Source: Desulfuromonadales bacterium (GTDB lineage: Bacteria > Desulfobacterota > Desulfuromonadia > Geobacterales > Pseudopelobacteraceae). Taken from it: 64,000 bases of DNA. Position numbers and translations under genes: made by a program. The notes under the pieces are model-generated. The model was not told the origin of the DNA and searched no databases. It saw only the letters and a list, made by a program, of their open reading frames with translations. This document shows, piece after piece, positions 1 to 64,000 of this stretch. How positions within the stretch are numbered: the stretch's first letter is position 1; the number at the start of each line of letters is the position of its first letter. The stretch is taken from the NCBI GenBank assembly GCA_013349405.1, contig DUZS01000005.1, positions 62,001-126,000 on the forward strand, given 5' to 3'.

Positions 1-1796
1 CGGGCTATGCCGAGGGGAGCTGGATGGCCGGTCTCGAACGGCTTGTCTTTGGCTACGCACTGTCATCTGACGATAACGTACTGATTGACGGCATTTTGCC
101 GTTTGACAATATGGAGGGTGATGCCGCACCGGTACTGGGCCGGTTCGTCCAATGCGTCAGGGCGCTCCATGCTGCAGCTTCAGATCTCGGCACGCCCCGG
201 ACTCTGGCGGAGTGGCGGGAAACGCTCGGTGCACTACAAAAGAACTTCTTTACACCATCTCAAGCGGTTGTCCGGGAATACCATGCCATTGAAAAGGTGA
301 TCGACTCGCTCGGGAATATCGGAGAGCTCTCATCCTTCCCGCATGAAGTCGGCCTCGATGTCATGCGCCTCTGGCTCCGGAAACACCTGGACAGCGAAGG
401 GGCCGGAGTCGGTTTTCTTTCCGGCAAGGTGACATTCTGCGCCATGTTGCCGATGCGCAGCATACCGGTGAAGGTAGTGGCGCTTTTGGGTATGAATGAC
501 GGCTCGTTTCCCCGCCAAAGCCGCTCTCCCGGTTTTGATATTATCCCGGCAGAGCCGAGGCCGGGTGACCGGTCTTTGCGTGATGAGGACCGCTATCTCT
601 TCCTCGAGGCGCTGCTCTCGGCGCGCGAGCGCCTCTACGTAAGCTATACCGGCCTCAGCATCCGTGACAACAGCATCTTGCCGCCATCCGTCCTGATCAG
701 CGAACTGCTTGACTTCCTTGATTGCGGCTATACGCGGATTTGTACCGGTGATCCCCCGGGGGGGAGTGGAGAGTTTCACACAAGCCTTATGACTCTGCAC
801 CGGCTACAACCCTTCAGTCCGGCATATTTCAACGGCCGGGAACAGGGGTTATTCAGCTATTCTGCAGAAAATCTGCGTGCCGCCAGAGGGCTTCTCGCCG
901 CATCGAATGTCCGCCCGCGTTTTTTCAGTGAGCCGTTATCGCCCCCTGACGAACTGTTTCGTGAAGTGCGCATCGCTGATATAGTGAAATTTTATGAAAA
1001 TCCATCAGCCGCAATTTTGCGCCACCGGCTTGGCATAAAGCCGGAAGAGAAAATATCGCCACTCCAGGAACGTGAAATTTTTGAACTTGATAACCTTCAG
1101 GCATACAGCATCAAAAAAGAGCTGCTTGATCATGTCCTGGCCGGGAAAAATGTTTATGAACTCCGCCCGATAATCCGGGCCAGAGGTGCCCTGCCGCCGG
1201 CCGGCAGGGGTGACACCCTGTTTGACAAGCTCGCCACGGAAGCAACTGAATTTGCCCGGCAGGTGATGCAGGCAGTTGACGGGCAGCACTTTCTGCCGCC
1301 GCTGGATGTCGATCTGAATATAGGCGCATTCAGACTTTACGGGCGCATCGCTGCTATTCTGCCGCAACGGCTGCTGCATTATCGCAGCTCAAAGCTTGCG
1401 GCAAAAGATCAGGTGAAATTGTGGCTTGAGCACCTCATCGTCAATTTCGTTGCTGACGAAACCTATCCAAAACAGAGCACGTTGATCATGCTGAACGGGA
1501 GTGTCGACCTATTGCCGGTGGCTGACAGCAAGACGCACCTCGAACGGCTGTTACAACGCTACTGGCAGGGACTGACAAAGCCGCTGCACTTTTTCCCCCG
1601 CTCTTCTCTTGCCTACGCAGAAAAAGGGAAAATATCCGCTGCCGAAGCGCAATGGAACAACGATAACTATCCTGAATGCGCCGACCCGGCCTACCAGCTC
1701 TGTTTTGGAGAAGAATCGCCACTCGACGGGGAATTTGAGGCTGTCTCGTCAGATGTCTTTACCGCGTATCTTGACTCTATAAAGGAGCACCCGTGA
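1..1796 (+). CDS. recC: RecC, C-terminal part (partial at window start)
   Basis: This is the C-terminal ~598 residues of the RecC subunit of exonuclease V, the RecBCD helicase-nuclease that resects double-strand breaks and recognises Chi. The frame is open from base 3, so the true start lies upstream; the first in-window ATG at 24 is internal. Recognisable parts are the helicase-like segment around 'VVALLGMNDGSFPRQ' and the 'GDRSLRDEDRYLFLEALLSARERLYVSY' region (seen here as shorter motifs DRSLRDEDRYLF and ARERLYVSYTG), followed by the RecB-nuclease-like C-terminal domain, which lacks nuclease residues in RecC. Its stop overlaps the recB GTG start by four bases, so it is translationally coupled in a recC-recB-recD operon. 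Confidence 0.93.
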   Translation, partial: GYAEGSWMAGLERLVFGYALSSDDNVLIDGILPFDNMEGDAAPVLGRFVQCVRALHAAASDLGTPRTLAEWRETLGALQKNFFTPSQAVVREYHAIEKVIDSLGNIGELSSFPHEVGLDVMRLWLRKHLDSEGAGVGFLSGKVTFCAMLPMRSIPVKVVALLGMNDGSFPRQSRSPGFDIIPAEPRPGDRSLRDEDRYLFLEALLSARERLYVSYTGLSIRDNSILPPSVLISELLDFLDCGYTRICTGDPPGGSGEFHTSLMTLHRLQPFSPAYFNGREQGLFSYSAENLRAARGLLAASNVRPRFFSEPLSPPDELFREVRIADIVKFYENPSAAILRHRLGIKPEEKISPLQEREIFELDNLQAYSIKKELLDHVLAGKNVYELRPIIRARGALPPAGRGDTLFDKLATEATEFARQVMQAVDGQHFLPPLDVDLNIGAFRLYGRIAAILPQRLLHYRSSKLAAKDQVKLWLEHLIVNFVADETYPKQSTLIMLNGSVDLLPVADSKTHLERLLQRYWQGLTKPLHFFPRSSLAYAEKGKISAAEAQWNNDNYPECADPAYQLCFGEESPLDGEFEAVSSDVFTAYLDSIKEHP

Positions 1797-4700
1797 TACC
1801 GTTTGACAGTCTCGCCATTGACCCGACAGGCTGCAACCTGATTGAAGCAAGCGCCGGCACGGGAAAGACCTACGCTATCGCCTCTCTTTACGTGCGGCTC
1901 ATCATTGAAGATAAGCAGTGTAAACCGGAGAACATTCTTGTGGTAACGTTTACCGAGGCTGCCACAAAGGAGTTGCGTGACCGCATCCGGAAACGTCTGC
2001 GTGAAGCCCGTGATGCCGCAGGCGGGGAGGGCTCGCGTGACCCGTTCCTGACAGAATTGCTGTCGTCGGGCCACCCCGGATGCCCGGGGAGTGATGTGAT
2101 ACTCTCCCGCCTCGACCGGGCACTGCAGAGCTTTGATTGTGCCGCTATTTCGACCATTCACGGTTTCTGCAGCCAGGCGCTTCAGGAAAACGCCTTTGAA
2201 AGCGGCTCACTCTTTGATACCGAACTGGTTACGAACCAGAAACCGCTGATCAATCAGATTGTCGATGATTTCTGGCGTATCAGGTTCTTTGCCGCAGATG
2301 CCCCGCTTTTACCGTTAGCAGAAACAATGAAATGGTCTCCCGAAACTTTTGCCGCGTTTCTCAAGGGAAAGCTCACCAATCCGGCGCTCAAAATCGTCCC
2401 TGCATTTGCTCCCGTTGAAATAGATGCCATCAGGTGCGACTGCCGCACTGCCTATGACACCCTGTGCTCTTTATGGCTGAAGGAACGGCCTGAAATCGCG
2501 CAGATACTTCTGGAACACCCCGGCTTGAGTCGAAGCCAGAAGAACTACCAGCCGGTCGATGCTGTCCCGGAGTTGCTTGCAGGAATGGATTCCTTCATCC
2601 GTCAGGGTACCCCGTACGCGTTTTTTGCCGGTTCTCAGAAGCTGACGGCAAGCTACATGAATAAAAAGGATGTGCGCCTCAAAAAATGTGATCCGCCGGA
2701 GCATACCTTTTTTACTCTCTGGGATGAACTGGTTACCCTCGTCAGCAGGATGGCCGTCACCCTGTATGCCGAGCTGATTGAATTTGCCAAAAGCCGGTTG
2801 CCGGAACGGAAGAACGCTCTGAATGTCCGTTTTTTTGATGATCTGCTGGTTGATCTGCAGCGCGCCTTCACCGGTCAAAACGGAGCGGCAATGGCTGAAC
2901 GCATGCGTGGCAAGTATCGTGCGGCGCTGATTGACGAATTTCAGGACACTGATCAGATTCAGTATAAAATTTTTCGGGCTCTGTTTACAGAAGGCTCCGT
3001 GCCGCTCTTCCTCATTGGCGATCCGAAACAGGCGATCTACAGTTTCCGGGGTGCGGATATTTACGCATATCTTGAGGCTAAAGATGATGTCCCAAAGGAG
3101 CATCACCATACGATGACGCTGAACTGGCGCTCATCTGCGGGACTCGTTGAAGCGGTCAATCATCTTTTCAGCATGAACAGGGAGCATCCGTTCGTTTTAG
3201 ACGGGCTCTCCTATCCCGCAGTCAATGTTCCGGTAGCGGCTGCAGGAGAAGCACAGGAGCTGTTCGTTGCAGGCAGGGATGCCTCTCCTCTGCAGATCTG
3301 GTTTTTCTCCCGCGAGGGTTCTGAAGGGAAAGCCATTCCTCTCAAAAGAGCCCACCCGGCGATAGTACAAGCGGTGACAGACGAGATAGTCGTCCTGCTC
3401 AGGGACGCCTCTGAAGGGAAAACGGGTATCGGTACGGAACTGCACTCCAGGGCCGTTGTTCCTGGTGATATTGCCGTCATTGTGCGTGGTCACAAGCAGG
3501 CCGCGATGATCTACGATTCACTGCAACTGCGGGGGGTGCCCGCTGTCGTCAGGAGTGACCAGTGCATATTTCAGACTCCGGAGGCGCTTGAACTCCGCAC
3601 CATTCTCAATGCGGTAGCCGAACCGGGGCATGAAGCACGGGTGAGAGCTTCCCTGGCGACGTCTGTAATGGGAAGCGCTGCACACGAGATAGCACGGACC
3701 TTTGCTGCCGACGGTGAAGCGGAGTGGGAAAAACGACTCCATTCGTTCCGTGAGTATCATACCCTGTGGAAAAATTATGGGTTTATGACGATGTTCCGGG
3801 CTTTCCTGGAAAGTGAAGGCGTTCGCGCACGGTTGCTGTCACTGCCGGGGGGCGAACGGAGCATTACAAATCTGCTCCACTGCGGCGAACTGCTGCACGC
3901 TGAAGCATCGGCTTCGCATCTCGGTGTTGATGCGCTCTCTACCTGGTTCAGTGAGCAGATCACAACGCCGCCTGAAGGAGAAGAACATCAGATTCGCCTT
4001 GAGTCTGACGAGAAGGCGGTCAAGATTCTTACTATCCACGTCAGCAAGGGGCTTGAGTTTCCAATCGTCTTCTGTCCCTTCCTCTGGGGCGGAGTCTTTG
4101 ATGGCGGCGAGACAGCGGTGGCTCATGAAGGCTTCGAACTGGTGGCAGATTTTGGTTCCGACAACTTTGAACAGCATCGCAGGGCCGCTCTCGATGAAGG
4201 TCTGGCAGAGAATGTCCGGCTGCTGTATGTTGCACTGACCCGTGCCAAATACCGCTGTTATGTGTCGTGGGGGCGCTTCCGCCACACGGAAAGCTCTGCG
4301 CTTGCCTATCTGTTTCACGCTCCGGAAAAGACTCCAGATTCATCCCCCTATGAAAATCTGGTAAAGGCTATGGCAACGCTTGATGACGACGCCATGATTG
4401 AAAAAATTCGCTCGGTAACGTCTGAAGGCCGGATTAATCTGGTCGTAGACCCTGCTGACGGATGTGCCGCAGAGTTTACCCGCGGCAGTGATTGCGCTGC
4501 ACAGCTCACCTGTCGAACCATGACCGGAACCATAGCATCAGAGTGGCGGGTAGCAAGCTTTTCATCCCTGGTTGACGGACATGAAACACCTCCGGAATTT
4601 CCTGATCACGACCATTGCGAAGAGATTGAGCAGAGCAAATCCGATGAAGCCCCATCTGGAAACTCATTTTTTGCCTTCCCGAAAGGGGCTGATCCGGGAA

Positions 4701-5407
4701 CATTTCTTCATTCGATCTTTGAAGAAGTCGATTTTACGTCGGTCAGTGACGCAGCGCTGGCTGAACTGGTTGCGAAGGCGATGAAGAGATCCCCCACATA
4801 TGAAAAACAGAGTGCCACCGTTCAGGCGATGCTCACTACGGTCCTCAATGCCGAACTGCCGGGCGGTCTTCGACTGTCAGCGCTGCAGCCGGGCAGTTGG
4901 GTGCAGGAGATGGAATTTTACTTTCCGCTCAAGTCAATTGAGCCGAAGCTGCTGGTGAACTTTTTCAAGGAGCATGGCATTACAGCTCCGGTAGATCTTG
5001 AGCGGATGGCGGAAAGTCTCAATTTCCAGAACGTCAGGGGGATGCTGCTCGGTTTCATCGACCTGCTCTTTTGCCACGAGGGGCGATACTACATTCTTGA
5101 CTGGAAATCCAATTTTCTTGGCAATCAACCGGAAAACTACACACCTGCCAACCTGGCCCGCGATATGGAGCGCAAGCTGTACCCGCTCCAGTACCTCATC
5201 TATACCGTGGCGGTACACCGCTATCTTGAGAGGCGCATTCCCGATTACCGCTATGAAACCCACTTCGGCGGAGCGATTTACCTCTACCTGCGCGGCATCG
5301 ACAACGCACATCCCCGTAACGGTATCTATTTCGACAAACCTGACGCCGGCCTTGTCCGGGGACTGACGCAGTGTCTCATCGCTATCGAGGAGGTCCACCA
5401 TGCGTGA
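1793..5407 (+). CDS. recB: RecB, exonuclease V beta subunit (helicase/nuclease)
   Basis: SF1A 3'-5' helicase with a C-terminal nuclease domain, 1204 aa, close to the usual ~1180. The Walker A motif ASAGTGKT lies at residues 19-26, the Walker B-like LIDEFQDTD near 380, and the helicase motif 'VSKGLEFP' near 755. The C-terminal nuclease is intact: GFIDLLF near 1085 and the ILDWKSN catalytic motif near 1100. The start is GTG at 1793 with AAAGGAG seven bases upstream, inside the end of recC (GTGA overlap). The end overlaps recD by eight bases. The catalytic residues I can see suggest a working enzyme. Confidence 0.96.
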   Translation: MIPFDSLAIDPTGCNLIEASAGTGKTYAIASLYVRLIIEDKQCKPENILVVTFTEAATKELRDRIRKRLREARDAAGGEGSRDPFLTELLSSGHPGCPGSDVILSRLDRALQSFDCAAISTIHGFCSQALQENAFESGSLFDTELVTNQKPLINQIVDDFWRIRFFAADAPLLPLAETMKWSPETFAAFLKGKLTNPALKIVPAFAPVEIDAIRCDCRTAYDTLCSLWLKERPEIAQILLEHPGLSRSQKNYQPVDAVPELLAGMDSFIRQGTPYAFFAGSQKLTASYMNKKDVRLKKCDPPEHTFFTLWDELVTLVSRMAVTLYAELIEFAKSRLPERKNALNVRFFDDLLVDLQRAFTGQNGAAMAERMRGKYRAALIDEFQDTDQIQYKIFRALFTEGSVPLFLIGDPKQAIYSFRGADIYAYLEAKDDVPKEHHHTMTLNWRSSAGLVEAVNHLFSMNREHPFVLDGLSYPAVNVPVAAAGEAQELFVAGRDASPLQIWFFSREGSEGKAIPLKRAHPAIVQAVTDEIVVLLRDASEGKTGIGTELHSRAVVPGDIAVIVRGHKQAAMIYDSLQLRGVPAVVRSDQCIFQTPEALELRTILNAVAEPGHEARVRASLATSVMGSAAHEIARTFAADGEAEWEKRLHSFREYHTLWKNYGFMTMFRAFLESEGVRARLLSLPGGERSITNLLHCGELLHAEASASHLGVDALSTWFSEQITTPPEGEEHQIRLESDEKAVKILTIHVSKGLEFPIVFCPFLWGGVFDGGETAVAHEGFELVADFGSDNFEQHRRAALDEGLAENVRLLYVALTRAKYRCYVSWGRFRHTESSALAYLFHAPEKTPDSSPYENLVKAMATLDDDAMIEKIRSVTSEGRINLVVDPADGCAAEFTRGSDCAAQLTCRTMTGTIASEWRVASFSSLVDGHETPPEFPDHDHCEEIEQSKSDEAPSGNSFFAFPKGADPGTFLHSIFEEVDFTSVSDAALAELVAKAMKRSPTYEKQSATVQAMLTTVLNAELPGGLRLSALQPGSWVQEMEFYFPLKSIEPKLLVNFFKEHGITAPVDLERMAESLNFQNVRGMLLGFIDLLFCHEGRYYILDWKSNFLGNQPENYTPANLARDMERKLYPLQYLIYTVAVHRYLERRIPDYRYETHFGGAIYLYLRGIDNAHPRNGIYFDKPDAGLVRGLTQCLIAIEEVHHA

Positions 5408-7199
5408 GGATGTGCAGTTCAGGGCGATCGACATCGTATTCGCCGATTTTCTCTGCTCCAGGGAAGGCGGGAATACCGGCGTTCTCCGCACGGCGGCAGC
5501 GTGTGCCAGTTTCGCTGTCGGGCAGGGCAATATCTGTGTTGATCTTGCCGATCTCTTTGACAGGGACGAAGTTGCTGCTGCCGCCGACCGTTTGCGCTGC
5601 TCGAAGATGGTCGGCAAACCGGGTGAATATCGTCCGCTTGTCCTCGATGAGGCGAATCGGCTCTATCTGCACCGCTACTGGAAGTATGAGAGCGACCTGG
5701 CGAAGGCCCTGATCTCCATGGCAGCAGATCAGCCTGACGTTGATACGGAGCTTCTCAAAGATGGCCTCTTCCGGCTGTTCCCGCCAACGGCTGAAAGTCC
5801 CGATTGGCAGAAAACCGCTGCCGCCGCAGCCGTTAGAAACCGTTTCTGCGTGATTTCCGGGGGCCCCGGCACCGGAAAAACCACAACAGTGGTAAAGATT
5901 ATCGCGCTGTTGCTGGAACAGGCGAAAGGAAGCCGGATGCGGATCGGTCTGGCCGCTCCAACCGGTAAAGCTGCTGCCCGGCTGAAGGAGTCGATATACA
6001 GGGCCGGTAAAGAACTTGAAACACGAACCACGGTTGCGGAGAATATTCCTGCAGACGTTGCCACCATCCAGCGCCTGCTCGGAGTGATTCCCGACTCGTG
6101 CCGCTTCAGGCACAATGCCGGCAACCCGCTCCCTTTTGAAGCGCTTGTTGTCGATGAAGCGTCCATGGTCCCGCTCGGCTTGATGACCAAACTGGTGGAG
6201 GCACTTGCGCCCGGCTCCCGCCTCATTCTGCTTGGCGACCGCGATCAGCTGGCATCCGTTGAAGCGGGAGCGGTTCTTGGTGATATCTGCAACACCGGTC
6301 ACCGTTTCGGATTCTCGCCGGAGTTTCAGGCGTTTATTGCTGAAGCAACCGGCTGTTCCGTCCCCGAACGCTGCGCAGGAGATAGCGCCGCCCCCCTTGC
6401 CGACTCAGTTGTGGTCCTGCAGAAAAATTACCGTTTTGACGAAGAGAGCGGCATCGGCCTGGTCAGCACGGCGATCAATAGTGGCACTGTCGCGACTCTG
6501 CTTGGCCGAATGAAGGATGGCACAACGGGCGGGCTGATACTTCGCGCAACGCCTCCCCCGGATTTATTGCAGAAAAAACTGGCTCATGCGGTTGTTGCGG
6601 GATTTTCCGATTATCTGCGCCAGGAGAGCCCTGATGATGTCCTGCGTACCTTTGACCGGTTCAGGGTGTTGTGCGCATTACGGCAAGGGCTCTATGGTGT
6701 AGAGGGGATAAATAATATCATTGAAACCTGCCTTGCTGATGAAGGCATTATCAAAACGGACAAACAGTGGTATCACGGGCGTCCGGTTATGGTGACAGTT
6801 AACGATTACAGCCTCAAGCTGTTCAACGGTGATATAGGTATTACCCTTAACGACCCGGAAAGTGATATTGGATTGTCGGTTTATTTTCCCTCGCTTAACG
6901 GACAGAGCCGCACCTATTCCCCCTACCGTCTGCCGGCACATGAAACCGTTTTTGCCATGACAATTCATAAGAGTCAGGGGTCTGAATTTGAGAGAGTCTT
7001 ATTGGTCATACCGCCTTTCAGCCATCAGATTCTGACCCGGGAAATTTTGTACACCGGACTTACCCGTGCGCGTGCTTCAGTTGAGTTGTGGTGTTCAGAC
7101 GAAATTTTTACCGCAGCGTGCGGCAGAAGAGTTGAAAGGCGTTCCGGGTTGCGTCAGGCATTGTGGGAAGGTTTTGAACGAGTCAGCATACTCTCCTAA
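5400..7199 (+). CDS. recD: RecD, exonuclease V alpha subunit (helicase)
   Basis: SF1B 5'-3' helicase of RecBCD, 599 aa, as expected for the family. Walker A GGPGTGKTTT is at about residues 154-163, Walker B is VVDEASMVPL, motif III is LGDRDQLASVEAGAVLGD, and the C-terminal motifs are TIHKSQGSEF and LYTGLTRAR. ATG at 5400 lies inside the recB end, so all three rec genes are translationally coupled. A structured intergenic region with a terminator follows. Confidence 0.96.
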   Translation: MREDVQFRAIDIVFADFLCSREGGNTGVLRTAAACASFAVGQGNICVDLADLFDRDEVAAAADRLRCSKMVGKPGEYRPLVLDEANRLYLHRYWKYESDLAKALISMAADQPDVDTELLKDGLFRLFPPTAESPDWQKTAAAAAVRNRFCVISGGPGTGKTTTVVKIIALLLEQAKGSRMRIGLAAPTGKAAARLKESIYRAGKELETRTTVAENIPADVATIQRLLGVIPDSCRFRHNAGNPLPFEALVVDEASMVPLGLMTKLVEALAPGSRLILLGDRDQLASVEAGAVLGDICNTGHRFGFSPEFQAFIAEATGCSVPERCAGDSAAPLADSVVVLQKNYRFDEESGIGLVSTAINSGTVATLLGRMKDGTTGGLILRATPPPDLLQKKLAHAVVAGFSDYLRQESPDDVLRTFDRFRVLCALRQGLYGVEGINNIIETCLADEGIIKTDKQWYHGRPVMVTVNDYSLKLFNGDIGITLNDPESDIGLSVYFPSLNGQSRTYSPYRLPAHETVFAMTIHKSQGSEFERVLLVIPPFSHQILTREILYTGLTRARASVELWCSDEIFTAACGRRVERRSGLRQALWEGFERVSILS

Positions 7200-7277
7200 A
7201 AAAATAAATAATAGACTGTTTTTTTTATTTTCCGGTGATATATTGTATCCAGATGGAAAGCAGTAGAGACCAGTAAA

Positions 7278-7440
7278 AAGGAGGGCTTACTATCTATGAC
7301 TGAGACTCCACCAGAGAATTACCCGACATAGGCATCAGGACAGTTCCGATTGAAATAATGGATCGGATTAAAACCTAAAAGGTAATCAAAAGTATGACAG
7401 AAAAGTGAAGCCCACCGAGTGATATGGTGGGCTTTTTATT
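7278..7440 (+). other. Candidate leader peptide / small RNA with terminator downstream of recD
   Basis: The 348 bp after recD hold no conventional gene but are structured. AAGGAGGG (7278-7285) precedes an ATG at 7296 that opens an 11-codon frame, MTETPPENYPT, ending at 7331. A perfect 6 bp hairpin, TCCGAT/ATCGGA (7345-7350 with 7362-7367), follows, and then a strong terminator at 7410. I do not recognise an Rfam class by eye. It may be a small RNA, the leader of a lost gene, or simply the recD 3' UTR. Confidence 0.35.
7410..7440 (+). terminator. Rho-independent terminator downstream of recCBD
   Basis: GCCCACC (7410-7416) pairs perfectly with GGTGGGC (7426-7432) across a nine-base loop, followed by TTTTTATTTT. 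It would end the recCBD transcript or the short RNA candidate just upstream. Confidence 0.85.
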
Positions 7441-7455
7441 TTGAGAAGAAATCGC

Positions 7456-7546
7456 CTTAGCCTCGCGAAAAGACCTCGATTTTAAAGCGTTAAGACTGAA
7501 GATTTTGGTTTTAAATCGTTAAGTATTCGTAAGCTGAAAAAAGGTT
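7456..7546. repeat. Interspersed palindromic repeat, copy 1
   Basis: One of three diverged copies of a ~90-100 bp element (others at 9046 and 16811). The shared blocks are TTAGCCTCGCGAAAAG, CCTCGATT(T/C)TAAAGCGTTAAG, GGTTTTAAATCGT and AAGCTGAAAAA. The outer arms are inverted, and so are the inner CGATTTTAAA / TTTAAATCG arms. This copy lies between the convergent recD and DUF2062 genes. Confidence 0.8.
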
Positions 7547-7547
7547 T

Positions 7548-8030
7548 CTATTCCAACTCCTCCCCGACGACCTCCATCTCCCGCGCAATCTCCTTCAGAG
7601 CGGCATCTTTGCGCCTGAAAAACGTCACCAGCCAATAACAGATAAAATATGACGCACATGCCGCAATAAAGCCGATTATGGAACTTCCCAGCAGAATTGA
7701 CGTGGCATACGGTTGGAGAGTGTGCCAGTCAAGATTAGTGAAGCTGAGTGCCTTGGCCGGTTTACCGCGCAGAAACCGTCCCAGGTTGTAACTGGCCACC
7801 AGAACCGGCACTATTGTCAGCGGCGTATTGATCCAGGCACCGGTAATGCAGGCTACTTTGTTGAGACGGAAGATGAAAGCCAACGCAATGGCCATGGGTG
7901 TGTGTATGCCGAAGAAGGGGGTGAAGCTGACAAAAACTCCTACGGCAAAACCAGTGGAAATGTGACCGGGGTGAGCGTCCAGGGAAAGTATTTTTTTGAA
8001 TTGTTGCTTGACTGTTTCGATCGATATCAT
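7548..8030 (-). CDS. DUF2062 membrane protein
   Basis: A 160 aa protein of the DUF2062 family, small inner-membrane proteins of unknown function. The family signature GHISTGFAVGVFVSFTPFFGIHT sits at residues 22-44 (key residues G-x-S-x-x-F-A-G-x-F and P-x-x-G-x-H). It is followed by hydrophobic stretches around 46-60, 68-90 and 112-135 that are likely membrane segments, and by a charged C-terminus. It is divergent from the MTA phosphorylase gene and convergent with recD, separated from recD by repeat copy 1. I can say nothing about its substrate. Confidence 0.8.
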   Translation of the reverse strand: MISIETVKQQFKKILSLDAHPGHISTGFAVGVFVSFTPFFGIHTPMAIALAFIFRLNKVACITGAWINTPLTIVPVLVASYNLGRFLRGKPAKALSFTNLDWHTLQPYATSILLGSSIIGFIAACASYFICYWLVTFFRRKDAALKEIAREMEVVGEELE

Positions 8031-8090
8031 AGCGTCCCCGGTTGCCGGTCACTCTACGATTTTGTCGTCTGTTTTGTCAATTTAATAGAC

Positions 8091-8119
8091 TTCACGATTG
8101 CGCATATCTCTGCTATAAA
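8091..8119 (+). promoter_or_regulatory. Probable sigma-70 promoter for the MTA phosphorylase gene
   Basis: TTCACG (8091-8096, four of six matches to the -35 consensus), a 17 bp spacer, and TATAAA (8114-8119). It lies 39 bp upstream of the preferred ATG at 8158, in the divergent region with the DUF2062 gene. Confidence 0.5.
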
Positions 8120-8157
8120 GCGGGTGGAGTGAATTGCATACGAAAGGAATTGATACC

Positions 8158-9021
8158 ATGAGCGACACAACTATCGGCGTGATCGGCGGCAGCGGACTGT
8201 ATGATATGGAAGGATTGGAGCAGGTGGAGCGGATACGGGTTGAAACCCCTTTTGGCGATCCGTCTGACGAATATGTCACCGGAAGGCTGAACGGAGTAAA
8301 GATGGTGTTTCTTCCCCGTCATGGGCGGGGGCACCGCCTGCTCCCCTCTGAAGTCAATTATCGCGCCAACATCTACGGTATGAAGTCACTCGGTGTGGAA
8401 CGTATTATCTCCGTGTCGGCGGTAGGAAGCCTGAAAGATGGCATCGCACCGGGGCATATCGTCATTCCGGATCAGTTTTACGATCGAACCAAAGGCGTCA
8501 GGAAAGATACATTTTTCGGTGACGGTATTGTCGCCCACGCCGGTTTTGCCGATCCGGTCTGCGGAGATCTTTCTCAGACTCTCTACAGCGCGGCGCACAA
8601 AGCCGGAGCAACTGTTCACAAAGGGGGCACTTACATCTGTATGGAGGGGCCGGCATTTTCGACTCGCGCCGAATCATTGTCCTATCTGGCACTCGGGGCT
8701 TCCGTTATCGGCATGACCAATCTGACTGAAGCAAAACTGGCTCGCGAAGCCGAAATCTGCTACGGCATTATTGCACTTTCAACAGATTACGACTGCTGGC
8801 ACGACTCGCATGAGGATGTTACGGTAGAAGCAATTATAAAAATCATCCACCAGAATGTGGCCATGGCGAAAAATATTATCCGTCACGCCGTAGCGGAAAT
8901 CGGCAGCGAGCGTCCCTGCACCTGCGGCAGTGCCATGCAGTATGCTGTTATTACCGACCGTTCCGTTATTCCCGAAGCGACCAGGCAGAAATTGGCACCG
9001 CTTGTCGGCAGGTATCTGTAG
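8158..9021 (+). CDS. mtnP: S-methyl-5'-thioadenosine phosphorylase family protein
   Basis: Purine-nucleoside-phosphorylase-fold enzyme that cleaves S-methyl-5'-thioadenosine (or the thioinosine form) with phosphate in methionine salvage. The N-terminus is IGVIGGSGLYDM, with the phosphate-binding region LPRHGRGHRLLPSEVNYRAN, the nucleoside-binding GPAFSTRAES, the MTNLTEAKLAREAEICY stretch and STDYDCW near the C-terminus. This last motif is typical of MTAP rather than ordinary PNP. I choose ATG 8158 (AAAGGA at 8142) over an in-frame TTG at 8134, giving 287 aa. Adenosine versus inosine preference cannot be read from sequence. Confidence 0.9.
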   Translation: MSDTTIGVIGGSGLYDMEGLEQVERIRVETPFGDPSDEYVTGRLNGVKMVFLPRHGRGHRLLPSEVNYRANIYGMKSLGVERIISVSAVGSLKDGIAPGHIVIPDQFYDRTKGVRKDTFFGDGIVAHAGFADPVCGDLSQTLYSAAHKAGATVHKGGTYICMEGPAFSTRAESLSYLALGASVIGMTNLTEAKLAREAEICYGIIALSTDYDCWHDSHEDVTVEAIIKIIHQNVAMAKNIIRHAVAEIGSERPCTCGSAMQYAVITDRSVIPEATRQKLAPLVGRYL

Positions 9022-9045
9022 ACCGATAATGGAGCGCCAACCATG

Positions 9046-9135
9046 TAGCCTCACGAAAAGGCCTCGATTTTAAGGCATTAAGACAGAAGATCCTGGTGTT
9101 AAATCGTGAAGTGATCGTGAGGCTGAAAAAGGTTT
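9046..9135. repeat. Interspersed palindromic repeat, copy 2
   Basis: This is the most symmetrical copy: AGCCTCACGA (9047-9056) and TCGTGAGGCT (9115-9124) are perfect inverted repeats, with inner arms GATTTTAA / TTAAATC. It lies between the convergent MTA phosphorylase and GGDEF-EAL genes, as the other two copies do between their neighbours. Confidence 0.8.
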
Positions 9136-11330
9136 TAGAGTTTGAAGAACGAGGCGTCACTGGAAGCGCTGCACAACAGGCGCTCCATCTCTTCAACCCG
9201 CAGCGGTTTACTGAAGAAAAATCCCTGCATTTCGTAGCAGCCGATATCTTTGAGCGCTTTCGCCTGTTCAGCGGTTTCAACTCCTTCCGCAAGCAAATGC
9301 AGGCCATAGCCGTTGGCAATACCGATAATCGCCTGAATTATCGGGGAAGCGCTATGCTCATTAAAGAGGTCACGAACAAACGATTGATCTATTTTAATTG
9401 TGTTGGCGGGAAACAGACGCAGATAGTTCAGAGAGGAATAGCAGGTGCCAAAATCGTCGATGGCAATCCGGATGCCGTGACGGCGCAGTTTTTTCATTTT
9501 TGCAATGATGTCAGGAGCATCCTGCAGCAGAATGTTTTCAGTGATTTCTATTTCAAGGGAGTCAGGCACAAGATTATAGCGAGTTACGTAGGGCAGGATT
9601 CGTTCGACGAAGTTTTCAAGTACAAATTCCTGAGGCGAGACATTTACCGACATGCGGAGGCTGTTAAAGCCAGCGGTCCGCCATAAAGATAGCTGCCTGC
9701 ATGCCGTGTCCAGTACCCAGTTGGTGATCGCACTGATCAAGCCGGCCTCTTCCGCTAAGTTAATAAACGCATACGGGCTCATCAAACCTTTTTTCGGGTG
9801 GTTCCAGCGAATAAGAGCTTCTACTCCGACGAGTTCGTTTTTGCTTACATTGAATTGCGGTTGGTACAGTAATTCAAACTCGTTCCTGCGGATGGCGAGG
9901 CGCAGATCGTTTTCGAGGGTTATACGCTCATGTTTTGCAACATTCATATCCGGAATGTAGTATTTAAAACCGTTTTTGCCGCTCGATTTTACTTTGTACA
10001 TGGCGATATCGGCATTTCTTAACAGAACATCAACATCTTCGCCATCACCCGGCAATACGGCAATGCCAATGCTGGCGGTAATATACATATCCTGCCCGCA
10101 TACAGAAAATGGCATGGTAAAATCATTGATTATTTTCTCCGCGACAATAGTTGCGTCTTCCGTTTTCACGAGATCCGGCAGCAACGCGGTAAATTCGTCG
10201 CCCCCCTTGCGCGCGAGCGTGTCGCCGGCACGCATGCAGAGGCGTAATCGACTTGCCACATTCCTCAACAGCTCATCTCCCACAGTATGTCCATAGGTGT
10301 CGTTAACCAATTTGAAACGATCAAGGTCAATAAACATGACACCAACCATTCTGCGAAACCGTTTTGCATGGATAATAGTCATTTCGAGGCGATCTTTAAA
10401 CAGTCTCTGATTAGGTAGGGAGGTGAGATGGTCATGAAAGGCCTGGTAGGCTATGGCTTCTTCAGCAAGCTTGCGCTCATTTATGTTATGTGCCACACCA
10501 TAGGTGCCCAGATACTGCTGCTGTGCTGGTGGATGATTGTCGCGCACATCTGAATAGATGCCGGTAGCAGCCAGCATTGAGACCATCAGATTGTTTTCAA
10601 AATGAAAGTAATGGTTATCCTTGCATTTCAGGCGTATCTCAAGATTGGCTGTTGCCCGGCCATCCCTGCGGCGTTCGTTAAAAGCATACAGTGCTTTTTC
10701 GACATCATCCTCGAATACGATAGTGCTGTAACTACACCCGATGAGTTCGTCATGGGTATAGCCAAGCAGTGTTTCAAAGCGGCTGTTGATGAAGGTGAAG
10801 CGGGCGCGGTCATCAAGGATGTAGATGAGGTCCGGTGAGTTGTCTACGAGAAAACGATGGATCAGTTCAGAATGTTCCAGACGTGCTGCCATTACGGCAT
10901 TGCTGCGCTCGAGTCGGCGCCGGTACAGGGCACTGTTCACTTTGTGCTTCAGATCGGCCAGATCTTCCGGTTTGCGGACAAATTCTATAGCCCCTTTGCG
11001 CAGGGCGAGAATGGCAGAGTCGATGCTGTCGGTGGCACTGACAAAAATAACACTGGTCTGAATGTTGTTTACAACAATCCATTCCATAACTTCCAAACCG
11101 GAAATGTCCGGTAGTTTGATGTCCAGCAGCACAAGGTCGAATTCCCCCGACTCAAGTGCCTCTATTGCGCCGCACCCGGTTCCGCATTCAGATATTTCAA
11201 GCCCGGCACCATCAAGCTGGAGGCGAATACTTGAGCGCATGAGCGGCTCATCATCAACTATCAACAGCCTTTGTGGCAGGCCGAGGGTCTCTGGCAAGGT
11301 AGTCGTATGGGTAACGTTCAGCCGGTTCAT
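9135..11330 (-). CDS. Response regulator-PAS-GGDEF-EAL protein
   Basis: A 731 aa cyclic-di-GMP turnover protein. Order: receiver domain (residues 20-135, acidic D26/D27, phosphoacceptor D70, K120-P121), coiled linker, PAS (155-290), GGDEF (about 295-455) and EAL (470-720). GGDEF is intact at 376-380 and the inhibitory I-site RxxD (367-370) sits five residues before it. EAL is intact (E504-A-L), with DDFGT at 625 and AEGVET at 681. Both catalytic activities therefore look possible. Its ATG overlaps the stop of the upstream HDOD-histidine kinase gene (ATGA), so the kinase is the likely phosphodonor. The 3' end abuts repeat copy 2. Confidence 0.93.
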   Translation of the reverse strand: MNRLNVTHTTTLPETLGLPQRLLIVDDEPLMRSSIRLQLDGAGLEISECGTGCGAIEALESGEFDLVLLDIKLPDISGLEVMEWIVVNNIQTSVIFVSATDSIDSAILALRKGAIEFVRKPEDLADLKHKVNSALYRRRLERSNAVMAARLEHSELIHRFLVDNSPDLIYILDDRARFTFINSRFETLLGYTHDELIGCSYSTIVFEDDVEKALYAFNERRRDGRATANLEIRLKCKDNHYFHFENNLMVSMLAATGIYSDVRDNHPPAQQQYLGTYGVAHNINERKLAEEAIAYQAFHDHLTSLPNQRLFKDRLEMTIIHAKRFRRMVGVMFIDLDRFKLVNDTYGHTVGDELLRNVASRLRLCMRAGDTLARKGGDEFTALLPDLVKTEDATIVAEKIINDFTMPFSVCGQDMYITASIGIAVLPGDGEDVDVLLRNADIAMYKVKSSGKNGFKYYIPDMNVAKHERITLENDLRLAIRRNEFELLYQPQFNVSKNELVGVEALIRWNHPKKGLMSPYAFINLAEEAGLISAITNWVLDTACRQLSLWRTAGFNSLRMSVNVSPQEFVLENFVERILPYVTRYNLVPDSLEIEITENILLQDAPDIIAKMKKLRRHGIRIAIDDFGTCYSSLNYLRLFPANTIKIDQSFVRDLFNEHSASPIIQAIIGIANGYGLHLLAEGVETAEQAKALKDIGCYEMQGFFFSKPLRVEEMERLLCSASSDASFFKL

Positions 11331-13504
11331 GGTTGCGTCTCAGCTTGTCGCGGGAGTAAAATTGAAAAGCCCGTTCCCTGGCCGGCTTTGCTCCGGCAGG
11401 TAATAAGCCCTCCAATTTGGTGCAGCAGGCCTGCCACGATGGAAAGACCTATTCCAGAATGCCCGGGGCGCCGGTCGGGAGCAAGCGGCTGGAAAAGATG
11501 GCGCATAACATCGTCGGGAAGTCCCGGTCCGGTGTCATCCAGGCAGATCTCAAGGTATGAATTCCCCCCCTGATTCACATCCCCCCGGGTGGAAATGACA
11601 AAACTGCCGCCCGCAGCCATTGCGTCAGAGGCATTATTCCAGAGGTTTACCAGAACCTGCTTGAGGCTGTCCCTGCTGCATGATACCGGTGTTACGAGCG
11701 GATCAAGTATCTTCGTTACCGTGATACCGCGACTTGAAAAAAGCGAAGTCCCATAGAGCGTCAGCATACTCTCGATCAGGGAGTTAACGTTGAGAAGATC
11801 TCCTGCTGCAGACCGTTCCGGAAGGTGATTCATCTGGCGGATGATTTTTGTGACTCGAGCGATTTCCTCTTTGAGAATATCCAGTTCCTGATGCAGGTTA
11901 TCTGAGTCGGGCAGTTTGGTTTTGATAATGCTGAGGTAGTTATTGATTATTCCGAGCGGGTTGCCGGCTTCATGTACCACCTTGCGGGTCTGCCGTTCAA
12001 AATGTCTGGTCAGCGCTTCCTCCTCCGCATGTTCACGCTCCTGCATATCACGCCACGCTTTAATGCTGTGTGCGGCAACCCGCGAAAAACTCGTTATCAA
12101 TGACAGGTGGCGGTGGAGACGAAGGTAGTGTGCCGAACTTATCCCGAAAGCCATGACACCTATACTTGTTGTCCGGTCGGTCAGCGGGAGGTACAGCACA
12201 CCTTCACTGCCAAGGGCACGGGAAATCTGGGTGTCAACCAGCGGCACTGACGAGGATGGCTCCGTTTCAAAGGTGGAGCGGGGCCGGTCTCCCAGGGCAG
12301 CGGCAGCGGCCAGGCTCTGTGAGACAACCAACGGAACTTCAAGCCGCTGCAGAATGGCAGGCTGGGCAGATATTCCGCTACCGGACAGTATCGCCGCATC
12401 AGGTCGGGCGAGAAGAAAGGCGACCTTCCCGGGGCCAAAGAGCAGCATGGCCGATTCACGTATGCCGATCAGGATCTCTGCCTCACTTGAAAATGACGTT
12501 AAATCGTGCTGCAGAGGCTTCAGAAGAGCCATCTCACGCACCGCTTCATTCATGGAGGAATCAACAGGATCGGCTGCTGCATTCTTATGAAGGTGGCCGG
12601 CCAACGGAGCCGTTGCCTGTGGAAACGTTTTTGTCGTTGAGGCTTTGTTTATGCAGAGTGCCTCTTCAAGAACGGCAACTCGTTCGGAACAATCTCTGCC
12701 TATAACAGCAGTACTGTAAGGGTCAATCCCGAGTAACAGTGCAATCGCTTTCAGGTCCTCCGATGCGCCGGCATCTTCGCCACTTTCCTGAAGCATGATT
12801 TGATCGCACAGAACATGGGAAGACCAGACAATCTGGCTCAACCTGTCGGCAGAAGCAATCTCTTCGGCGATTTTGTGATGGAACAGGATCGCATCCGCCA
12901 TGAAGGATGAAAGTTTCCATTGATCTGCCAACCAGGCGCCGACGACCGTATGGTTGGTCCCGAGCAGCACCTCCTCGGCATGGAGCAAATCTGTTTCGTC
13001 AGAACTGGCTTCCAGTACCCTCCCGTAGCACTCTTCCATCCCCCCCAGCAGAAGCAGTTGGCCGACATCGTGGAGAAGCCCGGAAAGGCGCGCTTCTTCA
13101 GGGTCAGGATGGCCGACCGCTGTAGCAATTCCATGGGCCACTTCGGCAACCAGCATGGAATGACTCCAAAAACCGGACAAATCATAGTTACTCTTTTTTA
13201 CTGCGGGAGAAAAAACGGTTTGCACGATCAGGCAGGAAGCCAGAGTTCGCACGAGGCGTGTGCCGATATTGACCAGGCAATGGGTGAGGTCGTCCGATGT
13301 TTCTCCACGGAGCAGCGCTGGAGAATTGGCGACGGTGAGAATGCGTGCACTCAGTGCGGGATCTTGAACAACAAGAGCTGCAAGTTCATGCATGGTTGTG
13401 CGCTCTTGTTCTGCAAGGAATAAAAACCGCAATAATATCTGCGGCCGTGCTTGCAGCTGCATGGATTCAATCGAGTTAAGAACCGCTACCGGAATGTGCA
13501 ACAC
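11327..13504 (-). CDS. HDOD-GAF-histidine kinase
   Basis: A 725 aa cytoplasmic sensor kinase with no evident membrane segments. It has an HDOD domain (about 10-240, retaining H145-D146 and H209-H210), a GAF-like sensor region (330-480), a HisKA helix with phosphoacceptor H511 in VHEAGNPLG, and an ATPase domain with N-box NLWNNASDA (620-628), G1 DDTGPGLPDD and G2 GIGLSIVAG. HDOD domains fused to a kinase module are much rarer than stand-alone HDOD proteins. It is the first gene of a two-gene operon with the GGDEF-EAL response regulator. Confidence 0.9.
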   Translation of the reverse strand: MLHIPVAVLNSIESMQLQARPQILLRFLFLAEQERTTMHELAALVVQDPALSARILTVANSPALLRGETSDDLTHCLVNIGTRLVRTLASCLIVQTVFSPAVKKSNYDLSGFWSHSMLVAEVAHGIATAVGHPDPEEARLSGLLHDVGQLLLLGGMEECYGRVLEASSDETDLLHAEEVLLGTNHTVVGAWLADQWKLSSFMADAILFHHKIAEEIASADRLSQIVWSSHVLCDQIMLQESGEDAGASEDLKAIALLLGIDPYSTAVIGRDCSERVAVLEEALCINKASTTKTFPQATAPLAGHLHKNAAADPVDSSMNEAVREMALLKPLQHDLTSFSSEAEILIGIRESAMLLFGPGKVAFLLARPDAAILSGSGISAQPAILQRLEVPLVVSQSLAAAAALGDRPRSTFETEPSSSVPLVDTQISRALGSEGVLYLPLTDRTTSIGVMAFGISSAHYLRLHRHLSLITSFSRVAAHSIKAWRDMQEREHAEEEALTRHFERQTRKVVHEAGNPLGIINNYLSIIKTKLPDSDNLHQELDILKEEIARVTKIIRQMNHLPERSAAGDLLNVNSLIESMLTLYGTSLFSSRGITVTKILDPLVTPVSCSRDSLKQVLVNLWNNASDAMAAGGSFVISTRGDVNQGGNSYLEICLDDTGPGLPDDVMRHLFQPLAPDRRPGHSGIGLSIVAGLLHQIGGLITCRSKAGQGTGFSILLPRQAETQP

Positions 13505-13727
13505 AGAAACCCCGTAAGGTGAATTAAAACCTTGTACTGACAGCAGCGAGTGTCAATAAATAAAGCAAATTCATTTTGGCTACCTTTTACAATTTTAATA
13601 ATTAACATGCTGAACAATATTGATCAAGAAATATATGTGATTAATTCCGATATATTTCTGTTCCAGTATTGTGTTTTGATGCGCTTCCCGTTATGGTGCA
13701 GTCATCTACTCATGCAGGAGGGACAGC

Positions 13728-14948
13728 ATGGTTTCATTTGAAGAGGCCCGCACAATCATCATGGATTGTGTCCAGCCGCTTGGTATAGAGCGGGTTCATC
13801 TCATTGAGGCTGCCGGGAGGATTCTTGCTGAAGATCTGCCAGCGCCATGGGATATGCCGTTATGGGATAATTCGGCGATGGACGGGTATGCGGTGCGCTG
13901 GCAGGATTGTACGAACACACCATGCCGGTTGCGAGTGACCGGTTTTCTGCCCGCCGGGGCAAAAGCTGACGGAATTACGGTCGAAGCGGGCTGTGCGGTG
14001 CGTATTATGACCGGTGCGCCGACGCCCGACCGTTGTGATGCCGTTGTCCCGGTGGAGGAGAGCGATGACGGTCAGCAGGAGGTCACCCTGCAGGAGCCGG
14101 TGAAAAATCGGCAGCATATCCGTTTTCGTGCTGAAGACGTGGCTGCCGGTGTCATTTTTGCGAGAAGCGGCACGCTCATCCGGCCACCGGAGGTCAACAT
14201 GCTGGCCGGATTCGGTATGGCGCTGGTGCCGGTCTACCGCAGACCGGTTGTGGCGATACTCTCCACGGGTGATGAGCTGGTTGAATTAGGCTGTACGCCC
14301 GGTCCCGGTCAAATTATCAACAGCAATACGCTTTCCTTGGCGGCGGCGGTACAGGAAGTCGGCGGTATTGCCCGAATCATCGGCATTGCCCGAGATAACC
14401 GGGAGAGCCATGTGGAAAAACTCCGCGAGGGATTGAAAGCGGATGTTCTGATTACCTCGGCCGGTGTATCGGCTGGCGACTGTGACCTGGTGCGGGATGT
14501 CCTGGAGGAGTTGGGAGCGACGCAGATGTTCTGGAAAGTTGCCATCAAGCCGGGAGGACCGACTGCATTTGCGATGTTCGGCACCACGCCGGTCTTCTCT
14601 CTGCCGGGAAATCCTGTTTCGACCATGATCACCTTTGAGGAGTTTGTCCGCCCGGCGCTGCTTCGAATGCAGGGGTATCAACAGGTGTTCAAACCGCTGT
14701 TCAAGGCGGTACTGCGTGATCCGCTCAACAAAAAAAAAGGCAAAGTACAGATTGTACGACTGCGCCTTGAGAAAGAACGCGGCTGTTGGTTCGCGACCTC
14801 CTCCGGAAACCAGCAGACCGCTATTCTCAAGACCATGGTCGATGCCCAGGCAATAGCCGTACTACCAAGCGAGAGCAGCAGCTTTGCCACCGGCGACGAA
14901 GTGGATGTCCACTTTTATGGTAATCATATCGAACTGGAGCCTCTATGA
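13728..14948 (+). CDS. moeA: MoeA, molybdopterin molybdenumtransferase
   Basis: Inserts molybdate into adenylylated molybdopterin in molybdenum cofactor synthesis; 406 aa, normal length. The signatures DNSAMDGYAVR, MTGAPTPDRCDAVVPVE, STGDELVE, SAGVSAGDCDLV and LPGNPVSTM are all present. ATG 13728 is preceded by GGAGGG. The cofactor is needed by the formate dehydrogenase encoded at 21383. The stop overlaps the nfo start by four bases. The 223 bp AT-rich region upstream probably holds the promoter, but I cannot fix one. Confidence 0.95.
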   Translation: MVSFEEARTIIMDCVQPLGIERVHLIEAAGRILAEDLPAPWDMPLWDNSAMDGYAVRWQDCTNTPCRLRVTGFLPAGAKADGITVEAGCAVRIMTGAPTPDRCDAVVPVEESDDGQQEVTLQEPVKNRQHIRFRAEDVAAGVIFARSGTLIRPPEVNMLAGFGMALVPVYRRPVVAILSTGDELVELGCTPGPGQIINSNTLSLAAAVQEVGGIARIIGIARDNRESHVEKLREGLKADVLITSAGVSAGDCDLVRDVLEELGATQMFWKVAIKPGGPTAFAMFGTTPVFSLPGNPVSTMITFEEFVRPALLRMQGYQQVFKPLFKAVLRDPLNKKKGKVQIVRLRLEKERGCWFATSSGNQQTAILKTMVDAQAIAVLPSESSSFATGDEVDVHFYGNHIELEPL

Positions 14949-15796
14949 ATGACTATCTTGGCGCCCATATGTCAATATCAGGCGGGCTGCACCTGGCTAT
15001 TGACCGGGCAGTCGCGGCCGGCTGCTCCGTGCTGCAGATCTTTACCAGAAACTCAAATCAGTGGAAAGGCAAAGCGGTAAGTGACGCCGACGCGGCTCTG
15101 TTCCGCACTAAATTTACCGCGTCAGGACTGAGAGCGGTGATTTCTCACGATATTTATCTGATCAATCTGGCGTCGCCGCCTGGCGAAATGCGCGAAAAAA
15201 GCCTGGCGGCCTTCCGTGATGAGCTGGAAACATGCGCCCGCCTCGGTATCAACAAAATAGTCATGCATCCTGGCTCACACCTGAGTGACTCACCGCAGGC
15301 CGGATTGGCCCGGGTGGTTGAGGCGTTTGAGCAATTATTCCACGAAGTGCCGCAGTTCGAAGGGCAGGTGCTGATCGAGACAACGGCCGGCCAGGGGAGC
15401 AATCTGGGGAGAACGTTTGAAGAGTTGGCCGCTATAATCAGCGCTTCCCGCTACCCGGAAAAATTCGGCGTCTGCTTTGATACCTGCCACACCTTCGCCG
15501 CCGGTTACAATACCGCTACAGAAGAAGGCTACCGGGATACCATGGAGCAGTTTGATCGCCTGATAGGTCTTGACCGGTTGCACTGTTTCCATCTGAATGA
15601 CTCGAAAAAAGGGCTCGGTTCTCGCGTTGACCGGCACGACCATATCGGGCAGGGGGCGCTTGGTTTAAACCCGTTCCGCTTCATTCTCAACGATCCGCGC
15701 TTTCAATCGGTGCCGAAAATTCTGGAGACCCCCAAAGGAGACAATGACGAGATGGATGCGGTCAATCTTGCCCTGCTTCGGGGGTTGGTTATGTAG
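14945..15796 (+). CDS. nfo: Endonuclease IV (AP endonuclease)
   Basis: TIM-barrel, zinc-dependent apurinic/apyrimidinic endonuclease of base-excision repair; 283 aa, normal length. Family signatures: LGAHMSISGGL at the N-terminus, IFTRNSNQW, MHPGSH, ETTAGQGSNLG, GVCFDTCHTFAAGY, HLNDSKKGLGSRVDRHDHIGQG and a C-terminal ETPKGDNDE. The metal-ligating His/Glu/Asp residues in these motifs are all present. It is translationally coupled to moeA (ATGA overlap). Confidence 0.96.
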   Translation: MNDYLGAHMSISGGLHLAIDRAVAAGCSVLQIFTRNSNQWKGKAVSDADAALFRTKFTASGLRAVISHDIYLINLASPPGEMREKSLAAFRDELETCARLGINKIVMHPGSHLSDSPQAGLARVVEAFEQLFHEVPQFEGQVLIETTAGQGSNLGRTFEELAAIISASRYPEKFGVCFDTCHTFAAGYNTATEEGYRDTMEQFDRLIGLDRLHCFHLNDSKKGLGSRVDRHDHIGQGALGLNPFRFILNDPRFQSVPKILETPKGDNDEMDAVNLALLRGLVM

Positions 15797-15826
15797 CGGG
15801 AAATTCCTGCGACTGATAAATCCTGA

Positions 15827-16048
15827 TCAGTGACCGGCAAATGCCAGGTTGTAATCGTCACATTCAACACATTCGGTGAGCGCGGATAAAAATGACCTTT
15901 CCTGTGTATCGGTAACTATTTCAACCGTACCGTGATTAGTTGACCATACTGTGCCGCAGGATGAGCATTTGCTGATATCTTCCTGAAAGGCCTCTGTTTT
16001 AAAGTGAACATCGGAATGCTCCAGGGTTTTACATGATGGACAGTACAT
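15827..16048 (-). CDS. Small zinc-ribbon protein
   Basis: A 73 aa hypothetical protein with CPSC (residues 3-6) and CSSC (28-31), a probable single zinc knuckle, plus a C-terminal CVEC. AAAGGAG lies eight bases before its ATG. It is divergent from the TetR gene with a short palindrome between them, so it may be a target of that regulator. The function is unknown. Confidence 0.6.
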   Translation of the reverse strand: MYCPSCKTLEHSDVHFKTEAFQEDISKCSSCGTVWSTNHGTVEIVTDTQERSFLSALTECVECDDYNLAFAGH

Positions 16049-16075
16049 ACATTTCTCCTTTAATCAGTATTCTAA

Positions 16076-16085
16076 CGAACGTTTG
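16076..16085. promoter_or_regulatory. Possible TetR-family operator
   Basis: CGAACGTTTG is an imperfect palindrome around AACGTT, in the 158 bp divergent region between the zinc-ribbon gene and the TetR regulator. ACGAACGT-type half-sites are common for this regulator family, but the assignment here is inference from position. Confidence 0.25.
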
Positions 16086-16206
16086 ATTTATAGTAGGCCT
16101 GTCTCAGATAAATTTCAACTATTTTAATCATGCGAATATTCAGGCGCTCCATATTCTGTTATTTTTGGCAGCCTGATAGACACCAATCGAACAAGCGGAT
16201 CCTTGT

Positions 16207-16791
16207 ATGGACAAAAAAGATTTCAGAACTACCTTGATTGCCACCGCCACACGCCTGTTTGCCGAGCGTGGTCTGAACGGTGTCAGCATCCGCGAACTTT
16301 CGACCGCAGCCGGCGTCAGCATTTCGATGATTTCATACTATTTCGACGGCAAGGAAGGGCTCTATTCTTCCGTATTGTCGGAACAGTTTTCCTGTTTTGA
16401 ATACATACAATCCATTAAAGAGAGAGACTCCGGACCACTGGACAAGGTTGAAGAGTACATCCGCTGGTCTATCCGGCGGAATCGGGAACACCCGTATCTA
16501 CTGCGCTATTACACCAGTGAACTTACCAATCCGACCCGTTATTTCAGCGCAATAGTTCAGCCGGCACTGGAAACGGCACTGCAGGTATTGATCGGGATAA
16601 TTAAGGAAGGAATTGAAAGTAACATATTCAGGGAAGAGTTGAACCCCGAGGATACGGCACTGGCAATGGCGGGGATGGTGAATTATTACTTTCTCAGTAC
16701 GCTCGCAACGCAGGGTTTTGTCAACCACTCTCCAGAGCGTGATGAGGAATTGATCCGGCACTATATGGATATTTTTACCAAAGGGCTTTAA
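16207..16791 (+). CDS. TetR/AcrR-family transcriptional regulator
   Basis: A 194 aa one-component regulator. The N-terminal helix-turn-helix (residues 7-55) shows ATATRLFAERGLNGVSIREL and AAGVSISMISYYFDGKEGLY. A helical ligand-binding and dimerisation domain follows. It is divergent from a small zinc-ribbon gene and convergent with uvrA, with repeat copy 3 between. No efflux pump or enzyme operon adjoins it, so its target cannot be inferred beyond possible self-regulation. Confidence 0.88.
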   Translation: MDKKDFRTTLIATATRLFAERGLNGVSIRELSTAAGVSISMISYYFDGKEGLYSSVLSEQFSCFEYIQSIKERDSGPLDKVEEYIRWSIRRNREHPYLLRYYTSELTNPTRYFSAIVQPALETALQVLIGIIKEGIESNIFREELNPEDTALAMAGMVNYYFLSTLATQGFVNHSPERDEELIRHYMDIFTKGL

Positions 16792-16810
16792 GGAACTTGG
16801 AAATTATTAA

Positions 16811-16910
16811 ATCTCCTTAGCCTCGCGAAAAGGCCTCGATTCTAAAGCGTTAAGGCAGAAGACTTTGGTTTTAAATCGTGAAGTAATCGTGAAGCTGAAA
16901 AATGTTTTAA
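16811..16910. repeat. Interspersed palindromic repeat, copy 3
   Basis: Closest to copy 1: CTTAGCCTCGCGAAAAG, CCTCGATTCTAAAGCGTTAAG, TTTTAAATCGTGAAGTAATCG and GAAGCTGAAAAAT in the same order. It lies between the convergent TetR and uvrA genes. The outer arms pair with G-U style mismatches. Confidence 0.8.
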
Positions 16911-16933
16911 AATTCTACATCCCTCAGTGGCGC

Positions 16934-19795
16934 TTACAGCATCTTCCGCAAATACTGCCCTGTATATGACTTCGTGACCCTGGTAACCTGCTCCGGTGTG
17001 CCGACCGCAATAATCTCGCCGCCCCGGTCGCCTCCCTCCGGGCCCAGATCGATAATCCAGTCGGCAGTTTTAATGACATCAAGGTTGTGCTCAATGATCA
17101 CAATTGTATTTCCGGCATGGACGAGTCGCTGGATTACCTCCAGCAGTTTGGCAATATCATGAAAATGGAGACCGGTGGTTGGTTCGTCGAGGATATAAAT
17201 CGTCCGCCCGGTGGCGCGTTTGGACAGCTCTTTGGCGAGTTTGACCCGCTGGGCCTCTCCCCCTGAAAGCGTTGTTGCCGCCTGCCCCAGCTTGATATAG
17301 CCGAGACCGACTTCGTCAAGCGTTGCCAGCTTGTTCCTGATGCGCGGTATGGCCCCCATAAACTCCAGCGCCTGCGACACGGTCATGTCGAGGACATCGG
17401 CGATCGATTTCCCCTTGAAATGAACCTCCAGCGTTTCGCGGTTGTAGCGCGCCCCTTTGCAGACCTCGCACTCCACATAGACATCCGGCAGAAAATGCAT
17501 CTCAATCTTGATGATGCCGTCACCGGAGCAGGCTTCACAGCGCCCCCCCTTGACATTGAACGAGTAGCGCCCCGGTTTGTAACCGCGCAGCTTTGATTCC
17601 GGGAGATGAGAGAACAGATCGCGGATGTCACTGAACACCGCGGTGTAGGTAGCCGGATTGGAGCGGGGCGTGCGCCCGATCGGCGACTGATCGATGTTGA
17701 TAACCTTGTCGAGATGCTCCAGTCCCAATACCTCCTGAACCGCGCCCGCTTTCTCGCGACTGCGGTAGAGGCGCTGCCCCAGTACTTTGTGCAGGGTGTC
17801 AATTACCAATGTTGACTTGCCGGAACCGGAAACACCGGTAACACAGGTCATGACGCCGAGCGGAATATCGACCGTGACATTTTTCAGGTTGTTTTCAGAG
17901 GCACCGACTATGCGCAGATGCTTATCCGCAGTGCGGCGCTTTTTCGGCAGCGCAATCGTCAGTTCCCCTGAAAGGTAACGCCCGGTCAGGGACTTCGCAT
18001 TTGCCATGACTTCAGCCGGTGTCCCCTGGGCTACAACTTCGCCGCCATGCACCCCGGCACCCGGTCCCATGTCGATCAGGTGATCGGCTTCCATAATGGT
18101 TTCTTCGTCATGCTCCACCACGAGTACGGTGTTACCGAGATCGCGCAGGCGCTTGAGTGTGCCGAGCAGTCGGGCGTTGTCGCGTTGATGGAGGCCGATT
18201 GACGGTTCATCAAGGATGTAGAGAACGCCGACCAGGCTTGAGCCGATCTGGGTCGCCAGGCGGATGCGCTGTCCCTCGCCCCCCGAGAGGGTGCCGGAAG
18301 TGCGGTCAAGCGAGAGATAGTCAAGGCCGACGTTGACGAGAAAGGAGAGCCGTTCGCGTATTTCCTTGAGGATCCGCCGGGCAATTTCCTGTTCTTTATC
18401 CGTCAGAACGAGCTCTTCGAAAAAACGGAGGCAATCCCTTATTGACAGCGCCGTCACGCCCCTGATGGTGCTTCCTCCCACCAGCACATGGAGTGCTTCC
18501 GGGCGGAGACGGGCACCCTCACAGGTAGGGCAGGGCATGATATCCATGTATTTTTCAAGATCTTCCCGGGCTGCATCCGATTCGGTTTCAAGCCAGCGGC
18601 GCTGCAGATTATTGAGCACCCCCTCAAACTCTTTCTGATACGTATGGCGGCGCTCGCCATCCTCCTCCCACCAGAATTCAATCTTCTCACCCTTGGACCC
18701 GTTCAGGATCACGTCACGGACAGGTGCAGGCAGATCTTTATAGGGGGTGCGAATATCGAACGAATATGCTTTGGCAAGTGCATCGAGAATCAGGTGAAAC
18801 CAGCCGGAGAGGCGTTTTTCCCAGGGGGCTATGGCACCTTCGCGCAGCGACAGTTCCGGGTTGGGGATGACCCGGTCGGCGTCAAAATACATGCGGGTGC
18901 CGAGCCCGGTACACTCCGGGCAGGCGCCATGCGGGTTGTTGAATGAGAACAGGCGCGGGGTTATCTCCTGGTATGACAGCCCGCAATCGACACAGGCCAG
19001 TTTTTCCGAGAAAAGCAGTTGTGACGGTTTGGGTGTTTTTTTCGGTTTTTCTTCCGGGGAATGGTCTGGCAGAGCTGTAACGACTTCAACTTTTACAACC
19101 CCGTCGGCATGATGCAAGGAGGTCTCGAGTGAATCCGCCAGGCGTCGTTGCACACCTTCCTTAACGACAATCCGATCCACAACGATGTCGATGTCATGCT
19201 TTTTCTTCTTGTCCATCTCAATGTCGTCAGCCAGGTCGCGAACGGTTCCGTCAAGTACAACACGGGTAAATCCTTCCTTGCGCAGCTGATTGAGCTCTTT
19301 TTTGTATTCCCCCTTACGGCCCCGGATCATCGGGGCCAACAGGGTCAATTTGGTGCCGGCAGGTAGGGACATAATCTGGTCTACCATCTGGGAAACGGTC
19401 TGCGAGGTGATCTCCTTATCACAGGAAGTGCAGTGCGGATGACCGACTCGGGCGAACAGGAGGCGCAGATAGTCGTACACCTCGGTGACAGTGCCGACGG
19501 TGGAACGGGGATTTTTGCTGGTGGTTTTCTGTTCGATGGAAATGGCAGGAGAAAGCCCCTCAATCGACTCTACATCAGGTTTTTCCATCTGCTCGAGGAA
19601 CTGGCGGGCATAGGAAGAAAGAGACTCGACATAGCGGCGCTGCCCCTCGGCATAAATCGTGTCAAACGCCAGGGTGGACTTGCCGGAGCCGGAAAGCCCG
19701 GTAATAACGACCAACTGATCTCGGGGAATTTCGACGTCGATGCACTTGAGATTGTGCTCGCACGCCCCTTTGACAATAATGCTGGTGTGGGCCAT
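16934..19795 (-). CDS. uvrA: UvrA, excinuclease ABC subunit A
   Basis: ATPase that recognises damage in nucleotide excision repair; 953 aa, slightly above the usual 940. The first Walker A is [15 protein letters not shown] (residue ~31), the second [15 protein letters not shown] (~645). The zinc-binding Cys pairs are CVDCG...CPEC and CEACSGDG...CEVCKG, and both ABC signatures ([16 protein letters not shown]) are present. AAAGGT precedes the ATG. It is divergent from the hemerythrin gene. Mfd, the transcription-repair coupling factor, is encoded 7 kb away. Confidence 0.97.
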
Positions 19796-19899
19796 GTAAA
19801 TACCTTTTTTTGTAGAGTGACATTGACATATACCACAAACCTGATACGGTATGAAGCGTCTTTTGGTTTACTGCATTCCTCTGATCAAGGAGAATAGTT

Positions 19900-20325
19900 A
19901 TGGGGCAAATGGTTTGGAAATCGAGTTTTGCAATAGGCATCGAGGAGATTGACCGGCAGCACCAGTTATTATTGACATACTTTAATAAAAATATGGAAAA
20001 TAACAGTGCTGCTGTTGGTCTCTTTGGCAAGCTGAAGGCGTATGCCGGAGAACACTTTGCCGGCGAAGAGAAATTGATGCGCAAGATTAACTATCCCGGC
20101 CTAGAAGGCCATCAGCTGCAGCATCGACTGTTTGAAGAGCAGATGGAACATCTGGAAGAGACGGTCAAAAATAATGAAAGTCAGGCAATTATTGCGCTGG
20201 TCTCTTTCATGAGGGATTGGTTTCTCGATCATATCCTGGTGGCCGATGCTAACTACGCCAGCTACATGCGCGCTACTATGGCCGAAGATGATATTGCTAT
20301 GCTTGTTGCGTTTGGCTGTGATTAA
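19900..20325 (+). CDS. Bacteriohemerythrin
   Basis: A 141 aa di-iron O2-binding protein of the hemerythrin family. The iron ligands follow the family spacing: H in EIDRQHQ, H and E in GEHFAGEE, H in GHQLQH, and the HxxxAD motif in DHILVADA. AAGGAG precedes ATG 19900. As a free-standing single domain it is likely a cytoplasmic oxygen scavenger or carrier, as reported for anaerobes and microaerophiles. Confidence 0.9.
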   Translation: MGQMVWKSSFAIGIEEIDRQHQLLLTYFNKNMENNSAAVGLFGKLKAYAGEHFAGEEKLMRKINYPGLEGHQLQHRLFEEQMEHLEETVKNNESQAIIALVSFMRDWFLDHILVADANYASYMRATMAEDDIAMLVAFGCD

Positions 20326-20405
20326 CAGTAACGCGTACCGCTGATGATCATGCCGGGTGAAACGGCTCATCAAAAACTCCGGGAGGTCTGAGCCGAAACA
20401 GCCGA

Positions 20406-21386
20406 TTAAGCGAAACGTGCCACCATTTCCCGTGCCACAGAGATAATACCAATTCCGGTAGGACAGACGGAGTCGCACCGGCCACAGAGGAAGCAACTGA
20501 TCTCCCCCCATTTCTCCGGATCGGCAGCGAGTTTGTGATGGATGCGGCGCCGGGTTCGCTCAGCTTCACTCCCAAGGGGATTATGCCCCCCCGCCTCACG
20601 CATGAAACCATCCAGTTGACACGAGTCCCACATCCGGCTGCGCTCAGTTTTTTGGGCTGAACGCCAGTCTTGCACGCCGAAACAGGTACAGGTCGGGCAG
20701 GCGAGATTGCAGCCGGTGCACGCGATACATCGGTCACCGATGTCCGCCCAGAATAAGTCGGGGACACGGTTGGCGCGCAGAAGCGCGGAGGCGTGCCGGA
20801 TCAGCAGTTCATTTTCGTCCGGAAGCTCTGCCGCCAGCTGAGGAAATAGCTCGGCCGCTTCCGGTGCTGCCGTTTCCGGCAGATCCGCAATGAGTGTATT
20901 ACCCGTTGCGCTGTACGCAATCACCAGCCAACTGCTCCTGTCCCAGAAAAATTCCACATCACAGTCGCCGCCGGCGGGTGGAATCAATGATCCCGCCGGA
21001 CCGCAATACCCTGAAAGGCCGCCTATTGCAGCACCGTGGCGCACGCGGAAGTAACAATCGTCACGACAGCCGTCGGCAAAGAAGCGGTCAATAAATCTGA
21101 GGCAGGCAAGATCGCGGGGATGGAAGCCGACTATGAAAAGCGGGCGGTCAGCAGGTGGTGGTTCCTCTATCGCTCCATCGGTAACGGTGAATAGTGTGCT
21201 CTGCTGCGGAAAGAACGCTGCCGTCGGTTTGCCGGCAACGGGCGCACCATGCAGCGAGTGTGGGGCGTCGTTCGGACAACCGATGACGCGGGTGCCGTCC
21301 GGGAGCAGGATCGGCAGGCGCAGTTCCCACGTCGGGGCAAGAGAGGCAAAAAACCGGTCAAGTTGATCGGGATGCAGCATTTTCAT
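20406..21386 (-). CDS. 4Fe-4S dicluster protein, sulfhydrogenase beta-like electron-transfer subunit
   Basis: A 326 aa iron-sulfur protein resembling the beta subunit (HydB) of cytoplasmic sulfhydrogenases. The C-terminal half has two 4Fe-4S motifs: CIACTGCNLACPTC near residue 220 and CFLCGRCDSVCPTG near 300. I choose ATG 21386, which overlaps the fdhA stop (ATGA), over the longer frame from 21413. It is the last gene of the gamma-like/fdhA/beta-like set, so it probably passes electrons between formate dehydrogenase and the flavin subunit. No NiFe hydrogenase large subunit is nearby. Confidence 0.8.
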   Translation of the reverse strand: MKMLHPDQLDRFFASLAPTWELRLPILLPDGTRVIGCPNDAPHSLHGAPVAGKPTAAFFPQQSTLFTVTDGAIEEPPPADRPLFIVGFHPRDLACLRFIDRFFADGCRDDCYFRVRHGAAIGGLSGYCGPAGSLIPPAGGDCDVEFFWDRSSWLVIAYSATGNTLIADLPETAAPEAAELFPQLAAELPDENELLIRHASALLRANRVPDLFWADIGDRCIACTGCNLACPTCTCFGVQDWRSAQKTERSRMWDSCQLDGFMREAGGHNPLGSEAERTRRRIHHKLAADPEKWGEISCFLCGRCDSVCPTGIGIISVAREMVARFA

Positions 21387-23419
21387 GGCATTTTCTCCAG
21401 CCGTACCGCACACACCTTGAATTCCGGAATGGACGACTCCGGGTCGAGGGCATTGTTGGTAAGGGCGTTGGCCGCCCCTTCGGCAAAGTGGAACGGCATG
21501 AACAGAACACCGGCGATGACCATCCCGGTCACCCGCGCCTCTGTCGTGATCTCGCCTCTACGACTGGAAACGAGCACCATGTCACGATGCCTGATGCCAA
21601 GACGGGCAGCATCGTCCGGGTTCAGTTCGATGAAGGAACGGGGTTCCTCGCGGTCAAGCAGATGGGTGCGACGGGTCATGCTGCCGGTATGCCAGTGAAA
21701 GTAGGTGCGCCCGGTGGTCAGGACAAAGGGATACTCTGCGTCGGGAAGTTCAGCGGACAAACGGTGCGCCACCGGAGTGAAATACCCAAGACCACGGGTA
21801 AACCGATCCTGATGCATAATTGGTGTGCCGGGGTGCGTCTTGTCAGGGCAGGGCCATTGCAGGCCATGCCGGTCCAGTCGCCCGTAGGCGATGCCGCCAT
21901 AGATTGGTGTGAGCGAAGCCGCCTCAGCCATTATTTCTTCAGGAGAAGTGTAGCGCATCCCTCCGTAACCGGCGCGTTCAGCTAGAGCACAGATTATTTC
22001 CCAGTCCGCGCGAGCCTGACCGGGCGGCTCTACCGCTTTGTGCAGACGCTGCACGCGGCGCTCGGTGTTGGTGAACGTGCCCTCTTTTTCGGCAAAGCAG
22101 GCGGCAGGCAGTACGATGTCGGCAATGGCAGCTGTCTCGGTCAGGAAGATATCCTGCACGACCAGCAGCTCCAGATTCTCCAGAACGGTGCGGGCGTGCC
22201 CCTGGTCCGGGTCGGAAAGCATCGGGTTTTCACCCATGATAAACATTCCGTGCAGACACCCTTCCGATGCGGCATCCATGGCCCGTGTCAGCGGCAGTCC
22301 CGGTTCTGACGGCAGTGAGGAGACACCCCAGGTATGGGCGAATTTTCCTCGCACCAACGGGTCAGCCACCTTTTGATAGCCGCTGAAGAGGTCGGGAAGC
22401 GCCCCCATATCGCAGCCCCCCTGGACATTGTTCTGACCGCGCAGCGGATTCACGCCGGTTCCGGGCCGACCGACATTGCCGGTCAACATCGCCAGCGAGG
22501 CGATACAGCGGACGTTGTCGACGCCATGGCTATGCTGCGTGATGCCCATGGAATAGACGATCATTGCCCGTTCGGCGCCGGCGTAGAGGCGCGCTGCAGC
22601 GACAACTTCAGCGGCAGCCAGGCCGGTAGCGGCAGCGGTCCTTTCCGGCGTCCAGTCGGCTACCGACGCAGCCAGCGCGGCATAATTTTCGGTGCGGTCG
22701 GCAATAAACTCCTGGTCAGCCAATCCTTCGGCAATAATAACGTGCATCATCCCGTTCAGCAGGGCAACATCACTGCCGTTTTTGTGGCGCAGATGCAGTG
22801 CGGCGTGCCGGGCGAGGCGGATGCGGCGGTTGTCGGCGACAATCAGGTGTGTGCCGCTCTGCACAGCGTTGAGAATACGACTGCCGATCAACGGATGCTG
22901 TTCGGTGGTGTTGGAGCCGATAATGAGGATAACGTCAGTCTGGTCAAAACAGGAAATGGAGTTGGTCATCGCCCCGGAGCCGAATGTTTCCGCGAGACCG
23001 GTGACGGTTGACGAATGGCAGAGGCGGGCGCAGTGATCGATGTTGTTTGTGCCGAATACCGCCCGGGCCAGCTTCATCAGCAGATAATTTTCTTCATTAG
23101 TCGCCTTGGCTGAAGAGGCAAACATAACCGCATCTTTACCATGCGTTGCCTGGACAGCCTGTAGTCTCTCAACCACCAGGTTCAACGCTTCATCCCAGGA
23201 AGCGGGGTGCAGCACACCATCACGGCGCACCAGCGGGGTTGTGAGGCGGTCGGGATGATGAACAAACGCGTATGCGTTCCACCCCTTGACGCAGAGTCCG
23301 CCGCGATTGACCGGGCTGGTCGTGCTCGGTTCGACGCCGACCAGACGGCCATCATTACTGACGAGGTAGAACGTGCAGCCGACCCCGCAGTACGGGCAGA
23401 CCGTGAGAGACCGTTTCAT
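21383..23419 (-). CDS. fdhA: Formate dehydrogenase alpha subunit (Cys type, molybdopterin)
   Basis: A 678 aa molybdopterin bis(MGD) oxidoreductase. The N-terminal 4Fe-4S motif is CPYCGVGC (C8, C11, C15) with a fourth Cys in GLCVKGW (C43). The catalytic position is Cys134 in CARLCHSSTV, where selenocysteine enzymes have Sec. NVQGGCDMGALP, ENPMLSDPD and the C-terminal HTGSMTRR are typical of FdhF-like catalytic subunits. No twin-arginine signal is present, so it should be cytoplasmic. Both flanking genes overlap by ATGA. Periplasmic types are excluded by the missing signal; other oxidoreductases of the superfamily remain possible. Confidence 0.88.
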   Translation of the reverse strand: MKRSLTVCPYCGVGCTFYLVSNDGRLVGVEPSTTSPVNRGGLCVKGWNAYAFVHHPDRLTTPLVRRDGVLHPASWDEALNLVVERLQAVQATHGKDAVMFASSAKATNEENYLLMKLARAVFGTNNIDHCARLCHSSTVTGLAETFGSGAMTNSISCFDQTDVILIIGSNTTEQHPLIGSRILNAVQSGTHLIVADNRRIRLARHAALHLRHKNGSDVALLNGMMHVIIAEGLADQEFIADRTENYAALAASVADWTPERTAAATGLAAAEVVAAARLYAGAERAMIVYSMGITQHSHGVDNVRCIASLAMLTGNVGRPGTGVNPLRGQNNVQGGCDMGALPDLFSGYQKVADPLVRGKFAHTWGVSSLPSEPGLPLTRAMDAASEGCLHGMFIMGENPMLSDPDQGHARTVLENLELLVVQDIFLTETAAIADIVLPAACFAEKEGTFTNTERRVQRLHKAVEPPGQARADWEIICALAERAGYGGMRYTSPEEIMAEAASLTPIYGGIAYGRLDRHGLQWPCPDKTHPGTPIMHQDRFTRGLGYFTPVAHRLSAELPDAEYPFVLTTGRTYFHWHTGSMTRRTHLLDREEPRSFIELNPDDAARLGIRHRDMVLVSSRRGEITTEARVTGMVIAGVLFMPFHFAEGAANALTNNALDPESSIPEFKVCAVRLEKMP

Positions 23420-24258
23420 AGCGCTCCCCGCAGATGTTCGATTTCATTCAGCCAGAAGACCGGGCCATCCTGGCAGCATAACAGGTGCTCGATCGAACAG
23501 TGTCCGCATTTGCCGACTCCGCAGCGCATCTGCCGTTCGAGTGACACGATAATCCGCTCGGACGGCAGCCCTTTTTTATGCAGTTCGGCAATCACCGCCC
23601 GGTACATGGCCGGTGGGCCGACGATGGCGGCGATTGTGCTGTCGGGATTGAACGCGAGCGGGGGGATAAGGGCGGTGATAAGGCCGACGCTGCCGCTGAA
23701 ACAGTCTCCCACGGAGATGTTGTCAACGGTCATGCTGCAGGCAAAGCGGGCGGAGGCTTCCCAAACGGCGAGTTCATCTTTGAAGAGCCGGTCTGCCGGA
23801 CTTTTTGCCCCGTACAGAATGGCGATGCTGCCGAACTCAGCCGGGCGGTCTTCACAATACTGGATCAAGGAGCGCATCGGCGCCAGTCCGCAGCCGCCGG
23901 AGATGAGAATAAGGTTCTGACCGCGCAGTCGCGACAGGTCGAATGCCCTGCCGAACGGCCCGCGGATGCCGAGCGTGTCGCCGGCTTTCAGAGCGTGCAT
24001 GGCACCGGTAAGAGTCCCGGCCCGGCGCACACCGAGCTCGAAAAAGCCCTCCCTCGTTGGAGAAGATGCCACCGAAATCGGCGCCTCCCCCCAGCCGAGG
24101 AGGGACACCTGTACGAATTGCCCGGGAAGATGCCCGAGAGGAACCCCGTCTGCTCGTCTGATGCGGAACAGCTTTTCGCCGGGGGTCAGGTCGGAGACCG
24201 ATATGATCTCGCACCCTATCGGGAGGTAGAGCGAGGTATGGCCGGGTGTAGCGGTCAC
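23416..24258 (-). CDS. FAD/NAD(P)-binding oxidoreductase, sulfhydrogenase gamma-like
   Basis: A ferredoxin-NADP reductase-fold subunit resembling HydG of sulfhydrogenases. It has a flavin-binding barrel (GQFVQVSLLGWGEAPISVAS), a nucleotide-binding domain (LISGGCGLAPMRSLI) and a C-terminal 2Fe-2S motif CGVGKCGHCS...C. Two starts are possible: GTG 24279 inside glmU, or GTG 24258, which forms the GTGA overlap typical of this operon; I prefer the latter (280 aa). It likely links formate oxidation to NAD(P)H. Confidence 0.82.
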   Translation of the reverse strand: MTATPGHTSLYLPIGCEIISVSDLTPGEKLFRIRRADGVPLGHLPGQFVQVSLLGWGEAPISVASSPTREGFFELGVRRAGTLTGAMHALKAGDTLGIRGPFGRAFDLSRLRGQNLILISGGCGLAPMRSLIQYCEDRPAEFGSIAILYGAKSPADRLFKDELAVWEASARFACSMTVDNISVGDCFSGSVGLITALIPPLAFNPDSTIAAIVGPPAMYRAVIAELHKKGLPSERIIVSLERQMRCGVGKCGHCSIEHLLCCQDGPVFWLNEIEHLRGAL

Positions 24259-25631
24259 GATTTTTTCTTCAACCGCCACCCTTCCTTATTGACCTGCGGA
24301 ACCCGTGACAGTGCCAGTGAATCGGGCGGCACATCGACCGTGACGGTTGTGCCGGCCGCCACCAATGAATTGCGCCCGACAGTTACCGGCGCAACCAGCT
24401 GCACGTCACTGCCGATAAAGACATCGTCGCCGATAACTGTGCGATGCTTGTTGACGCCGTCGTAGTTGCAGGTAATCGTACCGCAGCCGATATTGACGTC
24501 GCGACCGATTTCGGCGTCGCCAAGATAAGTCAGGTGCGATGCTTTAGAGCCTTCCCCCATGACGATTTTTTTGGTTTCAACGAAGTTGCCGATCTTTACT
24601 TTCCTGCCCAGTATCGTGCCGGGGCGCAGATGAGCCATCGGTCCGACCGCCACATCCTCGCCTAATTCGGAGCTTTCCAGTACTGACGCCGCTTTGATGT
24701 GGCAATCATCGCCGATCCGGCAGTCGGAGATGCTGACAGCACCTTCGATTTCACAGCCGCTGCCGATAATCGAGCAGCCGCCGATGCTGCATCCGGGGTG
24801 GATAGTCGTATCAGCACCGATGATAACGCCATGATCGATATACGTCTGCTCAGGATCGATCAGAGTTACACCGTTCAGCATATGTTTGCGGTTGATGCGA
24901 CCGCGTAAGATTCGCCCAGCCTCGGCAAGCTGTACGCGATCGTTTACCCCCATGATCTCGTCGGCATCAGCGGTCGGAAGTGCCAGGCAGGTCAGGCCCT
25001 TCTGAACGGCAATCGCCAGCAGGTCGGTCAGATAGTATTCACCCTGAGCATTGTCGTTGGTGATCCCTTTGATATTACCGAACAGAAAGGCGGAATCCAT
25101 ACAGTAAATACCGCTGTTGATCTCGCGGATCTCCCGCTCTTCCGGGGCGGCATCCTTCTGCTCCACAATTCGGGTTACCCGCCCGGAGTTATCACGGACA
25201 ACGCGGCCATAGCCGAACGGATCATCCATCAGGGCGGTCAGCACCGTTATGGCTGCCTCGTTATCGCGGTGGTACGCCAGCATATTTTTTAAGGTTTCAG
25301 AACGGAGTAAGGGGGTGTCTCCGCAGAGGATCAGCACGGTGCCCCGAAAACCGGCGAGTGCATCCACTGCACAGGCAACAGCATGTCCCGTCCCCAACTG
25401 CTCTTCCTGCATGGCGCAGCGAATATCCGTTGCGCCGCGAAAGGCTCCCTGTACCGCAGAGGCCTGATGGCCAATCACCAGCACAATTGGATCTGAGCCG
25501 GCTTCCCGTGCGGCAGCAACCGGCCAGGCAATCATGGGCAAGCCGGCAACCGGGTGCAGAACCTTGATCAAGCCGGACTTCATACGGGTACCTTTTCCGG
25601 CGGCGAGTATAACTGAGGCAAGTGATTCCAT
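24255..25631 (-). CDS. glmU: GlmU, bifunctional UDP-GlcNAc synthesis enzyme
   Basis: N-acetylglucosamine-1-phosphate uridyltransferase and glucosamine-1-phosphate acetyltransferase; 458 aa, normal length. The N-terminal LAAGKGTRMKS nucleotide-binding loop and GTGHAV motif are followed by a C-terminal left-handed beta-helix of hexapeptide repeats with TYLGDAEIGRDVNIGCG and the NYDGVNKHRT active-site region. It supplies UDP-GlcNAc for peptidoglycan and LPS. It heads the operon that continues into the formate dehydrogenase genes, an unexpected pairing. Confidence 0.96.
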   Translation of the reverse strand: MESLASVILAAGKGTRMKSGLIKVLHPVAGLPMIAWPVAAAREAGSDPIVLVIGHQASAVQGAFRGATDIRCAMQEEQLGTGHAVACAVDALAGFRGTVLILCGDTPLLRSETLKNMLAYHRDNEAAITVLTALMDDPFGYGRVVRDNSGRVTRIVEQKDAAPEEREIREINSGIYCMDSAFLFGNIKGITNDNAQGEYYLTDLLAIAVQKGLTCLALPTADADEIMGVNDRVQLAEAGRILRGRINRKHMLNGVTLIDPEQTYIDHGVIIGADTTIHPGCSIGGCSIIGSGCEIEGAVSISDCRIGDDCHIKAASVLESSELGEDVAVGPMAHLRPGTILGRKVKIGNFVETKKIVMGEGSKASHLTYLGDAEIGRDVNIGCGTITCNYDGVNKHRTVIGDDVFIGSDVQLVAPVTVGRNSLVAAGTTVTVDVPPDSLALSRVPQVNKEGWRLKKKS

Positions 25632-25814
25632 AGCGGTTGACTCCAGAGGTTAAAATCGGGAAAAATTTATTCTGGTACTTTATGCGATAGGTGATCAAGG
25701 CGTCAAGAGATTAGCACAGTCGATGCAGCAGCAATTTCTCTTTAGTCTTTACTTATCTGCCGGTTTGGCTATAGTGCGGTGTCGTAGTGTATTGACCACT
25801 TCAAAGGGTTACCG

Positions 25815-26375
25815 ATGGCAATTGCCGATGATGTCATACTCCTTGACAAAAAATTGAGCGAACTTATTACCAGGTATGAGCAGTACTTTATCGGTCTGGA
25901 AAAGCGTGAACCGCTGCTGTTGCTTGGAGAGGTGGAGAAGCTGGTGCGGCGCTACACCGGCACACCGATCAACAATACCATGTACAAACATCGCTACACC
26001 ATGCTGGTGGCGCGCCTTAATACCTATCGGGAACACTGGAACAGGATTCTGAAGCTGATGGAGGAGGGGCGCTACTCTCGGGATCGCTTTATCAGCGACC
26101 TGCATCTGCGCCAGAAAAGTGCCCCCGAGCCTCCTGCACACGCTGCTCGCCTTGCATCAACAGAGTCAGAACTTGACCGTATTGTCCTTGAACTCCGTGA
26201 AGCACGCAAGGCGTGCCATCTTCCGGCAGAAAAAATCACCCGTGACCTCGTTGCGTCCAGCATTGAAAAGCAGCGTCCGTCACTGGTTGCAAAGCTCGGC
26301 ACCGAAAACTTCGTCTTCCGGGTCGTGATCGAAGATGGCAAGCCAAAATTGAAAGCCGGCCTGCGCAAGCATTGA
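25815..26375 (+). CDS. Conserved hypothetical, MXAN_5187 C-terminal-like
   Basis: A 186 aa protein, predicted soluble, with a heptad-rich N-terminal half (residues 5-100) and a C-terminal segment ending in NFVFRVVIEDGKPKLKAG. It resembles the C-terminal domain of Myxococcus MXAN_5187-type proteins, recalled from memory rather than searched. It is 40 bp upstream of mfd on the same strand, so co-transcription is likely. The function is unknown. Confidence 0.65.
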   Translation: MAIADDVILLDKKLSELITRYEQYFIGLEKREPLLLLGEVEKLVRRYTGTPINNTMYKHRYTMLVARLNTYREHWNRILKLMEEGRYSRDRFISDLHLRQKSAPEPPAHAARLASTESELDRIVLELREARKACHLPAEKITRDLVASSIEKQRPSLVAKLGTENFVFRVVIEDGKPKLKAGLRKH

Positions 26376-26415
26376 TGTCCACCACAAACGATTTCTCCTG
26401 GTTATCCCAGTCATT

Positions 26416-29400
26416 ATGTCCTCTATTATCCCACAAATAATTGATTGCCGTGCCGCCCTCCGGAGCGGTCAGCGACGGGTCGTGGTACCGGGGCTGAAAG
26501 GTTCGTCTCCGGCCCTGTTTGTTGCCGAACTGCTGCGGAGCGGCCTTGAAGCTCCGGTGGTGATAACCGCAACCCAGGAAGCGGCAGAGGAATTGTGCCG
26601 GGAACTGACTTTTTTTTCGCGGGGAGACGTGTTTGCCGGACTCTTTCCTGCCTGGGATGCTGCGCCATTTTCAGCCTCTTCTTCGCACCCGGATGTAACC
26701 GGTGCCCGGCTTGACACCCTTTTCCGGCTGCAGAACGGCGTGCCACGGGTTGTCGTTGTGCCGGTGGCAGCAGCACTGCAGCGGGTGCTCCCGCGCAAGA
26801 CCCTTGGCGACGCTTCCTGTTATCTGCTTGCCGGCGAAGAGTTTGATCGTGATGACCTGCTGGCGCGGCTGATCCGGATCGGCTACGCCAACGTACCATT
26901 GGTCGAGGATCGCGGCACCTTTGCCGTACGAGGGGGCATTCTCGATATTTTCCCGCCGAACCTGCCGACTCCGGTGCGCATTGAGTTTTTTGGCGATACG
27001 GCCGAGACCATGCGCGCTTTTGATCCGCTGACGCAACGCTCCCTGCAGCCGATTGAAGAGCTGGTGCTGCTCCCGTCGCGGGAACTGTTGCTGTCAGATG
27101 AGGTTTTGGCGGATATTGCGCCCCGCCTGAAACAGTGCTGCGATGATCTTGATATTCCGGCCAACCGCCGCCGTCTGATTCTGGAAGATTTGCACAATGC
27201 CGTATATTTTCAGGGGATCGATTTCCTCCAGCCGCTCCTTCATCCAGGCCTTGAAACGCTTTTTGACTACATTCCTGCAACAGCTCCGCTGATTCTGCTC
27301 GATCCGGAAGCGATCTGGTATGCCTGTCTCAGTTTCAGCGAAGAAATTGCAGCGGGTGTTGCCAGGGCAGCGGAAGCAGGGGTGGTACACGCTCCGGCGG
27401 GGGAGCTGTTCCTGTCGGGGGCAGAGCTGGAGGCTGTTTTTTTCACCCGCCCTGTCATTGAACTTCCCACTCTCGTTCTTGATGATTCCTCTGAAAGAAC
27501 GACTATCGCAATTCCCTGCCATGACAACCGTGACCTGCGCGTAAGTGTTTCAAAGGAGAGCAGTCATGCCCTGGCCCCGCTGGCTGCAACCCTGCGGGAA
27601 TGGCTTGACGAGGGGCAGCAGGTTGCTGTTGCGTGCCATCAGCAGCCGCAGGCCGAACGACTTAAGGATCTGCTGTCGCCGTATAAAATCCCCTGCTCCA
27701 TCAGCGAAGCCGGGTTTGCGGATATTCTCCCCCCTCCCCTCGCTGTCGGAGGGAGTGAAACTCCTCCCCCCAGCGGGGGGAGGTTGGGAGGGGGGAGGGT
27801 CACCATCCTCATCGGCGACATTTCCCGTGGATTCCGCCTTCCAGAAGCAAAGCTGATCCTGATTGCCGAAGAAGAGCTGTTCGGCAAGCGGGTGAGACGG
27901 CGCGGCGTTTCCGAAGTGCGCAAGAAACAGCTGCTCGCTTCTCTGGCAGAGCTGAAGCCGGGCGATTATATGGTGCATATCGACCACGGCATCGCCCTGT
28001 ACCGTGGGTTGCAGCACATCAGTGTCGGGAACAGTGGCGGTGACTTCCTGCTGCTGGAATATGCCGGATCAGACAAGCTGTTTCTTCCGGTAGACCGCCT
28101 CGGCCTCGTGCAGCGCTATGTCGGTCCGGAAGGGAGCCATCCGGCGCTTGACAAACTGGGGGGGGTCTCCTGGGAAAAGTCCAAGGGTAAGGCCCGCAAA
28201 AATATTGAGGAGCTTGCCGGAGAGTTGCTCGAAATTTATGCCCGACGCCAACTCTCCGAAGGGTTCGCTTTTTCCCCCCCGGATGAGATGTATCGTGAGT
28301 TCGAAGCATCCTTCGCCTGGGAGGAAACGCCCGATCAGCTCTCTGCGATTCAAGACGTACTGGCCGATATGCAGCATTCCAAGCCGATGGATCGCCTTGT
28401 CTGCGGCGATGTCGGCTACGGCAAGACTGAAGTCGCGCTGCGGGGTGCGTTCAAATCCGCGCTCGATGGCAAACAGGTCGGTATCCTTGTGCCGACAACC
28501 ATTCTTGCCCAGCAGCATTATGAGACGTTCCGTGAGCGCCTTAAAGAGTATCCGGTTACGGTCGAGGTGCTCTCCCGCTTCCGCAGCCCCAAAGAGCAGA
28601 AGGACATTCTGGAGCGGCTAAAAAAAGGGAATATTGACATCATTATCGGCACCCACCGGCTGCTGCAGAAGGATGTCGCTTTCAAGGATCTCGGTCTGAT
28701 GATCATCGATGAGGAGCAGCGCTTCGGAGTCAAGGACAAGGAGCGGCTCAAATCGTTCCGGGCGGTTGTTGATGTCATGACCCTTACCGCCACGCCGATT
28801 CCGCGTACGCTCTATATGTCGATGATGGGGATTCGTGACCTCTCGATTATCGATACCCCGCCGGTAGACCGTCTCGCGGTAAAAACCATTGTGTCGCGCT
28901 TTTCAGAAGAGTTAATCCGTGAAGCGGTACTGCGAGAGTTGCGGCGTGGCGGGCAGATTTTCTTTGTCCACAACCGCGTCCAGACGATCGGCAAACGGGC
29001 GGAGCTGCTGGCGCAGCTGGTGCCGGAGGCAAAAATAGCGGTTGGACATGGTCAGATGGGGGAGCATGAGCTGGAAAAAGTCATGCTTGGCTTCATGCAT
29101 GGCGAAACCAACCTGCTCCTCTGTACCACTATCATTGAATCGGGTCTCGACATTCCCAACGCCAATACGTTGATCGTCGATCACGCTGATAAGTTTGGCC
29201 TGTCACAGTTGTACCAGCTGCGCGGCAGAGTGGGGCGCTCCACCCAGCGCGGCTACGCCTACCTGCTGATTCCGGGTGAGGCGGCGATCAGCTCCGATGC
29301 CCGTGAGCGACTCCGGGTGCTGCAGGAAATCTCCGAACTCGGCGCCGGTTTCCGCATTGCCACGCATGACATGGAGATACGCGGAGCGGGGGATATGCTC

Positions 29401-29955
29401 GGCAACCGTCAATCGGGAACGGTCACCGAAATCGGCTTTGAACTGTACAATCAGATGCTCGAAGAGACCATCTCCCGGATGCGGGGTGAAGAGTCGGTTG
29501 ACCGGGTTGAGCCGGAAATCAGTCTCAAGGTGCCGGCCTTCATACCGGAGGCGTACGTCAAGGATGCCGGACAGCGACTGGTGATCTACAAGAAGCTGAC
29601 CCAGGCGGAGAGCGAAGAGGATGTGCTTGATGTGCAGAACGAGGTGCTTGACCGGTTCGGAAAATATCCACTGGCAACTTCATATCTGTTTGAGATCATG
29701 AAGCTGCGGGTTCTGCTCAAAGCGCTGATTGTCCGCCAGATAGATTTCGACGGTAAGGCGGTGATCATCTCCTTCCACCCGCGCACCCCGGCCCATCCCG
29801 ACACCATCATCGGCATGATGCGCAGCGAACCGAAAAAATACCAGTTTACACCTGATTACAAGCTGGTCTGCACATTGAAGGAGACGTCGTTCGAGGCTGT
29901 TCTTGAAATGGCGAAGAGCGTGCTGCAGCGGTTGCTGCCCGGTAATAAACCATGA
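26416..29955 (+). CDS. mfd: Mfd, transcription-repair coupling factor
   Basis: An 1179 aa ATP-dependent translocase that removes stalled RNA polymerase and recruits UvrA. It has an N-terminal UvrB-like region (GGILDIFPP near residue 175), a CarD-like RNA polymerase-interacting domain (GDYMVHIDHGIALYRG near 515) and helicase motifs CGDVGYGKTE, DEEQRFG, TATPIPRTLYMS and HGQMGEHELE. A Gly/Pro-rich segment at residues 438-461 is encoded by a palindromic element inserted in frame. No clear Shine-Dalgarno precedes ATG 26416. The stop overlaps the next gene's ATG. Confidence 0.95.
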   Translation: MSSIIPQIIDCRAALRSGQRRVVVPGLKGSSPALFVAELLRSGLEAPVVITATQEAAEELCRELTFFSRGDVFAGLFPAWDAAPFSASSSHPDVTGARLDTLFRLQNGVPRVVVVPVAAALQRVLPRKTLGDASCYLLAGEEFDRDDLLARLIRIGYANVPLVEDRGTFAVRGGILDIFPPNLPTPVRIEFFGDTAETMRAFDPLTQRSLQPIEELVLLPSRELLLSDEVLADIAPRLKQCCDDLDIPANRRRLILEDLHNAVYFQGIDFLQPLLHPGLETLFDYIPATAPLILLDPEAIWYACLSFSEEIAAGVARAAEAGVVHAPAGELFLSGAELEAVFFTRPVIELPTLVLDDSSERTTIAIPCHDNRDLRVSVSKESSHALAPLAATLREWLDEGQQVAVACHQQPQAERLKDLLSPYKIPCSISEAGFADILPPPLAVGGSETPPPSGGRLGGGRVTILIGDISRGFRLPEAKLILIAEEELFGKRVRRRGVSEVRKKQLLASLAELKPGDYMVHIDHGIALYRGLQHISVGNSGGDFLLLEYAGSDKLFLPVDRLGLVQRYVGPEGSHPALDKLGGVSWEKSKGKARKNIEELAGELLEIYARRQLSEGFAFSPPDEMYREFEASFAWEETPDQLSAIQDVLADMQHSKPMDRLVCGDVGYGKTEVALRGAFKSALDGKQVGILVPTTILAQQHYETFRERLKEYPVTVEVLSRFRSPKEQKDILERLKKGNIDIIIGTHRLLQKDVAFKDLGLMIIDEEQRFGVKDKERLKSFRAVVDVMTLTATPIPRTLYMSMMGIRDLSIIDTPPVDRLAVKTIVSRFSEELIREAVLRELRRGGQIFFVHNRVQTIGKRAELLAQLVPEAKIAVGHGQMGEHELEKVMLGFMHGETNLLLCTTIIESGLDIPNANTLIVDHADKFGLSQLYQLRGRVGRSTQRGYAYLLIPGEAAISSDARERLRVLQEISELGAGFRIATHDMEIRGAGDMLGNRQSGTVTEIGFELYNQMLEETISRMRGEESVDRVEPEISLKVPAFIPEAYVKDAGQRLVIYKKLTQAESEEDVLDVQNEVLDRFGKYPLATSYLFEIMKLRVLLKALIVRQIDFDGKAVIISFHPRTPAHPDTIIGMMRSEPKKYQFTPDYKLVCTLKETSFEAVLEMAKSVLQRLLPGNKP
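27727..27797. repeat. GC-rich palindromic element inserted in frame in mfd
   Basis: CTCCCCCCTCCC (27727-27738) and GGGAGGGGGGAG (27786-27797) are perfect 12 bp inverted ends. Inside lies a perfect hairpin CCTCCCCCC-AGC-GGGGGGAGG (27763-27783). It encodes a Pro/Gly-rich segment (mfd residues 438-461) between the region before the VTILIGDISRGF motif and that motif. Its composition and symmetry are unlike the flanking codons, so I read it as a REP-like insertion. Confidence 0.75.
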
Positions 29956-31115
29956 AATTTACCCCTGCCAATCAGGCAATGTTCCGCTATCTTGCCGTTC
30001 TCACTGCTGCCTCCATGGCGGCAATGCAGGGTTACTCCATTCTGTTCAACAACTACGCTGTAGAGACAATCCACCTCGAAGGGATACATATCGGAATTAT
30101 CCAGTCGGTGCGCGAGATCCCCGGTTTTTTCGCACTCACGGCGATCTACGTCATGATGGTTATTCGGGAGCATCGTCTGGCGGCTCTCTCCGTTGCTCTG
30201 CTCGGTATTGGTGTCGCTGTGACCGGTTTTTTTCCGACTTTTGGCGGTGTCGCCGTTACCACGGTGATAATGAGCGTCGGTTTTCACTATTATGAAACCG
30301 TTAATCAATCATTAACCCTCCAGTACTTCTCAATTCACCAATCCCCGTTGGTTATGGGGAAGCTGCGCAGCCTGGCGGCTATCGCCAGCATTGTCTCTGC
30401 GGCCATCATCTGGTGTATGGGCTTTTTTCTTGGCTATACCGCGATGCTTATGGTGGTTGGGACGGTCGTCTTTCTTGCAGGCATCTGGGCCTGTTTTCGC
30501 GATCCGAGCCATGCCGACATACCCCCACAAAAACTGCGGATGTTTCTGAAGAGGCGCTACTGGCTCTACTATATGTTGACCTTCATGTCCGGAGCACGGC
30601 GCCAGATCTACATGGTTTTTTCCATGTTCCTGATGGTGAAGGTATTTCATTTTTCCGTACAGACGATAACGGTGCTCTTTATTGTCAATAATACCATCAA
30701 CTGGATCATAAATCCGATGATAGGGCGGGCCATTAACGCTTTTGGGGAACGTACCTTGTGTACAATCGAATACGCCGGAGTAATCATGGTCTTTTTGACG
30801 TATGCGTACGCATCGTCCAAATGGATGGTGGGGGGGATGTATATCCTTGACTATATTCTGTTCAATTTTGCCGTGGCAATCCGAACCTACTTCCAGAAGA
30901 TTGCCGATCCGGAGGACATCGCTCCGACATCGGCAGTGGGATTCACCATCAATCATATTGCGGCGGTTTTTCTACCGGCACTTGGCGGCTATCTCTGGAT
31001 GGTGAACTACCGTCTCCCTTTCTTCATGGGAGCTGCCATGGGGGTGGTCTCCCTGATTCTGGCCCAGTTCATCAGGGTGCCGTCACGTCATGGAGGAGGG
31101 GAAATACCGGCATAA
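29952..31115 (+). CDS. Major facilitator superfamily transporter
   Basis: A 387 aa polytopic membrane protein with about twelve hydrophobic segments from residue 12 to 380 and a charged central loop near 175-200 (FRDPSHADIPPQKLRMFLKRR). It has general MFS character but no recognisable subfamily motif. It is translationally coupled to mfd (ATGA overlap), a link with no obvious functional meaning. The substrate is unknown. Confidence 0.8.
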   Translation: MKFTPANQAMFRYLAVLTAASMAAMQGYSILFNNYAVETIHLEGIHIGIIQSVREIPGFFALTAIYVMMVIREHRLAALSVALLGIGVAVTGFFPTFGGVAVTTVIMSVGFHYYETVNQSLTLQYFSIHQSPLVMGKLRSLAAIASIVSAAIIWCMGFFLGYTAMLMVVGTVVFLAGIWACFRDPSHADIPPQKLRMFLKRRYWLYYMLTFMSGARRQIYMVFSMFLMVKVFHFSVQTITVLFIVNNTINWIINPMIGRAINAFGERTLCTIEYAGVIMVFLTYAYASSKWMVGGMYILDYILFNFAVAIRTYFQKIADPEDIAPTSAVGFTINHIAAVFLPALGGYLWMVNYRLPFFMGAAMGVVSLILAQFIRVPSRHGGGEIPA

Positions 31116-31137
31116 TGCCGATAGTATCACGCACGAA

Positions 31138-31806
31138 TCAGATGAGAAGGAGAAGCTCTTTATAACATTGAATAACGTGATCCGGTTGTGCAGCGAGGAT
31201 TTCGTCAGTGGCGTTTTCACCGGCGGTAATAATCATTACCCTGATGCCGGCATTTTTTGCAGCATTTACATCGTCCAGGCTGTCACCCACAAAAACGCCG
31301 GCATCCGGGCTTACTCCCAATTTTATGAGCGCACGATGTAACCCTTCAGGGCTCGGCTTCAAATTTTTGACATCGTAGCGGCTGAGGACGACATCAAAAT
31401 AGTCTGCCAGACAAAACTTTGACAAAGCTGCTGCCAGGGTTTTCCCCCCCAGGTTACTGACAAGAGCGGTACGTATCCCTTTCGCCTTGATTGCAGCAAG
31501 AGATTCGAGTACATGCGGTCGCAGAGCCCACCGTGTCAGCGCATCCGCATCGTATCTGTCATAGATCGCACCAATCCTCTCACGAACCTGTTCCGGTGAC
31601 AATCCGATTTCAGGCGCTGCCTGCATCGCTTCTGTCAACAGGGTCGAATATTTTCTGCTCACAATCCGCTCCGGTGAAAAACCCATCTGCCAGAGCATGT
31701 CCAGAGTCTCTTCTATCGCGGCAGAGAGCTGCCACTGAAAGTCGACCAGGGTTCCCTCAAAATCAAAAAGTATTGCATCAGCTGCCAGACTTTTTTCGTG
31801 TGTCAT
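31138..31806 (-). CDS. HAD-superfamily hydrolase, phosphoglycolate phosphatase-like
   Basis: A 222 aa HAD phosphatase-like protein. Motif I is ILFDFEGTLVD, with the usual second Asp (DxD) replaced by Glu; motif II is SNLGG, motif III K in LKPSPEG, motif IV VGDSLDDVNAA. I choose ATG 31806 because AAAGGAG precedes it; the frame extends to 31899 without a better start. D-x-E is atypical for phosphomonoesterases and may alter activity. It is convergent with the MFS gene, 22 bp apart. Confidence 0.82.
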   Translation of the reverse strand: MTHEKSLAADAILFDFEGTLVDFQWQLSAAIEETLDMLWQMGFSPERIVSRKYSTLLTEAMQAAPEIGLSPEQVRERIGAIYDRYDADALTRWALRPHVLESLAAIKAKGIRTALVSNLGGKTLAAALSKFCLADYFDVVLSRYDVKNLKPSPEGLHRALIKLGVSPDAGVFVGDSLDDVNAAKNAGIRVMIITAGENATDEILAAQPDHVIQCYKELLLLI

Positions 31807-31994
31807 CGTGCCACTCCTTTCGTAGCGGTGTCTCATAAGTTGCCCACATTTGGCTTCATATCCGCCCGGAAAATCATTCAAAACTGGTATGTTAAGCACC
31901 TGAAACAGCCAAAATACGGCTAAATTTCCTTACACAACTGACAAATAGTATCATTACGTTAAAAATAATTTAAATAAAACAGCATGATATGAAG

Positions 31995-32010
31995 TGGCAC
32001 AAAAATTGCT
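31995..32010 (+). promoter_or_regulatory. Sigma-54 (RpoN) promoter
   Basis: TGGCACAAAAATTGCT matches the -24/-12 consensus TGGCAC-N5-TTGCW exactly. A start site near 32022 would leave a ~150 nt leader before the MshEN-CAP gene at 32173. RpoN with PrsK/PrsR is known to drive PEP-CTERM gene sets, and a PEP-CTERM protein is encoded two genes down, which supports the call. The rest of the AT-rich 31807-32172 region shows no gene. Confidence 0.75.
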
Positions 32011-32172
32011 ATTTAAGTAAATAAACGTTAATTATTTTTTGTCCATAACACGGTACAAATCGAATAAAAATGTATTATTTAGACCCTTATTGGGAGTATA
32101 TTAACACAACGGGTGATGGTTTTTGGGACTATTTAACCGCTGAGGGCAAATTTGTAAAAGGAGTGCAGTACC

Positions 32173-33426
32173 ATGGCAAGTTCATTGAAGCGTCATATAG
32201 GTAGAATTTTACTTGATGGCGGCTTTCTCTCTCAAAAAGTCCTTGATTCCGCTCTGAATGAGCAGAAGTATACCAAGGAGCTTTTGGGAGAGGTTCTCGT
32301 CAGGATGGGGACACTGAAGGCCGAAGATGTCGCCGCTCCACTGTTGATACAAAAGCACCTGGGAAACATTGATGATGCGGTTAAAATGGCAGCTGGTGAG
32401 CGGCAGTTGCTTGGCGCTTTACTTGTTCAGTCAGGGCATGTCAGTAACGAACAGCTTTTCAGTGTGATTGACGAACAAAAACGTACCGGGGAGAGGCTTG
32501 GCGAAGTATTTATTCGCCTTGGCATTCTGACAGAGCGACAGTTGAAGGCGTTGCTTGATTTTCAAACCAATCAGGAAGCAGCGCATGTTTCACCTCTCAG
32601 GCTTGGTGACATGCTGCTTGCGACCGGCCATATCACGTGCGAACAGTTGCAGTCTGCCCTTGCCCGGCAAGCTTCATCGCATAAAAAACTGGGCGAAGTG
32701 CTTGTAGAAGCCGGGTACGCTACTCCCAACCATGTTTCATATGGTGTCCGTTTACAAAAAATGCTGTTGAGCGCAGTGCTGGCCGCTATCATCTCCCTTG
32801 GCGTGAGCGCGCCAAGTTCTGCTGAATCTTCTCCAGAACCTGTAATCAAGACTTTAGTAAGCAAAGTGCTTAATGAATCAGGCGAATTTTCGCGACTTTC
32901 TGAAAAGGAAATGGAACTGTTCCGGCTTATAAACAGGTATCGTGAAAGTCAGGGACTCCCGGCAATTGAGAACTCTCGTTCTCTGAACAAAGTTGCGCGT
33001 ATTCATGCGATCGATCTGGCAGAGAACTCTCCTGCTCAAGGACAGGACAGCCGTGGTCTTGATTGTTCCCTCCACAGTTGGTCGGACAAGGGGACATGGA
33101 AACAGGTTTGCTACACGAAAGACCACGTATACGCCGAAGGAATGTGGGACAAGCCTCGTGAGATAACCAATTTCACATATTCAGGTGATGGTTTTGAAAA
33201 CGCTTACTCAACAGGAGAACAAGAAGTGACTCCTGCAAAAGTTCTGGAAGCCTGGAAAGCAAGCCCGAGTCATAATGCAGTTCTGGTAGAGTCCGGAGTC
33301 TGGAAGGGAGGTAACCATCTCGCTTTTGGTGTCGGCATCTATAAAAATCATGCTGTTATGTGGGTCGGAGCCATGGTTGATCCTCTTGGTCCAATGCAGA
33401 CAAATATAGCGCTAGCGAAAAATTAG
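32173..33426 (+). CDS. MshEN-like repeat protein with transmembrane helix and CAP domain
   Basis: A 417 aa protein with an unusual order. Residues 5-195 hold three tandem modules of the GspE/MshE N-terminal type, each with two LGxxL...G...L...L..Q motifs (RILLDGG.., LLGEVLV..; LLGALLV.., RLGEVFI..; RLGDMLL.., KLGEVLV..), the motif that binds cyclic-di-GMP in MshE. Residues 196-214 form one membrane helix ending in APSSA. Residues 244-405 form a CAP/SCP domain (FRLINRYRESQGLPAIE, SPSHNAVLVE, GVGIYKNHAVMWVG), presumably outside the membrane. AAAAGGAG precedes ATG 32173. Likely senses or binds a cytoplasmic ligand; no such fusion is known to me. Confidence 0.78.
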   Translation: MASSLKRHIGRILLDGGFLSQKVLDSALNEQKYTKELLGEVLVRMGTLKAEDVAAPLLIQKHLGNIDDAVKMAAGERQLLGALLVQSGHVSNEQLFSVIDEQKRTGERLGEVFIRLGILTERQLKALLDFQTNQEAAHVSPLRLGDMLLATGHITCEQLQSALARQASSHKKLGEVLVEAGYATPNHVSYGVRLQKMLLSAVLAAIISLGVSAPSSAESSPEPVIKTLVSKVLNESGEFSRLSEKEMELFRLINRYRESQGLPAIENSRSLNKVARIHAIDLAENSPAQGQDSRGLDCSLHSWSDKGTWKQVCYTKDHVYAEGMWDKPREITNFTYSGDGFENAYSTGEQEVTPAKVLEAWKASPSHNAVLVESGVWKGGNHLAFGVGIYKNHAVMWVGAMVDPLGPMQTNIALAKN

Positions 33427-33543
33427 ATTAGTTTTTTGGGTGGAAAGCTGTGAGTAAATAAGTTAAGCGTAACATCATTATGATGTGCATTTATCGTATA
33501 AAGGGCATAAAAAGCTGCATAAGTACAGGGGGAGGGTAATCCC

Positions 33544-34419
33544 GTGTCAGACGAAATCCGGTCACACCGCAAAAGAAAACATATTAGTCCTGAAAAAAGA
33601 GTTGCTGTCGCCGTACTTCTTTTTCTTGCACTCATGGCAGCGGGTTTCATTATCCGTGCTGTTCTTTTTCAGGATAAGGCTTATGTTTCAAAGGAAGCCC
33701 CAGTGCAGCTTGCCATGGCTCAAGTGGAGGAACCGGAAGATGCAAACAGCGAAATGTCCGGACGATACTATGGGCTTTGTGCGAAAAACAGCACTCATTC
33801 GATTGAAGATTTTCGTAAAACAGTAATTAAGGATCCCGTTTTGGCTGCCCATTTTTCAGAGTTTGACTGGTCGGCAGCAAAACTTGGCAATCAGCAAGAG
33901 GACGTATGGGCCTATGTTTCGTTCAGAAAAGATTCCATAATCAAAAGGACAACAAAACCGGTTAAGCTGCCTAAGGGGGATCAATACATAACTGATGGCG
34001 TCCGTATCGTTCGCACTTACTGTTGCAACGACTATAGTGCTGCCCCTGCTCCCAGAGTTGTTGGAATGGCCTCACCGGTTGCCACACCAGCGGAAAGGGT
34101 TGATGGCCCTCCACGTCGAGTTGCTAAAAGCGAACCTTCTCTGCCAAGTGTAACAGCGGCACTGCCTGAGTTTTTAGATAAGAAGCCCGATTATTTTGAT
34201 CCGCCGCAGACCTTCCCTGGTCCATCCAGCTTTTCACACGGTGGGCCTACTTTTTCCGTAGTGCAACAATCCTATACTACTGCAACGATACCGAAAGAGA
34301 AGCCACCGATAGTAACACCGGAGCCTGGTTCATTCTATCTGATGGCTGCCGGACTGGCTGCGTTCAGCCTCTTCAGTCTATATTGCCGGAAACGAGTACA
34401 AGTTAGAAACGAGGCTTAA
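33544..34419 (+). CDS. PEP-CTERM sorting-domain protein
   Basis: A 291 aa protein starting at GTG 33544 with GGGGAGGG upstream. An N-terminal membrane helix (about residues 18-42, after a KRKHISPEKR basic stretch) is followed by a low-complexity, Pro/Ser-rich exported body. The C-terminal tail has TPEPGSFYLMAAGLAAFSLF then CRKR, the PEP-CTERM exosortase signal (PEP, hydrophobic helix, basic end). It follows the MshEN-CAP gene by 117 bp and probably shares its sigma-54 promoter. The body itself has no recognised fold. No exosortase gene is in the window. Confidence 0.82.
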   Translation: MSDEIRSHRKRKHISPEKRVAVAVLLFLALMAAGFIIRAVLFQDKAYVSKEAPVQLAMAQVEEPEDANSEMSGRYYGLCAKNSTHSIEDFRKTVIKDPVLAAHFSEFDWSAAKLGNQQEDVWAYVSFRKDSIIKRTTKPVKLPKGDQYITDGVRIVRTYCCNDYSAAPAPRVVGMASPVATPAERVDGPPRRVAKSEPSLPSVTAALPEFLDKKPDYFDPPQTFPGPSSFSHGGPTFSVVQQSYTTATIPKEKPPIVTPEPGSFYLMAAGLAAFSLFSLYCRKRVQVRNEA

Positions 34420-34452
34420 CGAGTTTTCTATTGACCAGAAGTCCTGTCAGTT

Positions 34453-34490
34453 GCCCCGTAACCTGTTGATGGTTGCGGGGCTTTTCTATG
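34453..34490 (+). terminator. Rho-independent terminator after the PEP-CTERM gene
   Basis: GCCCCGTAACC (34453-34463) pairs with GGTTGCGGGGC (34471-34481), one G-U pair, seven-base loop, followed by TTTTCT. Confidence 0.85.
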
Positions 34491-34570
34491 GCGAAAGAGT
34501 GACAAATTCGAATCAATGAAAATCTAAAACAAACTCCTGACCATTCTTTATAACGGAAGGAGGGGTAAAA

Positions 34571-34702
34571 ACGGCAAAACCGAACGTAAAACACTTCAAT
34601 GGATCAATTCGTGGAGGCTGCCGGGACATTGTTTATTTGGAAGGGCCCTTGAAAGGTGAGCAGAAGAAGCAGGTGGAGGATCTTGCAGAGAAGGGGCGGT
34701 AA
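34571..34702 (+). CDS. Small protein with apparent ACG start codon
   Basis: A 43-codon frame beginning at ACG 34571 and ending TAA 34702, one base before the ispF stop. A strong Shine-Dalgarno, GGAAGGAGGGG (34554-34564), sits at normal spacing from this ACG, where an ATG would be expected. No in-frame ATG, GTG or TTG lies between the preceding stop and the ACG. The translation begins (M)AKPNVKHFNGSIRGG and ends KKQVEDLAEKGR, hydrophilic and protein-like. Either a non-AUG start or an ATG-to-ACG mutation has occurred. The function is unknown. Confidence 0.4.
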   Translation, partial: TAKPNVKHFNGSIRGGCRDIVYLEGPLKGEQKKQVEDLAEKGR

Positions 34703-34703
34703 C

Positions 34704-35177
34704 TTAAACTGCCGCCATCAATACCACCGCGTGCGCCGCTATTCCTTCGCCGGTGCCGCTGAAACCGAGGCCCTCCTCAGTGGTGGCTTTGACATTTACC
34801 TGGCTGACATCGGCATGCAGGACCGCTGCAATATTTTCCCGCATGGTCTGAATATGCGGCGCCATCTTCGGCCTTTGGGCAATGATGGTTGCATCGAGAT
34901 TTCCGAGCCGGTATCCTCGTTGGGCGGCCAGTCCCATAACGTGCGCCAGCAGTTTCAGGCTGTCCGCTCCTTTGTATGCCTGATCGGTATCGGGGAAATG
35001 CCTGCCGATATCACCTTCACCGATCGCCCCCAGAATGCCGTCAGCAATGGCGTGGAGCAACACGTCGGCATCCGAATGCCCGAGCAGCCCCTTTTCCCAC
35101 GGGATGTCAACCCCGCCGATAATGAGCTTTCTCCCCTCCACCAGACGGTGAACATCGTAACCGTGACCTATGCGCAT
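34704..35177 (-). CDS. ispF: IspF, 2-C-methyl-D-erythritol 2,4-cyclodiphosphate synthase
   Basis: Zinc enzyme of the MEP isoprenoid pathway, 157 aa, normal length. [11 protein letters not shown] at the N-terminus carries the metal-binding D and H, followed by [23 protein letters not shown] with the second metal His, [10 protein letters not shown] and the C-terminal [21 protein letters not shown]. It is last in the mogA-rlmI-ispF series on the minus strand, 13 bp after the methyltransferase stop. Confidence 0.95.
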
Positions 35178-35190
35178 TTTATATATCCTC

Positions 35191-36426
35191 TCATAGCGTT
35201 TTCCTGCCGACGGATTTTTCTGACTTCACACAAACGGCGTATTTCAGGTAGCGTCCTTCCGGGAACGTAACCGGATAGGGGAAGTCTTCCGGTTGTCCAA
35301 GCAGGGAGATCACCCGCAGGTCGCACCGGGCCTGAAGTGCTCCCCGGCGCAACTCTTTAAGGTAGTCGGCGACATCAATCTTCTGGTGGTTTGATGATGC
35401 GATAATCAGCCCGTTACCGGTCAGCAGCGGCAGAGCGGCAGCCACCAGGTCTGATGTGCCGCCGCGGGTGGTAAAGCGGCTCTGTGCCGTTGTTGAAAAA
35501 GAGGGGGGGTCCATCAGGATCACGTCGAAACGCTTTCCGCTCTGTGCCAGTTTACCCAGGGTTGCGAGGCAGTCGCCGACGATGAATTCATGCTGTTTGA
35601 GGTTGAGGCGGTTCGCGGAAAAATTGTCACGAGCCCAGTTATTGTAGCCGGGTGAGGCATCGACGCTTGTCACCTGCTCAGCGCCTGCGACTGCCGCAGC
35701 CACCGAAAAAGCTCCGGTGTAGGAGAACAGGTTGAGCACACGTTTCCCTTTCACCCGCCCCATCAGGTCTCTCCGATTGCGGCGCTGGTCGAGGAACAGT
35801 CCGGTGTTCAGCCCCTGCTCAAGACTCACCAGAAACGTGAGACCGTTCTCAAGTACTTCCAGACGCGGCGCAGCGGCGGTTCCGGCGAGCAGGCGTCCGT
35901 AGCTTTTGCTGTCACTGACCGCTTCAAGCTCGCGCGTCTTCTGTGGCCGGCTTTTTTCATACATACCGCGCGGGGAGAGCAGCTCCTGCAAAACCTGGGT
36001 AATCAGTTTCAGGTGCGGTCGCCAGGCGGGACTGTAAAGCTGCAGCATCAGGTAGTCAGCATAGCGGTCAACAGTCAGGCCCGGGAGGCCATCCCCCTCG
36101 GCGTTGACGATGCGGTAGGCGGTGGAATCGCTCAAGGCGGCATGGCTGCGGCGCAGCTCAATGGCGCTCCGTAGCTTTCCGGTCAGCCAGAAACGATCAA
36201 ACTGAATCCGTGCAGGATCGAGCACCCGTGCAATTATCCGATCGTCGGGGTCAAGCAGGGCCGTGGCGAGAAAACGGCCCTGACTGTCACACAGTTGTAC
36301 GGTCTGCCCGGAAATGCCGGTCGGCCATTTTCGGGTGTAGGCGTCAGCGACGACCCATGGGTGCCCCAACTCAAGCATTCTGGAGGTTTCAGGGCCGACA
36401 ATACGCGCCGCTTCCTTCGCTATCAC
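35191..36426 (-). CDS. Class I rRNA (cytosine-C5) methyltransferase, RlmI-like
   Basis: SAM-dependent methyltransferase with an N-terminal PUA domain; 411 aa. SAM motifs are [20 protein letters not shown] (motif I) and the catalytic [23 protein letters not shown] is the typical RlmI segment. The frame extends to 36543 into mogA; I choose GTG 36426 (GGAG seven bases upstream), though TTG 36453 is possible. The likely substrate is 23S rRNA, by family. Confidence 0.86.
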
Positions 36427-36442
36427 AGGGATCTCCGGAGTT

Positions 36443-36940
36443 CTATTTTGCAAATCTGCCGCCGCAATCTTCCTGCCCACCGCGAATCTTCTCAACAGCG
36501 TGACCGATCGTCGCCCAGACCGCTTCAAGATTTTCCAGTGCACCTTTCGGGCTGCCGGGAAGATTTATGATGAGCGACCGGTTGCGAATCCCGGCAACGG
36601 CGCGGGAGAGGGGAGCCATGATGGTCTTTTCAAGACTCCTGATGCGCATCAGTTCGCCAAGCCCCGGAATAACCCGCTCCACTACCTGCAGTGTCGCTTC
36701 AGGGGTGATGTCACGCGGAGAAACCCCGGTGCCGCCGGTCGTCAGGATCAGATCGGAAGCATCGGTATCGGCCCATTCCGTCAGTACTTCAACTATTTCG
36801 GCGAACTCATCGGCAATAATACGCGCGTGAATTGTCGTTACGCCCCGTTCTTTCAGCCAGGCGGCCAGAGCCGGGCCGCTTTCGTCAACTCGTTCGCCCC
36901 GCGACCCTTTGTCGCTTAACGTCAGTATCGCTGCTCTCAT
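36443..36940 (-). CDS. mogA: MogA/MoaB-family molybdopterin adenylyltransferase
   Basis: A 165 aa MPT adenylyltransferase that acts just before MoeA in molybdenum cofactor synthesis. Motifs: ILTLSDKGSRGERVDESGP at the N-terminus, LILTTGGTGVSPRDITPEAT, and LPGSPKGALENL at the C-terminus. ATG 36940 follows GGGAGGAA; the frame to 37120 upstream is not supported. It fits with the moeA and fdhA genes elsewhere in the window. Confidence 0.92.
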   Translation of the reverse strand: MRAAILTLSDKGSRGERVDESGPALAAWLKERGVTTIHARIIADEFAEIVEVLTEWADTDASDLILTTGGTGVSPRDITPEATLQVVERVIPGLGELMRIRSLEKTIMAPLSRAVAGIRNRSLIINLPGSPKGALENLEAVWATIGHAVEKIRGGQEDCGGRFAK

Positions 36941-37007
36941 CTCAGTTCCTCCCGTAACGGTGTACCTGGTTCGATCGCCGATATTACTGCACATTGCACT
37001 GAATTTG

Positions 37008-37889
37008 CTACCATAATAGCTCCCGTTCGGATGAAAATTCTCTCTCTCTGCCAGTAAGTGGATCTGTGAAGCGCAGTTCTTTGGCGACAAGTTGGAGCGG
37101 AGTCGTGAAGTCGTCTTCACGCTCGTCCTGAAGCTCAGGATAGTAGCGATCGTTCAGTATCCCGAAGCCGAGGCCGCTCATATGAATACGCAGCTGATGG
37201 GTCTTTCCTGTCAGCGGGTGCAGGATAAAACGGGCCTGAGTTCCCTTGATCCCGTTCAGATGGATGAGGGAGCGGGCATTGACGGTGCCGGTTGCTGTCT
37301 GCATTCGGAACCATGGCACACCACGCTCAATCCGGTTCTCAACGTTCCAGGAGTTTTTACTCTGCTCCGGTACACAGAGCGAAAGCGCCAGATAGGTTTT
37401 TTTGACAAGACCATTCATAAACAGTGTGCCGTAGCGTCCTCTGCTGCTTTTGTTAACGGAAAAAAGCACCAGCCCGGCTGTCTCGCGATCGATGCGGTGG
37501 AGCGGTGCCAGATTTTCGATGCCGGTACTGCGGCGCAAACGGTTCAGCAGGCATTCGTCAACATATTTTCCTCCAGGGGTGACAGGAAGGAAATGCGGTT
37601 TACAGGCGACCAGAATATGGTCATCCAGGCAAAGGATTTTTTCACTGAAAGGGATAAGCGGCTCTGCGCTTACTTCGCGGAAATAAAAAATTCGAGCCAA
37701 GGGTGCGTATTCACTCTGTAGTGTTATTCTGTGCCCTTGTTCGTCAAGAACGTTGCCTTTCGATATCCGTGTTTCCCAAGTCTCACGGGGGATGGCAGGA
37801 AATTTTATGCACAGGAAAGTAAGTATCGAAGGGTAGGGCATTGCAGCTTTCGGCATGGTGACGATGGAAGGGTACTTTGAAATTCCCAT
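37008..37889 (-). CDS. RluA-family pseudouridine synthase
   Basis: A 293 aa RNA pseudouridine synthase. The catalytic Asp lies in LHRIDRETAGLVLF; LTGKTHQLRIHM is the second family motif. Residues 1-30 are unusual and the true start may be one of the later ATGs (37856 or 37841), because no Shine-Dalgarno is obvious before 37889. No N-terminal S4 domain is apparent, as in the RluA/TruC subgroup. The substrate site is not predictable. Confidence 0.85.
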   Translation of the reverse strand: MGISKYPSIVTMPKAAMPYPSILTFLCIKFPAIPRETWETRISKGNVLDEQGHRITLQSEYAPLARIFYFREVSAEPLIPFSEKILCLDDHILVACKPHFLPVTPGGKYVDECLLNRLRRSTGIENLAPLHRIDRETAGLVLFSVNKSSRGRYGTLFMNGLVKKTYLALSLCVPEQSKNSWNVENRIERGVPWFRMQTATGTVNARSLIHLNGIKGTQARFILHPLTGKTHQLRIHMSGLGFGILNDRYYPELQDEREDDFTTPLQLVAKELRFTDPLTGREREFSSERELLW

Positions 37890-37892
37890 GGA

Positions 37893-38012
37893 TTACACGC
37901 TGTGCTGCTGCTGAATAAGATTATATGGCGCTACCATGCTGATGTCCATGCGGTAGGGGTCCTTCTCACTATTGGTAAGCAGTTTTACGCTCCCGCCCAT
38001 AACCATCAGCAC
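37893..38012 (-). CDS. Possible 36-39 aa small ORF between pfkA and the pseudouridine synthase
   Basis: A frame that fills the whole gap between the pfkA stop (38013) and the RluA-type start (37889): GTG 38012 or ATG 38006/38000 to TAA 37893. It contains SVKLLTNSEKDPYRMDIS. No Shine-Dalgarno is visible and no family is recognised. It could be real, a gene remnant, or chance. Confidence 0.25.
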   Translation of the reverse strand: MLMVMGGSVKLLTNSEKDPYRMDISMVAPYNLIQQQHSV

Positions 38013-39308
38013 TTACAGTTTTGCAGGCTGTCCGGTAGACGAAATAACACTACTCCATAAGCGACCGGTTGGATCAATCTTCTTCCGACTGCTCGTTGCA
38101 AGTTTGATCGGTACATGAACAAATTGGTGGTTCCAAAATCCCACTACCATGTTAGTGCGCCCCGCCATCCCGGCATGAACAGCGTTGTGGCCAAGTGACA
38201 AGCAGAAAGTAGTATCATGCGGATTCGCCGGCTGGCTTCGGATTGTATAGCTCGGGTCAATATATTTCAGAGTCATTTCGACACCGATTTCTGAAAAATG
38301 AGCAATAATTTTCTCTTTAAGTAAAACCCCGATATCGGAAAGTTTTTTATTCCCGGAGGGGTCAACCTGGTTTGAAGCCGTCATTAGCTCTTGTCCGGCA
38401 CCTTCAGCAACAACAATTACCGCATGGCCTCGTTGCCGGATTCTCTTTTCAAGATCAGCGAGTAATCCGGGCAATGTAAAAGGTGCTTCCGGAATCAGGC
38501 AATAATTAACCTGACAGTCAGCCATCGCCGTATAAGCGGCAATAAAACCTGAATCTCGCCCCATCAACTTAACAAGGCCAATCCCGTTGCGAGCTCCGAT
38601 TGCTTCAGTATGTGCAGCATAGGTGGATCTTCGTGCTTCTGACACAGCTGTTTCAAAGCCGAATGTGGTTTGCAGGTAGGATATGTCATTGTCGATGGTT
38701 TTCGGAATGCCGATGACACTGATTGATTTGCCTTGTCGGTCAATTTCTTCCGCAATTTTAGCCGCACCCCTCAGCGTCCCGTCACCGCCGATGGTAAACA
38801 GAATGCCAATTCCGAGCTCTGAAAGTGTTGATACCATTTCCGCGGGATCTTGATGGCCTCGTGATGAGCCAAGTATGGTCCCGCCTGATTCTCCTATGCG
38901 GCTGACAAGTTCTGTTGTCAGCTTGAGAGGTTCATGACCGTATTGACTGACGAGGCCTTCATAGCCATAACGGAAACCATAGATATTCTGAACACCGTAA
39001 TGATGGTGCAGGCTCATTACAATGGCGCGGATTACGTCATTTGTTCCTGGACAAAGCCCGCCACAGGTAACGATTCCACAGGAAATTGAGGATGGATCAA
39101 AGAAGATTTTCTGTCGAGGCCCTGCAACTTCAAATGATAACGGTTCGACATTGTTGACAACACGCTGTTGAATTTCGTCCAAACTTGAGTGATAGAGAAG
39201 ACGCTCGTAGCTATCACAGAAACAGAGACTCTGCATCGGTGACGGATAGAGGTTCTCGCCAAGGCATTCGGCTTCGAAATCTTTCATGGTTAAGTGCTTG
39301 CTGGACAT
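38013..39308 (-). CDS. pfkA: 6-phosphofructokinase, plant/long-type ATP-dependent
   Basis: A 431 aa phosphofructokinase longer than the E. coli type (320 aa). IVTCGGLCPGTNDVIR is the N-terminal nucleotide-binding loop, followed by IGGDGTLRGA (GGDG, as in ATP-using enzymes; PPi types have GGDD), PKTIDNDI (catalytic Asp) and LMGRDSGFIA. This GGDG plus PKTIDND combination resembles plant-type ATP-PFKs. Glycolysis enzyme, cytoplasmic. ATP use is inference from one residue. Confidence 0.88.
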   Translation of the reverse strand: MSSKHLTMKDFEAECLGENLYPSPMQSLCFCDSYERLLYHSSLDEIQQRVVNNVEPLSFEVAGPRQKIFFDPSSISCGIVTCGGLCPGTNDVIRAIVMSLHHHYGVQNIYGFRYGYEGLVSQYGHEPLKLTTELVSRIGESGGTILGSSRGHQDPAEMVSTLSELGIGILFTIGGDGTLRGAAKIAEEIDRQGKSISVIGIPKTIDNDISYLQTTFGFETAVSEARRSTYAAHTEAIGARNGIGLVKLMGRDSGFIAAYTAMADCQVNYCLIPEAPFTLPGLLADLEKRIRQRGHAVIVVAEGAGQELMTASNQVDPSGNKKLSDIGVLLKEKIIAHFSEIGVEMTLKYIDPSYTIRSQPANPHDTTFCLSLGHNAVHAGMAGRTNMVVGFWNHQFVHVPIKLATSSRKKIDPTGRLWSSVISSTGQPAKL

Positions 39309-39526
39309 AGATATCCTTTTTGAGTGGTGGCTCCGTTTATTTTAAATCATGCGGTGCGGGCGGTAAAGAAACAATGGTGGTGAAGTGCTGGTAGGCACCT
39401 CTGTCAGGAACAGTTTTTTTCTGTCCGCGCAATACTACTGCCACTCGGAACCCTTCCGAAACAGATTGCTTTTGAGACTATACCGTAGATTTTGCGGAGT
39501 ACAACGAACAACATGGTAATTCCAAT

Positions 39527-39635
39527 TCTAAATCAAGGCACTCTCTTCGCTGGCTCGTCTTCGGTTCCTCAAAAAACTGGTTGAATGCCTTCGTCGCCTC
39601 AATCTACGCCACCTTGCTATCACTCTTGATTTAGA
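39527..39635. repeat. MITE-like 109 bp inverted-repeat element
   Basis: TCTAAATCAAG (39527-39537) and CTTGATTTAGA (39625-39635) are perfect 11 bp terminal inverted repeats around a ~87 bp centre with no ORF. It sits in the 335 bp between the pfkA start and the peptidase stop, which otherwise holds no gene. No flanking direct repeat is evident. Confidence 0.55.
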
Positions 39636-39643
39636 GTAAGGAC

Positions 39644-40762
39644 TCAAGAGTTTGCCCCATTGGCGATAATAGCTAGAACCCATTCCGTCAGCAAAACAAG
39701 TTGTTTCAGGGGGATTCGCTCCGCTGTCGTATGGACCTTCTCATAACCGCAACTGAGTACCACGGTCGGTAAGCCCCGGCTATTGAAATAATTGGCATCA
39801 GAACCGCCACCGGTAGATTTAAAGTGGACTGGCACCCCGATATCTGCTGCTGCTCGTGCCGCACGGCAGACCGGTTCGCTGTCTTCTCGCAGTTGGTATG
39901 CCTGATAGGAGGTCACGGCCTGGATGGTCACCGAACCCCCATATTCTACTGCAGCGGATTGCATAACATCTGACAATGCTGCCATATGGGACTGGACTTT
40001 TGCCGGAACCAGTGATCGAACTTCACCTTGCAGCTCACATCTGTCTTGCACGATATTGGTCGGGCCGATAGCAGAGATACTGCCAATATTGGCAGTTGTT
40101 TCTGCGTCAACTCGCAGCAACCCCATCCTGCTGATGGCCGTTGCCGCGATCTGTATCGCGGAAATTCCTTGCTCCGGGGCAAATCCGGCGTGTGCGCTCA
40201 GACCATGAAACACAGCTGTAAATTTAATATGCTCCGGTGCTTGAAGAACAATTTCTCCTACATGCCCGCCAGCGTCCAGAACAAAACCTATCCGTGAGGT
40301 GACCTGTGCTGTATCAAAATGTTTGGAGCCAACCAGAGACAACTCTTCTGCGACGGTTAGCACCAGCTCAATGGTTGGGTGAGCTTTCCCACTTTGCTTC
40401 AGTACCGTGAATCCCTCCAGCAGAGCTGCCAAACCTGAAGCATCGTCAGCTCCGAGTACAGTAGAGCCATCACTTACAATGTAATCCCCTTCAATACGGG
40501 GCTTGACGTTCACACCGGGCACAACCCGATCCATATGACAGGAGAAGAGCAACACCTCGCCAACCGAGGTGCCTTCCAGGCGAGCATAAAGGTTTCCGGC
40601 GCTACCACCAATTTTCTTTCCAGTGTCATCCTCTGCAACAACGAAACCGAGTGATGTAAGCTTCTCCGTAAGCCGGTCTGCCATCAGCCGTTCACAGGTT
40701 GGTTCGGAATCTATGGCACATAGTTCCATAAAGGTTGTGAAGAGTCTATTGTGGTCGATCAT
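39644..40762 (-). CDS. M20-family metallopeptidase, PepT-like
   Basis: A 372 aa zinc aminopeptidase of the M20/M42 type (tripeptidase T-like). Metal and catalytic motifs: FSCHMDRVVPG, LGADDASGLAALLEG, the EE of VAEELSLVGSKH, VLDAGG and a C-terminal CGYEKVHTTAERIPL. A dimerisation domain insert (VFHGLSAHAGFAPEQG) is present. It follows the YgiN-like gene on the same strand and probably shares its transcript. Cytoplasmic, with no signal peptide. Confidence 0.88.
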   Translation of the reverse strand: MIDHNRLFTTFMELCAIDSEPTCERLMADRLTEKLTSLGFVVAEDDTGKKIGGSAGNLYARLEGTSVGEVLLFSCHMDRVVPGVNVKPRIEGDYIVSDGSTVLGADDASGLAALLEGFTVLKQSGKAHPTIELVLTVAEELSLVGSKHFDTAQVTSRIGFVLDAGGHVGEIVLQAPEHIKFTAVFHGLSAHAGFAPEQGISAIQIAATAISRMGLLRVDAETTANIGSISAIGPTNIVQDRCELQGEVRSLVPAKVQSHMAALSDVMQSAAVEYGGSVTIQAVTSYQAYQLREDSEPVCRAARAAADIGVPVHFKSTGGGSDANYFNSRGLPTVVLSCGYEKVHTTAERIPLKQLVLLTEWVLAIIANGANS

Positions 40763-40771
40763 ATCATCCTC

Positions 40772-41062
40772 TCAAACATTTTCTGTCATTTTGTGGACGA
40801 CCTTATCGGCAATCAAATCGCCAACCGCTGCAACGTATGCCTGGAAATGGTGTGATTTCATGTGCTGTTCAAGACAGGTCAGGTTCTGCCAGTTCTCATA
40901 GAACACAAAGATAGCAGGATTTTCATTGTCCTGATGGAGCCGGTATTCTATGCAGCCCTCCTCCTGACGAGTTGGTGCCAGCATTTTGATGAGTTCCGCT
41001 TTTACAGTTTCGATGGCGTCGCTTTTTGCAGTTACCTTTGCCACTACGGTTACGGTTGACAT
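40772..41062 (-). CDS. Antibiotic biosynthesis monooxygenase (ABM) domain protein, YgiN-like
   Basis: A 96 aa single ABM-domain protein, ferredoxin-like fold, resembling E. coli quinol monooxygenase YgiN: VTVVAKVTAKSDAIETVKAEL, EGCIEYRLHQDNENPAIFVFYENW, and HMKSHHFQAY. The gene starts 3 bp after the small Cys-rich gene stop. YgiN-type proteins act on quinols; here the neighbours are a ring-cleaving dioxygenase-like gene and a peptidase. Confidence 0.85.
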   Translation of the reverse strand: MSTVTVVAKVTAKSDAIETVKAELIKMLAPTRQEEGCIEYRLHQDNENPAIFVFYENWQNLTCLEQHMKSHHFQAYVAAVGDLIADKVVHKMTENV

Positions 41063-41064
41063 AG

Positions 41065-41262
41065 TTATCCTCTTTTCTCATGGGCTTTTTGCCCGTGCAC
41101 TCGTTCATACGCCTTACAGAATGGACAGAAGTCCTGCTCGACGTTCTTCACAAAGTCAAAGACCATGCCCTTCTGGTGATGACGGGCATGGAGGCAGACC
41201 GGGCAGCATTCACATACTTTTGCCAGGGTTCTATCAAGGGTTGAAGGTTCATAGCTGTCCAT
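41065..41262 (-). CDS. Small cysteine-rich protein
   Basis: A 65 aa hypothetical protein with CECCPVC (residues 17-23) and CPFC (46-49), suggesting one metal site. It lies between the YgiD-like and YgiN-like genes with gaps of a few bases, so it is part of that operon. No family is recognised. Confidence 0.6.
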   Translation of the reverse strand: MDSYEPSTLDRTLAKVCECCPVCLHARHHQKGMVFDFVKNVEQDFCPFCKAYERVHGQKAHEKRG

Positions 41263-41266
41263 ATTT

Positions 41267-42046
41267 TTATCCTATCCTCACCGACTGCATTGATAAGGAA
41301 CCAAGTACGACCTGATCTGCAAAAATGGAAACCGGGTCTTCGCGCGTCCGGAGCGCCAGTGCATAGAGAAGCGGAAGATAGTGTTCGTTGGTGGGAATTG
41401 ACAGCCGTGCCGCCTCGCCCAGTGACCGGTAATCGGTCAGGCGATCTGTTTCACCAGCAATGATGAGTCCTGTTGCCAGCGCATTAAACTCTAGTGCCCA
41501 TGGATAGGGGGTATTGTCATGCCAGCGGATGAGACCGAGGTTATGCACGATGTTGCCACTGCCGATGACCAATACCCCCTCATCACGAAGCGGAAGCAAC
41601 TGTTTCGCCATTGTTACCTGTTCATGGGGAGACTTCTTTCTGTCGAGTGACAATTGTATTACCGGGATGTCTGCTTCGGGATACATACGGCGGAGCAGTG
41701 ACCAGGTGCCGTGATCCAACCCCCACGATTCGTCTCGTTTCACCTCGGAAGAACCGAGCAGCTCCACAACACGATTTGCCAACTCCGGAGCGCCCGGCGC
41801 AGGATACTGGATTTGAAAGAGTTCCTCCGGGAAACCGTAGAAATCGTGTATCGTCTTCGGTGACTTCATGGCGGTAACTTTGGTGCCATCAGTCTCCCAA
41901 TGAGCAGAAACACAGAGAATTGCCTGCGGTCGGGGAGTAGTCACAGCAATTTCCCGCCATGCTGCGGTAAATGTGGTTTCCTCAATGGCGTTCATCGGGT
42001 TGCCATGACCGATGAACAGAACCGGCATACACTGCTCTGAAATCAT
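41267..42046 (-). CDS. Class III extradiol dioxygenase family protein, YgiD/DODA-like
   Basis: A ~259 aa zinc or iron dioxygenase-fold protein related to 4,5-DOPA dioxygenase extradiol (YgiD). Motifs: IGHGNPMNAI, CVSAHWETDG, IHDFYGFPEELFQIQYPAPG, SWGLDHGTWSLLRRM and IGSGNIVHNLG. I prefer ATG 42046 over the ORF start at 42118, by comparison with where the family's conserved core begins; the exact start is uncertain. First gene of the ygiD-like/small Cys/ygiN-like/peptidase operon. Confidence 0.85.
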   Translation of the reverse strand: MISEQCMPVLFIGHGNPMNAIEETTFTAAWREIAVTTPRPQAILCVSAHWETDGTKVTAMKSPKTIHDFYGFPEELFQIQYPAPGAPELANRVVELLGSSEVKRDESWGLDHGTWSLLRRMYPEADIPVIQLSLDRKKSPHEQVTMAKQLLPLRDEGVLVIGSGNIVHNLGLIRWHDNTPYPWALEFNALATGLIIAGETDRLTDYRSLGEAARLSIPTNEHYLPLLYALALRTREDPVSIFADQVVLGSLSMQSVRIG

Positions 42047-42223
42047 GACGCAGTTCCGGCCATAGCAATTACTTTCATAAATCACTCCTCTGTTTGGCGA
42101 TTTCTTTAACATTCTCATTCATACAGACATCCCGGGAGATGCACGACCACTCAGAATCATGCCTGATATCCGACGACTGGCTGATATGATCCTGCCATGA
42201 CCACTCACTTTAATGCGCTCCTC

Positions 42224-42439
42224 CTATTGGAGAGGCCGTCCCATGAGTGGTTTGAGGAATTTTTCAAAGGTTGCCAGCTGTTTTGCGGAGAGCAGAGCGA
42301 CGTCACCTTCGTTATCCAGCAAAAAGGTGCCGACACCGATGACAGTCCGTGCCAGAAAACCGGTGCCTTTGACAGCTCGTTCAATTTCATCCCTTTGCTT
42401 GCTTAACAAGTTGCGCAGCTTTTTCAGATCAATTTCCAT
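42224..42439 (-). CDS. Small hypothetical protein, second of a pair
   Basis: A 71 aa protein starting at ATG 42439 with GGAGTG upstream (the same frame is open further up to 42670 but overlaps the preceding gene). The N-terminus is charged and helical (MEIDLKKLRNLLSKQRDEIE); the middle has GVGTFLLDNEGDVALLS. It lies 13 bp after the stop of the next gene up. Small, two-gene layout near hipBA is reminiscent of toxin-antitoxin pairs, but no family is recognised. Confidence 0.5.
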   Translation of the reverse strand: MEIDLKKLRNLLSKQRDEIERAVKGTGFLARTVIGVGTFLLDNEGDVALLSAKQLATFEKFLKPLMGRPLQ

Positions 42440-42452
42440 GGTATCACTCCAG

Positions 42453-42716
42453 TCACAGTTTACCCAGCTTGTTTTCGAGCCTTGCGATGACTTCGGCAAC
42501 AGTTCCCTCAATATCATCCCCTCGAACGGTAAAATAGAGAAACTGCCCCGTATGGTAAGACCAGTACACGTCTTCGACCGGTAGCGGTTCCAGGATGAAC
42601 GCAATTTTTTCATAAGTGATAAATGGATCGCCGTCTGGCCACTTTCTGTCGAGCCGTGCCTGCTGGGCATCCGTCAAGGGTATCCTGTAGGTAATCGAAT
42701 AGATTTCAGCTTTCAT
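42453..42716 (-). CDS. Small hypothetical protein, first of a pair
   Basis: An 87 aa protein, probably alpha/beta: EIYSITYRIPLTDAQQARLD, YHTGQFLYFTVRGDDIEG and a helical C-terminus. No family is recognised. It precedes the 71 aa gene by 13 bp on the same strand and lies downstream of the first hipA. Confidence 0.55.
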   Translation of the reverse strand: MKAEIYSITYRIPLTDAQQARLDRKWPDGDPFITYEKIAFILEPLPVEDVYWSYHTGQFLYFTVRGDDIEGTVAEVIARLENKLGKL

Positions 42717-42851
42717 TATGGAGTCGGTTTCTCAAGGTCGATTTCTGTGGAGATTTTATTTCCGTTAATTCTACTGTCATTACCGTATTTGGGCTCCTGT
42801 AATCACTGATCGTAAATAATAACTGCACTCTTCGACAGCCAACAATCCGCA

Positions 42852-44147
42852 TTACACCACGATCTTCGGCAGTTGTTTCGCATACGGCAGATACCGTTCC
42901 ACATTCTTCCTGATTATTTCGAGTAGTTCACCAGCAAACCCGGTTTCCTCACCGGGCAGCAGGCCTGACAAATTGACTGTATCCATGGCTTTGATAAGTT
43001 TTTCAGACATTGTTGTGAGCGTCTTGGCAACCAGCCGTTTCTGCAGGCCGCATCGTTTACACATCTCTGCCAGTTCCCATGGCGAAATATCCTCTGGAGC
43101 AAAGGCATCGCCGATTGCCATGGAAAAATCACGGTCATATTCGGCGGCGTACATGTCGAGATTGAGTAAATCATAGGCAGGTGCCATATCGATGCCTCCC
43201 GGTCCGACGAAGAAAGAGATGTTTTTACCATGGGCATCACTATTGCCGATCAGGAGCTGGAACAGAACCCAATTAAGCATATCCCGCATGGCGGCAGCAG
43301 GAACCCGGCATAGCCGGCAGGAGGCGAAGAGGTCTGGCAGGTTGGCTCCCGATCTGATTACGGCGGCATCTCCACCCTTGCCAAAGGGACGCTCGTATTT
43401 GTAGGTCGGCGGCAGATCCAGCATCTGACAGCCGTCGATCAGGTGCCGGCGGACAACAGTATCACCGGTCAACTCACGGTCGAAGCGTCGTACTACCAGC
43501 ACCGGCTCATCAAAACGGGCAAGGGAAACCTCTGCAACCGGCAGCTTCATACCCTTTGCCAGCTGCATACATATAAATTCGTTGATCACCAGGTGCAAGG
43601 CGCGGGCAGTACCGAACTTCAAGATATGAGTCGAGGCCAGTTCCCCTTCGCCGAACCCCATATGTCCATCCGCCCGGATGAACAGCGGCAGTTTATCTTG
43701 TACGCCTGCGACCGAGAGTCGCGGTTTACCGTCCCATACCGCTATCGACACGATCTGGCGCTGACTGATGCGCGCAGCAAGCTCGTCGGACATCACCAGC
43801 CTGAAGCTTGTCAGCAGTCCATCCCCCCGCTCATCTCCCATCCTGAACGTCAATGCCCCTGTCGTCTCCGCTCCGATGGCAGCAATCAGGCCGAAAACAT
43901 TTGATCGCGAGATGTGGCTGGAGACTGAAAGCTCTTCCAGCCATCTTCCCTCCGGAAGCAGATTGGCAAGAAACCGTCTTACCGATTCGGAGGCACATTC
44001 GCCCGGTTTCAGATGTGGTGAGACGGGGAAACCTCCCCCTTCAAGCCACGACGGAGCATACACCAGACCAAATTGTTCGCTCTTCTCTTCAAGGAGGATC
44101 TTCCCGAGATGTCTGTGATTGAGATCTATCGTGAGATACATAGACAT
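42852..44147 (-). CDS. hipA: HipA-family toxin kinase (module 1)
   Basis: A 431 aa serine kinase of the HipA family; E. coli HipA (440 aa) phosphorylates GltX. Motifs: SVAGVQDKLPLF (nucleotide loop), LVVRRFDRE, the catalytic LIGNSDAHGKNISFF (D and N) and APAYDLLNL (metal-binding D). All key residues are present, so it could be active. Its ATG overlaps the hipB stop (TAATG). It is divergent from a second hipBA set 600 bp away. Confidence 0.9.
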   Translation of the reverse strand: MSMYLTIDLNHRHLGKILLEEKSEQFGLVYAPSWLEGGGFPVSPHLKPGECASESVRRFLANLLPEGRWLEELSVSSHISRSNVFGLIAAIGAETTGALTFRMGDERGDGLLTSFRLVMSDELAARISQRQIVSIAVWDGKPRLSVAGVQDKLPLFIRADGHMGFGEGELASTHILKFGTARALHLVINEFICMQLAKGMKLPVAEVSLARFDEPVLVVRRFDRELTGDTVVRRHLIDGCQMLDLPPTYKYERPFGKGGDAAVIRSGANLPDLFASCRLCRVPAAAMRDMLNWVLFQLLIGNSDAHGKNISFFVGPGGIDMAPAYDLLNLDMYAAEYDRDFSMAIGDAFAPEDISPWELAEMCKRCGLQKRLVAKTLTTMSEKLIKAMDTVNLSGLLPGEETGFAGELLEIIRKNVERYLPYAKQLPKIVV

Positions 44148-44401
44148 TATCGCTCCCGGGCCTCGAGATTGATTGTGATCCCCAGCATAGAGCAGGCCGT
44201 CAGAATGCTACTCAACTTCACGTCACCACCAGCGGTTTCCAGCTTGCTCATGGTACCGACGGCAACACCGCAAAAGGCGGCAGCTTCATGAATGGTCATG
44301 CCGGCCTGAGTCCGCCTGGCGCGAACAAATTTTCCCAGCATCGCGGCATCAAGCAGCTGTTGCGGCTCCGGGACAGGAAGTGGGATTACGGTTTTTGACA
44401 T
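44147..44401 (-). CDS. hipB: HipB-family antitoxin, HTH (module 1)
   Basis: An 84 aa XRE-family helix-turn-helix protein starting at ATG 44401 (GAGGGG upstream; the frame to 44431 adds ten residues). The HTH is RRTQAGMTIHEAAAFCGVAVGTMSKLE. It overlaps hipA by one base. A TATC-N8-GATA palindrome just upstream fits a HipB operator. Confidence 0.88.
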   Translation of the reverse strand: MSKTVIPLPVPEPQQLLDAAMLGKFVRARRTQAGMTIHEAAAFCGVAVGTMSKLETAGGDVKLSSILTACSMLGITINLEARER

Positions 44402-44423
44402 AGCGTGCCCCTCACCATGAATA

Positions 44424-44443
44424 AATATCATCTAGGCGATATT
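44424..44443. promoter_or_regulatory. HipB-type operator (module 1)
   Basis: AATATC (44424-44429), 8 bp, then GATATT (44438-44443): perfect 6 bp arms with the same 8 bp spacing as the E. coli HipB site TATCC-N8-GGATA. It ends 23 bp before the hipB ATG. Confidence 0.6.
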
Positions 44444-44969
44444 ATTTCAGATAAAAAGAAAGGAGACAACTAAAATATTGTTGTAATGATATTTAAGATG
44501 GTATGGTGGGTGAGCTTGATATAAATAACGCTTAAGTAATATTTATGCGCTAATAGCAGTCACTAACTCGGGAGCATCAGCTCGTGCTTGTCCGAGGCTG
44601 GCGGGGCTTGTGCGGGAGCTGCCAGCGCATAGAAATCTCAGAAAGTTATCGAGCGCTTACACAGGTATAGGCCACCGTTCCCAAATATGGTCTTTTACTG
44701 CACCGCCAACGACCGCACAATATCTCCGACAAGCTAAAAGTCAAGAATCCTAATCTTCAAGATGCACGTCTAGACAGCCTGCCGTTGGTCCCCTTTCGTT
44801 TCCAAGCCATACCCTCACTATAGACTCCATGCCGTTTGCACTTACACTGTCCTGTGCCTAAAGCTGCTCCGAGCAAGGATAAATGGTTTTCTCCGAATAG
44901 GGTCGTATCTTAACTCCCTTGCACAGCTATATAACGTCAGGTTTTGATTCATATAGGCACAATAAATAT
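44444..44969. other. Intergenic region without a gene
   Basis: About 500 bp between the two hipBA modules. I see no credible ORF. AAATAT/ATATTT (44473-44478, 44489-44494) is a further AT-rich inverted repeat near the hipB-1 operator. Confidence 0.5.
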
Positions 44970-45026
44970 TTGTCAACTAGCTTGATATGTGCTATAAAAT
45001 ACCCATTATATAATTTAGTGGGTATT
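44970..45026 (+). promoter_or_regulatory. Promoter and operator for hipBA module 2
   Basis: TTGTCA (44970-44975) and TATAAA (44994-44999) with 18 bp spacing form a likely promoter. AATACCCA (44998-45005) and TGGGTATT (45019-45026) are perfect 8 bp arms, 13 bp apart, directly before ATG 45029. The absence of a Shine-Dalgarno in this position means the operator also covers the start of translation. The half-site differs from that of module 1. Confidence 0.6.
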
Positions 45027-45028
45027 AT

Positions 45029-45376
45029 ATGGCTCGTAACTCATTAGGAAAAGAGGGCCTCACCCTTTCTGCGTACCAAGCGATTAAGGTGTTGGGCAAT
45101 AACATCCAGACCGCCCGGAAGCGTCGAGGTTGGACGTTAGAGGAGATGGCCGGCAGCATGCTGGTTACCAGAAAAACCCTTTCACGCCTGGAATCCGGTG
45201 ACCCGGCGGTCGGGCTGTCGGTGTTAGCCGCAGCTCTCCATGTACTCGGAGTTGTGAATGACTTGCAGAGTGTCGCCGCTCCTGAAGACGATACCGTAGG
45301 ATTATTTTCAGAAAAGCAACGCCTGCCGCAAAGGGTCAGAAAAAAACTACACCATAAAGGCGAACTGGATTTCTAG
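45029..45376 (+). CDS. hipB: HipB-like XRE-family antitoxin (module 2)
   Basis: A 115 aa helix-turn-helix protein: RKRRGWTLEEMAGSMLVTRKT and SRLESGDPAVGLSVLAAALHVLG. Its stop is 2 bp before the second hipA. Only distantly like the module-1 HipB. A palindromic operator overlaps its promoter, consistent with self-repression. Confidence 0.88.
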   Translation: MARNSLGKEGLTLSAYQAIKVLGNNIQTARKRRGWTLEEMAGSMLVTRKTLSRLESGDPAVGLSVLAAALHVLGVVNDLQSVAAPEDDTVGLFSEKQRLPQRVRKKLHHKGELDF

Positions 45377-45378
45377 CC

Positions 45379-46614
45379 ATGCCTCGTGAACAAAAAGCAT
45401 ATGTATTCATCTACCTCCCCGGCCAGACTGTTGCCGTCCCTGCCGGAATTTTCACCCACTATCCCGATGATGGCATCGGTCGTTTTGCCTACGGCCTTCG
45501 CTACCTGGAACGCTTCGATGCTCTGGCAGTGGATCCTGTTTCACTGCAACTGGGAGCCGTTTTCAAAGATGCAGCTACAAACGGCGGTCTGTATGGTGCC
45601 TTCCGGGACGCTTCTCCCGATTATTGGGGTCGCCTGGTTATTGCCGCTGAACTGAAGGCTCCTCCTGAATCATTGGGAGAGATGGACTTCCTGCTGCATG
45701 GCAATGCTTCCCGAGTCGGTTGTCTTGATTTCCGTGTTTCACTGGAACAGGGAGAGCCTGAAACAAGACCGCCCTCGTTTCAGTCGTTAGCGGAGATTTT
45801 GGAAGCGGCCAGGCAGCTGCAACATGGTGAACCGGTCAGGCACGACCTTCTTCAACTGCTCGAACAGGGAACCAGTATCGGCGGCGCCAGGCCAAAATGT
45901 ACTGTGGAACGGGATAATGCACTCTGGATCGCAAAATTTCCGGCTCGTGGTGATTCTGTCAACTTTCCCCGGATAGAATATGCAACTATGCTGTTGGCGC
46001 AAGCATGCGGGATAACGATTCCGGAGATTCGCATCATTTCCGTTGGTGATAAAGATGTGCTGTTAGTAAAACGCTTTGACCGTTTAAAAACAGCCTCGGG
46101 CTATCAACGCTTTGGTTTTTTGAGCGCCCTGTCACTGATGGAGTGGGATGAACGTGATCGGACCCAATGGAGTTACCCTGCATTGGCCGATAAGATGCGG
46201 GCCACAGTGCTGGCGCAGTCGGCAGATCTTAAAGAACTATTCCGTCGCATGGTTTTTAATGTCCTCTGCAGGAATACTGACGACCATCCACGCAATCATG
46301 GCTTTCTTTGGGGTGTGAAAGGGTTTGCATTATCTCCCGCATACGACATTGTTCCGACACCGGCACGACGTGGTGTTGGCACCGACTTTTCGCTCGCTAT
46401 GTCTCTGGGTGATCGGGGGAGAGAAGCGACGCTTGCTAATGCAATAAGCCTATCAGCACGCTTTGGCTTGTCACAAAAAGAGGCACAATTTACCATTGAG
46501 GAAATAAAGTTACACGTTGCAACGTGGGAGGAACAGTTTACGTCACAAGCGGTTTCGTCTGTTGACATTGAAGCAATTCGGGCCTGTTTTTTGGGAGCCG
46601 GGACTGTAATCTGA
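45379..46614 (+). CDS. hipA: HipA-family toxin kinase (module 2)
   Basis: A 411 aa HipA-family protein of a different subgroup from module 1. Motifs: GTSIGGARPKCTV (nucleotide loop), LLVKRFDRL, catalytic CRNTDDHPRNHGFL (D and N in the D-D-H-x-x-N variation) and LSPAYDIVPTP. Key residues are kept. Two complete, divergent hipBA sets in 4 kb is unusual. Confidence 0.9.
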   Translation: MPREQKAYVFIYLPGQTVAVPAGIFTHYPDDGIGRFAYGLRYLERFDALAVDPVSLQLGAVFKDAATNGGLYGAFRDASPDYWGRLVIAAELKAPPESLGEMDFLLHGNASRVGCLDFRVSLEQGEPETRPPSFQSLAEILEAARQLQHGEPVRHDLLQLLEQGTSIGGARPKCTVERDNALWIAKFPARGDSVNFPRIEYATMLLAQACGITIPEIRIISVGDKDVLLVKRFDRLKTASGYQRFGFLSALSLMEWDERDRTQWSYPALADKMRATVLAQSADLKELFRRMVFNVLCRNTDDHPRNHGFLWGVKGFALSPAYDIVPTPARRGVGTDFSLAMSLGDRGREATLANAISLSARFGLSQKEAQFTIEEIKLHVATWEEQFTSQAVSSVDIEAIRACFLGAGTVI

Positions 46615-46630
46615 AGCTGTGTCATTTCAA

Positions 46631-46833
46631 TCATCGAACGTTGACTGACAAAATCCGCCAGGTTTTCTGGGCAGGGGTGAGTGAGACATGTTTCTTCAGA
46701 TAATCAAAGCATTTACGGCGCACATCGTGCCGATCTTCCGCAAGCTCGGCAATCAAAATGCGATCAGCGTCTCAGGTTTGGCCGCCTCCAATAAATCCAC
46801 CAGCGGATCTGCCGTTTTTTTCTTCTTTACCAT
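46631..46833 (-). pseudogene. Frameshifted remnant downstream of the SEC-C gene
   Basis: An ATG at 46833, seven bases after the SEC-C gene stop with GAGG upstream, reads MVKKKKTADPLVDLLEAA and then stops after ETLIAF. The next frame continues sensibly as LIAELAEDRHDVRRKCFDYL and stops at 46631. A single-base loss in the T-run at about 46755-46758 (plus strand AAAA) would explain both. The protein also looks cut short. I do not recognise the family firmly. Confidence 0.45.
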
Positions 46834-46840
46834 AATGACC

Positions 46841-47851
46841 TCACAGATGAAACTGGACGACCTGGTCCAGGAGCGGCAACTTCCTCACCTTGAAATCTGC
46901 TGTATAGCGGTCATTGCCGGGACGTTCGATTTCCACCAGACCAAAGTACCGGGCAAACCGATTCAGACAGCGCGATGAATAACTGGTCCGCACCACTTTC
47001 TCGGGCGAATAGTAGCTGCCGACCGGCTGTACCTGCGGAAGCAGATTGGGGAAAGCCCGCATGAAATTGTCTTCATAGAAGATACTGCTCCGCCACTTAC
47101 CGCCATATCTGGACATCAGATAGAGGCTGAACAGAAACGACTGCTGCATGAAGGGAATTTCTCCCAGATGATCCTGATAGGCCCAGTTGTATTCACTGAC
47201 AAAAGCCCGGAACAAGCGCGAGTAGATGCCCGATTGCCCCTGTTCAGCCAGCAGTTTCCGGCACTCCCTGCTGAGGATAAATTTCCCCTTGTATTTTCTG
47301 ATCAATCCGGCCAGTTCGGCAACCAGGCGGGTTGTATGCATTATCCTGAATTCCGGTTCTGTTCTCAACTCGCCAACCTCGATTATTCTCCGGTATTCCT
47401 CTTCACTAAAGTAACTTTGGGCTGATTCCCGGCAGAAGTTACGCGGCAGGTTGCCGGTGGCGGTTGCCTTCAGGCCGTCATCGCCGATAGCGGCTGCCAA
47501 CAGGTTGAACAGGGACAGAATCGGGGCTTGCAGGTTACTGTCGAGGCTGGACGGGAAGATAATCAGGTGGGGTGTGTCAAACGGGAAGTGCAGAAACCGG
47601 TGCATCTGTTCGGGAGACAGGCCGTGGAAATCGTCGCTGGGTGCTTGATTACGTTGCTGGTTGTGCTGACGCAGAAAGGCGTTGGCCTCATCCAGCGAAC
47701 CGAAGCTCTTGCCCTTGAGTAATTCCTTCAGTTCGTCCATGACCGGCCCCATGACGCGCTGGTGTTCACTTTCGTCATGTTTGTCGGCGCAGCATTTCTT
47801 GTATTTGAGCCCGCTGCCGCAGGGGCAGGGATCATTTCTGCCTGGTTTCAT
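46841..47851 (-). CDS. SEC-C motif protein
   Basis: A 336 aa protein starting at ATG 47851 (frame open to 47890). The N-terminal SEC-C zinc motif is PGRNDPCPCGSGLKYKKCC, as in the tail of SecA and many uncharacterised proteins. The rest is mostly helical, without a recognised domain. It lies between a frameshifted remnant and truncated genes in a disrupted region. Confidence 0.75.
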   Translation of the reverse strand: MKPGRNDPCPCGSGLKYKKCCADKHDESEHQRVMGPVMDELKELLKGKSFGSLDEANAFLRQHNQQRNQAPSDDFHGLSPEQMHRFLHFPFDTPHLIIFPSSLDSNLQAPILSLFNLLAAAIGDDGLKATATGNLPRNFCRESAQSYFSEEEYRRIIEVGELRTEPEFRIMHTTRLVAELAGLIRKYKGKFILSRECRKLLAEQGQSGIYSRLFRAFVSEYNWAYQDHLGEIPFMQQSFLFSLYLMSRYGGKWRSSIFYEDNFMRAFPNLLPQVQPVGSYYSPEKVVRTSYSSRCLNRFARYFGLVEIERPGNDRYTADFKVRKLPLLDQVVQFHL

Positions 47852-47961
47852 GATTGTCCTGTTTGTCCTGTTTTTGTCCAGTTTTATCATAAGCCATTTT
47901 AGCCCTTTACAAGCCCATTTGGCGCATTTGGCGTATTTATGGCCTAATCACAAACCAACTC

Positions 47962-48412
47962 TTATCCATTCTCTGATGGCGCATTTGGCGCAATTATGGC
48001 GCGATTCCGTTTAAGCTTGTATTGTGAGCCTCGGCCTTTACCTTCTAGCTCGACTATCCCTATTTGAACGAGTTCATTGAGATCCCGAGTAGCTGTTCGT
48101 TGTGGACAACCAACAGCATGCTGATATTCTGCATTGGTAATAAGACCATGAGTCTTAATATAGTTAACCGCCTTTATCTTCCGCTCATTCAGGTTAAGCC
48201 TGGCAAGGCGTTCAGGAGTCAGCCAGTCACGCCAGACCGTTGTGGTGAATTCGCCGCCACGTTGTATAAAATCCGGTTCCGGTAGGTCATGGGAAAGGCT
48301 TTCGCGAATCATCATCAGGGTGCCTGTGCCATATTTCTCGATATAGCGAGCGAGAAAAAGCGCTTCGCAGATTCGGGTATTACGGGCAATATACCTGGGG
48401 TGACAAGCTTTG
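47962..48412 (-). pseudogene. C-terminal remnant of an AlbA_2/ATP-binding (RecG-like) transcriptional regulator
   Basis: The frame reads ALFLARYIEKYGTGTLMMI, then a LPEPDFIQRGGEFTTTVW segment and a C-terminal winged helix (GLITNAEYQHAVGC and following). This is typical of the C-terminal end of AlbA_2/AAA_4 proteins. The N-terminal three quarters are absent: upstream the frame runs into the junction near 48412 next to a truncated HEPN gene. Confidence 0.6.
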
Positions 48413-48425
48413 CCAAATTAAGACC

Positions 48426-48518
48426 TCACATGCCGTCAAATACGATTTCACCGGTAACATGGCTTTTCAGCTGCCCAATCTTTTCCAGATTACGCAGGTT
48501 TTCCAAGGTAATGTTCAT
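48426..48518 (-). pseudogene. Truncated HEPN-domain partner of the nucleotidyltransferase
   Basis: ATG 48518 opens MNITLENLRNLEKIGQLKSH, the start typical of the HEPN proteins paired with MNT nucleotidyltransferases. The frame ends after 30 codons at 48426. The rest of a HEPN domain (normally ~120 aa with the RxxxxH motif) is missing. It overlaps the end of the nucleotidyltransferase gene by 29 bp, as in intact pairs. Confidence 0.5.
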
Positions 48519-49116
48519 CACCTATCAGAAAGAGTTTCGGCTCGCTCATGATGCGCGCTGCAAACTGTTCACCGACCGCCAGCTTGGCAGTAAACTGTTC
48601 GTAAGGCATAACTACCGGGTTGATTTCCCTCCCCAGCCTCTGACGCATATTCGCTAGTGCCACCACAACGTCAGTAAAGGATACCGTCCCGACGACACAG
48701 ACATCCACATCGCTGGTCGCCCGTTCTTCCCCCTTGGCTACGGATCCGAAAATGAATGCTGCGGTAATGCCCGTAGACAACGGCTGCAAGGCTGAACGTA
48801 TGATATCCGCCAGACCGCTCGTTTTGCGGAAGATGCCGGACAGTTCATGAAAGATGGGGCAGTCCTGTTCGGCATGGTAGCGGACCTGATTACCCAAGGC
48901 CTGTCGGGACAGCAATCCGGCATCGGTAAGGAGTTTGAGCTCACGGTGCAGCGATCCGGCCGGTACACCGGTCAGACGGGATATCTCCCGGACATGGAAA
49001 TCCTCTTCAGAACGCAACAGCAAAAGAGCCAATATGCGTCGCCGGTAATCGCTGAAAAGGGTTTCGGCAAGACCTGTCGACTTACTCTGTCCTTTGTTTA
49101 TCGCTGTTCTCTCCAT
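48490..49116 (-). CDS. Winged-helix nucleotidyltransferase (MNT family)
   Basis: A 208 aa fusion of an N-terminal winged helix (residues 18-85: RRRILALLLLRSEEDFHVREI, LTGVPAGSLHRELKLL) and a minimal nucleotidyltransferase domain (FGSVAKGEERATSDVDVCVVG, catalytic GS and DxD). In MNT-HEPN toxin-antitoxin systems MNT modifies and inhibits the HEPN RNase. Here the HEPN partner is truncated, so the antitoxin-like protein may be an orphan. Confidence 0.85.
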   Translation of the reverse strand: MERTAINKGQSKSTGLAETLFSDYRRRILALLLLRSEEDFHVREISRLTGVPAGSLHRELKLLTDAGLLSRQALGNQVRYHAEQDCPIFHELSGIFRKTSGLADIIRSALQPLSTGITAAFIFGSVAKGEERATSDVDVCVVGTVSFTDVVVALANMRQRLGREINPVVMPYEQFTAKLAVGEQFAARIMSEPKLFLIGDEHYLGKPA

Positions 49117-49166
49117 GAGTGCGTTTGTAATCTAAATGAGAACGGATTGCAACTCATTTTCCATAG

Positions 49167-49181
49167 CAAACGACTCGTTTG
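49167..49181. promoter_or_regulatory. Palindrome upstream of the nucleotidyltransferase gene
   Basis: CAAACG-ACT-CGTTTG is a perfect 6 bp inverted repeat 50 bp upstream of the MNT gene start. It may be an operator for the protein's own winged helix. The surrounding 49117-49360 has no gene. Confidence 0.3.
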
Positions 49182-49361
49182 TCCAAATTGGTTTTCAGTA
49201 TATTGCAGCACTCAAATTTGGATTAAGCAGCGAAAATAACGGAATGTGTTGTCATTGCTGATCGATATGGCTGGTACTGCAGGTATTTGATGGTCAACTG
49301 GATAGGGAAGTGCTCTCTGGCGGCAATTTCTCAAAATGTGCTCCATATGTGCTCCGCAGCA

Positions 49362-49487
49362 AAACAAAAGGGACTAATCCATATCGAAGAAACGCCAACT
49401 TTAGCTGAGATGATTGCGTCATTTGATCCGGATCGTCACGGCGGGGAGGTTTTGGTCACGGTGCCTGTTGGAGTTGAGGAAGGTTGA
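49362..49487 (+). pseudogene. Remnant of a MazE/AbrB-like antitoxin C-terminus
   Basis: The frame ends HIEETPTLAEMIASFDPDRHGG and then VPVGVEEG, the type of tail seen in MazE-like antitoxins (DPxRHGGE...PVGxE). No DNA-binding domain precedes it and the upstream residues look random. Weak evidence. Confidence 0.3.
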
Positions 49488-49498
49488 GTATGTGGTAC

Positions 49499-49644
49499 GT
49501 GCAGATTTTGCACGAACCACTTGATTTTATCGGCCTGCGGCAGTATGTGCATATTTTGCACGAACTGAAATTTCCGGGCTGCGGCGGTTGTTGCAAATTT
49601 TGCAATAACTGAAACCAGGTCAACTGTTGCAAATTTTGCAACAG
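49499..49644. repeat. Four TGCA-type palindromes downstream of the GSU2403-like gene
   Basis: Units at 49499, 49547, 49590 and 49624: GTGCAGATTTTGCAC, GTGCATATTTTGCAC, GTTGCAAATTTTGCAA and CTGTTGCAAATTTTGCAACAG (perfect 9 bp arms). The first two have TGCAC ends and the last two TGCAA ends. The last lies 2 bp after the gene's stop. The same TGCATATTTTGCA core appears upstream of the gene at 50680. Confidence 0.75.
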
Positions 49645-49645
49645 T

Positions 49646-50620
49646 TCAAATCGCAACCGAGTGCGGCAAATATTCTTGAATTATCTCTTCTACAAGGTCA
49701 GCCTGTAGTAGATCGCGCCTCCGCTTTAAAGCGTCCCTGTTATCCAGAGTGGCAATCCAACGCTTGATTTTTACAAACGCATCGGGAGCAACAGTATTCA
49801 TTCTCGCCATTCGACCAGTAACCGACACAATCATTTCTGACGTTTTTGGGCGGTCCAGCATCACTCCGGATCTTTCTGCTTCTACGGCAAATAACTCGTT
49901 TTCGTTATCAGTCAGCCTAACCGGATGCGGGTCGCCGCTCTTAGCCGATCTCCGCACGATATCTACTTCAAAGCCCTTGCTGTTGACGGCGGTATAGTGC
50001 TGGTCTTCTCTGCGTTCAAAAGTACGATCTACTTTTTTGAGCAACTCAAGAAACGTGGAGTCCAGTTCATCCATCTGTGCGGTAAAGCCCAATCTTTTCC
50101 GAATATCCCACAACAAGTCAACGTCCATAGTCATCATTGCATCGGTTGATGTGATTCTGACACCGGCGGCAGCTTCGTAAGCATAGAGAGAATAAGTGCC
50201 GATGACCGTAAAATACTCGGACAAGCCAACTTCTTCAATCTTATTGAGAATCTCAATTAACAGATCCGGAGCCCGACCAACGCGCAAAGCCTTATTCATG
50301 CGCTGGTGCCGGGTTATTTCGGCACGGAGGTCTCTAACCCTTTCCTGAGACCGTTCTTTTCGAGCGATAAAATCGGCATAAATGCCTTCGGTTTTCTCTG
50401 ATCGTGGCCCGAGACTCGTTTGAGCTGATCTGGTAGAAGTCCGAATTAAGTAGTCAGTTCCATTCTGTTCTCTCCAAATCATGCCGCCCCTGACTTCTTT
50501 GGCGGATTTACGTGCGGATTCAAGCGCAGTAAAGACAGATTTCGCGTCGATATATTGGCGGAGTTCGTCACCGCTCATCTCGACGATATTGTTTTTCAAT
50601 GTATTTTTCATATTTCGCAT
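49646..50620 (-). CDS. GSU2403-like nucleotidyltransferase-fold protein
   Basis: A ~324 aa protein resembling the GSU2403 family, a nucleotidyltransferase-fold group. Core: IGTYSLYAYEAAAGVRITST, the acidic MDVDLLWD motif, QHYTAVNSKGFEVDIVRR, and a C-terminal ALKRRRDLLQADLVEEIIQEYLP. An N-terminal helical region (residues 1-110) precedes it. ATG 50620 is one of several possible starts (50647, 50611, 50578). Palindromes flank both ends. It is likely a conflict-system component; its substrate is unknown. Confidence 0.7.
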   Translation of the reverse strand: MRNMKNTLKNNIVEMSGDELRQYIDAKSVFTALESARKSAKEVRGGMIWREQNGTDYLIRTSTRSAQTSLGPRSEKTEGIYADFIARKERSQERVRDLRAEITRHQRMNKALRVGRAPDLLIEILNKIEEVGLSEYFTVIGTYSLYAYEAAAGVRITSTDAMMTMDVDLLWDIRKRLGFTAQMDELDSTFLELLKKVDRTFERREDQHYTAVNSKGFEVDIVRRSAKSGDPHPVRLTDNENELFAVEAERSGVMLDRPKTSEMIVSVTGRMARMNTVAPDAFVKIKRWIATLDNRDALKRRRDLLQADLVEEIIQEYLPHSVAI

Positions 50621-50679
50621 ATTACTTTGAAAACATAGCAATAACAAGTATTATTGGAGTGGTTTAGCTTTAACGCAAA

Positions 50680-50708
50680 GAACATTATGCAAAATATGCA
50701 TATTGTTC
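50680..50708. promoter_or_regulatory. 29 bp palindromic operator candidate
   Basis: A palindrome with 12 of 14 pairs, outer arms GAACA/TGTTC and inner TATGCA/TGCATA, lies 60 bp upstream of the GSU2403-like gene. The inner core is the same TGCA-ATATTTT-GCA sequence as in the palindromes past the gene's end. Confidence 0.55.
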
Positions 50709-50806
50709 ACTTTACTTTAAATCGTTCCTGGCCGACAGTAAAGCGGAGCAGGACAATACAATACTCGCTATCAAACAGACCCGGCCAGCAATTGCCAATA
50801 GGTTAA

Positions 50807-50905
50807 AGAACTGTTGAACAGGCAAATATTAGCAAGATCGAGGTGGGGCTAATTCATCAAATCATTTCACCCCTAGCAAGCTTTAAAAGTATGACATTAG
50901 CATGA
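50807..50905 (+). pseudogene. Remnant of an XRE-family HTH
   Basis: The frame reads RTVEQANISKIEVGL, the recognition-helix end of a XRE-type HTH (NISKIExG), then runs 19 more codons to a stop. No start codon or upstream HTH half exists. The rest of 50709-50910 holds no gene. Confidence 0.35.
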
Positions 50906-50911
50906 CACGTA

Positions 50912-50957
50912 GCAAAATATAGAAAAGGCACCTACAATAAAACATTGTAAGTACCTT
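50912..50957 (-). terminator. Minus-strand terminator next to the tRNA-Arg fragment
   Basis: A 14 bp stem on the minus strand (plus 50925-50938 with 50944-50957, two G-U pairs only in the minus RNA) with a five-base loop and a UUCUAUAUUUU tail. It probably ended the original tRNA-Arg transcript. Confidence 0.75.
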
Positions 50958-50964
50958 TATTTAT

Positions 50965-51009
50965 TGGCGTCCCCGAGTCGATTCGAACGACCGGCCCCTT
51001 CCTTAGGAG
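50965..51009 (-). other. tRNA-Arg(CCU) 3' fragment, left attachment site
   Basis: Read on the minus strand from the anticodon loop CTCCTAA through variable loop, T-arm (GGTCG TTCGAAT CGACT) and acceptor strand to encoded CCA. The 5' half of the tRNA is absent; the intact gene must lie right of the window. The wider direct repeat covers 50961-51012. Confidence 0.85.
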
Positions 51010-51150
51010 TAACAAAATTCGAGGTTTCTGCACGTTTCAAAATCTTTCCTTCTTTTTCACAAATCACTCATATCATATTGACATACATCATATTTTAGCT
51101 TAGCATCCATTACAATTCTTTTCATTTTTCTACAATACAGCGCACACATC

Positions 51151-51174
51151 AGAGGTTGCTGTAGAGGTTGCTGT
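51151..51174. repeat. Tandem arm-type sites, left end of element 1
   Basis: Two head-to-tail copies of AGAGGTTGCTGT (51151-51162, 51163-51174) between the left attachment site and the integrase. The same pair recurs at the right end (62083). Confidence 0.65.
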
Positions 51175-51193
51175 AAAAAAGGGATGGGGTCCG

Positions 51194-52474
51194 ATGAAGT
51201 TCACCGACATCTATATCAAAAACCTGAAACCGGAGCCGACGAAGTATTACAAGCGCGAGGCTCACGGTTTTGCCGTCAAGGTATGGCCTTCCGGTGTGAA
51301 GACCTGGGTCTATATCTATACCTTTGAGAGCAAGCGTAAAGAAATGCGCCTGGGGGAATACCCGGCCATGAAACTGGCCGACGCCCGCACCAAGTATAAT
51401 GAAGCCTACGAACTCCACAAGAACGGCAGAGACCCCGGAGCCGAGGAGCGGCAGCAAAAGGAAGAACGCCGCCTTGCGGATACCATCGAAGATCTGGTCA
51501 AAGAGTACATAAAGAAGCATGCCAAAGTCAACAAGCGTTCCTGGAAGAACGATGAACGCCTGTTGAACAAAGAGGTCGTGCCGATCTGGGGCGACCGCAA
51601 GGCCGAGGATATCCGCAAGCGTGACGTCGTGCTGCTTTTGGAGAGCATCGTTGAGCGCGGTTCCCCAGCCATGTCGAACCAGACCCTGAAGATCGTCCGC
51701 AAGATGTTCAACTTTGCCGTTGAGCGGGACATCCTGCAGCACACCCCCTGTACCGGCGTCAAGGCGCTGGCTCCCAACAACAGCCGCGAGCGGACATTGA
51801 ACGAAGCGGAAATCAAGGCACTCTGGGCAAATCTTGATGCCGGTATCATCTCGGATGAAATCAAAAGGGCCTTAAAGCTGATTCTTGTCACCGCACAACG
51901 ACCTGGTGAAGTTATCGGCATGCGAGCCGCCGAGATCGATAAACGCTGGTGGACGATCCCCTCAGAGAGAGCGAAAAACGGCAGGGCGCACCGTGTCTAC
52001 CTGACCAACCTTGCCGTGAGCCTGTTCGGCGACACCAAAGGAAAGGATTTCCTGTTTCCCTGTCCGCATAAAAAGAAGGTCAAGCAGATAGAGGCCCATG
52101 CCGTGGGCGTCGCAGTGCGACGGAATCTGGCCTGGCCGGTCACTGATAAAAATGGAAAGCCTCTGTTCGATACCGACGGCAATCCAGTCACCGAGAACAA
52201 GCTGGGCATCGAACAATTCACCCCGCACGACCTGCGCCGCACGGCGGCAACCTTTCTTGCCAAAATGGGGAACATGGACGAGGTGATTGATGCGGTTCTC
52301 AACCATGCCAAGCAAGGGGTGATCAAGGTTTACAACCAGTATCGCTATGACGCGGAAAAACAGAAGGCGCTCGAAGCCTGGGAACGGAAACTGAACAGCA
52401 TCATATCCAGCAAGGTTGCGGCTAAGACAGCTCCTGTTCCAGCAACAAAGGGCAAGAAAAAACCAGCGGGATAG
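51194..52474 (+). CDS. Tyrosine integrase with DUF4102 arm-binding domain (element 1)
   Basis: A 426 aa phage/island integrase of the P4 type. The DUF4102 arm-binding domain covers residues 1-90 (EAHGFAVKVWPSGVKTWVY), the core-binding SAM-like domain 95-195, and the catalytic domain after 205 with R in TAQRPGEV, HDLRRT, LNHAKQGV and the nucleophile Tyr in VYNQYRYD. GC-rich codon use, unlike the related integrase at 62407. It should act on the tRNA-Arg sites. Confidence 0.93.
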   Translation: MKFTDIYIKNLKPEPTKYYKREAHGFAVKVWPSGVKTWVYIYTFESKRKEMRLGEYPAMKLADARTKYNEAYELHKNGRDPGAEERQQKEERRLADTIEDLVKEYIKKHAKVNKRSWKNDERLLNKEVVPIWGDRKAEDIRKRDVVLLLESIVERGSPAMSNQTLKIVRKMFNFAVERDILQHTPCTGVKALAPNNSRERTLNEAEIKALWANLDAGIISDEIKRALKLILVTAQRPGEVIGMRAAEIDKRWWTIPSERAKNGRAHRVYLTNLAVSLFGDTKGKDFLFPCPHKKKVKQIEAHAVGVAVRRNLAWPVTDKNGKPLFDTDGNPVTENKLGIEQFTPHDLRRTAATFLAKMGNMDEVIDAVLNHAKQGVIKVYNQYRYDAEKQKALEAWERKLNSIISSKVAAKTAPVPATKGKKKPAG

Positions 52475-52540
52475 AACCTTGCTGACTTTTTCGCATAAAA
52501 ATTGTTTGCTCAAATATGACTTGTGAGGTATATATCTTCT

Positions 52541-52894
52541 ATGGCATGGGACATTGAATACACCGATGAATTCGAATCCTGGTGGGAAGATCTGACGGCA
52601 GAGGCTCAGATTGATGTTGATACGGTGGTGGGACTTCTTGAGGAATGCGGCCCCAATTTGCCGTTTCCATATTCATCAGGGGTAAACGGTTCAAAGCACT
52701 CCCATATGCGAGAATTGCGGATTCAGCATCAAGGCCGGCCACTGCGAGTTTTGTATGCTTTTGATCCAAGCAGGGCTGCAATCTTGCTGGTAGGTGGAGA
52801 TAAAACCGGCAACAATCGCTGGTACAAGACACATGTGCCGATTGCCGACAGACTGTATGACGAATACCTGGACGAAACGAAACAAGGGAGGTAA
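52541..52894 (+). CDS. higB: HigB/RelE-type toxin
   Basis: A ~117 aa toxin of the phage-derived Gp49/HigB type: EYTDEFESWWEDLTAEAQ, MRELRIQHQGRPLRVLYAFDP and LLVGGDKTGNNRWY. ATG 52541 or an in-frame GTG at 52523 may start it; neither has a strong Shine-Dalgarno. The toxin-first order with the HTH gene 5 bp downstream is the HigBA arrangement. Probably a ribosome-dependent mRNase. Confidence 0.85.
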   Translation: MAWDIEYTDEFESWWEDLTAEAQIDVDTVVGLLEECGPNLPFPYSSGVNGSKHSHMRELRIQHQGRPLRVLYAFDPSRAAILLVGGDKTGNNRWYKTHVPIADRLYDEYLDETKQGR

Positions 52895-52899
52895 AAATC

Positions 52900-53226
52900 A
52901 TGGTAAAACCCTACAGCGCGTTACGAGCGAAGATGACTCCAGAGGCCCGTGCCACGGCTGCGGAACAGACCCGTATACTTCTACAGGAGATGCCGCTTCA
53001 GGAGTTGCGCCAGGCACGGAGAATGAGTCAGGAACAAATGGCCAAAAACCTTCATACCCGGCAGTCGAATGTTTCCCGGATTGAGAAACGGACAGACATG
53101 TATATATCTACATTGCGGGGTGTCATAAAAGCCATGGGCGGAGATCTGGAGATTGTGGCCCGTTTCCCCGACGGCAGTGTCCGGATTAACCAGTTTGAAG
53201 AACTTGATGAGGCGCTGACGGCCTGA
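52900..53226 (+). CDS. higA: HigA-type XRE antitoxin
   Basis: A 108 aa protein with a helix-turn-helix in LRQARRMSQEQMAKNLHTRQ followed by SNVSRIEKRTD. It lies 5 bp downstream of the toxin gene with GGGAGG upstream. It should neutralise and repress the pair. Confidence 0.87.
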   Translation: MVKPYSALRAKMTPEARATAAEQTRILLQEMPLQELRQARRMSQEQMAKNLHTRQSNVSRIEKRTDMYISTLRGVIKAMGGDLEIVARFPDGSVRINQFEELDEALTA

Positions 53227-53368
53227 CCGCATATGGCACGATCATTCAAAAAAAACCTGATATTGAAATTGCACCCACCCTGACCCCAATGGTTTCTCTG
53301 CCATATTTCTTGTCGATCAAGATATTCAATTGTTTGTGTTCAGTTGACACTCAATGTGAAGATTGATT

Positions 53369-54442
53369 TCAACTATCCAAGAGTTTTTTAACCGCAAAAA
53401 TGATTGAAAGAAGCTTATTATCACTCTTTCGAGAAAGTGTGGTAGTAGTAAAGAAATTTCCATTCTCTTCTTTGTAATAGACCACCCGGAAAATTATAGT
53501 TTCAGAAGCTTGACAATTAGAAAAATAGAAAATATCGCGAAATACTGTATGGGATGAAACAGATTTTAATTGGTAACCAGATAGACAAAAATCAGAAATT
53601 ATTGGATATGATGCAAAATACAATAATCCTACACCATTTATGTCGGAATATGGATTAATTTTGTATTCGCATTCATATACTGAATCATGATTAATTTCAA
53701 AATTCCACCCTTTTGAAGAATGTACTTCAACTAAGTTCTTTTTTAATAGTCTATATTCATTTGCGAAGACAGGAATCTCTTTATAATTTACAATTCTACT
53801 TTCTCCCAAACCTTCACTGCTCACTAAATTATTATTTTTACCCTTAACTGAAAATGTAGTCATTATTTGTGCAGTGATATTGTTCTTATCTGAAAAACCA
53901 TTTATTTTGGATAAAAACGAACTTTTCCCAAAGCCTTCAAGCTCAGATTCAAATTTTAGGAATTCATTCTCAGAAAAATTATTTAAGGGACTTGTTTCAA
54001 AACAAATCCTTAAAAAAGTTGCATAAACTCTATCACTTGACGAATCTCTGAATTCAGAGGATTTCTTTCCAAAACCGACACTCAGAAGCTGCCAGTGAGT
54101 ATCTCCTAAATATTTTAACAGCCAAAGCTCAGAAAGTGCCGAATTGGCCATTTGAGGCATTCTGATTTCTACTTCATCTTCATAATGAATTACCTCATAG
54201 CAAATACTGTCTTCTTTTAGTTCTTGGCCGCGATTGTTGTGGAAATATTGGAGGGCCTGACCAATGTTCGCAATTTCAAACCATTTTTCATCTTTTATCT
54301 CGTGATTAAAGTGCCTTTCTAAAATAATTCTCAACTCTACAAGATCAAGACTATCTGCGCTCGTCTCTGAAATAGGCAGGTACAGTTCTTCTTCAGAGAA
54401 GCCACTAACAACTTGCTGAATTATTTGTAAGTATTGTTTCAC
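53369..54442 (-). CDS. Acyl carrier protein fused to LnmK/Pnap_2097-like hotdog domain
   Basis: A 357 aa protein. Residues 1-72 look like an acyl carrier protein: ADSLDLVELRIILERHF carries Ser31 in DSLD, the phosphopantetheine site. From about residue 85 comes a region resembling Pnap_2097/LnmK-family double-hotdog proteins (SALSELWLLKYLGDTHWQ, then GFGKKSSEF), which act on carrier-bound acyl groups in natural product pathways. GTG start at 54442 overlaps the previous stop by one base. Very AT-rich. Last gene of the four-gene operon. The hotdog assignment is recalled from memory, not searched. Confidence 0.6.
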   Translation of the reverse strand: MKQYLQIIQQVVSGFSEEELYLPISETSADSLDLVELRIILERHFNHEIKDEKWFEIANIGQALQYFHNNRGQELKEDSICYEVIHYEDEVEIRMPQMANSALSELWLLKYLGDTHWQLLSVGFGKKSSEFRDSSSDRVYATFLRICFETSPLNNFSENEFLKFESELEGFGKSSFLSKINGFSDKNNITAQIMTTFSVKGKNNNLVSSEGLGESRIVNYKEIPVFANEYRLLKKNLVEVHSSKGWNFEINHDSVYECEYKINPYSDINGVGLLYFASYPIISDFCLSGYQLKSVSSHTVFRDIFYFSNCQASETIIFRVVYYKEENGNFFTTTTLSRKSDNKLLSIIFAVKKLLDS

Positions 54443-55134
54443 TAGGAAAAGTCACTAATGTCGAAATCGTCCACTTCAGCTTTACTATTTTCACCGATTA
54501 TAATTCCAGCCACTAGCTTACTAGACCACTCTTGATGTGGTGCAGCTAGGGATAAAGTTGCATATATTCTGTTTCTTCCGTTTAGGATGCCATTATTTCT
54601 TTTATACTGGTCGAGGAAAACAGGGTCAGTAATCGGAAAGTTGTACGGATTGCCCCTATATCTAAATGAAAGTTTAATTTGAGGATACGGCTTACCTTCA
54701 AAGACCCTTTCGTTAGTTTCGAATTCTTCCAACAATACTAAGGATAAGGAGTAACTCAGCTCACCGATTTTTTCCTCTGGAACAGCAGCCCCCCTATTTC
54801 CAAACAGTGAAGCATATCTGTCATTATCGATGAGTCTTTCCAAGACTGCTATGTCAAGCCGACCAACTGTCTTAATAGTATTTGAATTGAATAAGACATT
54901 TTCCGTTTGATGGTCATGCCCAGTCATTTCTAGCTCATCGAACTCAACTACATCTAAGAGATTAATCCCTGATACAAGTCGTACAGGGACCTCCTCATGC
55001 TCAGCATTGAAAACTGGCCGTACCCATTTGGGCCGCCCACTCTGTAAAATTGGAATGTTCTCTTGGTTAAGCTCAATCCCGCCAACGCAGCGCCCCCCAA
55101 CCCTAAATGAATTGGCTAAACAAAGAATTTTCAT
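54442..55134 (-). CDS. Dual-OB-domain protein
   Basis: A 230 aa protein resembling the dual OB-containing domain family: MKILCLANSFRVGGRCVGGIEL, LLDVVEFDELEMTGHDHQTEN, LFGNRGAAVPEE and KLSFRYRGNPYNFPITDPVF. OB folds suggest nucleic-acid binding. ATG 55134 is 4 bp after the DUF488 stop, with AAGGTG upstream. This family is often next to DUF488 genes, as here. The molecular function is unknown. Confidence 0.65.
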   Translation of the reverse strand: MKILCLANSFRVGGRCVGGIELNQENIPILQSGRPKWVRPVFNAEHEEVPVRLVSGINLLDVVEFDELEMTGHDHQTENVLFNSNTIKTVGRLDIAVLERLIDNDRYASLFGNRGAAVPEEKIGELSYSLSLVLLEEFETNERVFEGKPYPQIKLSFRYRGNPYNFPITDPVFLDQYKRNNGILNGRNRIYATLSLAAPHQEWSSKLVAGIIIGENSKAEVDDFDISDFS

Positions 55135-55138
55135 AACA

Positions 55139-55582
55139 TCACCTTACAAGATGGATAATTTTAATGTCGTCGTTAGCTTTCTTGAGATATTCAGCAAGCA
55201 ACCTTCTATGACACATATCAGGTTCATGCTCACTACACAAAATGCAACATCCGTCTAGCTCATCAAAGTTTATTTTTTTCAATATATTCCTTCTATTTAA
55301 AATTCCAGTGTATTCAACTTCATATTCTTGCCAAGAAATGTTTTTATCTCTGTATTTATCAAGCAACTCTTTTGTCGGAGCAAGATTTTTGTCGTGCTCG
55401 TAATCAGCATTAGCAATTTTCCTGGCGAAAAATTTTAAATCTCTTCCCTTCGCAAATCCTGCTAGTTGAGAGACATTGTTTAGTCGCGTGTCAAGAATTT
55501 TTTTTACACCTGCGGATAGAAGTAATCCAAAAAATTCTTCTGCGGACTTCTCGGTAAAACCAATAGTAAATAACTTAATCAT
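55139..55582 (-). CDS. DUF488 family protein (short)
   Basis: A 147 aa DUF488 protein: FTIGFTEKS, ILDTRLNNVSQLAGF and the C-terminal CSEHEPDMCHR motif with paired Cys and HR. ATG 55582 lies inside the end of the upstream DUF488 gene (8 bp overlap); the frame to 55603 is less likely. DUF488 is a small family of unknown activity with a conserved, likely catalytic, Cys/His site. Confidence 0.8.
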   Translation of the reverse strand: MIKLFTIGFTEKSAEEFFGLLLSAGVKKILDTRLNNVSQLAGFAKGRDLKFFARKIANADYEHDKNLAPTKELLDKYRDKNISWQEYEVEYTGILNRRNILKKINFDELDGCCILCSEHEPDMCHRRLLAEYLKKANDDIKIIHLVR

Positions 55583-56207
55583 AACCGCCTTCCTTCTCGC
55601 CAATTGAGTATGGCGAATAACCTATTTCTTTGTTTTTCAACCTATATGCAACAGCCAATTGCTCTTCGATGGTAACAACGTTGAATAAATCACTTTGTGG
55701 TAATTTTTTTTCGTATTTCTTTAAGAGCGTTTGTTCTAATTCTGTATTAGTTTTTACTGATTTGTCTTTTAGAATATGCTTTACTTCAATCCCATCTTTT
55801 TCTAAGCCGACAGATACCATTGAAAAACGATGGCAGTCCAACGGCTCGGATTCGGAACACATAACTGCAATTACAAAGTTTTTTTCTATCCCTTGCCAAA
55901 TTCTTTCTAGCCCCTGCTTGAAAACCCAAGATTTTCTAACTAAAACAAAGTCTAATTGACCATTTTCATCCAAAAGGCTTGAGTCTGTTTGTCTCGCACC
56001 AAATTCTTCAGCAAAACTCAAATATGAAATCTGATGACTTTTTAGGAATGATTTAAATGGTTCTTTATTAAATTGAGGATTATAGGCGCTTGCTGGCACA
56101 CTTCTTACGTCCACGATGCAATTAATGTTGTACTCCCTCAACAGTTCAAGGAAATAATCAATTGGGTGCGTCGAGTGTCCAATTGTATAAACTATAGGCT
56201 TATCCAT
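55575..56207 (-). CDS. DUF488 family protein (long)
   Basis: A 210 aa DUF488 protein: YTIGHSTHPIDYFLELL, IVDVRSVPASAYNPQF and CSESEPLDCHR, plus a ~50 residue C-terminal extension beginning SVKTNTELEQTLLKKYEKKL. Both the DVR and CxxxxPxxCHR motifs are kept. First gene of the AT-rich four-gene operon. Two DUF488 genes in a row suggests a heterodimer. Confidence 0.82.
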   Translation of the reverse strand: MDKPIVYTIGHSTHPIDYFLELLREYNINCIVDVRSVPASAYNPQFNKEPFKSFLKSHQISYLSFAEEFGARQTDSSLLDENGQLDFVLVRKSWVFKQGLERIWQGIEKNFVIAVMCSESEPLDCHRFSMVSVGLEKDGIEVKHILKDKSVKTNTELEQTLLKKYEKKLPQSDLFNVVTIEEQLAVAYRLKNKEIGYSPYSIGEKEGGYD

Positions 56208-56358
56208 ATTAATTAAAAGATTAATCCATGAGTTGCGGTTTTAAAAATAAGGATAGGAATTTGCTTTTTTGACTGGACGGAAAATACACCCGTCACCGGA
56301 TAGTGTCAAAGCAAATTCAGTGGAAATGACGATATTTAAAGGAGAACAGAGAACCAAA

Positions 56359-56784
56359 CTATCTGCCATACCGCCTGTAATCATTTTTTGTTTTCGCCCG
56401 ATGCTCAGCATTTGTCAGTAATTGCATATTGGATGGTGTATCAGCGCCACCAGCGTAGAGCGGCTTTTTGTGGTCAACCTGATAACCCTTTGGAACCTTT
56501 GACATACCACGATTTTTTAGAAAATTGTTCCGTGCGGACATATTTCTGGCAATCTTGCCATTATCTGTTCTTTGGACACCACCAGGACTGTATGGTTTTG
56601 GGTTGTTAGTATATCTCTTTGGTGATGCTGGAATACGGGGAGTTGAAGGTGTGTAGCTATAAGATTTTGGTGAATATGTACGACTGCCCGAATGCGCTCG
56701 GTTCCCGCCGCCTCGGGTAAAACCTTGTGAAGGCAAGGCAAGAAGCAGCATACAGATCAATATGGATGAGATGAATTTGTTCAT
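56359..56784 (-). CDS. Exported HNH endonuclease-like protein
   Basis: A 141 aa protein with an N-terminal signal peptide (residues 1-23, KFISSILICMLLLALPSQG), a Ser/Pro/Tyr-rich linker (24-85) and a C-terminal HNH-type segment: VDHKKPLYAGGADTPSNMQL then NAEHRAKTKND. D-H, N and H of the motif are present. Likely secreted to the periplasm. It lies 150 bp upstream of the DUF488 operon on the same strand. Confidence 0.72.
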   Translation of the reverse strand: MNKFISSILICMLLLALPSQGFTRGGGNRAHSGSRTYSPKSYSYTPSTPRIPASPKRYTNNPKPYSPGGVQRTDNGKIARNMSARNNFLKNRGMSKVPKGYQVDHKKPLYAGGADTPSNMQLLTNAEHRAKTKNDYRRYGR

Positions 56785-56863
56785 TGCCCGTTTACCCCAT
56801 TATGCTGCCTGAACCTGAACGACGGTTTATTTCAAGTTGCCAGAACAAGTCCTGGCGTTGCTG

Positions 56864-56968
56864 TTAGCGCCATACGCCCGTAAGAAGAGAGGGATAGAGA
56901 AGCGGAAAACGGGTACGCAGCAAATTGGCCAATGATTTTTTGAAGCTGGTTTCGGAGGTTGAGGTCAT
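56864..56968 (-). pseudogene. N-terminal fragment of an AAA ATPase-like gene
   Basis: ATG 56968 with AAGGAC upstream opens TSETSFKKSLANLLRTRFPL, like the N-terminus of some AAA-family ATPases, and stops after 34 codons. The rest of 56785-57265 has no gene. Confidence 0.3.
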
Positions 56969-57265
56969 AAAGATGTCCTTATGGAATCTTAGCGAGAGGA
57001 TTGAAACACATTTCAAAAATACAACACGCTGGTATCTGACTGAAAATGCGAGGGTAAGAAGTCTATAACATTTATTTGTAAGCGAATGCAACCCTCCAGA
57101 CACAGTGGGAACTAACAGTAATTGATATAGATTTGCTTACATTCGCAATGACTTAACAAAACGAGACCGTGACCGAGAAAATTTTAAAATATCTATAGCA
57201 CAGCACTGCCAAAACCGCCAAAAGCCCTTCTGACAGTTTTGACAGTGCCGTCCTTCAGGAATCCA

Positions 57266-59692
57266 TCAGAATTTTATGCCCGGATTCAGCCGTATCCGTT
57301 CCGTCGGCCTCCCCCCAGTCTGTTCCTTCTCGACCGCCAGCCAGTCATATTCAACCAGCACCTCAATCCCGGCCTTGACCTCTTCCGACGAGGTGAGCTT
57401 TGACCATTGGGGTCGCCAGATTTCGCGCAGCGTTGCGCCATCCCTGATTGCTCCCCGGCGGAGATGTTTGATGATTTCCCGTGCAGCTTCCATCCCCGGA
57501 GCTGTCATTCCTCCGTAAAGCCTGTATGCATGGCTTTCCAGATAGTCGCACCATGCTGTTGCCATGAGTGCCGCCTGTTCTGATACCGCTCCCGGTTCAT
57601 TCCCGTCAGCCACGTTTACCAGATGGAATATCAAGGCCAGCGACGGCATCAACTTACGATACTTCGTCAGATGGCTTTCCAGCGCCGGTGTCAGACCGTG
57701 GTCACTTCTCAGGCGCATTTCCAGATCATGCCGCCAGGTGTCGAACACCTTCTGTCCACCTGGAGAAAAGCGCAGTGCTGGAATTGCCGCCCCTTCTTCC
57801 ATTACAGCTCCAGGAATATCCCCGGATAGTAACTTGAATATCTCCCAGGCCCGGTTTTTCTCCACGGTGTCAGGGAAACGGTCAACGTTCTTCCACTCTG
57901 CCGGTGCATCAGGCCAGACGAAAACCTGAAAGCGTTGCAGCAAACCATCATCACCATTGCCGCCCCGATTGGCCTGATAGACATATGATGAGAGCGGCCC
58001 TGGTGTGATGGCCCCGAAGATGGAGATGCAGAGGGCGGCAATATCCATGGTGCCGCGTCCGATCCGGTCGTAGGTGAAACCCCGGTTTCCGTTCCAGGCT
58101 TCCAGGTAGAAGGCCCGGTCTCCCTCCCTGCCGTCCCGGTCCAGGGAACGGAACCAGCCGATCAATTCATCACGATTGACCAGCAGGCCACGCGGATTTT
58201 CATTGAGCAGTTCGCCGATTTTCTCGACGGTGCCGTCCTGGGTCTGGAAACGCTGCCGTTTGGGTTCATCCAAGGTCAGTGTCAGCAGTTTTTCCCGCGC
58301 CTCTTCGATCATCACGGCATTGCCCTTCCTGGCAGCCTTCTTAATGTCGTCGGTTATCGCGGATTTCTTGACCTTCTGGATCTCCCTATCGATCTCGAAC
58401 TCCTGCGTCGCATTCAGATATGCTTCCCGTGCTTCCGATTCCAGTCGGACCAGGTGCCGGTGTGCCTCTGACACAGCCGGGGTTTTCATCAATGACGGTC
58501 GGCCTACGACCGCACCCCATAGGTTCGGCACCACCAGCCAGTCATCATGCCGTTTCGGATGGATGCCGCAGCCGCGACCGATGATGCTTCCCAGCGCCAC
58601 AACCGCAGCAGCCGCTGAGAAGTCCGGCGGAATCTGCATCCGGTCGGCAATATCCATCAGCCAGCCACGCAGGGGAAGAGGGATCATCTCCGGGTGGAGC
58701 GGTTTCACTGGCGGGAGGCCGTCCGGCAGCGGTATCGGTTCCGACCAGTGATCGGCATCTTCAGTGCTCTCGACTCGGTGTGCCGGTACGTTCTTAATAT
58801 TTCTTGCCGTCTCGATGCAGTTCCTGACAGCTTCCGATCCGGCCAGTCGTGCCAGATCATTGAAATCGGTATCCTGTTGTTTCCTGGTGTCAGGAAAACT
58901 GGGAGCTGCCAGCAGGCCATCCACAGATCGTGCCGCTGCGGTTGCTTTGGTCAGGCCGGGATTGCCAACGGTGGCATGATCGTCATCAGCACAGATGACC
59001 AGGATGGTATCGGGATACTTTTTCTTGAGGACTTCTGCAACAGGTTTCAGGTTGCCGGCAGAGAAGGCGCAGGCCACGGCATGGCCGGTTATCTCGTGCA
59101 GGGTTGCGCCGGTGGCGAATCCTTCGGCAATCAGGATCTTCCCGTTCACCTTGCCGATGGCATGGTAGCAACCGGCAACGGCGGTGCCGCTTTTGAAACG
59201 TTTGGTTCCATCCGGCATGATGAATTGCAGTCCGTGAAGCGTGCTGCTGGCATCACGAACCGGAACGAGGAGGGAGTCATACCACTGCCGGATGCCGAAT
59301 GGCTGGATTGTTTTTGCCGCCAGGTAGGGATGTTTCATGTCAACGTCACGGGCCTTATCCCACAGGTTCGCTGATTTTTTCCGGCAGCTTGACCTAATTT
59401 CCGCCTCTATTATGGCGGCCTCTTCTTTTGCTTGTTTCACTCGCACCTGGAAGGCAGCTTGTTCTCCAGGTGTCCTGTTCGTTCTGGACTGCCAGTCTTC
59501 TGATATCGCCTGACGCCAGCAGCCATAGACACCACCTTCACCATCTTCAAAAAGCTTGCACCACCCGGAATCATCTCCTTTCCGGTCATTGGTGGCAAAG
59601 CGCACCATCTTGCCCGGCAGGATCGCCATGATCGGCGGTGAAGCCCCCAGGGTTGCTTGAATTGTCTCGGCAAATAGTTCCACTTCATTCAT
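57266..59692 (-). CDS. Toprim/DUF3987 replication-type protein
   Basis: An 808 aa two-part protein. Residues ~50-300 are a Toprim primase-like region (KILIAEGFATGATLHEITGHA, ILVICADDDHA) as in mobile-element primases. Residues ~340-790 are a DUF3987 domain (helicase-like ATPase group), with a Walker-like GRPSLMKTPAVSEA and NRGGNGDDGLLQRF. ATG 59692 overlaps the DUF5659 gene stop by eight bases. It is likely to serve replication of the element after excision. Confidence 0.85.
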   Translation of the reverse strand: MNEVELFAETIQATLGASPPIMAILPGKMVRFATNDRKGDDSGWCKLFEDGEGGVYGCWRQAISEDWQSRTNRTPGEQAAFQVRVKQAKEEAAIIEAEIRSSCRKKSANLWDKARDVDMKHPYLAAKTIQPFGIRQWYDSLLVPVRDASSTLHGLQFIMPDGTKRFKSGTAVAGCYHAIGKVNGKILIAEGFATGATLHEITGHAVACAFSAGNLKPVAEVLKKKYPDTILVICADDDHATVGNPGLTKATAAARSVDGLLAAPSFPDTRKQQDTDFNDLARLAGSEAVRNCIETARNIKNVPAHRVESTEDADHWSEPIPLPDGLPPVKPLHPEMIPLPLRGWLMDIADRMQIPPDFSAAAAVVALGSIIGRGCGIHPKRHDDWLVVPNLWGAVVGRPSLMKTPAVSEAHRHLVRLESEAREAYLNATQEFEIDREIQKVKKSAITDDIKKAARKGNAVMIEEAREKLLTLTLDEPKRQRFQTQDGTVEKIGELLNENPRGLLVNRDELIGWFRSLDRDGREGDRAFYLEAWNGNRGFTYDRIGRGTMDIAALCISIFGAITPGPLSSYVYQANRGGNGDDGLLQRFQVFVWPDAPAEWKNVDRFPDTVEKNRAWEIFKLLSGDIPGAVMEEGAAIPALRFSPGGQKVFDTWRHDLEMRLRSDHGLTPALESHLTKYRKLMPSLALIFHLVNVADGNEPGAVSEQAALMATAWCDYLESHAYRLYGGMTAPGMEAAREIIKHLRRGAIRDGATLREIWRPQWSKLTSSEEVKAGIEVLVEYDWLAVEKEQTGGRPTERIRLNPGIKF

Positions 59693-59945
59693 AGGCACGC
59701 ACCTCCCGCACAACTTGGGACGCTTCCCGGTACAGCCTGCTCCTGATATTCAGGAGCCGTTTGGCCGGTTGTTGTGCGCCACTCTCGAAACTGACGATGG
59801 CCTGGTGCAGTGCTTCGGTCACGACAAATTGAAACAGCGCCCTGCGACTGTCAGGGGCGCAACAGATCGTCAGTTCATGGCCTGCGGTTGAAAGGAACGC
59901 GGCCAGGTCGATGGACTCTGTTCTGAATACTCGTGTACTGGTCAT
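59685..59945 (-). CDS. DUF5659 domain protein
   Basis: An 86 aa protein, VFRTESIDLAAFLSTAGHEL at the N-terminus, matching the DUF5659 pattern found in mobile elements next to primase genes. It overlaps the replication gene. The function is unknown. Confidence 0.65.
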   Translation of the reverse strand: MTSTRVFRTESIDLAAFLSTAGHELTICCAPDSRRALFQFVVTEALHQAIVSFESGAQQPAKRLLNIRSRLYREASQVVREVRAYE

Positions 59946-59952
59946 GGTTCGC

Positions 59953-60138
59953 CTATACCCTTTCCCGGCTGTTGAGCCATTCTTCCACTTCGGAGAGCAG
60001 CCACCCCACCGAAGCCCTGTTCAGCCGAACCCGTGCCGGAAACAGCCCTGCCTTTTCCATCCGCCACTGGGTTACGGAACTTACGCCGATCATCTCCAAC
60101 AACTCTTTCCGTCTGATTACTCGATTCCTGCTATCCAT
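59953..60138 (-). CDS. alpA: AlpA-family regulator / excisionase
   Basis: A 61 aa winged-helix protein of the AlpA/MerR-like excisionase type: VIRRKELLEMIGVSSVTQWR and SEVEEWLNSRE. It lies 7 bp upstream of DUF5659. Such proteins control integrase expression or assist excision of P4-like islands. Confidence 0.85.
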   Translation of the reverse strand: MDSRNRVIRRKELLEMIGVSSVTQWRMEKAGLFPARVRLNRASVGWLLSEVEEWLNSRERV

Positions 60139-60170
60139 CTGAAACCTCCAAAGTGATTGATGTGAATTGT

Positions 60171-60201
60171 GTTAAAAATAGGCGGCCACACGGTGGCCGC
60201 C
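60171..60201 (-). terminator. Minus-strand terminator
   Basis: GGCGGCCAC (60181-60189) and GTGGCCGCC (60193-60201), a perfect 9 bp stem with three-base loop, followed on the minus strand by UAUUUUUAAC. It ends the transcript of the recombinase gene at 60272. Confidence 0.8.
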
Positions 60202-60271
60202 TCTATCCAGGCCGAAGGGCTTTTCGACCTGAAGATGCCAGCTGCTGTTCCTACTCAAATTCAGAACGCAG

Positions 60272-61120
60272 CTATTTACCAAGGTACGCGGAGGGCGAAC
60301 GGTCCTCCCCATGCCCCAATTCGGACATGATGGCGGATTTCTCTGCTCCTTCCGCGTCCCGCTCTCTTGCGTACCCGTGTCGCTCACCGTGCATGTTGGC
60401 ACCGGCGACACGGGTTCCGCCGCATTCGCGCCACAGATTTCTCTGGGCGTCATAGGCCTGTTTCAGGCTCATATCCGGTGGAATGATCCGGCCTGTTCCC
60501 GAGCCCACGTCCCTGGCTGTTTCAGCGACAGCTTGAAGGGCTTTGACCTGGGCATCAGTCCTGGCTTCCAACTCACGGGGGCGTCCACCTTTGGCCCCTT
60601 CGATGGTCAGATACTGTTTGCCGTTTCTGACTTCCACCTTGCTGCTCATCAGTGATTCCTTGGCACGCAGTCCAAACGCGACCCGCAGGCCATCGGCTGC
60701 ACTGACCATCCGGGCGATCTTGTCGCCCTGGTCGGCGCGGGCCGCTATCGCCTGTCGCACCTCGACGAGGCGCTCATGGTTCACCGTCTGCGGGTTGATC
60801 CTGTCCCGCTGGATGCCGTAACCGGCATTGTGCCGTTCGACGATATTCTGTTTGCCGATGGCGGAAGCAATCACCCGCACGGCGGTCATCTTGTCCGCCA
60901 TGGTTGAGGGTGACAGTCCCCGCTCATGCAGGCTGTTCACATAGGACTGTATATGTCCCGGTTTGAGATGGTCGATTCGCTCCAGCCCGTAGCTGGATGC
61001 AATGTGCCGGGCGAACTCCCTGGTGTTTGATAGCAGTTTCTCCCTGGTCAAACTCGACTTTGACCAATCCTTCCCGATCCTGGCCAGCGCCTGGCTGGCA
61101 AGACTTTCGTGCTTCCCCAT
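60272..61120 (-). CDS. Second site-specific recombinase (Phage_int_SAM_2/Integrase_1 type)
   Basis: A 282 aa tyrosine recombinase of the small type. A core-binding SAM-like N-terminal part (residues 1-110) is followed by a catalytic part with GLRAKESL (R), the HGERHGYAR motif, ELGHGEDR and the nucleophile Tyr in SAYLGK. All key residues are present. Separate from the DUF4102 integrase; its target is unknown. Confidence 0.78.
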   Translation of the reverse strand: MGKHESLASQALARIGKDWSKSSLTREKLLSNTREFARHIASSYGLERIDHLKPGHIQSYVNSLHERGLSPSTMADKMTAVRVIASAIGKQNIVERHNAGYGIQRDRINPQTVNHERLVEVRQAIAARADQGDKIARMVSAADGLRVAFGLRAKESLMSSKVEVRNGKQYLTIEGAKGGRPRELEARTDAQVKALQAVAETARDVGSGTGRIIPPDMSLKQAYDAQRNLWRECGGTRVAGANMHGERHGYARERDAEGAEKSAIMSELGHGEDRSPSAYLGK

Positions 61121-61444
61121 ACATACACCTCCTTAATCGGCGCATACGTTGGCGCCAGTTTTTTGTTGAGTGTAGGCAGGGCCTGTCCGGGGTGGACAGG
61201 GCGGTGCGGTGGCATGGCCCGTGGGCATATGCACCGTTCCGGCTCCGACGTGGTAATCGTCCCGGAGGACGATTTCGTGCTGACACACGAAGGTCGGTCC
61301 CGACGATCCATCGCAATGGATTGACGTACTGGAGGGAGGAGATTGCAGCGGGGGAAGGTGGAGTGGTTGACGGTGGTGCTGCTGCCGTCGCTGGGGTGTC
61401 GCGTGCTGATGACGGACGTTTTGTAGGGATGTTGCGGGGTTGGG

Positions 61445-61489
61445 GGCGCGTCTCTTGCTACCCGGCTGGACGCCGGCAAGAGACACGCC
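61445..61489. other. Long hairpin
   Basis: GGCGCGTCTCTTGC (61445-61458) pairs with GCAAGAGACACGCC (61476-61489) with one mismatch in 14, and an inner CCGGC/GCCGG stem. No T-run follows, so it is not a typical terminator; it may be a replication or transfer structure. Confidence 0.5.
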
Positions 61490-61523
61490 GTGTGGTAGAC
61501 GGATTGCCGAGGTGGTTTATATG

Positions 61524-61557
61524 AAAAAACCCGTTTCAGCTCGATGGCTGAAACAGG
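61524..61557 (-). terminator. Minus-strand terminator
   Basis: CCTGTTTCAGC / GCTGAAACGGG stem on the minus strand (plus 61557 to 61530, one mismatch) with a six-base loop, followed by six U. What gene it serves is unclear, as none lies upstream on that strand before the element's end. Confidence 0.7.
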
Positions 61558-62082
61558 TTTCAGTAAGGGGGTTAGTCAGGCGCTGGACGCACCTGTGGTG
61601 TTGAGTTTTACGTCACCTCTGCCCGAGGGGACGACATGGAGGGTGTTTGCTGTCTCGTATTACCAGCATCGGTGTGACGTCCCTGCCGTATCAAAGCCGA
61701 TACGGTGCGGTACTGACGTCACTCAAGGATCACCGGGAAAGGGGCGTGGATGTGCCGGTCTTTCCCTGAATAGTTCATCCCATGCCTGGGGCTTTTCGAT
61801 TCCGGGCAATCCGGAAAAGTCTGTCCGGGGCGCTAAGGCCGCGCGGAGTCTCTTCTTTGAAGAGTCTACAATATGGATTGAAGATAACTGAAGCGGGATG
61901 GGGCGTCAAGAAGAAATTAGCAGGCAACTAGCTGATTATGCTGATATTGATGGATGCTGTTTTGGATGCTTTTTAGGGTACTAAAGGTGCCCCCAAATTG
62001 GTGCCTTATTCGCCACCAAGCACAAAGGGGAATATTTATGCTCCAATGTGGCATCAGGAATGAGCCCTGTACAAAATTACCC

Positions 62083-62106
62083 AGAGGTTGCCGTAGAGGT
62101 TGCTGT
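62083..62106. repeat. Tandem arm-type sites, right end of element 1
   Basis: AGAGGTTGCCGT (62083-62094) and AGAGGTTGCTGT (62095-62106), one base different from each other, matching the pair at the left end in the same orientation. Confidence 0.65.
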
Positions 62107-62120
62107 ATCGATTTTAGACA

Positions 62121-62154
62121 AACAAAAAGGGCTGCAAAACATCTGCAACCCCTT
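62121..62154 (-). terminator. Minus-strand terminator beside the right tRNA fragment
   Basis: An 11 bp stem (plus 62126-62136 with 62144-62154, G-U pairs only in the minus RNA) followed by UUUUUGUUUG. The element carries it with its tRNA 3' end, so that a tRNA restored by integration keeps a terminator. Confidence 0.7.
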
Positions 62155-62162
62155 GTTTTTAT

Positions 62163-62207
62163 TGGCGTCCCCGAGACGATTCGAACGTCCGGCCCCTTCC
62201 TTAGGAG
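62163..62207 (-). other. tRNA-Arg(CCU) 3' fragment, second attachment site
   Basis: The same segment as at 50965, from the anticodon loop to CCA, with two differences that swap the 51-63 base pair of the T-stem (U-A to A-U), so the stem is kept. The 5' half is absent here too. Confidence 0.85.
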
Positions 62208-62351
62208 TAAATGTATATAGTTGTTTCAAATGGTTTCCATCATCCTCTATCATACCCACTAACCCACCATAAAACCTTGACATTTAAGCGTTTATCCTGT
62301 ATTTTAGATTCATGTTGGTTCAATTGAAATCAGTGAAGCACAGCATTCTAT

Positions 62352-62386
62352 TACAGCACTACTACAGCATGACTTGTTGTGCTGTA
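62352..62386. repeat. Possible arm-type sites of element 2
   Basis: TACAGCA at 62352 and 62363 and inverted TGCTGTA at 62380, just before the second integrase. TGCTGTA is shared with the boxes of element 1. Confidence 0.35.
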
Positions 62387-62406
62387 GTCAGGAACAGGGG
62401 GACGTT

Positions 62407-63681
62407 ATGAAGGTTACAACATTTACCGACACCATGATTAAGAAGCTGAAACCGGAAGAGAAAAAATATACTCGATCCGAAGGCAACGGCTTCACAATAC
62501 GTATAATGCCTTCTGGCGTCAAGTCATGGCTCTACCTTTTCAATTTTGACGGTAATCGTCTTGAAATGAATTTCGGCATTTATCCTGTTGTTTCCCTTGA
62601 GACAGCACGACAAAAATTTGAAGATGCCAAGAAGAAAGTTAAAAACGGTATCAACCCAAAAGAGGAAGAAGAGAACAACGCAGAGGCCAGACGCAAAGCT
62701 CCCACTGTTGCCGATCTTATAGACGATTACATCAACAAACACGCCAAGAAGTTCAAAAAGTCATGGAAAGATGATGAACGACTTTTGAACAAAGAAATAA
62801 TTGCTGAAGCTAAATGGGGTAAGCGTAAAGCTGCTGATATTACCAAGCGTGATATGACACTATTACTTGAAAGCATCGTTGATCGTGGCACACCAGCCAT
62901 GAGCAATCAAGTTTTAAAGATTGTACGCAAGATGTTCAACTTTGCCGTTGAACGTGACATCTTACAACACACACCATGTACAGGCGTTAAAGCTCTTGCC
63001 CCCAATACCAGCCGTGAACGCACCTTGAATGAATCCGAAATAAAAACCTTATGGGGAAAGCTGAATAATGCCGCTGTATCCGATGAAATCAAGGGAGCTT
63101 TGAAACTAATACTGATTACAGCACAACGCCCTGGAGAAGTTACAGGGATGCACACAAGCGAGATTGACGGGCAATGGTGGACTATTCCCGCAGAGAGATC
63201 AAAGAACGGTAAGGAACATAGAGTCTATTTGACTGCTACAGCACTTGAGATCATCACCGAAGCAATAGCCCAAGCCAAAAAAACACGAGAAATGCCAGCA
63301 GATGCAAAATACAGCGGTTATATTTTCCCATGTCCTCATAAAAAGAAAATTCAGTCCATTGATTCACATGCTTTGCCTGTTGCTGTCAGACGTAACCTTG
63401 CATGGCCGTTGAATGATGATAAGGGGAAGCCTCTTTATCTGGAGGACGGCACACCAGCAACCGAGAACAGATTAGGAGTTGATCAGTTCACGCCCCACGA
63501 TCTACGGAGAACAGCGGCAACATTCATGGGCGGTATGGGTTACATGGATGAAATAATTGACGCCATACTCAATCATGTCAAACAAGGCATCATCCGCACA
63601 TACAACCGCCACGGATACGATAAGGAAAAACAGGAAGCTCTTGAATCATGGGAAAAGAAATTAACCACCATAGTTAGCTGA
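62407..63681 (+). CDS. Tyrosine integrase with DUF4102 domain (element 2)
   Basis: A 424 aa homologue of the integrase at 51194, similar over its length, with identical stretches such as NFAVERDILQHTPCTGVKAL. Catalytic residues: TAQRPGEV, HDLRRT, LNHVKQG and Tyr in TYNRHGYD. ATG 62407 (GGGGGA upstream) rather than the ORF start at 62374. Far more AT-rich codons than the first integrase. It has ~25 residues near 285-315 that the first one lacks. Confidence 0.93.
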   Translation: MKVTTFTDTMIKKLKPEEKKYTRSEGNGFTIRIMPSGVKSWLYLFNFDGNRLEMNFGIYPVVSLETARQKFEDAKKKVKNGINPKEEEENNAEARRKAPTVADLIDDYINKHAKKFKKSWKDDERLLNKEIIAEAKWGKRKAADITKRDMTLLLESIVDRGTPAMSNQVLKIVRKMFNFAVERDILQHTPCTGVKALAPNTSRERTLNESEIKTLWGKLNNAAVSDEIKGALKLILITAQRPGEVTGMHTSEIDGQWWTIPAERSKNGKEHRVYLTATALEIITEAIAQAKKTREMPADAKYSGYIFPCPHKKKIQSIDSHALPVAVRRNLAWPLNDDKGKPLYLEDGTPATENRLGVDQFTPHDLRRTAATFMGGMGYMDEIIDAILNHVKQGIIRTYNRHGYDKEKQEALESWEKKLTTIVS

Positions 63682-64000
63682 AACGTAAACCACACACAGT
63701 ATGCCAGTCCCATCATCTTCCAAGGAATCATATTGTATATATTTGAACACAATGTATCTGCTCTTGTACTGACACATATAGTGATCACTTGTTGCCGATA
63801 GCCTGAAATCATTTTCATCAGTTTGAATGCGTCTTACATGCTTGATCATTTTTTCAAAAGTTTCATTTTTGACAGTTTCAAAGTACGCAAGGGCACAGTG
63901 CGTAAGTCTAAGAAACTTCACATGTGAATTTGGTTTTCCTGCATACCGTTTATTCAGCCAAGCAACATAATCGCTGAACTCCAGCAATCCACCCTTTTCT
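63661..64000 (-). CDS. Hypothetical protein (partial at window end)
   Basis: A frame open from the window edge to TAA 63661, at least 113 codons; the start may lie beyond 64000. It contains LEFSDYVAWLNKRYAGKPNS and SATSDHYMCQYKSRYIVFKY. Its 3' end overlaps the integrase end by 21 bp, convergent. AT-rich, probably cargo of element 2. No family is recognised. Confidence 0.5.
   Translation of the reverse strand, partial: EKGGLLEFSDYVAWLNKRYAGKPNSHVKFLRLTHCALAYFETVKNETFEKMIKHVRRIQTDENDFRLSATSDHYMCQYKSRYIVFKYIQYDSLEDDGTGILCVVYVSANYGG

Follow-up and report, generated by a model that had tools for sequence, protein, structure and literature searches.

A four-gene locus of DUF488, dual OB-fold and ACP-LnmK proteins in a tRNA-integrated island: a possible acyl-carrier variant of the candidate defence system PDC-M45

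What could a carrier domain fused to an LnmK-type domain be doing beside DUF488 and OB-fold proteins on a mobile island? The question arises from a 64,000-nucleotide stretch of DNA (hereafter the window), in which ORF calling finds four minus-strand reading frames that fill positions 53369-56207. They encode a first DUF488 protein (55575..56207; 210 aa), a second DUF488 protein (55139..55582; 147 aa from an ATG), DuOB, a dual OB-fold protein (54442..55134; 230 aa), and a 357-aa protein that we call ACP-LnmK (53369..54442). The longest reading frame of the second DUF488 protein is 154 aa, from a TTG start at 55603; the ATG at 55582 corresponds to the MIK start used by most relatives. Given that ATG, the genes are joined by an 8-bp overlap, a 4-bp gap and a 1-bp overlap, the tight coupling claimed in the original prediction. 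Base composition was also said to be unlike that of the neighbours, and it is: GC content is 0.36-0.42 across 53001-57000 versus at least 0.51 directly on either side (0.51 over the adjoining 2 kb on the left, 0.51-0.59 on the right), and falls again to 0.42-0.43 near both island ends (50001-51000 and 62001-64000).

The four genes lie within an 11.2-kb element delimited by a pair of 53-nt repeats (50960..51012 and 62158..62210; 96% identical by repeat comparison). The left copy is a 3' fragment of tRNA-Arg(CCT), and 50 bases of the repeat match, from position 33 onward, an intact tRNA-Arg(CCT) gene that lies on a different contig of this genome, at 100% for the right copy and 96% for the left. 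Besides the four genes, the element encodes a tyrosine integrase (51194..52474, plus strand) and, between integrase and cargo, a Gp49-type, toxin-like gene with an HTH gene (52523..53226, plus strand), all assigned with Pfam; domain searches add a TOPRIM primase-DUF3987 replication protein (57266..59713, minus strand) and a small excisionase/regulator-like gene of AlpA type (59953..60138, minus strand), and there is also a small HNH protein. The integrase, excisionase-type gene, primase and flanking tRNA repeats are features of a P4/PICI-like island, and the integrative-element setting that had been proposed is supported. Elements may be arrayed in tandem here, as suggested by a second integrase gene at 62374-63681. 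Among six element proteins scanned with PADLOC, four had no match and two a weak match. The cargo is sporadic, since the full-length 357-aa protein occurs in only this one of 76 genomes of the host's family, three others matching the carrier part only.

The families of the first three proteins are clear. Both DUF488 proteins exceed the PF04343 (DUF488) cut-off of 22.2, with 62.8 and 70.6 bits, and the second also exceeds the cut-off for DUF488-N3a; in PADLOC they are PDC-M45B-like and PDC-M45C-like, respectively. DuOB, PDC-M45A-like in PADLOC, scores 139.1 bits in its Pfam family, PF22557 (cut-off 27), which bears out its earlier assignment as an OB-fold protein. The DUF488 motifs described beforehand are likewise present: DVR (residues 33-35) and CSESEPLDCHR (C117-S-E-S-E-P-L-D-C125-H-R127) in the first protein, and DTR and CSEHEPDMCHR in the second, the DxR and Cys-loop motifs being kept by both proteins in all eight four-gene loci described below. 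DUF488 enzymes with such a Cys-loop are thought to be rhodanese/phosphatase-like; to our knowledge, their chemistry is not established. A fold search with the AF2 model of the first protein (pLDDT 87.2) placed dual-specificity phosphatases, mixed with SRP GTPases, among the top matches, none of which reached E <= 0.001 and with TM of about 0.37 or less; among solved structures, no firm relative of either DUF488 protein or of DuOB was found.

More precisely, the fourth protein joins a carrier domain, at about residues 1-75 (with Ser31), to an LnmK-type double-hotdog at about 85-355 (with Tyr140, Asn269 and Tyr275). It scores 129.6 bits against the LnmK model TIGR04098 (NCBIfam; cut-off 100), and the four other four-gene loci that were scanned score 129.8 (L006), 136.2 (L007), 124.3 (L008) and 100.4 (L011); with TIGR04099, the Pnap_2097 family, it scores 123.7 bits and is under the cut-off of 125. 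Its N-terminus is matched by several ACP models, the best at 1.1e-8, all of them under their curated cut-offs (TIGR00517, 34.9 versus 70.45; PF00550, 17.1 versus 20.8), and a profile of 22 ACP-LnmK relatives matches solved ACPs at 8.8e-07. The HMM searches proposed with the original prediction, against PF00550 and TIGR04098/TIGR04099, thus returned matches for both the ACP and the LnmK-like hotdog that it had named. Ser31, in the motif DSLD, is kept in 118 of the 119 filled rows among the homologues listed (120 of 278). A double-hotdog fold like that of 4HZN was found for the LnmK-type domain; a thioesterase identity, only second-best in the fold comparison, was set aside. The segment DxNGVGLLYFASY aligns to LnmK by profile (36.8 bits), and residues 269, 270, 272-275 and 277 do not vary among the 120 homologues listed. 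Tyr140, equally invariant in these 120, aligns within a weak 7.4-bit segment to what we take to be the active-site tyrosine of LnmK, Tyr62. The AF2 model is weak at the carrier part (pLDDT about 50-60 over residues 1-40) and falls below 50 at 29-34, around Ser31, and at 269-275, in the conserved LnmK segment.

Homology and predicted fold together make it likely that ACP-LnmK forms an acyl-S-ACP. A rather improbable alternative treats the hotdog domain as an acyl-ACP thioesterase or sensor instead of an acyltransferase/decarboxylase, with the fused ACP regulating the other three genes (the trio) through acyl supply.

We then come to whether the fourth gene belongs with the trio. Homologues of the 357-aa protein number 278 at E <= 0.001, and an alignment of 22 of them (A1), scanned over a genome collection, gave 65 loci. 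The same four genes occur in the same order in seven other loci (L002, L003, L005, L006, L007, L008 and L011, the fourth gene of L011 being interrupted in the deposited sequence), all in Bacteroidota and Ignavibacteriota as judged from record names; it had been held that the system idea would weaken if the four were never found together elsewhere. In all eight loci the ACP-LnmK gene follows DuOB, with gaps of at most 58 bases, and its predicted membership of the system is upheld by this constant order. Exactly one DuOB match was found in each of the seven other four-gene genomes. The sequence of L004 begins 141 bases before the ACP-LnmK gene; at the remaining 57 loci the trio was not found, the available flanking DNA being short for some. 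These 57 include near relatives of the fusion at L009, L010, L012 and L013, which shows that the fourth gene also occurs outside the trio. No DuOB match came from the genomes of L004 and of these four relatives, though incomplete genomes can miss genes. Association was also visible in contig sizes: among homologues with a longest contig of at least 2900 bases, 22 of 97 listed ACP-LnmK homologues share their exact longest-contig size with a listed DUF488B homologue, and one does so for the GlmU control. This comparison is blind to gene order, allows single chance matches and may miss cases, as each list gives 120 entries (of 278, 6927 and 1317).

In a sample from the phylum of L007/G400, 214 of 395 genomes matched A1, full-length only in G397 and G400, both already found by the scan of the genome collection, the other matches listed being carrier-sized (19-26 bits). 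The genomes listed for this sample differ from those listed for a sample from the phylum of the window's host, which suggests, but does not prove, that the two phyla are different. On plasmids, ACP-LnmK matched 36 records, all below 60% identity and two with at least 80% coverage, mostly through the LnmK domain only among the 20 listed; the first DUF488 protein matched 82, of which two were inspected. Searches of IMG/VR found no relatives with DuOB alone or the DuOB alignment, two distant relatives with ACP-LnmK, neither with trio matches, and 11 relatives with the first DUF488 protein. Four of these 11 (L172-L175) have the trio, and the ACP gene was not found in their available DNA; L172 is sister to the four-gene group, and its DuOB ends at the record edge. 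Among phages, seven Gordonia phage records share the same weak DUF488 match.

Trees of the partner proteins were built from the eight four-gene loci and from other loci that DuOB searches retrieved from samples of two phyla (matches in 18 of 395 and 11 of 395 genomes). The four-gene loci fall on one side of a branch for the first DUF488 protein (34 rows; 100/100, on a long stem, with a long-branch warning for L095 and L099) and for the second (31 rows; 100/98). The DuOB tree (29 rows) comes close to this grouping but yields no clean group, as L095 and L099, which have no ACP gene, fall inside at weak support. Pairwise identities of the four proteins across the eight loci correlate (r = 0.45-0.90), a pattern that common descent of the loci could produce by itself. 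In the first DUF488 protein, Ala39, Leu79, Ser129 and Lys149 are fixed in 120 of 120 listed homologues, which are nearest matches by design and so show fixation within the group and are not an unbiased sample; in 26 comparison rows the corresponding residues are mostly Tyr/Phe (22), Tyr (26), Leu/Ile (20) and Gly (18). In the model, Ala39 lies in the loop after Asp33 and Arg35, the strand 113-117 ends at Cys117 and the following helix begins at His126, which places Ser129 on that helix. We read this as a probable remodelling of the pocket of the first DUF488 in the four-gene group.

These results bear on two alternatives. That the fourth gene is an unrelated passenger hitch-hiking with the trio is a weak idea to which we give very little credence: ACP-LnmK proteins are also found without the trio and the cargo is sporadic in its mobile island, but the shared order and short gaps in eight of eight loci, the separate grouping of both DUF488 partners and the fixed changes in the first of them argue against it. 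Another possibility is that the trio serves to sense or process nucleic acid of foreign origin and that ACP-LnmK is an effector which, when activated, drains (methyl)malonyl-CoA through loading and decarboxylation, starves lipid synthesis and stops growth, a form of abortive infection. LnmK-type loading and decarboxylation are predicted for the protein, and a fourth gene that follows DuOB in every locus could be an add-on effector; however, a carrier that works stoichiometrically would drain poorly without release of the acyl product, the residues fixed in the first DUF488 suggest a substrate in common and not a detachable effector, and a helicase occupies the corresponding place in L096 and L097. 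We consider this quite unlikely. Taken as a set, the four genes are, with high confidence, one functional unit.

As for genomic neighbourhoods, DUF488 with a dual-OB protein had been described as a recurring set, and was indeed found across other loci: in six of the 21 loci with DuOB and DUF488 but without the ACP gene, DuOB is fused to a RecQ helicase (L090-L093, L096 and L097; three scanned with Pfam). L095 lies near an HsdM-type methylase, L088 near a weakly DndB-like gene and L100 near an N6/N4 methylase; L104, which has only a short sub-cut-off DuOB match, is next to a HEPN_Swt1/DUF499 protein, and an Allochromatium plasmid has a DuOB/DUF488/DUF488 trio among CRISPR genes. Neighbours were scanned at six other four-gene loci: in L007 the four genes follow a type I restriction gene, and GmrSD is close by, in L006 they precede SoFic, L011 has a PD-Lambda-2_B-like gene nearby, L008 has two PADLOC matches of doubtful meaning (a subtilase and PDC-M43B), and the neighbours scanned in L002 and L003 look ordinary; six of ten neighbours of four-gene loci match no family in the PADLOC scan. 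This context makes it somewhat probable that the genes take part in conflicts with phages or rival elements.

The same neighbourhoods bear on a further alternative, in which the product of the four genes is a small acylated molecule derived from a nucleotide or sugar, such as a signal or antiviral metabolite, and nucleic-acid polymers are left untouched. Relatives of ACP-LnmK do occur in biosynthesis-like settings, after an NAD_binding_4 (reductase-type) gene at L009, with the same gene cluster in L010 and L013, and one in L014 is fused to a Vat/CatB-like acyltransferase domain. Against this stand the RecQ fusions and the methylase, restriction and CRISPR genes that adjoin DUF488/DuOB trios; moreover, beyond the four genes, no gene cluster is common to two four-gene loci (BLASTP 1e-5), for which reason a plain biosynthetic cluster was set aside. 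We judge a small-molecule product unlikely, and count it, with the CoA-draining effector and the acyl-ACP sensor or thioesterase, among the main rivals.

The reading that we prefer, at a probability of roughly 0.45, is that the four genes are an acyl-carrier variant of the candidate system PDC-M45, carried as cargo by a tRNA-integrated island, in which ACP-LnmK supplies a co-substrate to the core. DuOB would present a nucleic-acid end or a nucleotide-type substrate, on which the two DUF488 enzymes would act. The LnmK domain would take (methyl)malonyl from CoA, attach it to the 4'-phosphopantetheine arm that Ser31 of the fused ACP domain carries, and decarboxylate it to give propionyl- or acetyl-S-ACP, and the acyl group would then pass to the substrate at the DUF488/DuOB core, where the surroundings of the active site of the first DUF488 have changed. 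Delivery to a nucleic acid or nucleotide, as the context hints, is a tentative proposal. A more specific version, a conflict system with a carrier-protein thioester whose core acylates DNA/RNA ends or sugar/phosphate termini and so marks, caps or poisons them, is doubtful; were it true, polyketide-type acyl-carrier chemistry would be acting on nucleic acid. The probable formation of an acyl-S-carrier by a conserved partner limits the reactions open to this branch of DUF488 and offers a direct biochemical handle on the core. If the acceptor is a nucleic acid, the modification would be of a new kind; if a metabolite, a new small molecule would be tied to a defence candidate.

One of the closest known systems is LnmK/LnmL of leinamycin biosynthesis (TIGR04098; PDB 4HZN, 6X7L), in which LnmL is the carrier-protein partner of LnmK. 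The fusion shares its double-hotdog, the DxNGVGLLYFASY segment and a score above the family cut-off, but is 16-17% identical to LnmK, has its carrier fused and has DUF488 and DuOB as partners. The malonyl-ACP decarboxylase MadA/MadB (PMC8666670) is also a hotdog enzyme that decarboxylates an acyl group bound to ACP, but has one hotdog domain per chain (PF09500) and serves housekeeping fatty-acid synthesis, whereas ACP-LnmK is a double-hotdog. PADLOC already lists the three-gene core as a candidate for defence, PDC-M45; one paper (PMC11811056) describes the PDC names as those of candidates of Payne et al. 2021 that are unpublished. The PDC-M45 models match DuOB (A, 9.9e-32) and the first and second DUF488 proteins (B, 5.7e-55; C, 1.8e-59), whose genes are adjacent; the locus differs in its ACP-LnmK gene, whose product matches no PADLOC model at E <= 1, and in DUF488 partners that group apart from those of other trios. 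Our literature search found no paper for DUF488 with dual OB, PDC-M45 or Pnap_2097, and nothing relevant by title for acyl carrier protein with anti-phage defense; a 2023 superfamily survey lies outside that search, and a prior description is possible. That survey, by Burroughs and Aravind on the rhodanese-phosphatase superfamily, reportedly predicts DNA-end processing in conflict systems for the DUF488/DuOB clade. The RecQ-DuOB loci have the same DUF488 pair and DuOB, with a RecQ helicase instead of ACP-LnmK, and in L096 and L097 the order DUF488-DUF488-DuOB is that of the four-gene loci; the contrast between RecQ-bearing and ACP-bearing branches offers a route to the function of the core that they share.

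The tRNA-Arg(CCT) repeat is common to the regions of both tyrosine integrase genes (51194-52474 and 62374-63681), which are related to each other (72% over 248 nt) and lie at a spacing of about 11.2 kb. The paired integrases and their common repeat thus likely represent a tandem array of elements at a single tRNA site. One copy of a 26-nt repeat (51138-51175 and 62082-62107) is also found near each integrase gene; these copies are possibly arm-type sites of the integrase. Directly left of the element is an NTP_transf_8 nucleotidyltransferase gene (49646-50647; 153 bits), and two HipA-type proteins are encoded further left (42852-44147 and 45379-46614; HipA_C, 155 and 176 bits, respectively).

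In L003, another four-gene locus, genes for a DNA-topology-modulation-like kinase and a methyltransferase (11082-12976) lie downstream of the four-gene set, with overlap; the methyltransferase has a weak Prim-Pol match. The LnmK domain occurs elsewhere in a longer architecture, with a hexapeptide acyltransferase and ACP on one chain (L014, 9251-11050). A profile scan of the genome collection found further long ORFs with this domain in alphaproteobacterial loci.

The proviral locus L172 carries DUF488-DUF488-DuOB (8007-9759) at its record's edge. In the DUF488 tree it is sister to the four-gene loci, but it has Tyr and Ile at the positions of their Ala39 and Ser129. A DuOB/DUF488/DUF488 trio is likewise present on an Allochromatium plasmid (L184, 5310-7034), neighboured by Csm6, Csx16 and Cas1 genes; its DuOB (match 1.5e-50) is annotated as hypothetical. 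In six further loci (L090-L093, L096 and L097), DuOB is fused to a RecQ helicase, at one end or the other, and the fusion gene adjoins a DUF488 pair. These RecQ-DuOB loci belong to the candidate system of the DUF488/DUF488/DuOB trio and form a branch of their own within it.
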